From positions 45,890,602 to 45,954,601 of the forward strand of contig OX387185.1 of assembly GCA_947561395.2 (NCBI GenBank): a DNA stretch of 64,000 nt, given 5' to 3'. The translations under genes were made by a program, and so were the position numbers. Source of the stretch: Buxus sempervirens. Lineage: Eukaryota > Streptophyta > Magnoliopsida > Buxales > Buxaceae. Under the pieces are notes generated by a model. The model did not search any database and was not told the DNA's origin. It worked only from the letters and a program-made list of their open reading frames with translations. Positions 1 to 64,000 of this stretch are shown one piece after another. Numbering within the stretch: the stretch's first letter is position 1; the number at the start of each line of letters is the position of its first letter.

Positions 1-541
1 TGGAGCAATCATATTTTTATTGGTGCTGTATTTGGCATGCTGGCAGACTTTTGTATGTTCAAGTTCCACTTATAGGTTATTGCTTGAAACTTTGCCTTGA
101 CCATGAACTGCTAGATAATTGCCCATTCATGCTTTTTAGAAAATTGGTCTTGCCTTCATCTAATTCGATCCTTCCTCCAATTGATAACCATGATAGATTT
201 CTGAATCTATAACTGAATAAGCCTAAACTTAAAGAGTATTGATATTATCACGATCTCAACTTAAATAGGCTTGAAATTTTAGCCTGAAACCAAACAAAAA
301 AGAGATGATTAAAATCAACCTTTAGCACATTCATATAAGAAGCCTACACTTCATATATATAAATTTTATATATTTTCTTGATTAAAGCAAAGACTAAATA
401 AATATCACAATAAGCCTTATTCAAACAGAAAATTAAAATCCTTTTCTTCCGTCCTCCATTTTCTTTCCTGCAAATCAATTAATCTTGGTTAAAATTAAGC
501 AATAAAAATTTGCACAAGAAATAATTAACCAACTCCCTGCT
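1..541. other. Upstream of antisense gene 1; no gene seen
   Basis: A/T-rich sequence with a possible TATA (tatatataaa, about 354-364) that could serve antisense gene 1. No LTR-like end or frame is seen. Confidence 0.5.
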
Positions 542-552
542 TTGAACCATAG

Positions 553-3418
553 ATGGCCCGTCTTCGATCAGCTTCTAGGGATCCAGCAGATGAGCCTTCC
601 TCTTCTAGGGTTAGGCGAGATCCTGCTGATGTGGCCACTTCTTCGAGGGCTGAGAGGGATTCTGATTCTGATATCCCAGATTTCCCTTCTGGGGATTCGC
701 GTGAGGCGACCCCAGAGGTATACTCTAACCTTTCTGCAATTTCCTATCCTTTCCCAAAATACATCTTCCTGATTCTTCAATTATTTTCTTTTAGCCGGCT
801 GTTGAGGCTTCTGGCAGAGATAGGAGCCGTAGCAGACGCAGAGCTGGAGGCAGAGATGGAGGCCATGATGAGGGCCATAGAGGAGGCCGCAGAGGGGGCC
901 GTGGCAGAGATGAGGCCAGGACCAGGGTTGAGATCCCTGAGGAGGTGGCTGCCCAGATTAGGGATACCGATCTTCTGCATGGTTTGAGGACTCATCCCTC
1001 GGCGTGCGTTAGGGCGGATATCCCTTTGGAGTATCCGATGTCCCATTATAGAGGGAGCTGGGCCAGCTTTACTAGATTTTTGAGAGCTTGCAGTTCGGCC
1101 TATCGTCGGGAGCTAGGATTGTACGGTTTCGGCATGTTTATCACCATCCCGGACGTTCGCTTGGATCGAGCCCTCATTGCAGCATTATTGGAGAGGTTTT
1201 TCCCAGAGACCTTGAGCTTCCACTTCCCAGATATAGAGATTGGGATCCGGCCTTCTGATTTCACACTCATCACCGGGATTAGGATGATTGGTGATACCAT
1301 TACTGAGATGGCGATGCCGGAGGCCGATGAGATTGCTGGTTATCTTGGATACATTGTGCTGCCTCCTGAGGCATGGGATCGGGGAAGAGCTAGATTGTCT
1401 CTGACATGGTTGAGAGAGACTTTCAGGAGGAGGCAGTTTGGCCAGCTTGCTGCTGGTGATCATGTATTCCCATTCGCCTTTCGATTCCTCTTTCTGTATA
1501 TGATGGGATCCTGCTTCTTCCCAGAGGACACGACTTCAGTTAGTCCTTACTTCTTGAGTCTTCTGGGAGATCTGCAGCGGGCGAGGAGGTATGCCTGGGG
1601 CCCGCTCATATTTGGTACTATTCTGGCTGGCCTGCGCCGATCAGTGAGCGGCCTCTCTACATCCAGAGGGGCTGGAGTTGGGTGCAGGTTCTTCTGGCCC
1701 TTCTTGCAAGTGAACCTTATTTCCCTTCTTTTTCTTTATCTATTTCTGTTTATCACTCATTTTATATTCCTCTGACTATTTTCTTCTTTCTTGCAGTTTT
1801 TTGCTAGGGTTTATATACCCTATTTCCGCCCTACCTCTTCGATGCCTGAGGAGACGTATCCCATGGCACTCAGATGGTGTCATGTAGAGCACGACTCTGA
1901 AAAGAGTCGTCCCAGGTCCGCCCGGGCCCACTTGGACAGGTTGTATCGGTCTGAGGTAATCTTCTTTAATTTCTCTACTTTCTTCTTTTCTTTTCTTCCT
2001 GGACTCGCATATCTGATGTCTTGTTCTGTTTTTCAGCTATTTGTCCCCAGGATGGAGGACATTCATGAGGTGCTGGCCCTGCAGGCTGCGAGAGATGATG
2101 CATTTGTCCCTGACCAGAGACGACAGAGATACCAGTTCTTTATTGGTCAGTTGGGCAGCATCTGGTATTGCGGCGAGCGCTTCTTCTTTCAGCATGTGGG
2201 AGAGCCACGGATTCCTGCCATCCCGCCAGATACTACTCCTCTCTATCCTCCTATGCCTGTTGATCCTGCCCAGTTCTTAGATTGGACTGAGGCAGAGACA
2301 TTATTGGAGGAGGGTGACTATGATGCATGGTTCAGGCGATCTTCTGTTGGGTGCCTCATGTCACCCATGCCTGTCCGTGGCGGAGTCACGGAGATAGGAG
2401 GGGTAGTGATTAGGGCCTACGACACCACGGTATGCTTTCTTCTTTTGTGATCTTCTATTTCTATTTCATCTGCTTTTAGCATTTTTCTGACTTCTTTCTT
2501 CTCTATTTCAGGAGGCTCAGTTGGCAGAGATCAGGTCTCGCTATGCTGATCTAGAGTGCCAGCGTGATGCAGCGATCGCTGAGCGGGACGCCCTCTATAT
2601 CACTATTTCCGATCTCCGGGGGCAGCTAGCCAGAGCCCAGGGCCAGGAGGGTCCATCTGATGCACAGGACCAGGCGGGTCCATCTGATACTCAGGTTAAT
2701 TTCTTCTTTTATTTTCATTCCTGCTTTTGTATTTGTTTGTCTTGTTCTGACTGAATTTTTCTCTTAGTTTCAGGAGTACATGGCTGGTCCCTCTTCACTT
2801 GCTTCACCCGTGCCTATGCATTTCCGGGATGAGGTGTTTTCTGTGGCACGGGTGGAGTTCGTGACATCTCCTAGTCCAGTGGAGGTTCCTGTAGCAGAGC
2901 CTGAGGTCGAGGCTGATATCGTACCTGCTGCTGCTGATGTGCCAGAGTCTACCCCAGTAGCTGAGACGGCTCCTGCTGCATCTACTGATGTTGATATGGA
3001 TTCGGCTATGGACGCCGCTGTGGTAGAGCCTACCGTGGAGACTGCGGTGATGGCGGAGGCTACAGCTGATCCTGTAGAGCCTGGGGTTGATGCTGATGTA
3101 CCTGAGACCTCTGCCCCTGCTAGTCCTACTATGGAGGATATCGAGGAGACGCATGCTGCTGTGGATACGTCCGAGGAGTCTTCCCGTACTGATTCTGATG
3201 TAGATACTTCAGGGTATGTCCCTCCTGATCATCCCACTGCTGGCCTTGTACCTTTATATATGTGGCATGATGTTCAATCTGTTTTGAGCAGGATGCCGCG
3301 TAGCACAGCCCGCAATGTGGTGCGGCATGTCTTTGAGCGCAGGCGATCTTCAGGCAGAGGACGAAGCAGAGGACGAGGCCGTGGCAGTAGGGTCGGACCT
3401 GCATGGTCATTAGATTAG
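553..3418 (+). CDS. Antisense gene 1 of the element: plant mobile domain (PMD)-like protein
   Basis: This is a spliced gene opposite to gag-pol. It starts with MARLRSASRDPADEPSSS at 553. A Gly/Arg-rich stretch follows (about 800-930, RGGRRGGRGR). Then comes a PMD-like core (about 1030-1710) with FGMFITIPDVRLDRALIAAL and PSDFTLITGIRM, more core after the second intron, a short coiled coil (about 2520-2630), an Ala/Val/Glu/Pro-rich acidic stretch (2830-3180) and a basic tail (RGRSRGRGRGSR, about 3350-3400) suggesting nuclear entry or nucleic-acid binding. Short introns with GT...AG borders and T-rich 3' ends lie near 718-793, 1709-1796, 1957-2037, 2431-2513 and 2695-2772. PMD proteins occur as host genes (MAIN/MAIL type) and inside transposons; function in elements is unknown. 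Confidence 0.75.
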
Positions 3419-3634
3419 GATTATTCATATACACTTGTATTTTTTTGTAAAAGTGATGTAAACATTCATGTATATAAAAGAAGTTTGATTTATTTCCATT
3501 TGTGTTCTTTCTTCTTTATTTATAGTATTTATTACCTCATGAATGTTAAACAGGGACATGTGAAGCTTAGGGAAACAAAGGAAATTAAAAGTTCCCATTT
3601 TTTTTGCATTTTTTCGAAGGAACCGTATTTATAC

Positions 3635-3738
3635 TACGAGCAAGCCGTGCCCGTAAAATTACTACGGGCGTACCTTGCCCGTGAATTTTCTACGGTCAGC
3701 CGTGTCCGTAATGTCTATACGGGCAAGCCTTGCCCGTA
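3635..3738. repeat. Hairpin array A (antisense promoter): four palindromes, 27-28 bp period
   Basis: Units start at 3635, 3663, 3691 and 3718. The last is a perfect palindrome, TACGGGCAA-N3-TTGCCCGTA. The array lies between the end of antisense gene 1 and the TATA box of antisense gene 2. The same four-unit module, in the same orientation, occurs in the leader and in the LTR. Confidence 0.9.
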
Positions 3739-3774
3739 ATATAATTACGGAATTTACTGCCTTGCGATTTTTTC

Positions 3775-3782
3775 TATATAAA
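3775..3782 (+). promoter_or_regulatory. TATA box of antisense gene 2
   Basis: TATATAAA lies about 35 bp downstream of hairpin array A and about 90 bp before the likely ATG at 3874. This is ordinary plant promoter spacing and suggests the antisense gene has its own promoter. Confidence 0.6.
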
Positions 3783-3873
3783 CTCCTAGGGAACGTCATT
3801 GTGACACTTTTATTGATTGGAAAACTCCCTGAGCACGTCTTTTCTCGCTTTCCTTGGCTTCTTTGGCGCTTCC

Positions 3874-5734
3874 ATGGCTTCCCCTACGCCGCTTTCTCCT
3901 GCCGTTGAATCTCCTCCTGCAAGACAACCTGTTAGATCAAAACCTCCTAATCTTACCAGGTACAATATTGTGGATTCCTTTTATGATAGATGGGTTAACT
4001 CCATGACCCTTGATGAGGAGATTCGTTGGGATTCTATCCACTTAGGGCACATCCTACACCTCCCTAAAATTCCCTTTAAGTGGGAAATCATTGAAGCTTT
4101 GATAGGCCATTGGGTACCTGAGCTGAATCTCTTCCGTTTTGATGATAAAGAGATGACTCCTACCATAGAAGAGATTGAAACCATCCTTGGCCTTAGATTT
4201 TCTGAAAAAGTTGTGAACCCACCCCTAAAGCTTAGTTATAAAAAAGAGGCTTCCACTTTCTTGGGTATAGGGAAGAAGGACTTAGGAAATTCTGATGCAC
4301 TATTGACCTTGTCCAAGACCTTTTTGACTGAAAAACTTCTGAGGAGTAATGACAAGGACTCTAGGTTTAATGCATTGACCCTGATAGTGGTCAATCAGCT
4401 GCTTTTTCCCCGGGGTGATGACCAGGTTGACTTGGCTCTTATCTCAGTTATCTGTCAGGTTAGGGAACGCGAGAGGTTGGCCCCTATGATCCTAGCAGAG
4501 ATATATCAGGCTCTTACTGATTGTTATTTCAGGAAGAAGAAACGCTTCCTTGCCTGCGCCCCTATCCTACAGGTAAAATATGCATGTATTTTTTTTTTCT
4601 TCTATTTTTTTTATTTATTTTTTCTTCTTTCTATTCTTCCTTTCCTTTTTTTTTTTTTTTTTTTTCTCTCCCTTTTTTTTTTCTTCTTCTCTTTTTTCTT
4701 TCTTCTCTTCTTTTTTTCTTTTTTCTTTCTTTTTTTTTTCTTTTTCTCTCTCCTTTTTTTTTTCTTCCTTCTTCTTCTTTTTTCCTTTCCTTTTTTTTTT
4801 TCTTTTTGGAAATAAATTGAAATACTCCCTTTTTCTGCAGCTTTGGTTGCTTGACCATCTTAGCCAGGTTGAAGAAATAACTCGCCGCTTCTTTCCAAGA
4901 TTGAAAGTTCCTGTTTTGATGAGCAATAGGGGATGTCCTAACATCCAAGGTGGCAAGCAAGGCTGGTTCACTTTCTTGGGTACTCTCCAGGATGATCAAG
5001 TGAGATGGCCTGGCACTTATCAGCCCACTCCAGAGACAGTGATCAGCTTTAGAGATAGAAACTTTCTGGCCCTAGCAGGCTTGAAATCTGCTGTTCTCTA
5101 TCTTCCTTTGAGGGTTCTTCGGCAATTTGGAGCGACTCAGGGAATTATAATTCCCACAGGTTATGAGAACTTTGTAGGGCCACTTACATCAGCCACCATG
5201 GGGCTAAATGCTCAATTAATGAAAGAGTGGTCCTATGTTTGCTTTCTGCGGGGTCCAGTCTTTTCTGAGTCCCATGTGAAGGACTATCACTTCTGGATCA
5301 AGGAACAGGTGCAGAGTCATGCCCCAGTACCAGAGGATCCTCCTGCAGTTCTTCCTCCTACTTATGAGGACATTCTGGAGACAGAAAGGGCAACCCATAA
5401 GCGGCTTCAACAAATATGGGTACGGGAGGCTCAAGAACTTAGGATGAAGGTCCTTGTTCTGGAGAGAAAGCTTGAAGAGCAGAAGTCTGGCCGCATTGCC
5501 ATGGAGAAGAAACTTGAAGAACAAAGGCAGGCTCGTCGCTTTGAAGTCCGTGTGATGCGGAAGAAGTATCAGGATTCCTTGGCTGACCTTAGGGCGTTGA
5601 AGATCAAGCTTTCTTTTTCAGATGAGGTCATCTCCTTTTTGAGTGATCCTGATGCAGAGGGTGCTTCTGGAATCATTGCAACTCAGGCAGCTAGGATTAG
5701 AGAGCTTGAGGAGCAGTTAGGGAATAGGGATTAG
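3874..5734 (+). CDS. Antisense gene 2 of the element: DUF7745/PMD-like protein with C-terminal coiled coil
   Basis: This gene lies on the strand opposite to gag-pol, between pol and the presumed 3' LTR. The likely start is MASPTPLSPAVESPP at 3874; an in-frame ATG also lies at 3817. The first part has a region of the plant DUF7745/PMD-like type (HWVPELNLFRFDD then TPTIEEIETILGLRF). One intron, about 4573-4840, has a GT donor, a C/T-only body and an AG acceptor. The second exon holds further globular sequence and a Glu/Lys/Arg-rich coiled coil (around 5380-5600) ending at 5734. Antisense extra ORFs are known in some Tat elements; their function is unknown. I infer a nuclear or DNA-associated role only from the PMD likeness. 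Confidence 0.75.
4590..4811 (+). repeat. Polypyrimidine tract filling the intron of antisense gene 2
   Basis: About 220 bp of almost pure T with interspersed C (for example tttcttcttctctttttt) separates the two exons. The tract opens on both strands as Lys/Glu-rich or Phe/Ser-rich frames, which are compositional artefacts. Confidence 0.85.
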
Positions 5735-6190
5735 ATTCTTTCATCATTTTTTTTTCCTTTCATTTTTTCCGTACTTTTTTACAAAAACAAACTCCATTAG
5801 TGGAAAGATATTAGATTTAATTCAAAAATAGGTTTTATATTATTGGCCTCAGAATTCTCAGATGCTTATAAAAACAGAAGTTTTATGACAAAGTATTTGA
5901 TTTCTCATCACTGGCCAAAGTATAGTTTTTTTTTTTTTTTTTTTTTTTTTGAAAGCTGATCCAAAACACTTAATCACATATAATTAAAGGAATTAAAATC
6001 AGGTTGAATAATGAAAAGGGTAGTCCAAGCAATAGGGAGAGACCAAATTTGTCTACCCTGTGACCTTTAGAATCATCCCCTAATGATTTTTCCTTCCTGA
6101 TTGGTCTTGCTAATCTGCTCAGTTTCCAGTGCTCATGCTGATTTGAAACTTAGACCCCATGATCAACTCATCCCTTGATTCTTTTCTTCT

Positions 6191-6232
<42 letters not shown>

Positions 6233-6725
6233 CCTTCTTGCCCCTAGTGCCAATTACGGTTTTCACTAGGGTTGGCCTCTGCATTCCATCATCACCCATC
6301 TTACTCTGAAAGTTGAATGAATATACTAAAATCACCGAGGTCTTAATAATAGGACGAAACAAAGGCTAGGTTCGGTTTATGAAAGAAAGGTATTAAATGC
6401 TCAAAATTTTCTAAGTGTGAAAATGGGTCAACTGGACTTACAGTCATGGTGAATTCAATCCCATTCCTCTTCTTTTGTATTTGGCATTTATTTGCCCCTA
6501 TTTTTTCCTTTTTCTTCTTTTTTTTTTTCAAATTTTTTCTTCTTTTTTTTTTTCTTTTTTGCCCCTATTGGCCTTGCCCTTATTGGCTTTGCCCCAGTAT
6601 AAGGCTGTAAGTCCAGTTTGGGTTTAACAAAAAAAATACGAACAGGCTCAAATTGGTTTGACTAGGGATTCAAATTTTGGGATACAAAGAACAATGGCCT
6701 CAGATCCTTTCCTAGTAATATTCAT
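5735..6725. other. Spacer between pol and the antisense gene; no gene
   Basis: This is the convergent gap between integrase and the antisense gene. It contains long poly-T runs (about 5926-5950, 6190-6230, 6520-6560), which read as poly-A on the element strand. No frame of note is present apart from low-complexity ones. Confidence 0.7.
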
Positions 6726-9386
6726 TCATGGAAAATATCTCTTTACTGCATCAAAGTTAATTGGCTCAGGAAAATCCTTCCCATCCATTTCTGTTAAGAT
6801 GAGAGCACCCCCTGATAGAACTTTCTTGACCACATAAGGTCCTTCCCAATTTGGTTTAAACTTTCCACGAGGATCTTCCAAAAAGGGTAAAATCTTCTTT
6901 AATACCAAATTTCCTTCTTGGAAAGTTCTGGGCTTCACCTTTTTATTGTAAGCCCTAGCCATCCTCTTCCGATATATTTGGCCATGACTAAGTGCCTTCA
7001 AACGCTTTTCTTCAATTAAATTGAGTTGATCATGTCTAGACTGTATCCATTCAGCTTCTTCTAATTCTGCTTCCATTAGCACTCTTAGTGAAGGTATTTC
7101 CACTTCCACTGGTAAAACTGCTTCCATTCCATAGACTAAGGAGTATGGGGTCGCTCCTGTAGAAGTTCGAATTGAGGTTCTGTATGCATGTAGAGCAAGT
7201 GGCAGCATTTCATGCCAATCTTTAAAACTCACTACCATCTTTTGAATAATCTTCTTTATATTCTTATTGGCTGCTTCCACTGCCCCATTCATCTTTGGTC
7301 TGTAAGGCGCTGACTTGTGGTGGGTAATCTGAAATTGTTCACACATCTTCCTCATGTCTTTGTTCTTAAGGTTTGAAGCATTGTCTGTTACTATGGCACT
7401 TGGCAAACCATAGCGGCAAATGATGTCATGCTTCAAAAACTTAAGAACATGGCTACTTGTAATGTTTGCATATGAAGCTGCCTCTACCCACTTGGTGAAG
7501 TAATCGATTGCTACAAGTATAAACCTGTGTCCATTTGATGCCTTTGGAGAGATCATGCCAATGACATCTATACCCCACATAGAAAAAGGCCACGGAGATG
7601 TCATACTGTGTAATTCACTTGGGGGTGCATGCTTGTTATCCGCGTACACTTGGCATAAATGACACCTTTTAACGTGCATATAGCAATCATGCTCCATAGT
7701 CGACCAGTAATATCCCAATCGCAGAATCTTCTTGGCAAGCATATGCCCATTCATATGGGGTCCACACACTCCTCCATGTACCGTTTCAACTATCCTTTCT
7801 GACTCAGTCTTTGCAACACATCTAAGTAGTATATCATTGTGTGATCTTTTGTACAAATGCCCACCACTTAGTAAGAACTGTCCTGCCAGCCTCTGTATTG
7901 TTCTTTTCTCTGTAGAGGTGACATTTTCTGGTAAGCTCCGATCATTTAGGAAATTCTTAATGTCTTGAAACCATGGTACTTCTTCTTCTGGGGTTTCTTC
8001 TAGAACAAGGCAGTAGGCTGGTTCATCTCTGACTTCAATTTCTAATGGTCTAATATCAACCCCTTCTGGCATACTGACCATTGAAGCCAATGTTGCCAGA
8101 GCATCTGCAAACTGGTTTTTGGCCCTTGGCATATAATTGAAGGAAATTCGAGTAAACTTGGTGCTTATTTCTTCCAAATACTGGTGATAGGGGATCAATT
8201 TGTGATCCTTGGTTTTCCATTCACCAGTTGTTTGGAAGATGATAAGACTCGAATCCCCATATACGTCAAGTTCCTCTACTTCATGGTCTAAGGCTGCTTG
8301 TAACCCAATTATGCATGCTTCATACTCTGCTATATTGTTCGTGCATTGGAACCTTAACTTCACTGCGATTGGGATATGTGCCCCATCTGGCTTGATCAAT
8401 ACAGCTCCTATTCCATTTCCATTCATATTGGCGGCCCCATCAAAAAACATTTGCCATGAGCTTTCGCCTTCTTCCTCTTCAGCAAACAGGATTGCCTCAT
8501 CAGGGAAGTTGGTCTTTAAGGGTTGGTATTCTGGTAAAGGGTGTGCAGCTAAGTGATCTGCAATGGCTTGACCCTTAATGGCCTTTTGTGTGATATAGGT
8601 GAGGTCAAATTCAGAGAGTAACAACTGCCACTTTGCTGTTCTGCCAGTTAAAGCCGGTTTCTCAAATAGATACTTCAAAGGGTCCATGCGGGATATCAAT
8701 AAGGTGGAATGACTAAGGAAATAGTGCCTTAGTCTCTGAGTTGCCCATACTAAAGCACAACAAGTCTTCTCTAAGGGGGAATACTTTGCTTCATATTCTG
8801 TAAATTTCTTACTCAGGTAGTAAATCGCCCTCTCCTTTCTGCCTGTATCGTCATGCTGTCCTAAGACACACCCCATTGATGTCTCCAAAACAGACAAGTA
8901 TAGAATTAATGGCCTTCCTGGAGTTGGTGGTACTAGCACAGGTGGGTTCAATAAGTACTCCTTTATTGTGTCAAAGGCTTCTTGGCAATCATCATTCCAG
9001 ACTGTCGGGTTATTCTTTCTTAGAAGTTTGAAAATTGGTTCACAGATAGCGGTGAGCTGTGCTATGAACCGGCTTATGTACTGAATCCTCCCAAGAAAAC
9101 CCCGAACTTCCCTCTCGGTTCTGGGTGATGGCATTTCAATGATGGCTTTAGCTTTAGCTGGGTCGATCTCAATTCCCCTTCTGCTTACTATAAAACCCAA
9201 TAATTTTCCTGATGTAGCCCCAAAGACACACTTAGCAGGGTTAAGCCTTAGACTGTATTTCCTAAGCCGGTCAAATACCTTCTTCAAGTTGATCAAGTGG
9301 TCTTCTTCCTCACATGATTTGGCTATCATATCATCCACATAAACCTCCATCTCCTTATGGATCATATCATGGAACAAGGCTGTCAT
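6726..9386 (-). CDS. pol: RT C-terminus - RNase H - archaeal-type RNase H - integrase
   Basis: This 886-codon frame continues pol. It holds the RT catalytic YVDD (near 9340), the RT thumb, a first Ty3-type RNase H with QLLLSEFDLTY and GQAIADHLA, and a second RNase H (FFDGAANMNGNGIGAVL, then NNIAEYEA and YGDSSLI, then ADALATLAS) of the archaeal type that marks the Tat lineage. The integrase follows, with an HHCC finger (H...H...CHLC), the DDE core (WGIDVIG; VTDNASN; GAVEAANK) and a C-terminal WEGPYVV-type domain. No chromodomain follows. It ends about 1 kb from the convergent antisense gene at 3874-5734. Confidence 0.92.
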   Translation of the reverse strand: MTALFHDMIHKEMEVYVDDMIAKSCEEEDHLINLKKVFDRLRKYSLRLNPAKCVFGATSGKLLGFIVSRRGIEIDPAKAKAIIEMPSPRTEREVRGFLGRIQYISRFIAQLTAICEPIFKLLRKNNPTVWNDDCQEAFDTIKEYLLNPPVLVPPTPGRPLILYLSVLETSMGCVLGQHDDTGRKERAIYYLSKKFTEYEAKYSPLEKTCCALVWATQRLRHYFLSHSTLLISRMDPLKYLFEKPALTGRTAKWQLLLSEFDLTYITQKAIKGQAIADHLAAHPLPEYQPLKTNFPDEAILFAEEEEGESSWQMFFDGAANMNGNGIGAVLIKPDGAHIPIAVKLRFQCTNNIAEYEACIIGLQAALDHEVEELDVYGDSSLIIFQTTGEWKTKDHKLIPYHQYLEEISTKFTRISFNYMPRAKNQFADALATLASMVSMPEGVDIRPLEIEVRDEPAYCLVLEETPEEEVPWFQDIKNFLNDRSLPENVTSTEKRTIQRLAGQFLLSGGHLYKRSHNDILLRCVAKTESERIVETVHGGVCGPHMNGHMLAKKILRLGYYWSTMEHDCYMHVKRCHLCQVYADNKHAPPSELHSMTSPWPFSMWGIDVIGMISPKASNGHRFILVAIDYFTKWVEAASYANITSSHVLKFLKHDIICRYGLPSAIVTDNASNLKNKDMRKMCEQFQITHHKSAPYRPKMNGAVEAANKNIKKIIQKMVVSFKDWHEMLPLALHAYRTSIRTSTGATPYSLVYGMEAVLPVEVEIPSLRVLMEAELEEAEWIQSRHDQLNLIEEKRLKALSHGQIYRKRMARAYNKKVKPRTFQEGNLVLKKILPFLEDPRGKFKPNWEGPYVVKKVLSGGALILTEMDGKDFPEPINFDAVKRYFP

Positions 9387-12300
9387 GCCCTCTGGTAGGT
9401 TGCCCCAGCGTTCTTAAGTCCAAATGGCATGACAGTGTAGTGGAAGGTACCCCAAGGGGTGATAAAGGCTATCTTCTCTTGGTCTTCCTTAGCCATCTTA
9501 ATCTGATTGTACCCAGAAAACCCGTCCATGAATGAGAACAGGCTATGTACAGCGGTGTTATCCACCAAGATATCTATGTGTGGAAGTGGAAAATCATCCT
9601 TTGGACTTGCCTTATTCAAATCTCTATAATCTACGCACATTCTGACCTTTCCATCCTTCTTTGGTACCGGCACTATATTTGCAAGCCATTCGGGGTATGT
9701 GGACACTGCTAAGAATCCAGCTTGGAATTGCTTAACCACTTCATCTTTAACCTTCAATGTCCCCTCAGGTTTTAGCCTTCTCAGTTTCTGCTTAACTGGC
9801 TTAGAGTCTGGTAGAATGGGTAGCCTGTGCACCACCATATCTGTGTCTAACCCCGGCATATCCCGATACGACCATGCAAACACATCTTCATAATCAGCCA
9901 AAAATCGTATCATTTCATCCCGCTGTACCTCAGATAGGCATACCCCAATCTTTACTACTTTTGGGTCATCTTCGGTCCCTAGGTTGATTGATATGGTCTC
10001 TTCGATATTGGGTTGGACCCCCTTTTCATGACGCTCTAATTTATATGTGATTTCTTTTGGAACGTCGTCTTCTTCGTCCTCGGTCTCTTCTTCAACCCCC
10101 ATTAGGTCAAAGTCGAGCTCAAGGTCGAAGTCATATTCATCCTGATCAAATTCCGTTTGCTTATATGGTTCATAAATGGTTTGGACCTTTTTGAAAAATT
10201 TATCTTTTCTAGAAAAAACTGAAAACTCTTTTTGTGTTTTTTGAGAGCCTTCTACAAAATCTTTCCCTGAAGACGAAGGCTCATTAAAGCCTTCAGGAAA
10301 AGGGCATTCCACTAATGGAGTTTTTTTTTTGGAAGCCATGTCTGTTTGCCAAACAAACGCGGCTTCAAAAGTAAGGGGAGTTTCCTCCCAATTATTCAGA
10401 ATGAAAGAATCTGGGGCAGGGATACAAGCCTGCTCCTCGAGCTCATGGTCTGCATCAGAAATCACCAATACTGGGTGAGTTGCATTGCCTGCTTCTTCGG
10501 TAGGGCCAGTTCCAGATGGAACTTCTACTGCAGCCCAGTCAATAAAAGGTAGCTCCTCTGCTACTTTTTCTTGGTTGCCTTCTGTCATGGCAAAGAATGC
10601 CCCTATGTCCTCAGAAAAATCCTGCTTTTGTTCGGCTTGTGGCCCAGGCCCACCAGATGCTTGTGGAGGTGGAGGTGGAACATATGGTTGTATTGTGGAG
10701 GGTTTGGGTTTCTGGAATGGGTTGACATTGTGGTATGGAGGTTTAGACTGATCCTCAGGAGGAGACAGCTGAATCAGGTGAGACAGCTTAGGAAAAGTTT
10801 CCCTGATGTGCGGGAATTTCATAGATTCTATCTGCCCCTGACTTTTCCATTTCCTTGGCTTGGACCCCAATCCTGCTCTGTGAACCATCTTCTTAACCTG
10901 TACTGGTTCTATCCTTCCTTGCAGGTTAACCCCCAGACCTTTTCCAGGGTGAAAGTGGTATTTTTCTAGCACATTTTTGACCATTTTTTCAGCACAGGTC
11001 AATTTTCCTTCTTTTTCCTGATACCCCCCAGGTATATAATTCACAGCTTCAAATTGAAAAGAGTGAAATGCCATCTTATCTGCTGTCATTTCCGTGTTAA
11101 TACAGGGTACATCAGGGGACCACATGGGGGGAACCAAGTTTTCCGCTAGGACGGTAATCACCTTTTGCCCTCTAATATACTTGACTCTTTGGTGGAGGGT
11201 AGATGGTATAGCCCGAGCTGTATGAATCCACGGCCTTCCTAGGAGTAGGTTGAAGGCTGCAGGTATATCCATCACTTCAAATGTGATGTTGAAAATATAC
11301 GGTCCAATTGTGACCGGCAGTTCAATCTCCCCTAGGGAGTGTGTTTTAGAGCTGTCAAACGCTCTTATAATTCTTCCATTTTGTTTTATTTTGTTTCGCT
11401 CCAGATTGAGCTTAACAAAGGTTACTAATGGGCAGACATTGAGGGCTGACCCATTATCAATCAAGACCCGGGCTATCATGCAGCCCTTACTGAGCACAGC
11501 AATGTGCAATGGATCCACATGATGGTATCCTGCTGGACTAATTTCCGTTTCAGAAAAAGTTATAACATTATGAGATAATATTTGCCCAACCATCCGGCCT
11601 AGTTGGTCTGGTTCAATGTTTTTAGGCACATGGGCCCCCTGGAGTATCCTTAACAAGGAGTCCCTATGTTTTTCTGAATTTAACAATAGGCCCAGTATTG
11701 AGATCTGGGCAGGGACTTTGTTCAACTGTTCGATGACATTGAACTCACTCTTTTTTATTACCTTAATGAGGTCAGCAGCCTCACTGTCAACTACCTGAGG
11801 GGTATCTTCCCCTACCTTGGCCTTTCCTTTATTTTTTCCTTCTTCTTTATCCTTCTCTGTTTCTTTCTGTTTTTCTTCCCCACCTACACACTTTCCTGAC
11901 CTCATCATAAGGTTTACTTCTTCCTTGCTTTCAACTGCAGGGCATGTAGTGGTAAATGCTTCACTGTAGTTCCATGGTACAGCCGATTCAATGTAGGAAG
12001 GCTTAGGGACATTCACCACCAATGGGGGAAGTTTGGACTTGGCAATGGAAGTCTGAGTAATAGGAACATTAACAACCAATGGAGGAAGTTGTTTTGGTTG
12101 GGGGTTTGCAGAAGTGACTGATGCACTAAGGGGGTCACGATTTATGACCAATGGTGGCCTAGACTGAATGGGCGGAGTAAAAGTGGATGGATGGCAATTA
12201 ATGACCAAAGGTGGCTTGGCGATGTTCATTTGGGCCATGAGGGATGAGACCCGGTCCAAAGATGAGCTAATGTTCTTTGCAGCACCATCATTCCCCTTTG

Positions 12301-14005
12301 AAATCATGTTTATTTCTTTGCCTTCACTTCTCCTGTCAAAATATACTTTGACTGTTGTCCCTATGGGAGCAATTAATTGAGATGGGTCAAAGGTTATTTT
12401 GTCAGAAGAGATGACTCCTATTTGTCCAATATCTGTTCTTGGAGGATTGGAAGCCCCTGTATTGAAAGACAGGGTATTCTGGTCTAGTAAATCCTGAATG
12501 GCATGTTTCAAAGGCCAGCACTTGTCTGTAGGGTGCCCAGGTGCACCCATATGGTAATCACAAGTGGTGGAGGGGTCAAAATTTCTCCCCTTAGATGCAT
12601 TCGGATTAGGTTCTCTTAAGGTGATATACCCTCCTTGCAATAAAGTGGGCAGCAATTGAGAGGGAGTCATTGGAATAGGGGTAAAAACCCTATTTCTCCT
12701 TGCTGCAAAATAGGCATCCCTTTCCTCTTTGGTAAAAACCCTTTTTTGGTCTGAAGATGCTACTGGAACATTAACCCTCATGGGGGCCTGGGAAGGTGGA
12801 GATGGAGTAGGAAAATGAGCAGGTACGTTGATTTGTATGGGCTTGTTAGGGCCAGATGGTGGCTGTACCATGTTTACTTCGCCCTCCTTGTTCCCATTCT
12901 TTTTTGTTCCGCTTCCTTTCTTTAGGTTGGGGTCATGCTGGCTAACCATGGCAGAGTGGTCAATTATCTTGCCTGACCTTATTCCATCCTCAATTCGGTC
13001 AGCCACCTGAACCAAAGCTGCAAAATTAGTGGTGGTCTGACCCACCAAGTGACTGTAGAATGGTTGACCCAAAGTGCTTATGAAAGTAGAAATCATTTCC
13101 TGTTCTAGCATGGGTGGCCTGACCTGAGAAGCTGTCTCCCTCCACCTCTTGGCATATTGCCTTACAGTCTCCTCCCTTCCTTTGCTCATTCTCATGACGT
13201 CGTACCTATCTGGCATGATCTCTGAATTGAACCGGTATTGAGCCAGGAAGGCATCGGCTAGGTCCTTCCATCTTTTGATCTTTCCATGGTCCAGAGTGGC
13301 GAACCATCTTAATGCGGTTCCAGTCAGGCTCCTTTGGAAAAGTTGGATTAGAACACCTTCATCCTGCCCAAACTGGCATAGGGCACCACAGTATAACTTT
13401 AGATGGCTCATGGGGCAACCAGTGCCATCATACTTGTCCAAGTCTGGGCACTTAAACTTAGCCGGCAGGTTAACATTGGGGTATAGGCACAGGTCTTCAA
13501 AATTGGTGCCTCCAAAATTGTTTACCCCTTTGACTTCCCTAAGTTCATCTTGGATCATTTCTAACTTATGCATGAACTTTCTTTCAACCTCTTCCCTTAT
13601 CCTTTCCTTTTCCATAGCCTTGTTTGATTCAGCTGTCTCATCCCTGGTCAGTATAGGTTCAGGGGTGGGTTCATAGACGGGTTCAGGAGTTGGTTGCACT
13701 GGAGGTGGAACATTGGCTTGGGGTGGAGGTGTAGGGTTGGATGCGGATGCCTGGTTCTGGGCCTGCATTTGTTGGGCCTGCATTTGTTGGGCCTGCACTT
13801 GTTGGGCCTGTACTGACAGTATGTTTTCTAGCATTCGGGCTAGTCCTGCCACTTGTTCTTGGAGTAGAACGACATCTGGATGAGGAGCATCAACTTCATC
13901 TTCAATGGGGTTCATGGCTCGAGCTCTTGATCTGGTTACAGGAGCTATGATTGCAAGTGTGTTAGTACCTGGATACAAGATAAAGGAAAAGATATCAATG
14001 CTCAA
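9383..14005 (-). CDS. gag-pol: gag - protease - N-terminal part of RT (Tat lineage)
   Basis: This 1540-codon frame encodes the retroelement polyprotein. A Gln-rich N-terminus is followed by a retrotransposon gag core (around 13000-13400, with RWKDLADAFLAQYR and AKRWRETASQVRPP) and a CxxHx5Hx4C zinc-knuckle-like motif (about 12521-12566, CDYHMGAPGHPTDKC). The aspartic protease has the DNGSALN active site (about 11434-11463). A glycine-rich G-patch-like stretch (GKGLG, about 10900-10940) follows, then an acidic linker and RT blocks (VRMCVDYRDLNKASPKDDFP, TPWGTFHYTVMPFGLKNAG). Translation may start at 14005 or at the inner ATG at 13915. It continues into the next frame; the polyprotein as a whole has about one break. 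Cytosolic virus-like-particle function is known for the family. Confidence 0.9.
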   Translation of the reverse strand: MSIDIFSFILYPGTNTLAIIAPVTRSRARAMNPIEDEVDAPHPDVVLLQEQVAGLARMLENILSVQAQQVQAQQMQAQQMQAQNQASASNPTPPPQANVPPPVQPTPEPVYEPTPEPILTRDETAESNKAMEKERIREEVERKFMHKLEMIQDELREVKGVNNFGGTNFEDLCLYPNVNLPAKFKCPDLDKYDGTGCPMSHLKLYCGALCQFGQDEGVLIQLFQRSLTGTALRWFATLDHGKIKRWKDLADAFLAQYRFNSEIMPDRYDVMRMSKGREETVRQYAKRWRETASQVRPPMLEQEMISTFISTLGQPFYSHLVGQTTTNFAALVQVADRIEDGIRSGKIIDHSAMVSQHDPNLKKGSGTKKNGNKEGEVNMVQPPSGPNKPIQINVPAHFPTPSPPSQAPMRVNVPVASSDQKRVFTKEERDAYFAARRNRVFTPIPMTPSQLLPTLLQGGYITLREPNPNASKGRNFDPSTTCDYHMGAPGHPTDKCWPLKHAIQDLLDQNTLSFNTGASNPPRTDIGQIGVISSDKITFDPSQLIAPIGTTVKVYFDRRSEGKEINMISKGNDGAAKNISSSLDRVSSLMAQMNIAKPPLVINCHPSTFTPPIQSRPPLVINRDPLSASVTSANPQPKQLPPLVVNVPITQTSIAKSKLPPLVVNVPKPSYIESAVPWNYSEAFTTTCPAVESKEEVNLMMRSGKCVGGEEKQKETEKDKEEGKNKGKAKVGEDTPQVVDSEAADLIKVIKKSEFNVIEQLNKVPAQISILGLLLNSEKHRDSLLRILQGAHVPKNIEPDQLGRMVGQILSHNVITFSETEISPAGYHHVDPLHIAVLSKGCMIARVLIDNGSALNVCPLVTFVKLNLERNKIKQNGRIIRAFDSSKTHSLGEIELPVTIGPYIFNITFEVMDIPAAFNLLLGRPWIHTARAIPSTLHQRVKYIRGQKVITVLAENLVPPMWSPDVPCINTEMTADKMAFHSFQFEAVNYIPGGYQEKEGKLTCAEKMVKNVLEKYHFHPGKGLGVNLQGRIEPVQVKKMVHRAGLGSKPRKWKSQGQIESMKFPHIRETFPKLSHLIQLSPPEDQSKPPYHNVNPFQKPKPSTIQPYVPPPPPQASGGPGPQAEQKQDFSEDIGAFFAMTEGNQEKVAEELPFIDWAAVEVPSGTGPTEEAGNATHPVLVISDADHELEEQACIPAPDSFILNNWEETPLTFEAAFVWQTDMASKKKTPLVECPFPEGFNEPSSSGKDFVEGSQKTQKEFSVFSRKDKFFKKVQTIYEPYKQTEFDQDEYDFDLELDFDLMGVEEETEDEEDDVPKEITYKLERHEKGVQPNIEETISINLGTEDDPKVVKIGVCLSEVQRDEMIRFLADYEDVFAWSYRDMPGLDTDMVVHRLPILPDSKPVKQKLRRLKPEGTLKVKDEVVKQFQAGFLAVSTYPEWLANIVPVPKKDGKVRMCVDYRDLNKASPKDDFPLPHIDILVDNTAVHSLFSFMDGFSGYNQIKMAKEDQEKIAFITPWGTFHYTVMPFGLKNAGATYQRA

Positions 14006-14204
14006 TTAATCTCATTCTCATGCCTAAGTATGCCTATGTGCAAGCTGGGTGAACACGAGTTTGGATTTTTCTTTATTTGCTTCTTTTTCTTTTTCTTTTT
14101 TTATATTTATTTTTTTTATTTTTTTATTTTTTTTTTATATTTTTTTTTTATTTTGAATTGAATTGTTGGAATATTCTAGGGCTTCCAACAGGTCCCACAA
14201 AAGA

Positions 14205-14242
14205 GAGAAAGGTCTGAAATTCAAAGGCTTTCAGAGGCCCGG

Positions 14243-14280
<38 letters not shown>

Positions 14281-15303
14281 AAAAAGGTCTGAAATTCAAA
14301 GGCTTTCAGAGGCCCAGGGATATTTTTGGAAAAGGTCTGAAATTCAGAGGCTTTCAGGGGCCCGGGGATTTTTGATAAAAGTCTGAAATTCAAAGGCTTT
14401 CAGAGGCCCAGGGATGTTTTGATGAAAGTCTGAAATTCAAAGGCTTTCAGAGGCCCAAAAGGAAAAGGTCTGAAATTCAAAGGCTTTCAGAGGCCCAAAA
14501 GTTCTGAAATTCAAAGGCTTTCAGAGGCCCAAAAGAAAAAGGTCTGAAATTCAAAGGCTTCCAGAGGCCCAAGGATATTTTTGGAAAAGGTCTGAAATTC
14601 AGAGGCTTTCAGAGGCCCGGGGATTTTTGATAAAAGTCTGAAATTCAAAGGCTTTCAGAGGCCCAGGGATGTTTTGATGAAAGTCTGAAATTCAAAGGCT
14701 TTCAGAGGCCCAAAAGGAAAAGGTCTGAAATTCAAAGGCTTTCAGAGGCCCAAAAGTTCTGAAATTCAAAGGCTTTCAGAGGCCCAAAAGAAAAAGGTCT
14801 GAAATTCAAAGGCTTCCAGAGGCCCAAAAGTTCTGAAATTCAAAGGCTTTCAGAGGCCCAAAAGAAAAAGGTCTGAAATTCAAAGGCTTTCAGAGGCCCA
14901 AAAGTTCTGAAATTCAAAGGCTTTCAGAGGCCCAAAAGAAAAAGGTCTGAAATTCAAAGGCTTCCAGAGGCCCAAAAGTTCTGAAATTCAAAGGCTTTCA
15001 GAGGCCCAAAAATTCTGAAATTCAAAGGCTTTCAGAGGCCCAAAAGAAAAAGGTCTGAAATTCAAAGGCTTTCAGAGGCCCAGGGTTTTTTTGGGAAAAA
15101 GTCTGAAATTCAAAGGCTTTCAGAGGCCCAGGAAAAGTCTGAAATTCAAGGCTTTCAGAGGTCCAGGATTTTTTGAGAAAAAGTCTGAAATTCAAAGGCT
15201 TTCAGAGGCCCAGGATTTTTTGAGAAAACGTCTGAAATTCAAAGGCTTTCAGAGGCCCAAGAGTTTTGAAAAAGTCTGAAATTCAAAGGCTTTCAGAAGC
15301 CCA
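14205..15303. repeat. Tandem repeat array in the leader, about 26 units
   Basis: A core of about 28 bp (TCTGAAATTCAAAGGC then TTTCAGAGGCCC) recurs about 26 times with spacers of about 5-20 bp, so the period is about 33-48 bp. Each core holds the inverted pair CTGAAA-N9-TTTCAG and could fold. A larger block of about 255 bp is itself duplicated: a ggatatttttggaaaagg spacer recurs at about 14318 and 14572. A poly-T run interrupts the start. Amplified tandem repeats are known in Retand-type elements. Confidence 0.92.
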
Positions 15304-15496
15304 AGGAACCTTTCTCTATTTTTTTTTCTTTTTAATTATTTTGTTTGTTTTTTTTTTTTTTTGTTTTTTTTTGTTTTTTTTTTTTGAAGCATTTTATTCA
15401 AACTTGTTTCCCTTTATCGTTATTTAAAGGTTAAAAGAATATTTTAGTGGGAAAAACTGATTAAAGTTGATTATTCCGAGAAAACCGTATACACAG

Positions 15497-15601
15497 TACG
15501 GTCCAGCCCTGCCCGTATTTAAATTACGAGCAAGCCGTGACCGTAGGCAATCCACGGGCGAGCCTAGCCCGTATAAACAATACGGGCAAGCCCAGCCCGT
15601 G
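15497..15601. repeat. Hairpin array B (leader): four palindromes, 28 bp period
   Basis: Units start at 15497, 15525, 15553 and 15581, exactly 28 bp apart. Each is a 21-bp imperfect palindrome of the TACGGGC...GCCCGTA type. Unit 2 matches unit 1 of array A in all but one base, and unit 4 matches array A unit 4 closely. The array lies between the tandem repeats and the LTR. Confidence 0.88.
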
Positions 15602-16856
15602 TATTAAATGCGGTTTTACGGAACCCTGTTATATTTTTCCAGTTTTTATATGGTTTGATCACTTTCATTGTTCATCCAAACGTACGGTTCACCCAGTACA
15701 GAGCTTCTAAACTGTCCCAAAGTGGACTTTGGCCTATTTGTAAAACACATGCTAGGGAGGGCACATGTACCCTCCAAATTGACATCATACTCAAGAATTT
15801 GATATCCTTTTGTTGCCTCTTGTGTGTACATAGGGTAGGATTGATTCTAAACAGAGTTAGAAACTCTTCCTATGGGCTGCACCAACTTTTAGCAAATATG
15901 CATATTTTGGGACCAATTTTATCCCAAACCCATGGGTACCATGACACCCCTATGACATGAAAATAATGCAAAACAATAGGATTACCTTGTTACCTTGTTT
16001 ACCTTGAATATAGCATCCGCATTATGCCCTGGTTTGTAAGCCATGCACACGGCCTTCCCACAATCATACAAACCCATATTCCCACGTAATTGTGTACTTT
16101 AGCCAAAAACGTGTAACTCCACCTTCAAGCGTAGGGGTTTTGGGTTTTGGCTTAATGGCAACTTAGCACTCAAGCCTAGTGATGACCAGAATCCCAGATC
16201 CACATTATCATCACATCATTAGCTCAAAGTTCTAAGGTGAATGTTTTTACTTTCGCTTTCCGAAGTATCGACCTCGTTGCGCCAAGCTACACACATTCGG
16301 GTTCAACTTCCTATAGGTTAAGGGTAGGCTGTGTAAAAGTAAAAAGTGCACAGTGCATTGTAAAAATAAGGTGCATTCACAACGTCCCAAACCCTTGCCA
16401 CTCTTTTCGCAGCCATGCATAAACAAACCAAGGCATAATAGGAAAGCATATTTAAAATAAACAAGTAAATAAAGCAATCCTATAGCACCCAAAACTTGCT
16501 CATAAAAAAATCATCTATCATGCAAACATATGATCATGTTATACACCCAAATCATCATGGAGATCATGCTGCAAATTAAAACATGCTATCATAAAAATAT
16601 AGCAAGAAATAAGCATATTTCAGCAAAACGGACCTCCCCTACGCATGTTTGTAGAAACAATCCTATAGATCAAAATTAAGCATGTTTCTACCCCCATGAA
16701 TTCTTAAGCAATAATTCAGATTTAAAATATACTCAACATGCTTAAGAACACCAAACAGCAAGCAAAACAAAGACATGCTAAAAACACAAAATAGCAAGCA
16801 AATCAAAATTTCAAAAAAAACATGAACTAAAACACCAAAAGGCTCAAATCCACAAG
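15602..16856 (-). other. Leader between primer site and repeat arrays; no gene seen
   Basis: This A/T-rich part of the element's 5' untranslated leader has only short frames of 60-100 codons that resemble nothing I recognise. No Ogre-type ORF1 is present here, which points to a Retand-like rather than a classical Ogre layout. Confidence 0.6.
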
Positions 16857-16874
16857 TCCCCAGCAGAGTCGCCA
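16857..16874 (-). other. Primer binding site
   Basis: The minus strand reads TGGCGACTCTGCTGGGGA two bases inside the LTR end. This begins with the TGG expected for pairing with a tRNA CCA end. From memory it matches the tRNA-Arg type site reported for Ogre-like elements; the tRNA identity is not verified here. Confidence 0.8.
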
Positions 16875-17835
16875 GTTGTGAGACATGGGAAAAAATCAAA
16901 TCTACATGATTTCCTCAATCATCACACGGGATTAAAATAAAACAAAGAGTCGCCACCATTCAATTCAGGTGTGAATGGACACCAAAATATCAAATAAGCA
17001 CAAAAGGCAATTTTAGGGCAAAATATCCCTCCTAAAAAAAACAACCAGAGATGGGTAAGGGGATTAAGTTATGAACAGGGGAAGGTGTTAGGCACCCCTA
17101 TTCATCCACACAAGGTGGTTGCCAGGTATTTGTTCATGTTAAATAAAGGAAAAAGCTTGCTATAAAAATCACACAAAATCACAAAAAAGGCAAAAATATA
17201 TGGTTTTTTCATATGAATAATCTGATTGATCCAGAACTATCAAACATGATCATACCATTCCTAGGGTTTCATGATCAAAATAAAATTGAGATAAAATCCA
17301 ATAAAATCAATTTAAAGTGAAAAATCCAAAAATCTGGCTTCAAGTCAAAATTCTAGAAATCTAGAAAAATATGATTTTTATAAAATATTTCAAAATTGAA
17401 CTTGAACAGTCCAGGATATAGATAAAGCCCAAATTTCACATTAAATCTGAAAATAAAAACCAAAAATACCCACGTTGATGAAAAACACCAAAAAGGGAGA
17501 ATTTAGACCGTAGGGTCTTCTCTCAATAATGAAAAACAATTTAAAAACCATCTCATGAAACCCTAGAATTTATTTTCAGGCTTCTGGATTCAGATCTACC
17601 ATATTGATCATGATAAATCCAAGATCTTAGCCTAAAACCACAAAAATCACGAAAACAGTGCTATAGGTGCAAAAGTGGCAAAAATCCAAATTTTGGCGAA
17701 AATAGGGGATCTCATGCTATAAACATCATGGATTCATGTTATTCATTCAGATATATCATAAAAAGCATTAAAACATGATCACGATATTTAAAACAGCCAC
17801 ATCTCACAGATTTGAGCACATGGGGGTCTACCCTA

Positions 17836-18118
17836 CGGATCCACCTGTTCTCTTTTCCCCTAGTTCTCTCTTCACGTTTTACGGCTAGAGAGACTCTTGA
17901 GGTACTTAGAGATAGGTTTGGTTACACAAACACAATCAAAGGCCTTATTCTATGAAAAAACAGATATGGGGTTCTATTCTAGGGATCCACCTGTTCCCCT
18001 TTCCCCTAGTTCTCTCTTCACGTTTTACGGCTAGAGAGACCCTTAAGGTACTTAGAGACAAGTTTAGGAATACAAAAACAGATATGGTCTTATTCTACAG
18101 CAATAGAGATGATCCTAT
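17836..18118. repeat. Tandem duplication inside the LTR (period 146 bp)
   Basis: Two adjacent copies begin with GGATCCACCTGTTC at 17837 and 17983. They share the stretch with CCCCTAGTTCTCTCTTCACG and the following ACGGCTAGAGAGAC, and diverge by scattered substitutions towards their ends. Confidence 0.8.
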
Positions 18119-18273
18119 TACATCTAGAATTGAAGACAGAAAATAAAAAGGGATAGGGGACTTACCTGGATTGAGCAGGCAGAGCAGCGGGGATTCCTTT
18201 CTCTTCTCTTGGAGCTTCTTAGAATTCCTTGACTTCAAAATTTTCGTGGCCCTTAGCTAGAAGAATGAGCCTC

Positions 18274-18281
18274 TATTTATA
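18274..18281 (-). promoter_or_regulatory. LTR TATA box
   Basis: TATAAATA on the minus strand, about 400 bp into the LTR and about 200 bp downstream of the hairpin array, in a position fitting the U3 promoter of the element. Confidence 0.6.
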
Positions 18282-18486
18282 GACACACCCAGGGGTATGG
18301 TTGGTCCAGAAGGATATAGTCTGATCCTCAGGATAGAGAGAAAGTTGGAGATAATGCCCATCCATAGTGGCTTCAGCGAATAAAATACTTAATTCGCTCG
18401 TTTAAAGATATATTGGACTTCAAATAAAGCTCGGAAATCGAGAGGAGGATAAAACTTGCACGTGTCTTTAATGCCCGTAAATGATT

Positions 18487-18590
18487 TACGGTCCAATGGT
18501 GACCGTATTGGTACTACGGGCGCGCCTGCCCGTAGATATTGTGCGGGCGAGATAGGCCCGTGAATCCAATACGGGCAAAGCCTGTTCATT
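18487..18590. repeat. Hairpin array C (LTR U3): four palindromes, 27-28 bp period
   Basis: Four 20-21 bp imperfect palindromes start at 18487, 18515, 18542 and 18570. The type is TACGGGC-N(6-7)-GCCCGTA, with short A/T-rich spacers. They lie about 90-190 bp inside the outer LTR end, upstream of the LTR TATA box. The last unit is decayed in its right arm. The same module occurs at 15497 and 3635. Confidence 0.85.
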
Positions 18591-18679
18591 CTATTTTTAG
18601 GCTTTTTTAACCTGTTTTAAGCTCTAATTACATGTCTTTATTATTTTCTCATTTGGTAGTGCAATTTGGGGTGTCTACA

Positions 18680-20560
18680 TGGCCGGGCGGTTATCTTTCT
18701 GGAACAGAAGACTAAAGATGGCCAACCGCCATGAAGATCGTGCAACCGTCAAGGATCGGCTATAAAATACACAACTTCGAAGAACTCAATGACACAATCC
18801 ATCCAACCACAACCGGTTATAATATTATTTTGATCATCCGTGATCTTTATCCCCTCTCCTACACTATAGTCAGAAGGATAAACTAGGACTCCTCTCACTG
18901 TTTCTAGTCGCAGTAACACCTTAGACCCTTCTTTACTCAGATCAACACCAGAATCCTGCCACCGGAGGGTAAATTGAGGCCGCCCCTGACTCACAGTCTG
19001 TGTCCACAGAATCCCGAGCAGCCGGTCCCGAGACTCGCTCTGATCAAGCCAGGTGACTTGTGTATTTTCGGTTAAACAGCAATCCGAGGTGAATCCCCTA
19101 AATTGGCTTTGCTAGCAGCCGCCCCCATCTTCCTGTGCTTATACCCGTTTACGGCTATAAGACCAGAACAGGCCGGTCCTGCAAGCCCTGTCAGTTTTCT
19201 TTTTACTTTTTGTTTCCTTTTTGGGGATTATCTGTTGTCGCTTTCGGCCATCGGCCAATTTTATAATAAAAGAGTTGTGTGCCATTAGTTGCTTTCGCTT
19301 TCAAACACTTACAAAAACCCAAACGAAAACCGAACCCCTAGTCTTCATATTATCGCCTGACCGGTTTTATTACAGGTGACTTGTAATACAACTGAACCGA
19401 TCCCGGTTTAGATTCGGAACAGGTGCTCGGGGTCAGGACCCGACCCGAAATCATTGTATCAAACGATACTAGCACGCCCGCGTAGAGACACATCATCAAC
19501 ACCACCACGTGTCCACACCGGCCCAATTTCGGAGCAACAGATTCCAACAATATTGCAATTCTAATCCTCAGATGCAACATATGCACATAGATATGGCAAA
19601 TCTAACTCTTATGTTGGTGATGATATGAAGTTTGGTATCTTTTGTCGTATCATTCAATCTTCCTCGTCATGGATAGGACTAAGGAAATTTATTTTTCAAT
19701 TTAACTAGTTCATCGCTCTTCATTTCATGATACTAATTTTCAATTTTCTTTTTTCTTTTTTTTTCTAATCAAGATTTTCTATTTTGAAACGTATATACAT
19801 ACAACCATTGAGTTCCCATGGTACCATTACACTGCGCGTAAATCCATTGAATGTTTGTCAAGAATGGCAAACTAAGAATTCATGACTTCGGAAATTCTAA
19901 TTAGACCAAAATAAAAATAATATATAACGAGGATGAAAATTTGTTTTCCCCTAATCATGCTTGAATTTTAAACCAAAAGGACTAAATAAGAGTTTGAAAC
20001 CAGTGCTCAGCTGTAGATGATGAGCAAGAAACCAGTTCAAGGGATGGGACGCTTAGCAGGAGGCCTCCTGGCCTCCTAGATTGAGATAAGGATAGTATTT
20101 GAGTTGCATAGTAGACTCCCCAGTTAGATGATGGAGTAGTGGCTACTGTTTCTCCACCTAATAGTGGATGGGACGTCGTTGCTCTATCAAATTAAGAATG
20201 ATATATAGTAAAAAGTGACTAGATTTCGTCGTTAGGAGGACATCTATTAACCTGCAAAAATAGCTAATAAGATGGTGTAAAAGAAGAGATTTTAACGGTA
20301 CGTATACTAGAATTTTAAAGAAAGCAGCTACTGTTTCTCTTTTCCTTTTTTTTTTTTCCGGCCGAAGTGGGAATTCCCGGCCCAAGAGTGGAAGTTTATC
20401 ATAAGACTGTTTCTAATGGAGGAAGATGCAATTCGGAAAAGCAAGATAGTCTTACAAGAGACTACTCAAGCAGGGAAGGAGACCTCACATGGTCCACGGG
20501 CTAATCTTGTGGATCACGAAGAAAAGAAACATGTAAACATAAAAGGCCTTGATTTAAGTA
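18680..20560. other. Flank of the LTR element; short unrecognised open frames
   Basis: This is host sequence abutting the LTR. On the minus strand 19067-18749 is open for about 100 codons (IKITDDQNNIITGCGWMDC) without a recognised family. Shorter frames at 19103-19288 and 20416-20607 on the plus strand look non-coding. No complete gene is supported. Confidence 0.4.
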
Positions 20561-20566
20561 CTAACC

Positions 20567-21291
20567 CGGTGTTAAACACCGTTTCCTACAAAAGCTCAAG
20601 CTTATAGTAAGGGTGAACTTTATATAGGAGGTTTGAACCCCCCAGGACCTGGCGTTTGCAAAATTCTCTAATACCATGTAGAACACAATTCCTATTATAA
20701 GTACCAACTAATAGTAAAGATGAACTTTATATATTTAATTATATTCCTAACACTCTCACTCACGCGTGGGGGGACACAATCATTTTAGAGAGGCTCTACA
20801 CGAGGAATATTTTTTTTTCTCAACGGGTATAGTGAAGGTTTGAACCCAAGACCTCAGCGTTTGCCTAAGGCTCTAATACCATGTACAACACCGTTCCTAT
20901 TAAAAACTCAATTTGATAGTACGGGTGAACCTTTATATATTTAATTATAATCCTAACACTCATCCTCACGTGTGCTATTTTCGGGAGGCCCTACACGTGG
21001 AATATTTTTTTTTCAATGTTCCTACTAAAATCCGAAGCTTATAGTTGACGTGAACTTTATATATTTAATATATTCCTTAATACTCCCCCTCATGTATGGG
21101 TCGGATTCAAACCCATTTTTTTAGGGAGGCCCTACACGTGGAATATTTTTTTCTTAGTGGGTGGAGTGGAGGTTTGAACCCATGATCTCAGTATTAGCTT
21201 ATTAAGTCTCTGATACCATGTAGAACACCGTTCCTACTAAAAGCTCAAGCTTATAGTAAGGGTGTATATTTAATTGTATTCCTTAACAGCA
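20567..21291. repeat. Diverged tandem copies of an interspersed plant repeat
   Basis: About four partial copies of a unit of roughly 200 bp recur. Each shows caccgttcctactaaaag, then aactttatatatttaatta, then ccctacacgtggaatattt, then ggaggtttgaaccc, then ctctgataccatgta. Copies start near 20570, 20690, 20888, 21010 and 21220, the last incomplete. No coding capacity is present; the family is known to me only as a common dispersed plant repeat. Confidence 0.75.
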
Positions 21292-22046
21292 GAAATGGCC
21301 AATGATAGTATTCACCAAATAGGAGATCGCGGAAGAAGCAAAGGTTGGGCAATTATGGCTTATTGGAAAGGAATGAGGAACTGAGATCCCTTTAAACCAT
21401 ATAACTTTTCATTTAGGAATCGGATCTAGTGCAATTTATGTGCACTGTAAAGTACTTTAGCTGCAAAGGTATTAGTGATGCAGGCTGCCTACAATGACAT
21501 TTGCATAATTGTCATCTTAAACATGGTGACAGAGATTTAAAAACCTAAACTTCTGTTAGTATGTCTACTATATCTAACTTTTCTTTTAAACAACAAAAGA
21601 CTAGAAAAGCAATAGTTAAATGAATAAAAGGTTTAACCGTGATTTTTCAACGTTATCTTTAATAGAGAAAGCAAGTGTGAGAAAACGTCAGTAGGTTGAG
21701 CCCTCTAGAGTCTAGACCTTAATACCTTATGCATAAAGCTTTAAAAGCCTATTCCGTCCTCTTCCATGATCTAGAAGGTTATAGATAGCTCATGAGAGTA
21801 AAGGAGTATATCATTCATTCTATATCCTATATATATGATGTGCTAAAATTGAAATCCAGAAAAATGGGATCTATCACTTGAGGGTTTTCAATCTTTCATA
21901 AAAAATCTCTACCCCAAATTTACCCAATTAGGTCTTGCAATGTGCAATTGCTTGTATATTTTTGAATCATTTGGTCCACTGGTTAGATCACCTAAAGGAC
22001 CATCAATCTATTGGCAAAGAGAGGTCTAGCTAATAAATAACATAAG
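21292..22046. other. Intergenic, nothing recognised
   Basis: A/T-rich sequence without a frame, repeat or RNA gene that I can support. Confidence 0.5.
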
Positions 22047-22417
22047 GAAAATTAAGTTTTAGTGATACTTTTCCAAAATAATTAAAATTCACTCAACAAA
22101 GTTATGAGTTTCAACTTTTAAGAAACCTTTATAACAGTAATTAAATTTTAGTGATGTCTTACTGTTACAAAAATGCCCCTATACCACTTTTTTTAATGAC
22201 TTGTACAAGTTAGGACACAGTGTTTATGTTTATGGAAGGTACAAGTCATTTAATTGATTATTATAAGAGCATTTTTGGAGGAATAGGGTTTGTAATAGTA
22301 AAATGTCACTAAAAGTTCATCATTTTGATAAATGTTTCCTAAAAGTTGAAACCCAAAACTTTACTGATTGAATTTTAATTATTTTCAAAAATATCCATCA
22401 CTAAAAATTAATTTTCT
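22047..22417. mobile_element. Long-TIR MITE, copy 1
   Basis: The ends are inverted copies of about 95 bp at roughly 80 percent: left 22047-22140 (GGAAAATTAAGTTTTAGTGA) and right 22322-22417, which reads GAAAATTAATTTTTAGTGA when inverted. The centre carries a TTGTACAAG-type box. It is related to the element at 22783-23166. Confidence 0.75.
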
Positions 22418-22782
22418 CGATAATATATGCATGCATGCGCATCCCCTCCCATGTTCCATAGATAAAGGTCTTTTGTAATTGTTTTAGAATCATAAAAGAA
22501 TTAGTCACCACTGCCCTAATTAATCAGCCAACCCCATTAGGTGCAACAACTAGAAATTATTGCTCCTTAAGAAAGCTTAGTAAATGCATCTACTTTTGTG
22601 AGCTAAAAGAAAGTCTGCCACCTCCCTAATCAACCCCCTGCTTTTTCTTCTTTCATTTTAAGTACACAAAAAAAAAAAAAAAATTAAAGAACAGCTGCTA
22701 TGATTCATCGGTAAAGATTCCTTCTAATTGCCCATTTTAGGTTATTCTAACTAATACAAGTTATGATATCTTGCAATCTCAT
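22418..22782. other. Intergenic between the two MITEs
   Basis: No gene. It has an 18-base A-rich run at about 22668-22683. Confidence 0.5.
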
Positions 22783-23166
22783 GGGAAAATTAATTTTTAG
22801 TGGTATTTTATCAAAATATTTAAGATTTAGTCAGCAAAGTTTTGAGTTTTAAATTAGCCCGTACAACCATTTCATTATTACAAATCAACTATTCCAAGAA
22901 TACCCTTACATCACTCATCCAAATTGTTTGTACAAGTCACTCATTCATGGTACAAGTCATTTTATTGACTTGTACAAGTCTAAAATGGTTTGTACAAGTC
23001 CTGAAAGTAAGTTGTATAAAGGTATTTTTGGAAGAATTTATTTTTAAGTGAAATGATATTAAAAATTAATTATTTTGATAAAGATGCAGTAAAAATTAAA
23101 ACTCAAAACTTTATTGACTAAATCTTAAATATTTTGATAAAGCACCACTGAAAATTAATTTACCCC
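22783..23166. mobile_element. Long-TIR MITE, copy 2
   Basis: The inverted ends (left GGGAAAATTAATTTTTAGTG, right reading GGTAAATTAATTTTCAGTG when inverted) extend for about 70 bp at high identity. The centre holds several TTGTACAAGTC palindromic boxes (about 22930-23000). It is the same family as copy 1. Confidence 0.8.
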
Positions 23167-23508
23167 CATCTCACCTACATCACACATGTTGATAGAACAA
23201 TCTTAAAAATAAAATTGACGTTCAAGCAGTGGGACCCATCTATATTTGCTTTTCATGTGAGCTATGCTATAATCTTGGTAATCATCGAAGTGAAGAGAAA
23301 GAAAGGAAGAAGCAAAAAATTTAAGCAACCCAATTTTATTTACTTAAAAGACAAATGATATTCACAAAGAAGTAATATATTCACAAAGACAGAGATGATA
23401 CTTAGAGGGAATTTCTTAATTCTTGTCTTAAATAGTAAATACATGACGTCACAACCGCGTCGTGAGTCGGTGAAACAACCGATACGCGACGGTTTTGCCA
23501 CGGAATCG

Positions 23509-24444
23509 TCAAAGAAACAACCGTGCACCGTCAGGCATGATAACGGCGTCAGCATCTTCCCACGGCCGCCAGTCCCTTCCATCAGGTTCCGTCGACACCT
23601 CTAACGGCCGGTTTGCGTTCCTCATATCTCGAACCGCCAGCGAACCGGCGTCATCCATGACGTACACCTTCTCCACTTCGCCGGATTCGATACCCACAAT
23701 CTTTTTCTTGTTCGGCTTCCACTCCGCCAAAACCGCCGGAATGTGACGTCCAAACCTCGCGTCCCAAATCCGCAATCCCGCCGTTCGGCTGTGCTCCAAT
23801 TCCGGCGAAAGCATCACTCCTTGCGACGCGATGGACGCCGCCGGGATCTGACGTCTCCCCCCGAGAATCGAGCTCATCTTCTTGTCTCTGTTTAAATCCC
23901 AGGTGGAAATGAGACCCCGTGAAGAATCCTGGAAACCAAACTCCAATCCTAATCCATCCCAAAGCTTTACGACGTTCTTGCCGCCAGTGAAGTCCGACCA
24001 TGGAAAGCGATCCTCGATGCTACGACGTCGCCGAAGCTTCAATTTACAGCTTTGCCATATGTCCTCTGCGCGACAGCCGGAACCCGCCACTCGCAAATCT
24101 TCGTCAACACGCCTCCGATTATCAAATTGCGAAGTGCCCTCATCTTCATCATCGGACGAAGATGAAGAGCAGCAGTCATCACCTTCATCGTCATCCACGA
24201 GTGGTCTAAGCAGAGATTCCGGGCTTAGGGAGCCACGCTTCCGTAAACTGAAAATTACGAACTTGGTTCGAACGATTACGCCGCTGAAAGTGGCGATGAA
24301 GGCGAGAATCAGAGCCCCCCACGTACAAAAACTGTAAATTTGTGAGGTTTCCTCGAGTCCCGAGAGATAAAAAAGGCGGGAAACCATGGATGGGTCCTGT
24401 AATCTGTCAACAATTCCTGCATTAAGACCCACTGGTGTTCCCAT
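23509..24444 (-). CDS. Intronless one-TM protein with degenerate WD-like repeats
   Basis: A single uninterrupted 311-codon frame starts MGTPVGLNAG and ends DGARLFL. Residues about 37-58 (CTWGALILAFIATFSGVIV) form one membrane helix followed by a basic stretch. Residues 82-115 are very acidic and serine-rich (DDDEGDDCCSSSSSDDEDEG). The C-terminal half has WD-like signatures (VVKLWDGLG, LISTWDL, LRIWDAR, LAVRDMRN), fewer than a full propeller. G+C content is much higher than in neighbouring DNA, typical of a real plant exon. I recall similar unnamed plant proteins but cannot name it. It may be a membrane-anchored WD-like scaffold; that is inference. Confidence 0.85.
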   Translation of the reverse strand: MGTPVGLNAGIVDRLQDPSMVSRLFYLSGLEETSQIYSFCTWGALILAFIATFSGVIVRTKFVIFSLRKRGSLSPESLLRPLVDDDEGDDCCSSSSSDDEDEGTSQFDNRRRVDEDLRVAGSGCRAEDIWQSCKLKLRRRRSIEDRFPWSDFTGGKNVVKLWDGLGLEFGFQDSSRGLISTWDLNRDKKMSSILGGRRQIPAASIASQGVMLSPELEHSRTAGLRIWDARFGRHIPAVLAEWKPNKKKIVGIESGEVEKVYVMDDAGSLAVRDMRNANRPLEVSTEPDGRDWRPWEDADAVIMPDGARLFL

Positions 24445-25190
24445 TGCTGCAGTTCACCAGCTGAGAGAGGAACAACACTCCTAGCAGAAAAGGCTAACGC
24501 AAAGCAAACAAAAAGTTAGAAGATCACAAAACTTGTTGAAAGCATGTGTAAAATAAAAAGAGAAAACGGAGTGGGGCTTAAAGCAACCTAAAGGCGGAGA
24601 TTTTGAGAAACGAAGTCATAAAATAAAGACTTTTAAAGAGCTGATGTGACACGGATTGGTTCCATGGTTTTACGTGGAGAGAGTAGGGGATGAGGTCAGA
24701 CAAGACACGCATGAGATGAGTCAGCGGTCTACGCAGCACAGTCAGATTATGGCCTTCTTTGTTTTTTTTTTTTCTTTTTGATTGGTAAAAAGATCAGATT
24801 ATCGACTCTATTCAATTCGCTGTTTTTTGAGATCATTTTTGTGAAGTCGTTGCTCATAAAGATTAAAGACTCGAAATTTTCTGTCTGAACACGCAGCACC
24901 GGCCATGGAAAGTTGGGGAGACAGTAGCATCCACATGATCCGCATGGAAGGTAAAATATTCTAGTCTTCTACTGTGTAAAACATGGGAACAGATGACTTC
25001 AACGCTTCATCATAAGCATTTATGGGACTTTCATCATCGGCACAATCGATTCATGTCATCAAAGGCTGTGCCATAAATAACGAGCTAACAACTGCTAACT
25101 AACTTTTTCGTTGACTCAAGATTAAACACTGATTTAACTGTGATTATATATTTAAATAATTAAATATATATACTACTAAAAAATAAATAT
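24445..25190. other. 5' flank of the WD-like gene
   Basis: This is the promoter side of the minus-strand gene, with no frame of note. A run of T lies at about 24763-24772. Confidence 0.5.
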
Positions 25191-26759
25191 ACCGTTTGGT
25201 AATGTTTTTCAGAAGTGTTTTTTTGTTTTTGAAAGTAAAAAATTACTTTCGAAAACAAAAGTGCCGTTTGGTTATGCACATATGAAACAATTTATAAGAA
25301 GCAAAAAATTACTTTAGAAAACAAAAGTGCCGTTTGGTTATGCACATATGAAGCAATTTATAAGAAGCAAAAAAGCAATTTCATTGCTTTTCAAAAGAAA
25401 CATAGAAATGTTGTTTCTCACTTTAACCATAAATTTACTTTCTTACTTCTAAAACCCTCGACACAAAACTAGACTGGGAAAAAATTGACCCATCATGTCC
25501 AATCCAATCCGAATAAACGGGTTCGAGTTGACCCATGCAATAATTGGGTCCTCTTCGGGTTGGGGATTTAGTAACCCATTCATATTCAGGTCAACTCGAA
25601 TCTAGCCCAATAATGATCTGTTTAACCCGATAATGACCTGTTTAACACGATAATTATCCGTTTAACTCGATAATGACCCGCTTAACCCAATAATGATCCG
25701 TTCAACCTGATAATGACCTATTTGACACAATAATTGCCCGTTTAACACGATAATGGTCCGTTTAATCTGATAATGACTCGTTTAATCCGATAATGACCTA
25801 TTTAACACAATAATTGCCCGTTTAACACATTAATGGCCCATTTAACCTAATAATGATCCGCTTAACCCGATAATGATCCGTTCAACCCGATAATGACCTG
25901 TTTAACACAATAATAGTCCGTTTAACACGATAATGGCCCATTTAACCTAATAATGACTCATTTAACTCGGTAATGACCCGCTTAACCCAATAATGATATG
26001 TTTAACCCGATAATGACCCGTTTAACTCGATAATGGCTCATTTAACTCGATAATGGCTCATTTAACCTGATAATGACTCGTTAAACCGATAATCACCCGC
26101 TTAACCTAATAATAATCCGTTTAACCTGATAATGACCCGTTTAACTCAATAATGGCCCATCTAACTCAATAATGACCCGTTTAACATGATAACGACTCTT
26201 TTAACCCAATAATGACCCGCTTAACCCAATAATGATCTGTTTAATCCGATAATGGCCCATTTAACTCGATAATGGCCCATTTAACTCGATAATGACCCAT
26301 TTAACCTTATAATGACCCGTTTAACCCTAAATTGTATCACTAATTCATGTTATTTTCTATTGCTGTATTTTTATAATTAAAAATAAAAAATTTTAATCGG
26401 GTTGGTGGATTGAACCTGATTATTGGTGAGTTGAGTTTGGTTTTGGTTTTGGGTTCTCCCAACCCACCAATAAACATATTCAACTTGAACCGACCCGATT
26501 ATTGCTCAACCCGTTACAATATACGTCAAGTATATTTTTAAATAGAATACATCAACTATTTACTGTAGTTTTATATGATAGCATAAAAGCAATTTATATG
26601 CTACTGTAGTTACCAAACATGATTTTTTACTTTTTAGCAACAAAGCAAAAGTTTACCAAACAGCTTTGCTTCAACAAAAGATCTTTCTGAAAAGCAAAAA
26701 AGTATTTTTTTTGTTTTCTTGTTTTCAAAAGCAAGAAAGCAAAAGCGTTACCAAACCGA
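25191..26759. mobile_element. Non-autonomous TIR element carrying a 20-bp minisatellite
   Basis: The left end ACCGTTTGGTAATG and the right end, which reads TTCGGTTTGGTAACG when inverted, are followed by similar T-rich, Lys-codon-like stretches on both sides, so the element is about 1.57 kb. A 66-bp internal duplication (around gtgccgtttggttatgcaca) lies at about 25255-25385. The middle is occupied by the minisatellite at 25605-26328. An inner inverted pair (AACGGGTTCGAG at about 25518, its counterpart ending near 26513) suggests one element nested in another. No coding capacity. Superfamily not assigned. Confidence 0.6.
25605..26328. repeat. Minisatellite, 20-bp unit, about 36 copies
   Basis: The unit is TAATGACCCGTTTAACCCGA with frequent variants. 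The period is exactly 20 bp over long runs, with rare one- to two-base slips. Confidence 0.95.
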
Positions 26760-26878
26760 ACATAAGAAGGCGACTACAAATCAACTGCATTTATTTCCAT
26801 CTTAGTTTACATTCATCATACATCTTTCTCCGATCGATTCAAAGCTTACGGTACTACACAACCAAAACCAACGTTGCA

Positions 26879-26931
26879 AACTTGCAAGGACCACCTTTTT
26901 TTTTTTTGGTAATGAACTTGCAAGGACCACC
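26879..26931 (-). mobile_element. Tiny retroposon-like insertion with 17-bp target duplication
   Basis: A 17-bp direct repeat (AACTTGCAAGGACCACC at 26879-26895 and 26915-26931) flanks 19 bp that on the minus strand read CATTACC followed by 12 A. A short residue ending in poly-A between long target duplications is the signature of an extremely 5'-truncated LINE/SINE-type insertion. It lies in what would be the end of the USP coding region. Confidence 0.65.
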
Positions 26932-26947
26932 TGCTGGGCACTTGGCA

Positions 26948-28694
26948 TTACGAACACAGTAATAAGTAATTGCTGACACTCCCCAGAAAAGCCCTGTTCC
27001 AACAATTTCAATTTCATCTCAGCCACCGAAAAATACATGTCACATCATATTATCGAATAAAATCACAATGCCGAATGCGGATCGAAAAGAAGGAAACTTG
27101 CCTCTTTAGGATCCGACGGCCATGATTGCCTACAACAAGTAAATCAGTGTTGACTTCCTTAACTGCATCACATATGGCATCTTTAGGATCTCCTACCTCA
27201 GCGATTGTCTGTGCAATTATCTACACTACACCATAAATAACGAACCATGAATAATACTGCTCTGTGACATGCAAACCCTTCAATTAATTTTGCCCAGTAA
27301 CCACTGCACTATGTCCTACAGGCTACACCACATGAATAGTGCCAAAGAATGTTCTTTCTGACAAATTTCCCCTTTTTAATTATATCTCTTGATTTGTGCA
27401 TGCCCCGATTATTCCTGAGCACAAACCCACTTTTGAAAGAGCTCACTCCTTCTGTTACCCGTTCTCTATGTCGGGCGTGTAACGTTCGTAAGAGCCTAAC
27501 ACATGTCCCCAAAAATGAGGCCCATCTAGATTGATGCAACATTTTTGTTGCACGATCTTTTTATCCATATATACCAATTATTCATCGATTTAAAACCTGT
27601 TTTTTTATCAAACATACCAGTGTATTCATCATCGCATATTAGTTTGATGCAACTTTTTTTGTACTATCTTCCTGTTAAATACCAATTGTTTACGCATATA
27701 TACCTGTTTTTCATCAAATATACCAGCATATTCATCATTGCATACTAGCTTAATGCAATGTTTTTGTTACACAATCTTTGTTAGTGTGGGCCCCATTTTT
27801 CTGAACACATGATAGACTCTTACAAGCGTAAGAAAGTATGGTAGCCCTAACATGGTTAGAACTATAGAATTCTCTTATACAAATTCAGTGCATTAGTATA
27901 AGTAGACTTTATATATATATATTGTCAGGTTAATTTCAGTTTATAATTGACGTCTTCTATCTTTGAATGCTTTCTTCATCATATATAAATAATAAATCCC
28001 CTATAAAGGTTAATTTCAGTTTTTAATTGCTGTCTTCTGTTATAGGATTAATTCAAGTGACCTTTCACCACCAGCTGTGAATCATAAGGCTCAGAACTTA
28101 AAAAACCACCTAGCACCAACATTTGCAGATAAACTGCAATCCTCACACAATTAAAGGACTACAATCAAGATCACAAAACATTATTCTATCCAAAAGGAGA
28201 AATGAATTTGTTTATAGCGTTGATCCTTGACATCATTTTTTCTTTATTTTTGGTAACCAACCGTTCATCCTTGCCACCAAGAACTTAGAGAAATGCACAT
28301 ACCCCTCGACTGGAGCAGATATTTTTAGCTTTTTCCATGAGCCCTGATGCGACCCTCTTTTGGTGTTCTTGGACAGATCTAATCAACTCTGGAGCTGAAA
28401 AACAAGAAGTTCGTAAAGGTTAAACTGAATTGCTCAAACAAATGCCGTGAATCAGAGTACTCTTAAAAAATGCTGACGACCGTAACATGTCGAGAAAGGT
28501 GAGAACATACGTGCTGCATCGTAAGTCGCTGCATAGATGTAACTGAGATCAGAAAGAGGCTGTGCGGTAAAGGCTACAAGCGGCGGGGCTATGCTTTCCC
28601 CAAGATTATCAACCAGCCACTCAAGCGCATAATGACTGCACTCGCTCTCATCAATTGTTACCATCATCTTCTTTCCTCGACCTCCCTCCGCCAT
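26948..28694 (-). CDS. Universal stress protein (USP) family gene, last exon damaged
   Basis: Exon 1 is 28694-28511 (start MAEGGRGKKMMVTIDESECS), exon 2 is 28394-28303 (PELIRSVQEHQKRVASGL), exon 3 is 27220-27102 (AQTIAEVGDPKDAICDAV then LLVVGNHGRR) and exon 4 starts at 26993. USP proteins are about 160-residue Rossmann-like ATP-binding proteins of stress responses. The N-terminal ATP-binding Asp and the GxHG loop are present. Intron 3 has a GC donor (AG/GCAAGT). In exon 4 a 7-bp duplication (TTATTAC) after AFLGSVSNY shifts the frame, ending it at 26948 after LLLCS. The expected YCVRNAKCP continues in another frame, so the last beta strand is lost. It may be a pseudogene or a truncated allele. 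Confidence 0.75.
27479..27832. mobile_element. Foldback-type element in USP intron 2
   Basis: The stretch with cgtaagagcctaacacatgt and ccccaaaaatgaggcccat at 27479-27527 is repeated, inverted and imperfect, at about 27784-27832. Between them, two copies and a partial third of a unit of about 115 bp (gatgcaacatttttgt...ttcatcatcgcata) lie in tandem. No coding capacity. Confidence 0.6.
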
Positions 28695-28759
28695 TTCTAG
28701 GGTTTCAATGTCACTCAGCCTTCCTCTGTACGTACTATAATCCCCTTCGAGCAATTGTT

Positions 28760-30695
28760 GGTCGTCGTTTTAAATGTATTCTTCTTCCTCCCTCACAGAG
28801 AAAAAAGCCGCTGCCACGTATCAGCTCTGGCCCACTTGAGATGCCTACCAGTGAAACATGCTTACACGTACGTTTCAGCTTGAAGCCCTGCCAAATAATT
28901 TGCACGTTTGGCCTCGGCGGTCTGGGGGTTCGTAGCGTCGGCGCGTAGCCATCCCAAAACTTCCAGCTCTTGACACACGGGGGACCGCTTAAACAATGAA
29001 GACGTGTCAAATTTGCTTAGGTGTTCCTGCTTCCTACCAGTCTCGTTGACGAGGCCACATCAACATTAACATTTGGTGCAGGGTCCTATTTCCAGCGGTT
29101 CAATGATTCCAGTGGTTCGGATTGCATACGAGGAATCATCGGCAGTTCACCCTGGCTGTTGCTTTAAAACTTGCAAGAACTCGAGTTTTATATTCGGTTT
29201 GGTTGGACAAATCATGTTGATTTAGGATCACTATAGAAAGTAATCGTCTCAACCTTTATTAAATACACAACTTTAATTAGATATTGCAACAAACTAAATA
29301 CACCAGGTGCAACAATGATTTGGCCAATCTTAGGCATTCCAAGCGTTGGCAACACTAATAAAAATAGTTCTAAGAATAAAAAAAATATTTTTGAGATTTA
29401 TTGTTATACTCAAGGGTAAGGCAATTTGACCTGTCATTGCAATACAGATCAGATATTAAGTTTAAACTAACTGTACATACTACAAGATCAATTGCTCTAT
29501 TTAAATGTGAGAGGGAGAGCAAACAAATAGAATTTCTTACAGCAAAAGATATGGCCCTAGCCATCCCTTCGAATAAAACTTGAAGGAACAGAGAAAGCTA
29601 CCTTGATTTTACTCTTGCAGCTGCCCTCTGTCACCCAGAGAAAACATAAATGTAAGAAAAAGAATTAGTAAAAGAAAACAAACAAAAACAAAATTGTATA
29701 CAAAAGCATTTTTATCGTAACATAATCCTCCAGAAGTCTTGCTTTGAGTACCATGTCTCCACAACATAAACCGTCTACTCCCATTACCAACAATGCTTTT
29801 AGACCCTTCAAGGAAGACTCCAAAGCATGTATGAGGAAGTAAAATCTTGTAACGTTAAGTGATAGTGAAATTGGATATATTGGATATCAAGAGATCATCC
29901 ACCCTCTAATAGAAGTTCTGGGGTCCAGACTTCTAACTACTATAATTATGCAACGTTGAATGATTCTGGGCTTCTAATAAGAGAGGAGCTCATGACATTC
30001 TTGTTCCAGAAAGTGGGGCAAATCCAATTTCTTACACATATCTACAAAGGAATGCCAATGAAGGTGAGGAAGGTAGTGCCTGAAGCAATAGCTGATGGAG
30101 AAATGGCGATGATCACTTCCTATGATGTGCATTATTTGTTGGGAGTTATTTGGTACTTTCTACTACTCATTTATGTTTCTAGACATTCAATTTCATATTC
30201 TGTTCATTATTTACAATCATTGTTCACATAATATATCAAATAGCTCATCATCCAATAGGTGTGTAGTTTAAATATCATTATTTCTAGTTTTTCATCACAA
30301 CTTTAACATTTTTTAGGATTTTCATATATTTTTATATATTTTTTTAGATTTTTCTGAAATTGTTTAGCATTTTTTTCAATTTTTTGGACCAACCAGGTTG
30401 TCTCGACCCGACTCAGCCTAGTTAACTTGGTAACAGCCCTGGCTGATGCCAAGGCTAATACCGAGGTTTTTAACCTTAAATACAACTTTTGAAATTTAAG
30501 GAATGGGAAAACAACAGTGCAAGTCATAACTAAAATTTAAATTTCACATGAAAAGAAATTCTAAAACTTAAATTCCTATAAACTAGTCATCATAACCAAT
30601 CATCAAATTGGCCATAAAGAAAAAAAACACAATATTCCAAGACGAACTCTTCAAACTGGGAGTTTTAGCTGAAATAATTGTCTTTGACTGGGATA
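28760..30695. other. Intergenic upstream of the USP gene; no gene supported
   Basis: The promoter side of the USP gene lies at the left. A frame at 29956-30231 (91 codons) is not recognised and has no flanking gene signals. The rest is A/T-rich. Confidence 0.45.
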
Positions 30696-30703
30696 CCTAT
30701 CCT

Positions 30704-30932
30704 CAGAGGCGGAACCACCTTAGAGCTAGAGGGGACAATTGCCCCCCCTAAAATTTTATTTTTTAGTTTAAAATATATTTTTTCCTATATGTTTTAATTG
30801 AAATTTATGTTTTGCTCCCTCTAAAATTTCTGGTTTGCCCCTCTAACTCATTAAAATTTCTATATTTCATGAGAAGTGTTAATTGAAAAATTTTTTTGCC
30901 CCCTCAGATTTGGAGTCTTGGTTCCGCCACTG
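30704..30932. mobile_element. hAT-type MITE with perfect 8-bp target duplication
   Basis: The 229-bp element has ends CAGAGGCGGAACCA and TGGTTCCGCCACTG (inverted) and is flanked by cctatcct at 30696-30703 and 30933-30940. CAGNGGCGG ends with 8-bp duplications are typical of hAT elements. No coding capacity. Confidence 0.92.
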
Positions 30933-31469
30933 CCTATCCTTCAAACATAAATAAGCTTGATAATAGAATGATGGCATTGATGATGATAAATTGTCTTTGA
31001 AATAACATCAACTGTATTATATAGAAGGAAACGTCAAGTTCATGAGTGCTTTTTGAGATACTAAAATAAAAATAAATAAAAAACAAAAACAATAAATTTA
31101 AGTTCCTTTTCATTTTTATGGTACCCGCTCAAATTTTTGTGCTTTAAATTGTTGCAAGCTAATAGTTACAGGCTTCAAGCCAATCACTCCTTAGTAGATT
31201 ACTGCTTTTTCAAGACATTATGATACACCCAAACAAAAGAAACTTTTTAAGTTTCTCTTCGCATCTAGGGTCTCAGCTCAAATTTTTATTAATTGAAGAC
31301 ATCTCATGTAATTTTAATGTATCTGGTAAGTTAGGAGGCATACAAGTCATAAAAATGTCACGCAGTAATTAGATATAAAAAATCTAAAGAAAAATAAACA
31401 TTCATCATAAGCACAGATCAATAAGACAGACATGCAACTATTTAAAACTCTGAAAGAGCATACTTCAAA

Positions 31470-34400
31470 TTAAGTTGGAAGAGCTGACATCTGCATTTGG
31501 TCCTCAAAAGACCCATCTGGTATCTCTGAACGACCTTTCTTAATACGTTCCAAAGATGTTGCTTCAAATATCCCTGCAACAATCATCCAGATTTAGCAAA
31601 ACATTTAGCTAGATATTTAAAACTCCCAAACACACACACAGACAGGAGGAGGAAGAGGGATAAAGAGGAGGAAGGAGGGAGGGATAGCAGATGAATGCAC
31701 ATTAAAATTATAATAATAATATATCATTTGTATTTGAAAAATTTACTTATAATGGTACAAAAGAAAGGCCAGATCGTTGGGGAGGGAAAGGGTTTGAAAA
31801 GAAAATAAGAGTAGGTTAAATTCTATAAAAAAAATCAATAAGATCATAAATTATTCATGAAGTAATATGCATGGAAACTAAAAGGAACTCGTTCATTAAA
31901 TAAGAGTTGCTGAGATTAGGATGTTTGAGATGGATGTGTAGAGAGATTAATGATCTACTTAATTCAATATAAAAATGTTTTGGAAAGCATTTCCCACAAA
32001 GAATCATTTTTATGGTCACTTGTTTTAATGTTGATATTTGTGTATAATTAAAATCAAGGTTTTATTTGTGTGTCAATGGTCTTGCAAAGAGCTAGTACAT
32101 GAACAAGGAAGATCCAGAGTTCCCAAGACATACCAAAGCCCAAAATTGTGGAGCAAATCAAGAAACCCAGCAGAGAGAAGTCCGTTTTGTACACAATTTC
32201 CAAAATAATGATGCATCCTCCAGCCACAATTAAATGCCTTGGAGAAGAGAAAACCATATGCAATCTGCAGGGAAATAAAAGCCACAGAAATCACTAGCTG
32301 CTCTTTAAGGACAAGGATTGACCAAAATAAAATTTGCATCAGCTATCTACGTGCCCTGAATAGAAGATCCACAAATAGAACCCCTGATTTAGAGCACAAA
32401 GAAGGATCTAGAAAAATAATAACATGTAAGAAAAAACAATATTTAATAAGAAAGAAAGTAGTCTGGCATCATTTAAACCTCATAACATCAGCATGATTTC
32501 CCTACCACAGGAAAATGATAACCATCAGCAGTTACATTTTCTGTTGTAAGTTTGCATTAATATTTAAAAGTCCAAAAGCATCTCCATTTTCATCAATTGT
32601 ATAAAAAGGTCTAGAACAACGAAAAGACCTAGCCAGGTTCATATAAGAATTGTAAAAATCCATTATCAAAGAGTTTCTAACAGGGCCATTGTTTATAGGC
32701 ATAGGATTCCAGAGACAAAAGAAAAATGGACCATTGAAAAGAATTGCCCCAGCCATACATAACACTTGAAGGGGCCGTATGGGGTTATCTGGTAATCCAT
32801 GGCAAATCCCTGGACAAGATATGCAACTGAAAAAAACAGTCATGGACAAGAACTACCATGAGGACAGATCCTCAATTGACCATGATAATCTTAGTGCAAA
32901 GTGTTGAATGGTGCACTCTCTTATAAACTCAATGATATGCAGTATAACACAAGCTACTCCATATCAAAATTCATGTAAAAGGCCCCAGAAAGCAAATTGT
33001 CATAGTCTTACTGACTTCTTTAATATCATGGCTTTTTCATGATTTGTAGACTTTTCATCTCCAGAGGTACACAAAACTATCTCTGTGTAAACGGAAATAA
33101 TGATTTAGCTTAACATTTCCCCTTTTAATTCACCCATTTCTGTACTGTACAGGATGCTTCTCTGTCTCTGATTAGAACTAATCCATTGTGCATTCACATA
33201 CCATATTCTACTGAGATTGCAGAATTCCTATGCACAGTTCATGCCATTCAAAGTCCAACCCTTAGGAGTAACCATAATCCATAACACTCAAAACCTTACC
33301 ACTGTCCCTGCATGCTATTATTACCACATCATTATTGCATATTGGGGGCATTATTGTCTTTTCAAATCTGAACATAATATACCATAGGCTAGAGTAAACT
33401 ATGAGCATCACTTCACATTGTCCTCAGTCTGTCTTTTCAATTTGGTGTCTCCGTCTTTTCTTCTTGTCAAATCCCTAGAAAGCAGAGTCATGGTCCCAGA
33501 ACTATGTTTCTAGGATTTCATCCGACAATCTTCCATCTTCTTTATTCTAATTCCCTCCTCTTTTACTATTTCCTCTCATGATTAATCTTAAATCTCCAGA
33601 ACACCTATTTCCCTACATATCTAGGTTTTCCCTCATGGCTGCTTGTGTCATCAACTGCATGCTTATGGCATCATGGATGGTGCTCTTCTCCACAACACAA
33701 AAGGGAACTGATTTAATGGGCATGATTCATAAGATGTACTTTTCAGTATCATGTGATATGGATCTTGTAGATTGTGGTAAAGAAATGGTATCACGTTTTT
33801 CCATTAATATCAGTATGGCAGCGTCTTTGACTTTGGCATGTTATTTTCTTATATGACATTAAAAAAGACTGGATAACGTTATGAATCTAGACTAATCCAT
33901 TCCCAGGATTCTGTGAAAAGCTTGGTGGTATCCGTGAAGTTAAAAATATAAATATTTCTCCACTGTGCCAAATCTGTCGAAGTATTTCCTACTGCCAAAC
34001 GAAGCAATCACACTACTCATGTTAGACCCTGTGGTTCTTGATAGCTAAAAATCATGCATTCAAGGCAATTCTTAGAAAATGACATGGATTTAAAATAATA
34101 ATGGCACTTTCTATAAGCTCAAGCTTCATATTCTTAGACTCAGCCAACGCAATGAGGTAATAGCCTTGTGATATTTGCATGATTTAGCAGAATATTCCAC
34201 CTGCAGATCAGCTGTTTGAAGAGATTTCTACACATCAAAAATATTATAAGACTGTATGTTATTTTCGCCTTGTAAGAATGCCAAGAGGAACAGAATGTCC
34301 ATTAGCCTCACACCGCCACTGTAGAATAGCAGAGGCAGGACCCAGAGAGGAGGAAAGTTTCAAACCAGTCAGCAGGCCTTCCATACGAATATGAACCTAT

Positions 34401-37400
34401 TTACCCGCAGATTTTATGAGGACAGTAATCACTCAGTTGATGAAAACAAATGCTTAAGTTGTGGTTGAGGGGAAGGAGGGTTCACCCACTGAGTTGCAAT
34501 GGTAGACACGTGGCTGCATAATAGGATGCAGTGACCACAACAACCATGCTGATCATGGTCTCTGCAGGAGCCAACCACCACTCAATGGCACAAAATTTGG
34601 CAAGAAAAAGAAAAGTATACTGTAAAAATCCTCCATGCTGCCAAAATTTTGACAACATAACTGTTTTTTCTTTGGGAGTTGCCCTTTAAATGACAATGTG
34701 AAGGAAATGTCACCTCATTCCCATAACATTTGTCCCATTCTTTTGTTCACCATTTCATGAGCTAGAAAAGGCCCAAGATTCCTTTTTCACTCCCACAACT
34801 TCGCAAAGACTCATTTATAAGTGCTTTGTGAATCAATAACACTTCCACACACCTTTGTTGAGAATTTGAGCATATTGGGAAGCATGGGATTGAGATAAGT
34901 GTGGATACCTGTTCTTATAGAGTTATTGCATTTCTGTTCTTATTCTCGTTTTGCATCTCTCTGATGAATTTTAATAGTATCCTGCCATATTAGCTTAGGT
35001 ATATGTTATATACATCCATTTTATCGAAATTTGATATGGTTCCCTATCATTGTATCTTGGTTAGACCTCTATACAATGGCCAGGGGCGGCTCAAAGGGGT
35101 AGGCCACTTAGGCTACCGCCTAAGGCCCCCCAAACTACAAGGGCCCAAATTTTTAAATATGTTTTCTTAAACATTAAGCCCTTAAGCCCCCAACAGCCCA
35201 ACTATTGAGTTTTCTTCTTTTAATGTTTTTTAATAATTTTTCAAATGTTAAGGCCCACGAAGGCCTCACTTTTATTGATTCTATGGATCTACTCATGTCC
35301 TAAAAAAAAATTGAGGGTTGATTCAATGAAGGCCCCACTTAACGGTTAAGATTTAAGAGAGGTTTGATTCTCTCGATCTAGTCATGTCCCAAAAAAAAAA
35401 TTACATTTAGAACACCAAAAAAAATCGTGGAATACCCTCTCTCTCTCGTTTCTAAAAAAGGGAAAAGGGGCTTAGGGTTTATGTTTTATGAAAAACAAAA
35501 CACTCATCTTTTTACACCCATGTTCTCTTTTTGTTTGCTTCTGAAATCAAAGAGTGATATTTCTAATCTTCTCTTCTTATTTGCTTCTGAAATCAAAGAG
35601 TGATTAAGTGACATTGCTATTAAGTTTGCTTTCATACCCGTATTCGAGTGTACGTTACCGACTTACCAGAAGAGCTCTCCAACCATTGATGAGGCAAAGT
35701 ACCAATAGGAGGCACTAATCGCTTTAAGCACAAAAGCTTGAAAGCCTTGTCTCGATTTTAGATTGATAAGTTCTTCTTCTTTCACATATTAGATTTCATT
35801 ATTTTTTGTTTTCAATTTCTTTTTTCTGTCTATCGTAAGTACAATTGTTATTTTGTTTTGATCTTGTTCTTTATTATATTTCTCGTCTGATTTATTTCGT
35901 TTGAGCTTGTTCTTCATTTGATTTCCATCAGGACCATCACTAGTTAAAAAATATTTTTATATTCTTCGATTTACTGTTTGTTTTTAATATTTGAGATGAC
36001 GGGTAGAAAATATGTATCTGGATATGAAAAACTTAAGAAAAAAGGAGAATAGAAAGTTTAGTAAAATCTCAAAAAGGGGCCTTGAACAAATACTTTGTTG
36101 ATAAAAGTGAACAAAATTCGAATCAAAAGGCCTCATTTTTGTGACCTTGCCTAAAGCCCCCAAAAAGTTTGAGCCGCCCCTGACAATGGCACCTTATAAT
36201 TCACCCATGTATGCAAAATTTCAGCCATAGCAAAAACGTGTAAACAAACACAATAAGAAGGAAAAAAGGGACGGAAATCACGCCACCCACCCAAATCCCC
36301 CCACCCCCCACACAAAAGGAAAAAAAAAAAAAACTTAAACCCACAAAGAAGTAAGGAATAAAATTTAACCTTAATATTTAATTCTCTATAATCTCTTTCT
36401 TGTCTCTCACACCTTTTATGTAGACTTCATAAAATCCTAAAACAATGAAGAAACCTTCTCAAATTAGGACTTTAATATAAAATAATCAATAAAAAAACAC
36501 TTAAAAGACCGAATACAGGTCAAAATAAGACTTAAAGTCCTAATAACTCAAATAAGTAATTTTAAAAATAAGTAATTTTAAAAGATAATTCCTACTAAAT
36601 CAATATTTATGAGACCTAGTAGGGCCCCCTTGTCCTACATCAATTTCTCTATATTTCTAGCACACAATACACAATATACTTGCCTATTTATATTCCTTTT
36701 TTTTTTTTTTTTTTGAGGTTTTTTAGGCATATTTTATTCTTACTTAAACTCCTAAAGGTTTAATTAGGAACTCCAAGAATTAACAGAATTTCCCACAATT
36801 TCTACATGCCAATGAAATTTTCTGCCATGCCAGTATAATTTCAGTAGCTTGCTGACTTGTAAGGGTGTGAAATGGAGAAGAATTTTTATATGATACATAA
36901 TATCACTTCATTTGAACCATACACTAAAAGATATCAACTTCGTAACAGTCCCTAAATGAAAAATGTATTTCCAATAAAAAGAAAAGAATGTGTCTTCCAA
37001 CTCAAACTTACAGTAGTTCAATTAAGTTGGCTCACCAAGAAAAATGTAGTCTAGAATTTGATGCTTGGAAAGCTACAACATTTTTTCTATTAAAATTTCA
37101 TAGGATTTCACCTAAATATAATATCCAAGGTCCCTAGAAAGTTCGGTCCCTGGAAGCTTGCCAATTTGATATTGCTTATGAGTTAAGCCAAGGAATTTTA
37201 TACTCTATAAGTGCCAACTGAGTGGCTACATTATTGCCCAAACATAGCATAAAATAGGTTTACCTCATATTAGGATACCAAATTCATAACTTAATCACAT
37301 GAAAGTAAATTATTTAGAAAAGAAAGAGATAGCCTTGAAGTCAATATATAAAAATATGGAGCCATGCAAGTATGACAGTCACCAATTCATGAACAAATGA

Positions 37401-40400
37401 CCCCAAAATAGCATATGGTTAAAGAGCATTTAAGAGTGTCACAAAAAGTACCTCTCTTCAGCAATACTGTCAACATAGAATATTAATATAATGCCGAAGA
37501 GAACTGTACTCGAATAAGCCCACGATGAAAATGGAAACTTCATGCTGCTATCAGAAGTTGAACCCTGAAATTATTCCAGAAATAACACATATAGGAAGAA
37601 ACCAATAATCAATGAAGGCAATGCATCATAAAATTGAAAGAAGAAATACTCTGAATATTATTTTATATACTTAACAAGATTGGAATCAGGAAATAGAATT
37701 TATGACGTTAAACTTACTAATATCATGTCCCAGATGGCCAGAGGAAACATAAAACATGTTGCAGAAGCAATGGTTATTGCATGCAGTCGCCTTTTTAGCT
37801 GATTCTGAAAGAACACTGGCTACAATCAGATACTGTTAATGGACACATGGTGATTTACCATGGAGTACTGGTTGCTAACTTAAATATGAGAGTTCTTATG
37901 GGTGGCTAATAGCCAAGGTATAAATACCTTAAGTGACACACGACGTGCAATCACTCTTCTCAGAGCTGATAAAATTCCAGCGAAAATAGGAACTGCCATT
38001 TGCTTCACCCCCAGAACTTCCTCTGCATGACTGGCCCCATCTAGGCTATCTTTAAATGGTAATTTGTGGTCAAGTTCACTAGTATTCTAACACATGAGTA
38101 ATCCTCATCAGACTGTTATTAGATATCGTACTTGTAAAATAAGAACCTTTGAGAAAAGGCATATAAAAAACCAATAGCATAGTACAAATGTAAAAATCTA
38201 AGCATCATATACGTAGTACAAGAAGGATATAGAACGGGAAATATGTCGCCATGGCCCACCCTTGAGATAACAAATAGAAAGACAACAACATTGCAATAAG
38301 TCCAACCACCTACAAAAACCAAAGTATATATTAAAAAAACCAATTAGTAAAGGAAAGATGCTCATCATCATCTCAGTTGAAGAAAAAAGTACGAGCGGGC
38401 ACTGTCACATACTTAAAATTTTTCACATGGCGGCCTAACTATAAGTACTAGTACTAGTAGCAGAGCCACTGTCATATTACAACCTACAAAGTGATAAAAA
38501 CAATTCTCTTGTATCTCAGTCAAACATTGAACTCAACGTCATGGACCAAACCCACTGCAAGTTATCTATCAAAAAATAACAGGCATTAGACATAAAATAT
38601 GCAATGTCAAGCTGATGTAGCAACAATAGCAGACTATGAATATGGACAGCAAGATCAAAATACAAATAAAAATGGAAAAAGGAAGAGAAGGAAAGCAGTA
38701 AACACAACAGTAATCGTGAAGTGAAAAACATTTTTCCCATTTGGATTTGAATAATTAGTCATCAAGAATTTTTGGTGGTCCTTGTAAACTTAGAAGGCAA
38801 AGTTAGCATTGGTCTATGTTACTAACTTAAGTTCTAATAGTAGTGTGCATAGATTTTATGAATTATCATAGGCTTAAGAATGTCCTAGAGCCATCAAAAT
38901 CAGTAATTATTTATAGAGTTCAAGATAAATAATGATCGTCTGTTAAACGTTTATAAAATAGACTGTAGCCACCCTACTCTACATATAATTATTTAATAAC
39001 AAAATATCAAAATTTCTCTGCTACCTACCGGAGTTTTCAGAAGCTATCTATTAAGTTCCCCAGAATTAGTTGTTTTTCTGCACTTTGCTACTTTTCAGTT
39101 TAGTCTAATCTAAGATCTACCTTAGTAGTATATCAAATTTTAACCAAGTGTTTCAACACAAACCTCTTGCTAAGCTAAGATCTATCTTAGCACTATACCA
39201 GATTTTAACCAAGTACTTCTATGTCCAGCTACTTTAGAAACAGAAAAAATAAAACCAGAAAAAAAATTTCACATACAAACCTAAGATTTTCTAGGATAAG
39301 ATGACAGCAAAATAGGAATGACTTACCCATAGTCTTATTCAAGCAGCTATTGGTGTCTTACGGAGATGAAAATTCAAAAAGAAATAGGAAGAATTGCATG
39401 ACTAAACAGGAGCTACCTTTTTCCATAAATGGCCCCTCCCATATAAAACAGCAGACAGAACTCCAAGAACAGCACCAGCATACTCCGCCATTACTGCTCT
39501 GAATTTTAATAACAAATAAAAGAAATCATAGCTAAACATATGGGTATGCAAGTAGGAACAAAGAATTAGAAGAAAATGTGTGCTACATCCAAGAAAGAGA
39601 GAGTACTGGTGAAGCGACCCAATCTGAACAAGAAAAGGATTTGAAGTGGGGAAAAATATGATGTGATTTGTCAATAGAACAACAACAGAACCAGCAACCC
39701 GAAGCAAAAGGATGAAAAAAAAATTACATTGGAATGGTCACTAGAACTGAAGCAACAGAAGAAAAACTAATGATAAGAACTCATGTTCCACTTCCATATA
39801 GGTTGTGTTTTAATGTAATTCAAAGCATCCTACACAAGCATGAATATCTCAACAAGGCAATCCTCTCCTATACCATTTATTTACAAATTTTCTGGTCAAA
39901 ATACAAAACCAACAACAAACCCACCTTAATCATGTTGAAGTTTCACTTGATTCTATCCCATAATCCCCTAAATTTATAATTAAATTTTTCAAAATTTAAT
40001 TTTGATAAGACAAGAAGAAAAAAAAATGCATTCATAAACATCATCAGCTTCTTTTTTTCATTTTACAAGTATTAATCAAAGTTATTTCGAGAACAAAAAC
40101 AATAATACATTGATTAGGGAGATTGGAAGAGAGCTCCTTATATATAATTATATACCAATCTACCAACATCATAGACAAAACACAAGCTCCATATAAATTC
40201 ACTTATTGAGTTTATATTATTTCAGCTAGATTCCATATATCAACATCCTAAATTACCGGACATAATGTCAGTATTCTCCAACAGGTCCAGTTTTATAAAA
40301 TATTTACACAAAAAGCAAGGTAACAATATTCAACCTGAATTCATCATATATTTTGGAAAGCCTGCAGAGAAGAAAATCCAACCTCATTGTGACAATTGTG

Positions 40401-43400
40401 CACAGTGATATCTTACTACTTCAGCAGGGTCCAATCATTCCAATAGGTGGAATTCAGATTTCACAGGTTTTCTATGCTAGATTCTTGAAAATGCACGAAA
40501 TCTTCCCCACGATGATGAAAATAAATTTTTAAACCTGACCATAAAGTGATAAGCCATCAGAGTTTTCATCTCTTCTCTATTACTCTAGATGCCAGTGTGA
40601 CCAGAGGAAGAATGTATACAATAGTATCTTATGCAAATCGTCACAAGCTCCTTGGAGATGCTTAAATCCCAAGTCATGAATAATTTTTTCAAACATAAGC
40701 AGGAACTCTTTCCTTCAAATACATCCACTCACTCACACGTGGAGCATTATATTGACATGAGGTTACATGGTTGGCCTCCAATATCATGTAGGTGCTTAAT
40801 GGGGAAGAGAGAAAGAAACACCAAATCCTCCCACATAAAAATTCGAGATTCTAATAGATAATCACCCAACAAAGAAGACTCCCACAGTTCTTTGACAAGA
40901 TTCATTCAGTTATAACAGTAAGAGGACTTCATAATTTTTCTAGTAACAGTATGTCGGGTAATTCCCAACTCAAGAAATTTACTAGCTGACATGCTATCAT
41001 CATCATCATTAACATAAGCTAGTTCCCACCAAAAGTGGGGTCGGCAACAAGACTCTTGTATCTCCATCCCATTCTATCAAAAAACGAATCTCCAATTAAT
41101 CTATGCTTATGGAAGTCTTTTTTTATTAATTCCGTCCATGTTTTCATAGGTCTTTCCCTTTATCTCTTAGGCCCTTCAATATGCATTCTCATACACCTTC
41201 TTCCAAGTACATTTCAAGGTCTCCACTTTACATGTACAAACCACCTTAACCTACTCTCCTCAATTTTATCCCTTACCGCATATCTGTGCCTAAAATCCTC
41301 ATTTCTTACTTTGTCTTTACTAGTTTTACCACAAGTCCATCCTAGCACCCTTAGCTCGACAACACTCATCTTCTAAACATGCAGGTTCTTTGCTACGCAA
41401 CTTTTGGTACCAAACATATTGCTATCTTATAAAAATTAACCTTTAGTTTAAGTAGAACACACTTATCACACAATATCCTAAAAGCATCCCTTCGCTTTAA
41501 AAATGAGAATTAAAAGTAATATATATATGACATTCTAGGTTTTCTAATTTTGATAATTTGAGCTATGATGTAACTCCATCTATCATGAAGATCTCCCAAT
41601 AATGCATTGGAAATGCGTGAAATAGCCTTTTTAATGAGTAAACAATTATAAATCAGTAACAAAAAATCACCGTAACAGTATCAGTTGGAACCTACAAAGC
41701 TACCATTGTATAACACACAGTTTTTTCTACTCCAAGTTTAACATAATCCAAATGGCACGGTTCCCATTGTTGGGATAGTTCTCTAATTTGGAATGCAGCA
41801 CAACATCACTTCAAGAATATATTTCTCTACAGCTCAAATTTCTTGCCAAGGAACAAAGAAGCCTATCAGCACTTTATGGACCTAAGTATCTAAATTACTG
41901 ATATACCAAAATAGATATGTTATAAAAGACCAAAATGGCTAACAAAATATGTGCCAGCATGAGAAAGAGACGAATGTTTTAAAGGACAACAAAATCCTTC
42001 TTTTCTTTTTTTTTGTGTGTGATGGGTATGTGCACGTAACATAAGCAACCAAGTGAGTTGATCATCAAGAGTGGTAGAAAAGAATGTTACTTAATAAAGT
42101 TTTATATGCCTCCACTCAATATAATCTTTAGAGTTAACCAGTAAACCATCATCATTGATAATTGAAGTTGGGTTTGTTCTTTTAACTGCAATAAATGGCT
42201 TTCCTTGTAAATACCGCATTATCCAGCATAAAAAGGAAAAGTAAAAACTTGAAATGGTGCAGCATGATACTTGGAGATTCTTTGAGATGTATAGCAAACT
42301 ACCTTAGGGGGCCACATGACTTGAGGCCCTTTCCCCACAAGATGAAGTATAATGCAGTTATTACCCCATTGATTATAGAAGGTACCACCTGCAACACTAT
42401 ACCCATTTCATAAGAAAACACACTTGCAAATTACAATGCATCCTGCAATTTATTTTTATAACCTACAAAATAGATTTATTATCTCTCCCTACAGTTTTAT
42501 GTTACTAGAGAGAGAGAGATGTTATATATAACCTGAGAGCTGGAAAGTGGTCTGCCCTTCCAGGGCTTCTGCAATGCTAAAAAAACGATGGATGATGGAA
42601 CCAAACAACTGAAGATAAAAGCTACAGCAGAAGACCCTTGCTGAGATAAGTAGTCATACATACAGTAAACAGACCAAATTCTCAGGAAGTTTGCAATAAC
42701 ATGAATTATCTGCAAGGGAGTTTGCCTGCAAGGGGGGAAAGATGCCCGCATTAATAATTATTTCACTGAATATAACCTGTAGTAATGAAGATATGCAAGA
42801 CAACACAAACCTTGAAAAAATTTAGTGCATAACAGATATAGACAATAAAAGATATAGACAAACTTCCCTTTCTTTCAATCTTTGTGTTTTTTGGTCATTG
42901 AACTGATGGTAATGTTTTTCTATTTCAATCACAGATATATAGACAATAACAGAGATAGACAAACCCCCTCTTTCAATCAGGACGGACAAATGTGTTATAT
43001 AACCTTGAAAGATAAGTTTATTAACTTCATATCAGATGAATATCTTCTTAAATAGAAAAATTAGGATGGCATTGGGTCATCTTTGATGTATCCAAGTCCT
43101 ACCCAAGTCTACCAAAAACCAGTTCAGCTACCTGGAAATTCGAACAGGCAAGTAACGACCATGGCTTAAGATGCTAATGAACAAATGTGAGTAAACTCTG
43201 AACCCATCACTGGCATGATTTACCATATCAGCCAACCCATTGCCAGCATAAATAAAATATATTAAAAAATAGCTTATTCAACAATTGATGTAAAAAAAAG
43301 GAAATATAAATGCTCCTAACAAGGCCAAAATCTGAAAGAAATTGCAACTGCGACATTATACTCAAAATACCTAATTTCTACTTCTTTTCCATAAGACATA

Positions 43401-43807
43401 TTTTTCTACTTGAAAGCACCAAAAACCTTGGGCTTAGAATAGAAAATCAGATGTTTTCAACCTAACACTGGTGTAGCGAACACTAAGAAACAACACTCCA
43501 ACCCTTGAAAACAGCTTTTTCACGTAATATCATTCAGATTATATAACAAGGAATACAACTGACACAACAAAATAGAAACCTAACTGAAGTCCATCAATTC
43601 CTTTAAAACTTAATACAAAATCAATCACTGAGAAAACGACAAATGAAAACCCAAGCCCTATGCAGCGACGACCTCTTATTAATTAGGATTTCATCCATCA
43701 AGGAACCAGAAAAAACTCGTGAAAGTAAATTTAACTTAAAACCACCTGAACGATGCAGAATGGGGAGCCGCACCTCGATCTTCAGATGTCTGCTTTGGAG
43801 ACATCAT
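31470..43807 (-). CDS. ZnT5/MTP12 N-terminal-like multipass membrane protein without CDF domain
   Basis: Ten exons join in frame: 43807-43746, 42725-42533, 42388-42303, 39498-39417, 38309-38220, 38086-37928, 37804-37718, 37564-37452, 32264-32134, 31573-31470. They give 368 residues from MMSPKQTSEDRGAAPHS to MQMSALPT and a stop. All borders are GT-AG; the donor at 38219 (GTACTA) is weak. The protein has about eight to ten hydrophobic helices. LQKPWKGRPL (73-82), GLKSCGPLR (106-114) and LIFYVDSIAEER (about 280-291) resemble, from memory, the N-terminal multispanning part of animal ZnT5 and plant MTP12 (FQKP, CGPLR, DFYVDSI). No cation-diffusion-facilitator domain with HxxxD zinc sites follows. 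It is probably a Golgi/ER-type membrane protein; transport of zinc is not implied. Intron 8 is 5.2 kb and holds a hAT element. Confidence 0.75.
35081..36182 (+). mobile_element. Deleted hAT element (TTF-type transposase remnant) in intron 8
   Basis: The ends CAGGGGCGGCTCAAA and TTTGAGCCGCCCCTG are perfect inverted repeats, flanked by acaatggc at 35073-35080 and 36183-36190. At 35996 an ATG opens a short frame (TGRKYVSGYEKLKKKGE) resembling the start of plant TTF/zinc-finger-MYM hAT transposases, followed by QKGALNKYFVDKS in a nearby frame. The rest of the transposase is missing, so the element is a non-autonomous deletion derivative. Confidence 0.9.
40995..41500 (-). mobile_element. 3' fragment of a LINE (RTE/L1-like RT C-terminus)
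   Basis: The minus strand reads, with stops and shifts, the C-terminal part of a LINE polyprotein: ILCDK, KLKVNFYKIAI, KMSVVELRVLGWTCG, DKVRNEDFRHRY and LRWFVHVKWRPL. It ends in a GATGATGAT-type microsatellite tail (40995-41010). Strongly 5'-truncated and decayed. It lies in intron 3 of the membrane protein gene. Confidence 0.8.
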
Positions 43808-46261
43808 CTTAATGAATTCCTTCTCTCTATATCTGCTGATCTCAGCTTATGTTCAAATACGGAAAGAAAAAACATAAAGAATCGTGCTTAAGAGATTTCG
43901 CTGATATCTTGTTCCTTTTTAGGTTTTTTTTTCTTCAGAAAGAATTTGAATCTCCTGTTAGCACGAGGAGGAAGAAAGAGCAATGCAATAGATGTGAGGG
44001 ATGTAACAGTCAATGATCGAATGCTCTGCCCCTGTAGAAGTTGATTCGGAATACACCGTCTGATGTTGCTGTCAAATGATCGTCTGAGACCTTCTAGAAT
44101 TTTAAAAAGAGAAAAAAAATGTTACGATTTATGTTTGGATATATGAAGTGGGACTAGAACTGGTTGCTCTAGGATTAAATTTCAATTATTGTATTCAATT
44201 AACTATTTCTCATAGAAATTTCAATTCTTTCCCAATCTATTTAATTAGAGCTGAAAGCCAATCTATTCTATTGTATAAAGCTAACCCTGCTTATGTTTGA
44301 CATTATATAACCAAAATGTCCTCTGAAATTTTTTAAATTTACTTTAATACCCTACTTTGTTAAGCCATGTGTATGAGTAGTGACTACCTATTTGTATAAC
44401 GCTCTTCGTTTCTAATTCTTTTGCTATATGCATAACGCGTGCATTCTCCTAGTAAAATAGAAATAAACCATTTCTAAAAGAGATTTTGGGTCTAGGTCGT
44501 AGTACAAGTGTTTAAATTTAAAAGTTTAGGGTTTGGGGTTTGAGGTTTAATTCGTAGAGGTTTTTTTCCCCTCTTGCTTCTCTCTATTTCTCTTTTTTTT
44601 TTTCTTTTCCTTTTTCTTCCGGTAGGTTTAAAAATATTTGAGTTTTATGTCTACCCAAGTCTTACAGTATGAAGTCTAATCTAATGCATGAATCTATAGT
44701 GAAAAGTTCTTTTTTTTGCTTTTGCTTCCCTGGATTTGCAAAGCTTATAGCAACTGAGGACCTTTATTTAGCCAGGGAAACAGGTGTGAATATATAAATC
44801 TGGATTGATGACAAGCCTAGACTATAGTGATGGAAGTTAAGGAAATTTTGAGCTCCATTTGTACAAACCCCAAAACATCCCATATTTACATAGAAGAAAA
44901 TATCACTGTTGGTTCTTTAAATTGGTTTAGGTATACCTAACAAAGGAGTATGGGCAATTCAATATCTAGGTCAACTTTTGAAGCATATTAGGCAGGGCTA
45001 CATGGCTAGTTGTACATATTAATAGAATCAATATATAAAAAGGTTAAAAAAGAATGGAAGCATAATAGGGAGGGCACTTTTTATTTTTTTAAATATCTAG
45101 TTATCTTTTCTTCTTTGCCATTTTCAAAATTAAAAATATTTCAACTCAATAATCTTTCCTATAATATATCCCATACTAATAAATATTTTATTTGCTATTT
45201 TTAATTTCAAGATAAACTTTTTATCTCATCAAAAAAAAAAAAAAAAAGATAAACTTTTTATTTTCCTATCACCCTTAAACCTTTAGTCTGAATAACTTAA
45301 AAAAAATAGTTAATCAAGTTCTTATAATTGTGAATTTGAATTTGCTAACTAAATAAATTAAATAAGCTGAAATAAACTAAAAACTACAACCATGCATGCT
45401 ATAATCAAGTGTCTGTTGGACTCTCCTAGCATTGCATCAAGTTTCCACAACAACAGTGCAGACTATGAAGCCCCTATGCATGCATACTCATAGTTCAAGT
45501 AAGATGCTCGACAAGCTAACAACCTCCACCACTTTCTAAAGCTTGATGATAAATGATAAACTTCTTGTAGTTGGGTCCTTGAACTTGCCCACTGTTGCAG
45601 CATTGAGTGCCTTTCCAACTGCACCTAACCAACCAAATCTCAAAGGGACTATATGAATCCTAAATCTAAATGGGAGATATGACCCTATTCCATCTTGTTT
45701 GTGGGGGTCCCTTAAGAGATTCTCTTCCCTTTGTACATGCATGCTTAAGAGACAAGGAAAATATGGTCAAAAGGGAGTCAAATAAAATTCAAAAGGGACT
45801 CTAAAAGTTGCTTTTTAAGGTTCATAAGCCCTTACCATTTAGGGAGTTGGAGAATCCATATTTCTAATCCTCTTTTGGGCATGATATGGCCCATTCAAGC
45901 TGTCATCCTTCCATATCAAATCCATGGATTCAATGCATCTGCCTCCCTCTCTTTCAACCTCACCCAAAAAACAATACTTAAAGAATTTCTCATTTCAATC
46001 ATTCACCATATGAATTAGCAACTTCCCTTTATTTATCTATCAATTTAAATGATGTTTGGATCATCATCCATGGCAATACAATGAGCGTCATTTTCACAAG
46101 TTAGCTCATGGTTGTATATGGCAGAGATCCATGACAATTTTCTATAGATGAAAGTCTTATGTCCCTCGAATCGGAACATATCTTGTCGATCTCAACCTTC
46201 CATCGAATGAGTTAGATGTTGATTGATAAGTCAAGAAAAAAAGGCTGTGTTAGGCATGCCA
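43808..46261. other. Intergenic; no gene supported
   Basis: This is the 5' flank of the membrane protein gene followed by A/T-rich DNA. Frames at 45010-45204 and 45536-45742 are not recognised. An A run lies at about 45231-45247. Confidence 0.5.
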
Positions 46262-46270
46262 TATAAATTA

Positions 46271-46801
46271 GGGCTTTTTGCATCAATGTCCTTACATTAT
46301 ATTATATTTGCATGTATGCCCTTTTGTTTTCAATATTTGTATTTATATCCCTCTGTTTTATATAACAGTTTCAATCATACCCCTAACATTAAAATCCGTT
46401 AACTTTTATTATTTATTTTTATTAAATGACCAAAGTAACCTTTGATAAAGTAAAAATATTTTGCATTTATCCTCTTATATTCTTATAAATTCATTTATGT
46501 ACTCACATTATTATATTTATTGCATATATACTTTAAATCATTGATATTAATTTGTTAATTAATAATTTTTCATATGAATTCCACCTAGACCCATATTCAT
46601 TTGCCTGTGTAATAAATTTTCATCTCATAGAAGGTTAATTTAGTCATTTAATAAAAATAAACAACAAAAGTTAATAGAATTTGACATTAGGGGTACATCT
46701 GCAACAATTATGCTAAATGGAGGGGTATAAATATAAATACGTAAAAAAATGGATATAGATGCAAATATATCATAATGTATGGGTATAGATGCAAAAAGCC
46801 C
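46271..46801. mobile_element. Mutator-type MITE with long inverted ends
   Basis: The left end GGGCTTTTTGCATC and right end GATGCAAAAAGCCC are perfect, and the inversion continues for over 100 bp with decay. Flanking tataaatta (46262-46270) and aataaatta (46802-46810) agree in 8 of 9 bases, as for the 9-bp duplications of Mutator-like elements. No coding capacity. Confidence 0.82.
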
Positions 46802-46810
46802 AATAAATTA

Positions 46811-48189
46811 TTGGAGAGTAATGTTTTTCTCAATGACCAAACATGACTAAGACATGGTAGGTTGGATGATTAAGAATGGTATCTTGATTGGTATTCAAAT
46901 TTCCTGTTTAGTAGAGTTAAATGTACAAAAACAACTTCCTTTAACATTAGAGTATTCTATGCACAAGCCACCAAGGGTTTATGAGAAAATAGTTTTCATG
47001 CAGAAAAATGATTCCTTTAAGGAAAATATTCCCTATCAATTTTTTTATATGGCATACAAGCTATAATTGAAGTAATCAAAGATAATCATCAATTATGACT
47101 TAATAGGAAAATACTTTAGTCTTCAATGCTTATGTATTATAACTAAATCAAATATACTTTCTTCAATTATGGTTATACAACCCTATAAAAAACTAATTTA
47201 TAAATTTGTTTTAATTATTAAAAATAAGAAAACACTAATTATTTTTGGCAATGGAAAACTCTACACTTGATGACATTTTCCTAAGATGTCCAATTAACTT
47301 ACATAATCATTTTTTTTTTTTTGGTGTGGTTGTCCAAAGAGGAGAAGAAAGGTTACTTGCTTGCATGCTTTTTGCCATCTAATCCCAGCCTCATTTGTCA
47401 AGAGAGCTAATTAATGACTTTCACAATCAGACCTCACCTGCAAGGTAAGCAAGCCCCATTCCTTTCTTTTCTTTTTTTTTCTTTAATAGCTAGTTGCCTG
47501 TGATTGACGCACCATGAAGTTGTAGTTTTCATGGTCCTGTCACTAATCCAATTAAATAGAATTGAGTCAAAGACCAAATGCATCCAATTATTTGAATTAG
47601 GGGTCCCTGTGCTACAAAGAACTGCCATTGGCCCTTTGCTTATTCCTCAAGTCACCAAAACCATTGCTATAGTAATGTTGACAAAAGAACAAGCCGTCCT
47701 TAACATGAAGGTCACTGATTAACCTCTCTCTCTCTCTCTCTCTCCCAATCACACACACACAACAATACATAATGGGACAGACAATAACCGAAAACCCTAT
47801 CTAAAATGGCTGAAATCCCATTTACATTTTACCATCATGATTCGAGCATACAATTAATGGATCCATTATTAGTCCAATCAAGTCAGAATCTGTTTCGCCA
47901 TGTTCTGGACGACATGGCAGCATCAGTGATACATTGTCTGTATAATAAACCACAAGCCTATAGCAGACAACATATAATTAAGAACATCAACCATAAGTCT
48001 GAATAGAAATGAAATTATAATGCTTTATTATTGATACTTAGATCGCTACAAGTGTTTTGGAGTAATCCAAAATACCATTTATATGTGTACTATGTATAAG
48101 CATGGAAGAGTAAGATAAAAAAGCAGAGCATATTCATGTGGTATATGTTGTGGTCATATGGCTATGGGGAGTAAGTGCCAAAACTGCAG
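46811..48189. other. Downstream flank of the bHLH gene; microsatellites only
   Basis: This holds a CT repeat (about 47724-47744) and a CA repeat (about 47751-47761). Short frames (46854-47066, 47504-47722, 47806-48006) are unrecognised and judged non-coding. Confidence 0.5.
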
Positions 48190-49695
48190 TCAAAGGGGCC
48201 ATGTTGTGTGGAAGCAAGGGAGACCACCATGTCCATCTCTCATCAACCTCTCCATCTCTTGTGTCACATATGGCTCTGTCCCCTGCAACATAAAACATTC
48301 AACATCACTCACCTTAGATACATAGTTGCATATAAAAACAAGTACATAATGCACATGTATATAAAATTTATATACTTGGGCAGTTGAGTCAAGCTATATG
48401 TCATTAGTCTAGAACCTACCATGTCAATATTAAATTCAATTGCCAAATGGAAAAAAAAATGGAAAAAAGCACCTGCATTGTTTCAGGAGCTTCTGTCTCA
48501 GAGTTGAAATCATAGAATGAACTTGCTGCAGTAAGCTTCATGGATAGAAACTGGTTTGTTTAAAAATAAGAGACAAATTAAGTGTTAAATTTTCAGTATT
48601 TCCCATGATATATACAAGTTCTCTAGAGTTGTACTCACCTCAACCTGATTCTGCAAGGATTGGACATAATTGATTATCTCATCCAACATTACCGCCATTC
48701 CCATCGTCTGCAAATCCATGAAGCTTTTTGAGAAATATGGACACTTAAAAAATTTCAAATAAAAATATCAATTAAAGAGAAAAAATTTGATTTTATAAAA
48801 AATAAGTTTTTACCTTGTAGCATCCTGGAACAAGGTTCTGCAAGCATCTCAATCTTTCATTTATTTTCTCTCTTCTTACCTGTTCCATGGAAAATGCATA
48901 ACAGTTCAGTATTTTAATCTAATCCTTACCATTGCCAATAAAGTACTCTGTAATAATTCTCTATTTGGAGTTAGATATTGAACCAAGTAATCAGTTAACT
49001 GCAGAAACCCATTTTCCTACTCCTCTGATCAAGGGTATATTTGTCATTTTAAGGAAATTTTTTGAGAGTGAAGTATTGTAAATTTACCCTCTCTGCTAAA
49101 CTGTGGCTATCAGTAGCTTGACCTCTTCTTGCTCTCACATGAATAACTTCCTTTGGCTTTTCCGCATCTTTGTCAGTACTACTACCTTTCTTTCCCCTCC
49201 CCATATTCTGCAAACATCAAAGCAAGGAAAGAAAAAAGATAGATAAATGTTCATAAGCATTTCTTACTTGAAGACAGAGATACCAAACAGGAAAAGAAAA
49301 TGTTCAATTTGGCTTACATTCTTTCTCTTGATCTTACTGGCACCTCCTGAAAGAGCTTCAGAGCTCGGAGGAGATGAGTTTCTACTGCTACTCTCTGATG
49401 CATCCATTGCTTTTCTTTTCTTACTTTCAGGGCAGCCATCTCCAGCTGAAGCCACAGACTGAAAAGCTTGCTCAGCCGGGAGATTATCAAAAAAGTTTAC
49501 AGGCAATTCAGTCTGTTGGCTGGCCAAGAAATTGTCACTTGAGAAACCCATTAAGCTCTGCAAACTCAAGTTGGTATTCTCCAACACACTTGAACTCAAC
49601 CCTGCAAACTGATTTATAAGTTCTATGTTCGAATCCATCTCCAAGAAAGAGAGAGGGGACTTAAAGCACTGCAGATCTCCGGTAAAATCAGCCAT
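48190..49695 (-). CDS. BEE1/BEE3-like: BEE-type bHLH transcription factor (subfamily XII)
   Basis: Six exons (49695-49318, 49207-49088, 48879-48814, 48707-48639, 48550-48473, 48282-48190), all GT-AG, give 267 residues from MADFTGDLQCF to HTTWPL. The bHLH region is about residues 150-215: the basic part HSLAERVRREKINERLR has the H161-E165-R169 triad of G-box binders, followed by the helices with NLVPGCYKTMGMAVMLDEI and INYVQSLQNQVEFLSMKL. The RARRGQATDSH leader and FLSMKLTAASSFYDFN tail match the brassinosteroid-enhanced-expression (BEE1/BEE3, bHLH75) clade as I recall it. It is a nuclear DNA-binding dimer promoting growth in Arabidopsis. A Lys/Arg stretch (ESKKRKAMD) is a likely nuclear signal. 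Which BEE paralogue it is cannot be decided. Confidence 0.93.
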
Positions 49696-49901
49696 GAACT
49701 ATTGAGTATTCAGAGCTTCTCAGATACCTCAGTAGGTGCTAAATAATGGAAGGCGTTAGCAATTTATAGAACAGTTTTAGCTTTGAAATAATTTTCAAGT
49801 ATTCAGGTGTACAGTTAGAAATATACTGTAGGTGTAAAGTCTCGCTTCTTTTTCCTTTTTCAATATATTATATTGTAGAAAATAAAAGCAGTAGGGAAGG
49901 C

Positions 49902-49907
49902 CACGTG
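49902..49907. promoter_or_regulatory. G-box upstream of the bHLH gene
   Basis: CACGTG lies about 210 bp upstream of the bHLH start codon. G-boxes are bound by bHLH and bZIP factors, so feedback or light/hormone input is possible; this is inference from one motif. Confidence 0.35.
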
Positions 49908-52900
49908 GCAGTCCAGTTTTCTGTGGTTTTGTTCCCTTGTGGGGTCCACATTCAGAAAACATATCCAGTAATGTAGGCCCATCATCTGCTTTTTTTGGAG
50001 TTGAGCCGAAATATATGAAAGGGTTTAGGCCAGCAAGCTGGAAATAAAGAAAATATTTATGTCCCTCTTTCTTTTCTTCCAAATTTTCTTCAGAACCCAT
50101 GGCCTTGGATGTGGAATGTTTCTCCATTTGAGCATGAATCAGGATATGATCTTCAAGGAACAAAAATGAGTCTTACACATTCAGTTGATTCAGCTCAGGC
50201 ATTAGAGACTAGACTTATTTAATTTTTAGGGGTTTGGTTTTGGTGGGGCTGGTGGGGTGTGTGGAAGAGTAGTTCCTTTTTCAGTAGAAAACAATTAAAA
50301 TCATATCCATTAAAAAGATCAATGATTGGTGGAAATCACTGTCATGATGCATCTGATAAGTGGTCCTATGTTTGATGCCACGTGGCAAATGCACAGCAAG
50401 CCGTGCACAAGCTAAATATTCATAAAGCCTTCCCTAAAATTGATCGGCAAATTGAATCCAATAGATTTTTTATTCAATGGAAAATCTTCTTATCACCTAT
50501 AGTCAAAATTTCATCAGAATCATCTTTTAGACAGGTAGATGAGAGTTTAAATGAAGGTACAAATGACTACAAGCACTAAGAGTAACATGACTATCAATGG
50601 CTATTTACACAATTATTCAACTGATGACATGGGTTTTTTGTGAACTGACTTTTAGGCTGTGCATGACTTGTACTTGATGTAGATTTCTTCTCTGAATATC
50701 TCAAAATGAATGGCATTTCTTATGATTGGGTTATAATATGTGGTGTGGGTTTGGCTCTTGGAGCCTTGGGGAATGTATTTAAGTTTCCCAATATGGTAAG
50801 ATATCTTAGGATGGGTACTAGAATCTAGGCTTTCATTTCTTACTGGAAGACCTCCACAGCATTTAAGCATATTAGATTTAACTTTGACATTTCATGGTTG
50901 GAATTGGGAGCTCATTTACTGAGATTGTTTAGTACTTTTTGACTCTGAACTTCCATTTTTGTATATCTATCCCCTTTTGGAAGCCTTTCATTTTCACATT
51001 CAAAAGTCTATGAAAGCCCTGTTTTTGCAGTTGAGGTTAATAAGATTTTATATTAATTAGGACATATTGACAGCTCATCCAATTGAGGTACCTGGCAATT
51101 CTTATGCTTGTGATATCCAATGACTCATGTGTCCCTCATTTTGGGAACTTCTGTAGACTTTATACGCGTTCTTGACGTCGAAACAAGGGTTATTTTCCAG
51201 TAAAGTCCTTGGAAAAGTTCACACCCCATCACCCTTGTGGTTCAGACATGAGGTTAGGTTTCACAATGTTGACTGTAATTGGTAACTCTAGCATTTGTGC
51301 GGTGTTTAGTTATAGTAGTAGGGATGGAAAGAGTAGATTGCCACCATCAACCAGAATTGATGAAGAAATCTACAGATGGTTTATCTCGATAAAAAGAAGA
51401 AAAGTGGTACAAACTGAACTAAACTTTGACGGTGTCCTTTGATTATGGACATTGTTAGATTGTGAGGAAGTCCTACGCTCACCCAGAACAGGAGAAATAA
51501 GATCAAGAAGGGAAAAGAATCCTCTCACCAAGATGAAACATATTTTTAAAACAAAACAAAGGAGTCAATCATCACCTAATCATGGCTACATGAAAGTTCC
51601 ACCAACGCACCCAATTTCAGCATTCAGTCATTTTCTTTGCCCCTTTTCCTCCTTTACTTGTTTGTCTTTTCTATACTCAATAGAGAAACCTAATGATAGA
51701 GCTACTGATTAGATAAACTGAATCAAGATATCGACAAAAGTAACACTGCTTTTGATATATAATTAAACAAGTTAATCATGGACTACCTAGTACTTTTGTT
51801 ATATATAACTTGAGTAATCATATAATTTGGGTGCACAGCAACGTATTGCATAAGTTGGTAGGACTGTAGAGGCTGGCTTATATGTTACTTGTTTACCCTC
51901 AGCTTGTTGGTCTCTTTCAGCATTTCGCAGTTTTGATCCACATAGAACATTTTCCCAATAAGATTTGAGGTTTCATCACATAATTCAATGAATTTAGGTT
52001 CAACAACAGCTCATATAACCCATGATTAATATGAGCGAGGAAGACGATGCTACTGATTCTGTAAAGTCCTTTAATGCAAGCACAGGGAACGTATTAAAAT
52101 TTTCACTTTTGAAGACTTAAAATCATGCCATCAGATCATCAATGTTTGGAAATTTGAATGAGAGAATATATCAATTTTGCAGATTTCACTAGATTGCACA
52201 CCACCAAATAATTATGTCTTCTACTAGAATTAAAGGCTCACATGGATATGGAGAGAAAGAAAAAAATTTCTTAACAATTAAGAGCAGCACAACAAAATTC
52301 TTGGTCAACAGGAAAGTAACTAGTAACAGAACCTTTTTGTCAGCACCAGTAAGGTTTAAGGTTTAGGACAAAATACATGAAAAAGGAATTCGTGATTGAT
52401 CATGTCTCTAATCAAGATTCAAGCTTTATTTTGGCTAATAATTCATGGACTTCAAGAAAATATTCTCATTTATGTGGAAAATCTAGAACTTTTGACTTGA
52501 CAAAGTTGTGTAAAGTGACTTGAATAAGACATACCTTTGCTTTATTTGAATCAAAGACAGGAATGCAGATCCAGAAAATATTACTGTGACTGTTCGTAAA
52601 TGGATATGAAATCTAGAATATCTTGAAAGCAAGAATCATGTCTGAATAAGGACGAGGAGAAGGAAATTTTTCTTAAAACAAATGGGTAACATTCATAATG
52701 TAACTATTAACTGATGAATCTTCAAAGAGATTCTGAAATCACATGCTGATGCCGTCTGTTGTAGTTTTATCTAAACAAATATGGGTGATGTGATATTGCC
52801 ACAATACAGATTTTTAAAAATTAAAAATTAAAAAAATTCTAGAAACCAGTCAAATTGGATTCAATCAAGTTCTCTTTCTTCAAAAAATTCGTTTATTTAG

Positions 52901-54213
52901 CTTCTAATGGAATTCTAGCTATCTCTATAAATGGACTGAAATTAGTCTTTTTATATTTGGGTAGTTAAGTTCGATATTCATGAATTTCAGAAGCCTGGTT
53001 CATATTTTGTCAATGATATGTTTAGAATGGAGGCTTATCTGTTCGGGTGCAAGATCAGTGCTATCTGAACCCAAGACAGTCTATCAAAATTAAGCATCCA
53101 AGTTTGTGATACAAATTATCTACTGGCATTCCTATAAAGAGGAGCCATACCCAATAAAAGAACACACTGACATGATTAACCAGAGAAAATCTAAATTTTG
53201 ATTTCGTGTGGCAGCAAGTCATTCATGAGTGGCATTTTCTTATTGATTACAGCTACTCTTTACAAGAAGGGCCATGGATGAACCCTCAATTGGTAGTAGT
53301 GGCAGTGGTGGTGATGGCAGTGTTGGTGTTAGCGGCTATGGTAGTAATGGTGGTAGTGGTGGGGGTGGTGCTAATTTAACTTTTTCTCATCATGGAAATC
53401 ATTTTCTGCAATTTCCTTATTAGGGTGATATTTTCCTCTTGTTTGAAATTTCCATTGAAACAAACATATGGAAAATTCAAAAATTCAGGAAAATCTGCTT
53501 GATCCCCCATTTATTGTCTGCTTTTTGGTTCCCTCAAAAATTTGAAAGTGAGTAATATAGATCTCCGAATGCCATATATTTCGGCATTGTATTACCCTTT
53601 AATTATGCAATCATTGCCATGTTCTCGTGGACATGCCTAAACTGCATGAGATGCCATCACGTAGAGTATCTCACAATCAATTTTTTTCAAATGGTCCCCA
53701 CATGAAGCAAAAACTATCATAAACAAAATGGTAACCATAAGATAAGATGCTTCACTTTACAGCATTTCACTGACACAATAGAAAGTGTTGTAGAAGATTT
53801 CGTCCTGAATATTTGAGATCATTTTATGTCCACGACTTGAGTCTCGTGAGCATTACTCATCTATATTTATACTATTAAAAAAGAGAAGAGAGGGAATATT
53901 CTTCCAAGATTTTAGCCTTTTTTTTTTCTAAACATTGCCCTCCCAAAAAAAAAAACAATCTCAAGTCCCATCATATAACCACCACAACCACATCCCATTT
54001 TTAAATTGAAACTTGTAACTGTTCCCTCCTACGCGCAGTTTTGCACGTGCACCCATTAGTCAGATTGAAAGTTTGACGAAAGAACGGGCTTCAGTGTTCT
54101 GTGTCCGAACACCCAAAAAACGAGCGTTCCAAAGAACGAAATTAAACTAGAATTCAGGGGCAAACTCAAGAAGCATTATAATCAGATAATCGTCGAACCC
54201 CAGAAGGATCCTC
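49908..54213. other. Intergenic between divergent bHLH and hydrolase genes; no gene supported
   Basis: A/T-rich, with several short frames (50652-50870 minus; 51209-51442 and 51452-51712 plus) that match no family I know. A GGT/AGT trinucleotide-rich patch lies at about 53288-53377 (ggtagtagtggcagtggtgg). Confidence 0.5.
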
Positions 54214-54276
54214 ATGTTCTTGCAGCGGCCATGGCTGCTTTGTTCTCACTCCATACCGGTTCTTTTCCGTCTCTAA
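54214..54276 (+). CDS. Upstream ORF overlapping the hydrolase start
   Basis: ATG at 54214 opens 20 codons (MFLQRPWLLCSHSIPVLFRL) and a stop, overlapping the main ATG at 54231 in another frame. It is only relevant if transcription starts upstream of it; the downstream ATG has the stronger GCCATGG context. Confidence 0.35.
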   Translation: MFLQRPWLLCSHSIPVLFRL

Positions 54277-57200
54277 ACTTCACCCCACTCAAACTTGCCA
54301 TAAGACCCCTCGCAGTTCTCGACAGGGCTTGCAAAATGCGAGTACCATACGAGCTGAAGGAGGGACAATCTCGGCTTTTTCACCGGCTCCCTTCTGGTTT
54401 AAACATGGAGGTTGTCTTCCAAAAGGGAATTAAAAGCTACCCAGTTGCGGGAGTAAAGAGATCGGAAAACCCGCCTTTGGTTTTCGTTCATGGAAGCTTT
54501 CACGCAGCTTGGTGTTGGGCCGTGCATTGGTTGCCCTTCTTTACCAGACATGGGTACGATTGTTACGCGGTTAGCTTGTTGGGTCAGGTGAGTTTGCTTT
54601 GTTTTCGTTTTGAAGCTTAATTAATCAGGATTTGTATAATAATGCGCACCATTGTCGTTCGAGCTCTTCTGTTTTCCTTCTACATTTTCACGAATTTGAT
54701 ATCCTGATATGTTATCTTGTCGTATATACATTGAGAAAGCTATAAGTAGCATGGTATGATGATTGATGAAGAAGACGATGACTCCAAACCTGCAGTCCAA
54801 TTACTAACACAGAGAGTTTTTTTTTGTTTTTTTCAAAAACAAAAACAATATATTGTGTATTGCATAATCCTGTTAACTTTTAGGGGTTTTATGATAAGCT
54901 GGAGACAGTATCTTATCTTTTGATTCTTAAGGAGGAATTACTTTTGCTTGAATTACTTTTAAGCAATTATTGGCAAGTGCTTAAGCCTGTAGCCTAGTCA
55001 TCTGATTTTATTCATGGCAGAGGCTCCTACTATATTCCTTATCAGCATAGCTAAAAGAGAAAAGTGAATCTTATATTTATGTGGCAACCTGTTACAGACT
55101 TGTGAATTTAGGAAATGCTTTTAAAAAATAAAAGAACTGGTTTCTGGAGAAAATAAAGTTAATGGCTGTTAGAAAAATTCTATATTTTGTATATTGTGAG
55201 TTCTAACCTTGCAATCAATGGTAGATTTTCTATTCTCTTGCTATTATCTATAAATTCTTTCTTTTTTTCTCTCTGTTTTAATATTTTTGACACTTTTGCT
55301 TTTCTGTTGGTGGCACCAAAATGAGCTGAAATCTTGCATGAATGTGTGAAAATTCTTTTACAACCATCTACAAGTTTTGACTTTGCAATAGTAATAACTA
55401 TCACTTAGAAGTTAGAACACCTATTTCAATGCTCTTTCTTTTGTTGCTTATGTAGCTTTTTCTTTTCTTTTGTCAATAAAACGTTAGTTCAATTGTAAGC
55501 AGATTTATATATGCATAAAAGCAACCAAAGTTAACTAACAACATTGTTTTATGTAGCTATTGGGACGTGAATTTTATTCTTGCAAGTCTGGTGATCTTTT
55601 AACACGCCTTTATCACATTTTCAGGGTGAAAGTGACACACCTGAGGGTTCTGTAGCTGGTACACTTCAGGTTGTTAGCATTCTTGTGCCTATAGTTTCTT
55701 CAGGCAACTAATTTTTTTTTTTCACTTGCTTCCTTCTTTATGTTCTTTTATGCTGAAAAATTGTAGTGTTTCCTTATGGAACAAATTGCTCTTCTAATGG
55801 TAATTCAAAAATTCTGCAGTAGACACATGCAAGTGATGTTGCTGACTTTATACAAAAGGAAGTCAGGCTGCCACCTGTTTTGCTTGGACATTCATTTGGA
55901 GGTCTTATTGTTCAGTTTTTCATTGCAAATATGAAGACTGGACAATTTCTGGGTAGACCTTCTGATCCCTGTGATGTTGCAAATTTTCTAGTATAGTTGT
56001 CGAGGGATGTTTCTATAGTTTTTTTATTATCTTCTCCTTCTTTTAGACATGTTAATCCTTGGTGTACTAATTGGGTCTAATTATCAAATCCAGAGAGGGA
56101 AAATTTGTTGCCAACTTTGGCAGGAGCTGTACTTGTCTGTTCTGTACCTCCTTCTGGGAATAGGTGATTTTTATTTAGATTAAAATTGTATATTCTTCAA
56201 ACATGGTTTACCCATTTTGACCTTTTGTTTTTTTCTCTTTTTAATTTAGTGGGTTAGTATGGCGGTACCTCTTTACTAAACCTATTGCTGCTTTCAAGGT
56301 AATTACCTTTTACATTTGAAGGATAATAATGGTAAATTCGTTATTTTCTTTGATGTTTAGTACATGGAAGTAGCTCAAACTTTCTTTGCAAGTGTATTTA
56401 TTCTTCTGTGAGTCGTACTCATACAGCTTTTTACTCTATAAATCTTGATCTTTTATAAATTTTTTTTAGATATCCTTGATTGGATGTCTAATACCTGTAT
56501 TTTATGTATTGCAGGTAGATTCCTGTTCATGTTAAGATAAACCTGACTACTTTTATCTTACATTGTATTCAGTTATTGTTGAATTCTTGTCTAGAAAGTG
56601 GAATGTTTATTCCTTTTAACTCGATATCAACTTCTTCATAGGTGACCCGCAGCTTGGCTGCCAAAGCTTTTGCAACTTCTCTGCCTCTCTGCAAGGAAAC
56701 CTTTTTCTCTAGGCATATGGAGGACCAGCTAGTCCAAAGGTTTGTCAATGATTTCTCTCCCCCCCCCCCCCCCCCCCCCCCCCCCTCCCCCCCCGGTGGC
56801 ACCACCCCACTTCTCACCGTCCCTTTTTTCTCTCTTTGGACTTTACATGGCACATAACATAGGATCACACACATGCATATACAGTTGTACATCCATATGG
56901 CAGGGTTCACTTGTCAGATGCATGTGTTAGAAACCTGGTTAGACACTGATTTCATAAATGATAGCTTATATGATAAAACCCTCCTTGGATATTAGTACTT
57001 CCAAATGCCCCAACTTTACATGCTAAATTTCAGCTCCAAACACATTTGACACATGGCAAAAGAACATATCCTAGATTTAATATCTTTCTTGTACTTGACT
57101 ACAAAAATAATTAAAAAAAAAGCAACTGCAGGAGTTGCAAGGTGGCAAAATCCTCCATACAAGTATTAAGTGTCTTATGCGGACTTGAGTATTATCCACA

Positions 57201-60200
57201 TTTCCTATCAAAGTATTCAGTTGCATGTCCGTCTTAACCACATTCTCTTCACAGATAACGGGAAGACCCATGTCTTGCCAGGCAACTGAACCTGATGAGT
57301 TGCTTGAAACTTTGCTTGGTATAAAATTCCTTATGGCCAACCTCTGGGTGCCAATTTGTCAACAAACATTAAACAATTTTTCATTGATATTTATCTGATG
57401 GGGAAAGCTTGAGGATAATTTGATTTGTAAGGCAATATACAGTAATCCCTTATGAAAGTTTCTTGTAAAGGATGCTTTTGTTAGATTGTGTTTTGGTTTC
57501 AGAGCGTGCCATTAGGTTGCTTGAAGCTGTGCTCCAAACTTGAAAGCCTACCCTCACCATTTAATTCTTTTTTGTAAATTTATTTTATCTTAAATTATAA
57601 ACTTTCAACAAGACTGTCATTAAGTTTGGATTTGAGTTTCACTGGTAATCTATAGTTATAACCTTTCCGTCTATCTGGAGACCAACAAATAGATGTGTTT
57701 TTAGAGGTTTTCATTTTCATGAAACAGATGTCGTTTGGCATGGGACTTGAAGCCCACTGTTTTCTTTTGTTGTTTTGCAGTTATCAAGAGATGATGAAAG
57801 AGAGTTCAAGAATGCCGTTATTTGATCTTAAGAAGCTTAACGCATCGTTACCTGTTCCTTCAGTACCAAGATCTTCTGTTGAAATCCTTGTGTTGGGTGC
57901 AAATGACGACTTCATAGTGGTAACTCTTATGCCTGCATATAGTGATATATTTTCAACCATGTAAACCTTCAGCATGTTTTATTTTTGGAGAAAGAAAGGA
58001 TGACTATAACCTGGTGTTGATCCCATCAGAGGATGGAGTGCCAACGGACACGACCTTTGACAATTTTGTAAAAAGTAGCTGTGTGTGTAGACTCAAAGTC
58101 ACTACATTAATTAACACACCACGGTTAAGACTGTCAATATTCATGATAAGTGGACAGGATATGCTCCGTATGTCAAAGTTTTAGAACTTGAGGTGTTATT
58201 ATAACATTTCAATTCCAATTTTAGTGATCCTTATGTCGGATTGTTAGGGTGAAAATGTTGTCTGGTTGTGGATTTGGTTAGATTAAATTAGGACTTCCAG
58301 CTTGCTTAGGTTGTTTATTTTCACAATAGATTTCGCAGGGCTGGAAATGAGCTTCTGACTGTACTTTTGACATAGAGAAATTTATTAAAAGAATCACTTT
58401 TGAGAACTCTTACCCTTCTGGCTTTGGTCAGGCTTGCTTCATCTTTTCTTGATCTATATATGTATATGTATATGTGTATTATTGAACTACTTGAAGATGT
58501 TACAGGAATCAGGAAATGGCTTGGTCTTGACAGCGGACTCTACCATCATCTGATCATAGGACCGTATGCAAGACCTGTAGAATAGAGTGATGCATACTTA
58601 CATGCATGGCTCATAGTCCACATTTTGGATTTCGGGAAACTTAATAAACTACGATGTCAACTTCAATTCTGGAAACATGCATGATAGTGATGAATTAAAG
58701 TAAAATGATGAAAGAGACACATATTAAGCCTAATGATGATTTTTCAAAGAACTTGAGTATGAAAAGGATCTGCTTCTTTATTTTTTTTCATTCATTCTTC
58801 TCTTCCCCCCTTTCAAGTATTTTTCCTCTGTTGAATATTAAACCATGTGATGAGTATCTGAAAACTTAAAAAGAACGAAAGATCAAAGAAGCTTTTACCC
58901 AAATTTTACATGGTTTGTTGTTATGCCTACATCCATGGGACAGAAGAGGAACATGTTCCACTATATTGGAAAGAATAGGATTAAAACTTTTATCTTAACC
59001 TCAGTGACAACCCTAGCCTGGGTAAACTTAGACAAAATTCCCAATTTACACTTACCATACTACGGGGTTTTAGCCCCTTGCATGCCCCAGTCCCTCAGTT
59101 TGACTGACATGAAATAGATACACCATCCATGGGAGGGACCTCTCCTTATGGGCTCTGCTTTGTCCTGCCCATGGGGCTCTCAGGCCTCTTTCCCTTTGAA
59201 TCCAGATAAAATATTAGCCACGCATCAACATCCTCAATTAAGCAATCTAAATAAAAGTAAAGGCGTCATACAACATCTAAAATTGTGTCAGTCCTAATAA
59301 TGTATGGATGCTACTATGTATATTGATCTACTAGAGACTGATTGACAGCACTATTTCTTAATTTAACTTTCCTTTTTGTGCACCATGCCTACATGTACAT
59401 TTTGTTTCAATAAACTTGAACACTGAGTAAAACACAGAGAAATGATAAAATTGAGCCTAGCCTAGTATTCAGTTGGTTTTGAATGTTGGAATGTTAAAAT
59501 CTACAAATTGTAGAACAGGAAAACTGCAAAATCAGAAAGTTCATCACATGTATGCCATATGTATGCTAGGTTGTAGAGGCTTACCTACTTCAATTCTCCA
59601 GGAAAACTGCAAAAATCAGAAAGCTCATCGCATGTATGTTATATCTTTGCTAGGTTGTAGATCTTTACCTACTTTTTAAGGCATTTTGTTTATTTCGACA
59701 CACAAACACAAAGTCTCTTTTTCTCTCTCTCTCTACCTCTACAAGTGTAGTTAACGTGGAGGCATGAAATTTAAAGGACCCTCTTATTGTGATATCTGAG
59801 TGTCAACTAAACCATATTTATAGCATGTGTGCCAAATATCCAAAAGAATTATCCTTGGAACCTTTTGTTTTCATGTAAGGTCACTTTATAATAGTTTGCT
59901 AACATAGATCAGAAACATTGTAATGTCTTACCTTCACATATATTCAAACTTGTAACTTCTTGAGCTTTGATCTTCATTTACACATTTGCTGTTTGTTTTC
60001 TATGGTAATTCACTGGGAAATAATTTTATATTTTTAGGATGCTGAAGGGCTCAGAGAAACAGCCCAGTTTTATGGTGTATCGCCAATTTGCATTGAAGGA
60101 GTTGCCCACGATATGATGTTAGATTGTTCATGGGAGAAAGGAGGACAAGTGATCGTCTCATGGCTGAATGATTTGAACAGAGGACCTACTATGACTCTGG

Positions 60201-60217
60201 ATTATCCCAGTGCTTAG
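54231..60217 (+). CDS. Alpha/beta hydrolase-fold protein
   Basis: Eight exons (54231-54587, 55625-55669, 55823-55952, 56094-56163, 56250-56298, 56642-56739, 57781-57919, 60038-60217) give 355 residues. Oxyanion motif HGSFHAAW is at 87-94, nucleophile elbow GHSFGG has Ser158, acid LGANDDFIV has Asp292/293 and catalytic His320 is in VAHDMMLDCSWEKG. The first 35 or so residues are rich in Ser/Leu/Arg with few acids and may be a plastid transit peptide. It is like plant alpha/beta hydrolases annotated after AB_hydrolase_6; the substrate is unknown. Exon 3 uses the acceptor at 55820-55822 (TAG); the one three bases upstream would place an in-frame stop. Residue 250 at the exon 6/7 join reads Ser. 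Intron 7 is 2.1 kb and intron 6 holds a poly-C run. Confidence 0.92.
56759..56794 (+). repeat. Poly-C tract in hydrolase intron 6
   Basis: A run of 27 C, one T and 8 C begins 20 bases after the donor site of exon 6. On the minus strand it is a G run able to form G-quadruplexes. The length is likely variable between individuals or uncertain from sequencing. Confidence 0.85.
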
Positions 60218-62628
60218 CATTTGCGAATCTGATTTTCTTCCACAAATGTATCATTTAACAGGGGGGTGAGACAGAATATTGGAATGCCTCAGTTTGTCAA
60301 AAAAAAAAAATTTTCCCAACTGTTGTTTGGGATATGCAGCACCTTGAGTGAATTTTATATCGAAAGAGAGAGCGCCTAGCAAACTGAAATGATGTAACCA
60401 TGTCAATCAAATGCATAATGAAGTTCCTTTTCTAGTCACAGTCAGTGGAATGCTAAGATTAGAATTGAGCAGGTGGTGAGATTAACTTCAAATAATGTAC
60501 AAGTTTTGGTTTCCAATTTCATATGGAACTCTCAACCTCAAGGTTGCAGGACAGAATTTTTCTCATGGTTTTGCTATCTTGTGCATGTATAGGAGCACTA
60601 AAATGCCATGTTAAATGAGGATCATCCTATATTTTGCATACATTTCAGCAAACCCAAAAAAAAACCTTACATTTTGCATCCTAATACTTAAGAGATGGAA
60701 ACAATTATCATATCACAGTGACCAATGAGGGTTTTTTTTTTTAAATTTTCAGTACATGGAATTAAAGCTGATTTTAGAGGCTAGGAGGAGCTGTTTGATC
60801 GGAATATTGGGTTTTCTGGATAACAACAGGCAACTAAAAGAAACAAATCAATGTCAAAGATATCTAGTTGGGGAAATATCTTGTAGGTGTGGTATTGACA
60901 CCGGACCTACTTCTAAAGCTGTATTTGACCCCAGCTATGCTACTCTATTGCGACAACCCTTTTCCAAGTGAAGTTGCGTCAGAACAAAAGAAGTCGGAAG
61001 GAGAAGAAAGGACGAAGTTCAAAAAAACACGTTTTCTTGGCAATGATTCAACGCTACCTACAGCAATTCTTTTAGCTGCTACCTCGTGAACACGTACGAT
61101 GGCAAGTTCATTAGATTCAATGCTAACGTCTTGTCAGACAAGTTCATTCGACCACACAAAGCACATGAGATCGTCTGCCGCACGTTCTTTCACCTTAGAT
61201 TCTGCCACATGTAACGTACAAGAGTTCTTTGAACGTGAAATGTCATTGAAGGGACATATGAAAGAACAGCCATGTTTGTTGACTGAGGGTCCGCCGCAGC
61301 AGCTACCCTGCGGCACATGATTTCATCCCGACGAGAATGGCTTTTTTTTAAGAATTGGCCTCTCAGTTTTAGCTTGCGATAATTGCGATGGTCACCGTGA
61401 ATAGTGCTTAATCATCTTCACATTATTATCATCGTCATTGCTTTGGTCAGTATTTCTCTTTTACCACCATCATCATCATCATCGTCATTTGTACTGTATC
61501 ATCGTCATCATCATTTGTATCTTTGTATCTGGACTTAGAAGTTATAAGATCCCGTCATGATTGTGTTCGTTCGTTGTCATGTTATCATCATCACAGTTAT
61601 TGTTGAAATGTGTCCTGTGAATAAAAGTTCGACCTTAATTTCCCTCTTTCGGTGCAGTGAAGAGGCTTAGCTATTTCCCTCAACGAGAGATATGGACAAA
61701 AGAATTCTCCATCACTGACAGATCAAAAAATAACATGAAAATTTTCTTATCACCTCACCCACCAACACAAATACCTACTGGAACTACCATTTTAATTTCC
61801 CTAGTTTTGACTGAGTTGGTTAAAAACTACATAAATACTCTGAATTTCAACATGTAAGTACAGTAGGTACTGTTGTCGACAGACTTGTTGCAAGGAGGTC
61901 AAGCTAAACGAGTCAAATTTCGCTGCACTGACAGATTAGCTAATTTGATTTTTTACATGGACTTCTCTTTCATTTTTTTTTTCTCAACTTTGATGGCTTT
62001 GCAGAAACAGCAACCACAACGAGTAGTTGACAAGGAAACAGTTTGGCATCGACAAAGACGCCTTTCAGATCTAAACAAAAGGAACATGCTTTAAGATTCC
62101 TAACGAACCCAATAAACCCACGTTTTGATCTATAGTTTATAGATAACATACTAAGTTGTTCAGTCCAGCACGTTTCCTTCGAAGAGAATCTACCAACCAG
62201 AAAATTGAATGTTTCTTTCCCCATGACGGACGGAAATTTCATTTTCAAAGGATAAGTCTTTTTACATCCCTTCTTTTGATGTTTGAATAAGCGTTTCTAT
62301 CCAAGAGATTATAACTGAGGAGATCTGTAAACTTTATAATCTAGGTCACATCGATCCATTAGTTCCTTAATTTTTCACAAAACGACGATGTTGTTGGAGG
62401 CCATTAAGATAGACGGTTCTATTTGTAACCAAATGCAAACATGCCACGTATAGATTTAGATAGCATGCTCATAGATAGTCAATGGTGCAAACTGTAAACC
62501 AATCCTGAAATTTCTATCTTGATTTGATGTTGCAGGCAACCGCATGTGGAAATAAGTGGCAAATCTTATTGAGTTTTACTTCTATAAGTTTTGAAAATGA
62601 TGCAAGGATTGATTGAAGCTTCTGAGTC
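60218..62628. other. Intergenic between hydrolase and MYB genes
   Basis: The hydrolase 3' end is at the left. A TCA/TCG trinucleotide-rich stretch lies at about 61469-61512. Frames at 60756-60971, 60868-61089 and 61099-61320 (plus) and 61970-62248 (minus) are unrecognised and lack supporting signals. Confidence 0.5.
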
Positions 62629-62635
62629 TATAAAA
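62629..62635 (+). promoter_or_regulatory. TATA box of the MYB gene
   Basis: TATAAAA lies 96 bp upstream of the ATG at 62725, fitting a 5' leader of about 60 bases. Confidence 0.65.
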
Positions 62636-62724
62636 GCGGTGTTGGCTTCACTCTCACTTCTTCATCTCTGAGTCTATTAAATTTTTTTTTTCTGGTTGTG
62701 GGTCTCTTCCACAAGCAAGTAGCT

Positions 62725-63945
62725 ATGCCTAATGTTACAGAGGGAGCATGCAGTTCTAGTGAAGATGATAAAGAGCTAAGAAGAGGTCCTTGGACTATTC
62801 AAGAAGATACTCTTCTTATCCACTACATTGCTTGTCATGGTGAAGGTCGTTGGAATCTGTTAGCTAAGAGTTCAGGTGAAGAATTAACCCTGTTATACCA
62901 TTTGCTGTATACACAAGCATGACATGGGAGATTTCATCAGTACTATAAGCTTTTCACACAATTTTTATCTTTCTTTTCCTCTTTAGGATTGAGGAGAACA
63001 GGCAAAAGTTGCAGACTGAGATGGCTGAATTACTTGAAGCCGGATATTAAGCGAGGAAACCTTACCCCACAAGAACAGCTCTTGATTCTTGAACTCCATT
63101 CCAAGTGGGGTAACAGGTGATTATATATCCAATACTATAACTTTAGCTATTTCAATACAATTTGATTAAAAGCTTTGGAACAGATACTGATCTCATCTTA
63201 TAGATATTTGATTCAATGAGTTTGAATAAATTTTATGTTAATCTATAAAGAATAAATTTGGAACAGAACTGGGATATTGAAATTATGGTGAAGAAGATTT
63301 GGAAGCCTGATTGCTTTTATTGATCAATTCAGGTGGTCCAGGATCGCAAAGTACCTACCAGGAAGAACAGACAATGAGATCAAGAACTACTGGAGAACAA
63401 GAGTGCATAAACAAGCACGGAATCTTAACATTGACTCCAATTGCGTTACTTTCCGGGATGCAATTCGGAGCTTTTGGATACCCAGGTTGGTTCAAAAAAT
63501 GGAGTCTTCTTCTACAACCATGGAATCACAGACGTCTTCAACTCCTGCTATAATTCTTAACCATACCCCTCATGTGCCACCACAAGCTCTACAAGTAAGC
63601 GAACTGACAAACAGTGCCAATCATCCTGATATAAATCAAACCTCAGTGAATTATATAAGCTCAAGCATATCTGTTTCAGATTCCTTGAATATTCCTCAAA
63701 AGTCTGAAATCACAGAATATCAATCCATGGGAAGTATTCTCCACAACCCATTACAGAAGGCTTACAGCTATGAGGACAATGCTAGCTATGACATGAAGAC
63801 TTTCAACCTAGACTCCATGTCAGCACCAGGGGACATCAACAATTGGGCCTATCCCTGCCATATGGTGGAAGCTAATTGGATTGAGGATGATGTGGCTGAC
63901 AGTCCATGGGACATGGATGAATTATGGGAATTTAAGAAATTGTAA
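62725..63945 (+). CDS. R2R3-MYB transcription factor, subgroup 20 type
   Basis: Three exons (62725-62875, 62987-63116, 63333-63945) with GT-AG borders give 297 residues. R2 (about 20-68) has Trp23, Trp43 and Trp63; R3 (about 72-119) has Trp95 and Trp114 and contains [11 protein letters not shown]. The two introns sit at the classical R2R3-MYB positions (after SSG and after WGNR). After R3 comes [11 protein letters not shown], then [18 protein letters not shown], the W-x-PRL motif of subgroup 20 (MYB2, 62, 78, 108, 112, 116), linked in Arabidopsis to stress, phosphate and stamen/senescence responses. The acidic C-terminus ([19 protein letters not shown]) is a likely activation domain. The bHLH-binding motif of R3 is not seen. 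The paralogue cannot be named. Confidence 0.95.
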
Positions 63946-64000
63946 CAGAAGGGAATCTAGGTGGTGCTGTTATGAGATAGCTCACCCAAAGTTGTTAAAA

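Follow-up and report, generated by a model that had tools for sequence, protein, structure and literature searches.

Retroviral transactivators such as Tax and Tat have response elements in the LTR, and to our knowledge no function has been established for antisense genes carried by large retrotransposons of plants or for the PMD proteins found in many transposons. In Arabidopsis, VANC proteins bind arrays of motifs in VANDAL elements, which are Mu-like DNA transposons, and according to excerpts of the published account both binding and demethylation are proven for this anti-silencing system (PMC5735166). Antisense genes are described in Retand, Grande and other Tat-type retrotransposons (excerpts of PMC11963269 and PMC7264820), with an antisense TRP28 domain in 97% of clusters in Retand (PMC11963269). 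Among host proteins, the PMD proteins MAIN and MAIL1 are connected with the DOWN promoter motif in the excerpted text of PMC9899485.

In the window, by which we mean the whole stretch of 64,000 nucleotides of Buxus sempervirens DNA that was analyzed, the 5' LTR of a retrotransposon (1803 bp, positions 16877-18679, minus strand) is paired with a 3' LTR located outside the window (C6:45887536-45889338) and 99.83% identical to it, and TGGCC flanks the element at both ends. From its layout, we provisionally take the element to be of the Tat type. The gag-pol region (6726-14005, minus strand) consists of two ORFs, 9383-14005 with gag and the start of RT, and 6726-9386 with the rest of RT, RNase H, and integrase, the RT match being divided between them in the window copy. 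Two antisense genes are located on the plus strand, namely antisense gene 1 (aPMD1, 3874-5734), with exons at 3874-4572 and 4841-5734 and splice sites placed by eye, and antisense gene 2 (aPMD2, 553-3418), with several exons and a start at 553 also placed by eye.

With up to three mismatches allowed, TACGGGC-N7-GCCCGTA matched the window 10 times against 0.30 expected from shuffling. Nine of the matches lie inside three arrays, and the tenth (18459) is a neighbour of the LTR array in 28-bp phase. The N6 form gave extra matches at 3691 and 18515 within the arrays (0.35 expected) and one weak, unrelated match at 54030. The three arrays, previously reported at these places in a preliminary description of the same DNA, are real and far above chance. 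Its coordinates were confirmed. In the LTR array, the last of the four units it had listed (18570-18590) has a good left half only, and the statement that all arrays share one orientation has no clear meaning because the units are palindromic. The unit had also been drawn as a TACGGGC-N-GCCCGTA palindrome; it is instead a dyad across an A/T spacer, GCCCGTA-N7-TACGGGC in class 1, where the gap is exactly N7 in 50/50 of the matches listed. Outer gaps of exactly 7 were likewise found in 45/50 and 49/50 of the matches listed for two other half-site classes. Half-sites alternate in orientation every 14 bp. Among distinct neighbour pairs, 122 have an outer spacing of 14 bp, one of 15, and none of 13, whereas for the inner spacing the counts are 83 at 14 and 17 at 13. 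In the window's family, successive dyads follow one another at 28 (or 27) bp.

The array in the promoter of antisense gene 1 (3621-3752) holds five outer dyads starting at 3621, 3649, 3677, 3704, and 3732, and the leader array (15483-15615) five starting at 15483, 15511, 15539, 15567, and 15595. Four outer dyads, starting at 18473, 18501, 18528, and 18556, form the array in the LTR U3 (18473-18576), which is flanked by weaker half-sites at 18459 and as far as 18590. One more array, just beyond the window at C6 45889690-45889793 (L017 3655-3758), is located upstream of antisense gene 2. The TATA box of antisense gene 1 (TATATAAA, 3775-3782, plus strand) starts 36 bp past the last strong half-site, and that of the LTR (TATAAATA, 18281-18274, minus strand) is ~190 bp from the LTR array. 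No conserved TATA was seen beside the leader array, and the plus-strand TATA-like sequence of the window copy, considered as a promoter at this place and rejected, is not preserved in the other copies of the leader that were compared. This array, having no adjoining promoter, was counted against the explanation that we prefer below.

In the 676-Mb genome, 11,324 occurrences of the exact dyad were counted, against 89 for the control. All 16 array loci picked by hand from the matches listed, in the first part of contig C1, belong to two retrotransposon groups; the module thus extends beyond the window's family, and other copies keep both the module and its phase. Arrays recur at the LTR, the leader, and both antisense promoters. 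At the expected LTR site of one element (L077, for the L072 element), neither a dyad nor a match to the reference pieces was found. Two related elements have the same layout but other half-sites, TGCGG(A/T)C in one and TRCGGTT in the other, in either case throughout the LTR and both antisense promoters. In this comparison of three elements, the half-site is element-specific and uniform over three locations in each of the two further ones (Fisher p ~1e-11, the sites not being independent), and between classes both arms changed together. A half-site that differs among related elements and is uniform within each agrees with the VANC-like behaviour proposed earlier. Recombination among the arrays of one element could also give uniform half-sites, and was counted against our preferred explanation.

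Class-1 dyads are carried by B-type elements as well. In the one B element examined, a gag match was found and no pol or DUF7745 match, and a DUF7745 protein linked to one B element is ~38% identical to aPMD1. These class-1 half-sites, in elements with a far diverged DUF7745 gene or none found, count against the DUF7745 protein as the binding factor. The sharing of class-1 dyads between B and group A under these circumstances, and the end of the B array 14 bp before the LTR TATA, a usual place for an activator, would suit recognition of the dyads by host transcription factors, whether one or several, which the elements exploit for their expression, the antisense proteins being unrelated. However, three half-site classes exist in one genome, at matching positions and each uniform within its element, and a host factor would therefore have to differ by element; the sampled arrays of contig C1 are moreover in two retrotransposon groups only. 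We consider a host factor unlikely.

Between copies of the LTR and of the leader, half-sites diverge less than their flanks and the spacers usually more, and at several separate locations half-sites are kept while the adjoining spacers change, over deep divergence. The spacers change fast and in blocks, and the arrays therefore turn over, as repeats without function would do under tandem duplication and conversion; such neutral repeats are nevertheless highly improbable, since they would not keep half-sites and lose adjoining spacers at several deeply diverged locations, nor have an exact geometry common to classes with different half-sites. At position 6 of the outer dyad in class 1, seven joint arm variants were counted against 8.0 expected, i.e. 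no excess of covariation, and the inner dyad has 11 against 6.8, a weak excess. Half-sites that diverge less, spacers that mostly diverge more, and arms that vary independently within the class together point to a DNA-binding footprint, and the earlier preference for protein binding over RNA folding stands. Hairpins of RNA or single-strand DNA, through which the RNA of the element might be packaged, dimerise, or fold, would draw on the perfect inverted repeats formed by the half-sites, on the joint change of both arms between classes, and on a symmetric change, TACGGAC/GTCCGTA, in one LTR subgroup. Yet the independent arms of class 1 leave the RNA hairpin reading unsupported there, it gives no reason to expect linkers of exactly N7, and a symmetric dimer would account for the between-class changes just as well, so that hairpins appear as improbable as neutral repeats. 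In the LTR region, the retention of CpG cytosines in half-sites did not exceed that of other CpG cytosines (353/359 vs 232/239).

In Pfam searches, exon 1 of aPMD1 matched DUF7745 with 75.7 bits (cut-off 26) and PMD with 45.5 (34.9), the DUF7745/PMD match running across both exons, and aPMD2 matched PMD with 65.7 bits (cut-off 34.9) in the ORF at 945-1775. At E 0.01, the antisense ORFs gave no Pfam match to DUF1985/DUF287, and five antisense ORFs none to TRP28 (PF04195). aPMD1 is evidently under purifying selection (pN/pS 0.11 against its most diverged copy), and among the 150 copies with the best scores, 145 are free of internal stops. Its identity is 95% within the same half-site class and 76% and 69% in the other classes. 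That it falls in the same order as the divergence of the half-site classes was counted for our preferred explanation. Single-sequence structure prediction for exon 1 gave a mean pLDDT of 39, and a PDB sequence search with both exons gave no match up to E 1; that these analyses revealed no DNA-binding fold was counted against our preferred explanation.

We lean towards the explanation that the arrays are platforms for an element-encoded factor, probably aPMD1, that promotes or protects these promoters. Sequence-specific DNA binding at the dyads is very likely, and a binding factor encoded by the elements themselves is likely, whereas the chances that this factor is the DUF7745 protein itself seem evenly balanced, and a positive effect can be proposed with some hesitation. 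The factor would bind as a two-fold symmetric dimer, each dimer contacting one NNCCGYA-N7-TRCGGNN dyad across the A/T-rich 7-bp core. Its source would be either of the PMD-type antisense genes, probably the one for the DUF7745 protein aPMD1, and it would bind beside its own promoter, at the second antisense promoter, in the LTR U3, and in the leader. Once bound, it may promote expression or shield the element from silencing, in an autoregulated, VANC-like manner, and in related elements the factor and the half-sites of every array may have changed in concert. The same factor might instead be a repressor limiting expression and copy number, as the array of gene 1 lies just upstream of its own TATA; this arrangement suits negative and positive feedback alike, however, and as VANC, the closest tested parallel, is anti-silencing in the excerpts of PMC5735166, we regard repression as rather improbable. 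Building on platforms for a promoting or protecting factor, we tentatively suggest that the LTR-retrotransposon lineages of this one plant genome each have a private cis-trans code, in which the antisense PMD/DUF7745 protein would read its own dyads, specificity would have changed at least twice in all arrays together, and gag-only elements that lack the gene would depend on the protein in trans.

With a defined DNA target that comes in three natural specificity classes, the function of these proteins becomes accessible to a direct binding experiment. If the arrays are such platforms, sequence-specific control by an element's own product, as in DNA transposons (VANC), would operate in LTR retrotransposons too, as a self-recognition and anti-silencing system distinct from VANC that gives transposon PMD proteins a function. 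It would help to explain how some families remain active despite the methylation of plant genomes, and non-autonomous elements would share the same code. As with Tax and Tat, repeated sites in U3 would be the target of a regulator that the element itself encodes, but those proteins act via host factors or an RNA hairpin, and the present sites are found at antisense promoters too. In the excerpted text of the open-licence papers searched, such arrays were not found. The antisense genes of Retand are mostly TRP28, unlike the two PMD/DUF7745 genes seen here, and the excerpts name no cis target array for Retand or other Tat-type elements (PMC11963269, PMC7264820). MAIN and MAIL1 are similar in that PMD proteins are tied to a short promoter motif and to positive expression, but the excerpts of PMC9899485 concern a single host motif, to which direct binding is unproven, and no array of dyads carried by an element. 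The closest likeness is to VANC and VANDAL as excerpted (PMC5735166), where dense short motifs in the element's non-coding DNA, met here at the LTR, leader, and antisense promoters, differ among related elements, are uniform within one, as in our three elements, and change together. VANC effects can also reach unrelated elements with the same motif. VANC differs in that its DUF1985/DUF287 proteins belong to DNA transposons, in contrast to PMD/DUF7745 genes in LTR retrotransposons, and in that binding and demethylation are proven there, whereas binding here is predicted from sequence; its motifs have one orientation and no fixed dyad, whereas the half-sites described here alternate around an exact 7-bp core.

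The preliminary description had placed three arrays of imperfect palindromes in the window (3635-3738, 15497-15601 and 18487-18590), and they were found at these positions, far above chance: TACGGGC-N7-GCCCGTA with up to three mismatches gave 10 matches in the window against 0.30 expected, nine of them inside the three arrays and one bordering the LTR array. With N6, two more units were found inside the arrays, together with a weak match unrelated to them. The arrays belong to an LTR retrotransposon of ~21.7 kb on the minus strand of contig C6 (C6:45887536-45909280); the 3' LTR falls outside the window, immediately to its left. The two LTRs share 99.83% identity, TGGCC flanks the element at both sides, and the minus strand contains gag, RT, RNase H and integrase, the RT match of this copy being divided over two ORFs; in antisense to these lie two genes with PMD or DUF7745 domains. 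Arrays are located in the U3 of both LTRs, in the leader, in the promoter of antisense gene 1 (encoding aPMD1) and, outside the window, in that of antisense gene 2 (encoding aPMD2; locus L017, 3655-3758). In the gene 1 array, the last strong half-site ends 36 bp upstream of a TATATAAA box, close to the ~35 bp claimed previously. The gene 2 array is followed by a 5'-leader-like stretch with no clear TATA, the LTR array lies ~190 bp from the LTR TATA, and no conserved TATA adjoins the leader array. The leader between array and gag is filled with tandem repeats of a AAAGGTCTGAAATTCAAAGGCTTTCAGAGGCCC unit (window 14208-15300). The LTR contains a 115-bp duplication (17820-17934 and 17966-18080, 87% identical), also present in related LTRs as judged by double BLAST matches.

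The half-sites TACGGGC and GCCCGTA alternate, one per 14 bp, and two dyads can be drawn: the inner TACGGGC-N-GCCCGTA (spacer GC 0.58), originally taken as the unit, and the outer GCCCGTA-N7-TACGGGC across an A/T-rich spacer (GC 0.25). When distinct pairs of adjacent half-sites were compared across the loci read, the outer spacing was 14 bp in 122/137, 15 in one and 13 in none, and the inner spacing 14 bp in 83/118 and 13 in 17, the remaining pairs of both kinds lying at scattered distances. For class 1 half-sites (TACGGGC), the outer gap was exactly 7 in 50/50 of the genomic matches listed, and the inner gap 7 in 48/50 and 6 in 2/50. For class 3 (TRCGGTT), the outer gap was 7 in 49/50 of the matches listed; the inner gap, also among 50 listed, was 2 in 12, 6 in one, 7 in six, 10 in one, 17 in nine, 18 in 18, 27 in two and 28 in one. 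Because the outer gap is near-constant at 7 and the inner gap of class 3 is variable, it is the dyad around the A/T spacer that forms the unit; the palindrome TACGGGC-N-GCCCGTA corresponds to the gap between two such units. Class-3 dyad-to-dyad gaps of 7, 17-18 and 27-28 bp form steps of about one helical turn, which is only suggestive, since the frequent 2-bp gap does not fit and the listed places are related copies.

Motif matches were counted in full across the genome, per strand, with reversed motifs as control. The outer dyad with any gap of 0-30 occurred 11,324 times (control 89), the inner pair 7,962 times (control 121), and the inner N7 form with at most one mismatch 18,299 times (control 78). 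The arrays are real, conserved and abundant in the Buxus sempervirens genome. The module is not confined to one family: in addition to retrotransposons like the window element (group A), a second retrotransposon group (group B) carries the dyads. All 16 loci chosen from array places (L051-L066) match pieces of group A (LTR, leader, or the promoter of gene 1 or gene 2) or group B. The first 15 loci read, several of them overlapping, likewise group with A or B, in the case of L015 only partially. Both sets lie on contig C1. Among the matches listed, nine B LTR pairs are separated by 10.5-14.9 kb, in seven cases by close to 12 kb. In the one B element read (L046/L047), the LTR array ends 14 bp upstream of the TATA box and a gag ORF is present; the two longest ORFs, which were scanned, gave no pol or DUF7745 match, and no ORF of this element exceeds them in length. 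A palindrome-like TACGGGACGCGTGTCCCGCCGTA lies between two half-site groups of this B-type LTR (L046, ~1288-1317), and it or close variants occupy equivalent places in the B-type LTRs L003, L008, L010 and L011. The flank adjoining the 5' LTR of the window element (window 18681-19437) shows 86% identity to DNA beside the B-type LTR in L010. In L066 (C1:9443800-9446300), an A-type LTR and a gene 1 promoter array are separated by only ~1.1 kb, a spacing that suggests internal deletion or rearrangement.

Divergence was determined for half-sites, inner spacers, outer spacers and flanks (values in this order), with identity bands computed on the aligned piece of ~400 bp. LTR copies gave 0.004, 0, 0.036 and 0.03 at 95-100% identity (n=5), 0.019, 0.14, 0.257 and 0.056 at 85-95% (n=21), and 0.114, 0.371, 0.48 and 0.188 below 85% (n=10). 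Leader copies gave 0.003, 0.024, 0.107 and 0.024 at 95-100% (n=6), and 0.007, 0.068, 0.218 and 0.057 at 85-95% (n=11). The gene 1 promoter comparison comprised five copies only: one with 0.043, 0.222, 0.2 and 0.051, another with 0.086, 0.222, 0.371 and 0.162, and three near-identical ones with 0, 0.062, 0 and 0. Half-sites are therefore less diverged than the flanks, from little to about eightfold, and spacers are usually above the flanks. The spacers change in blocks, faster than flanking DNA, and the outer spacer AATGATT recurs in the window and in L012 and L013, LTRs that are more distant, a pattern resembling exchange between lineages. The arms of class 1 vary independently, as had been noted for changes unmatched in the opposite half: joint variants at position 6 numbered 7 in the outer dyad (8.0 expected) and 11 in the inner (6.8 expected). 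One subgroup of LTRs is marked by a symmetric variant, TACGGAC with GTCCGTA. CpG cytosines of the half-sites were not better kept than others in the LTR (353/359 vs 232/239), leader (168/170 vs 113/119) or gene 1 promoter (53/55 vs 36/39).

The regions upstream of eight DUF7745 loci were read, with identities to aPMD1 referring to the exon-1 protein. The half-site was TACGGGC at L073 (95% identity), TGCGG(T/A)C in the same geometry at L074 (76%), and TRCGGTT at L071 and, degraded, at L072 (both 69%). No dyads were found within ~900 bp upstream of L067, L068, L070 and L069 (35 to 44%), the first three of which match the B element leader and have the DUF7745 gene in sense. LTR ends fetched at the expected distance showed TGCGG(A/T)C dyads (class 2) beside L074 (L076) and TRCGGTT dyads beside L071 (L075), each in the LTR and upstream of gene 2. 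When half-sites are pooled by element, A occupies position 2 in 33/36 of the window element vs G in 21/22 of the class 2 element on contig C8, and position 7 holds C in 30/36 of the window element vs T in 24/24 of the class 3 element on C11 (Fisher p ~1e-11, the sites not being independent). Uniformity within an element could also result from conversion between its arrays. Genome-wide, class 2 dyads numbered 1,792 (control 16; gap N7 in 45/50 of the matches listed) and class 3 dyads 3,802 (control 17). Positions alone point to two more class-3 elements, at the DUF7745 matches C1:10600809 and C1:14559809, where a class-3 dyad lies ~355 bp upstream and class-3 repeats occur near -5.4, +12.2 and +16 kb from it; the corresponding offsets in the window element are -5.1 (3' LTR), +11.9 (leader) and +14.9 kb (5' LTR). 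TGCGGTC and TGCGGTT dyads stand side by side in 28-bp phase at C1:13863043-13863091, C1:15081027-15081075 and C1:17180966-17181070; some arrays therefore mix two half-site classes.

The best reading of the arrays is that they are DNA sites for a dimeric factor with diversified specificity, probably encoded by the element, which would recognise dyads at the LTR, leader and antisense promoters. Among the best 150 of 5,830 candidate copies, exon 1 of the two-exon aPMD1 gene is 98-100% identical and free of internal stops in 145. Comparison with L066, the most diverged copy compared, gave 20 changes at 79 synonymous sites and 8 at 278 non-synonymous sites (ratio 0.11); in four closer copies, with very few changes, the ratio was 0 to 0.15. 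The end of exon 2 contains, by eye, a coiled-coil-like stretch that would suit dimerisation; no usable structure of aPMD1 was obtained. Dyad class does not simply track DUF7745, because L078, a B-type LTR (83%) taken by distance as that of the L067 element, has class-1 dyads, and the DUF7745 protein of that element is only ~38% identical to aPMD1 (L077, where the LTR of the L072 element was expected, contained no dyad and no match to the reference pieces). Group B may use the group A protein in trans, the class may be set by aPMD2 or another factor, or a host factor may play a part.

Host PMD proteins are linked with a promoter motif, direct contact being unproven (PMC9899485); the sections consulted of PMC7156037 do not mention that motif. 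Antisense genes in Retand- and Grande-type elements have been proposed to act as regulators, and the sections consulted name no target arrays (PMC11963269, PMC7264820). PMC12844716 and PMC11728184 mention VANC systems and additional ORFs in sunflower elements, and their consulted text describes no arrays of this dyad kind. The nearest tested parallel is VANC. VANC proteins have DUF1985/DUF287 domains, are found in DNA transposons and have motifs in one orientation, and the Buxus dyad elements differ on all three points; as far as the consulted text of PMC5735166 goes, VANC21 and VANC6 show a trans effect on an unrelated element and share with the Buxus elements both dense motif arrays and a change of motif between related elements.
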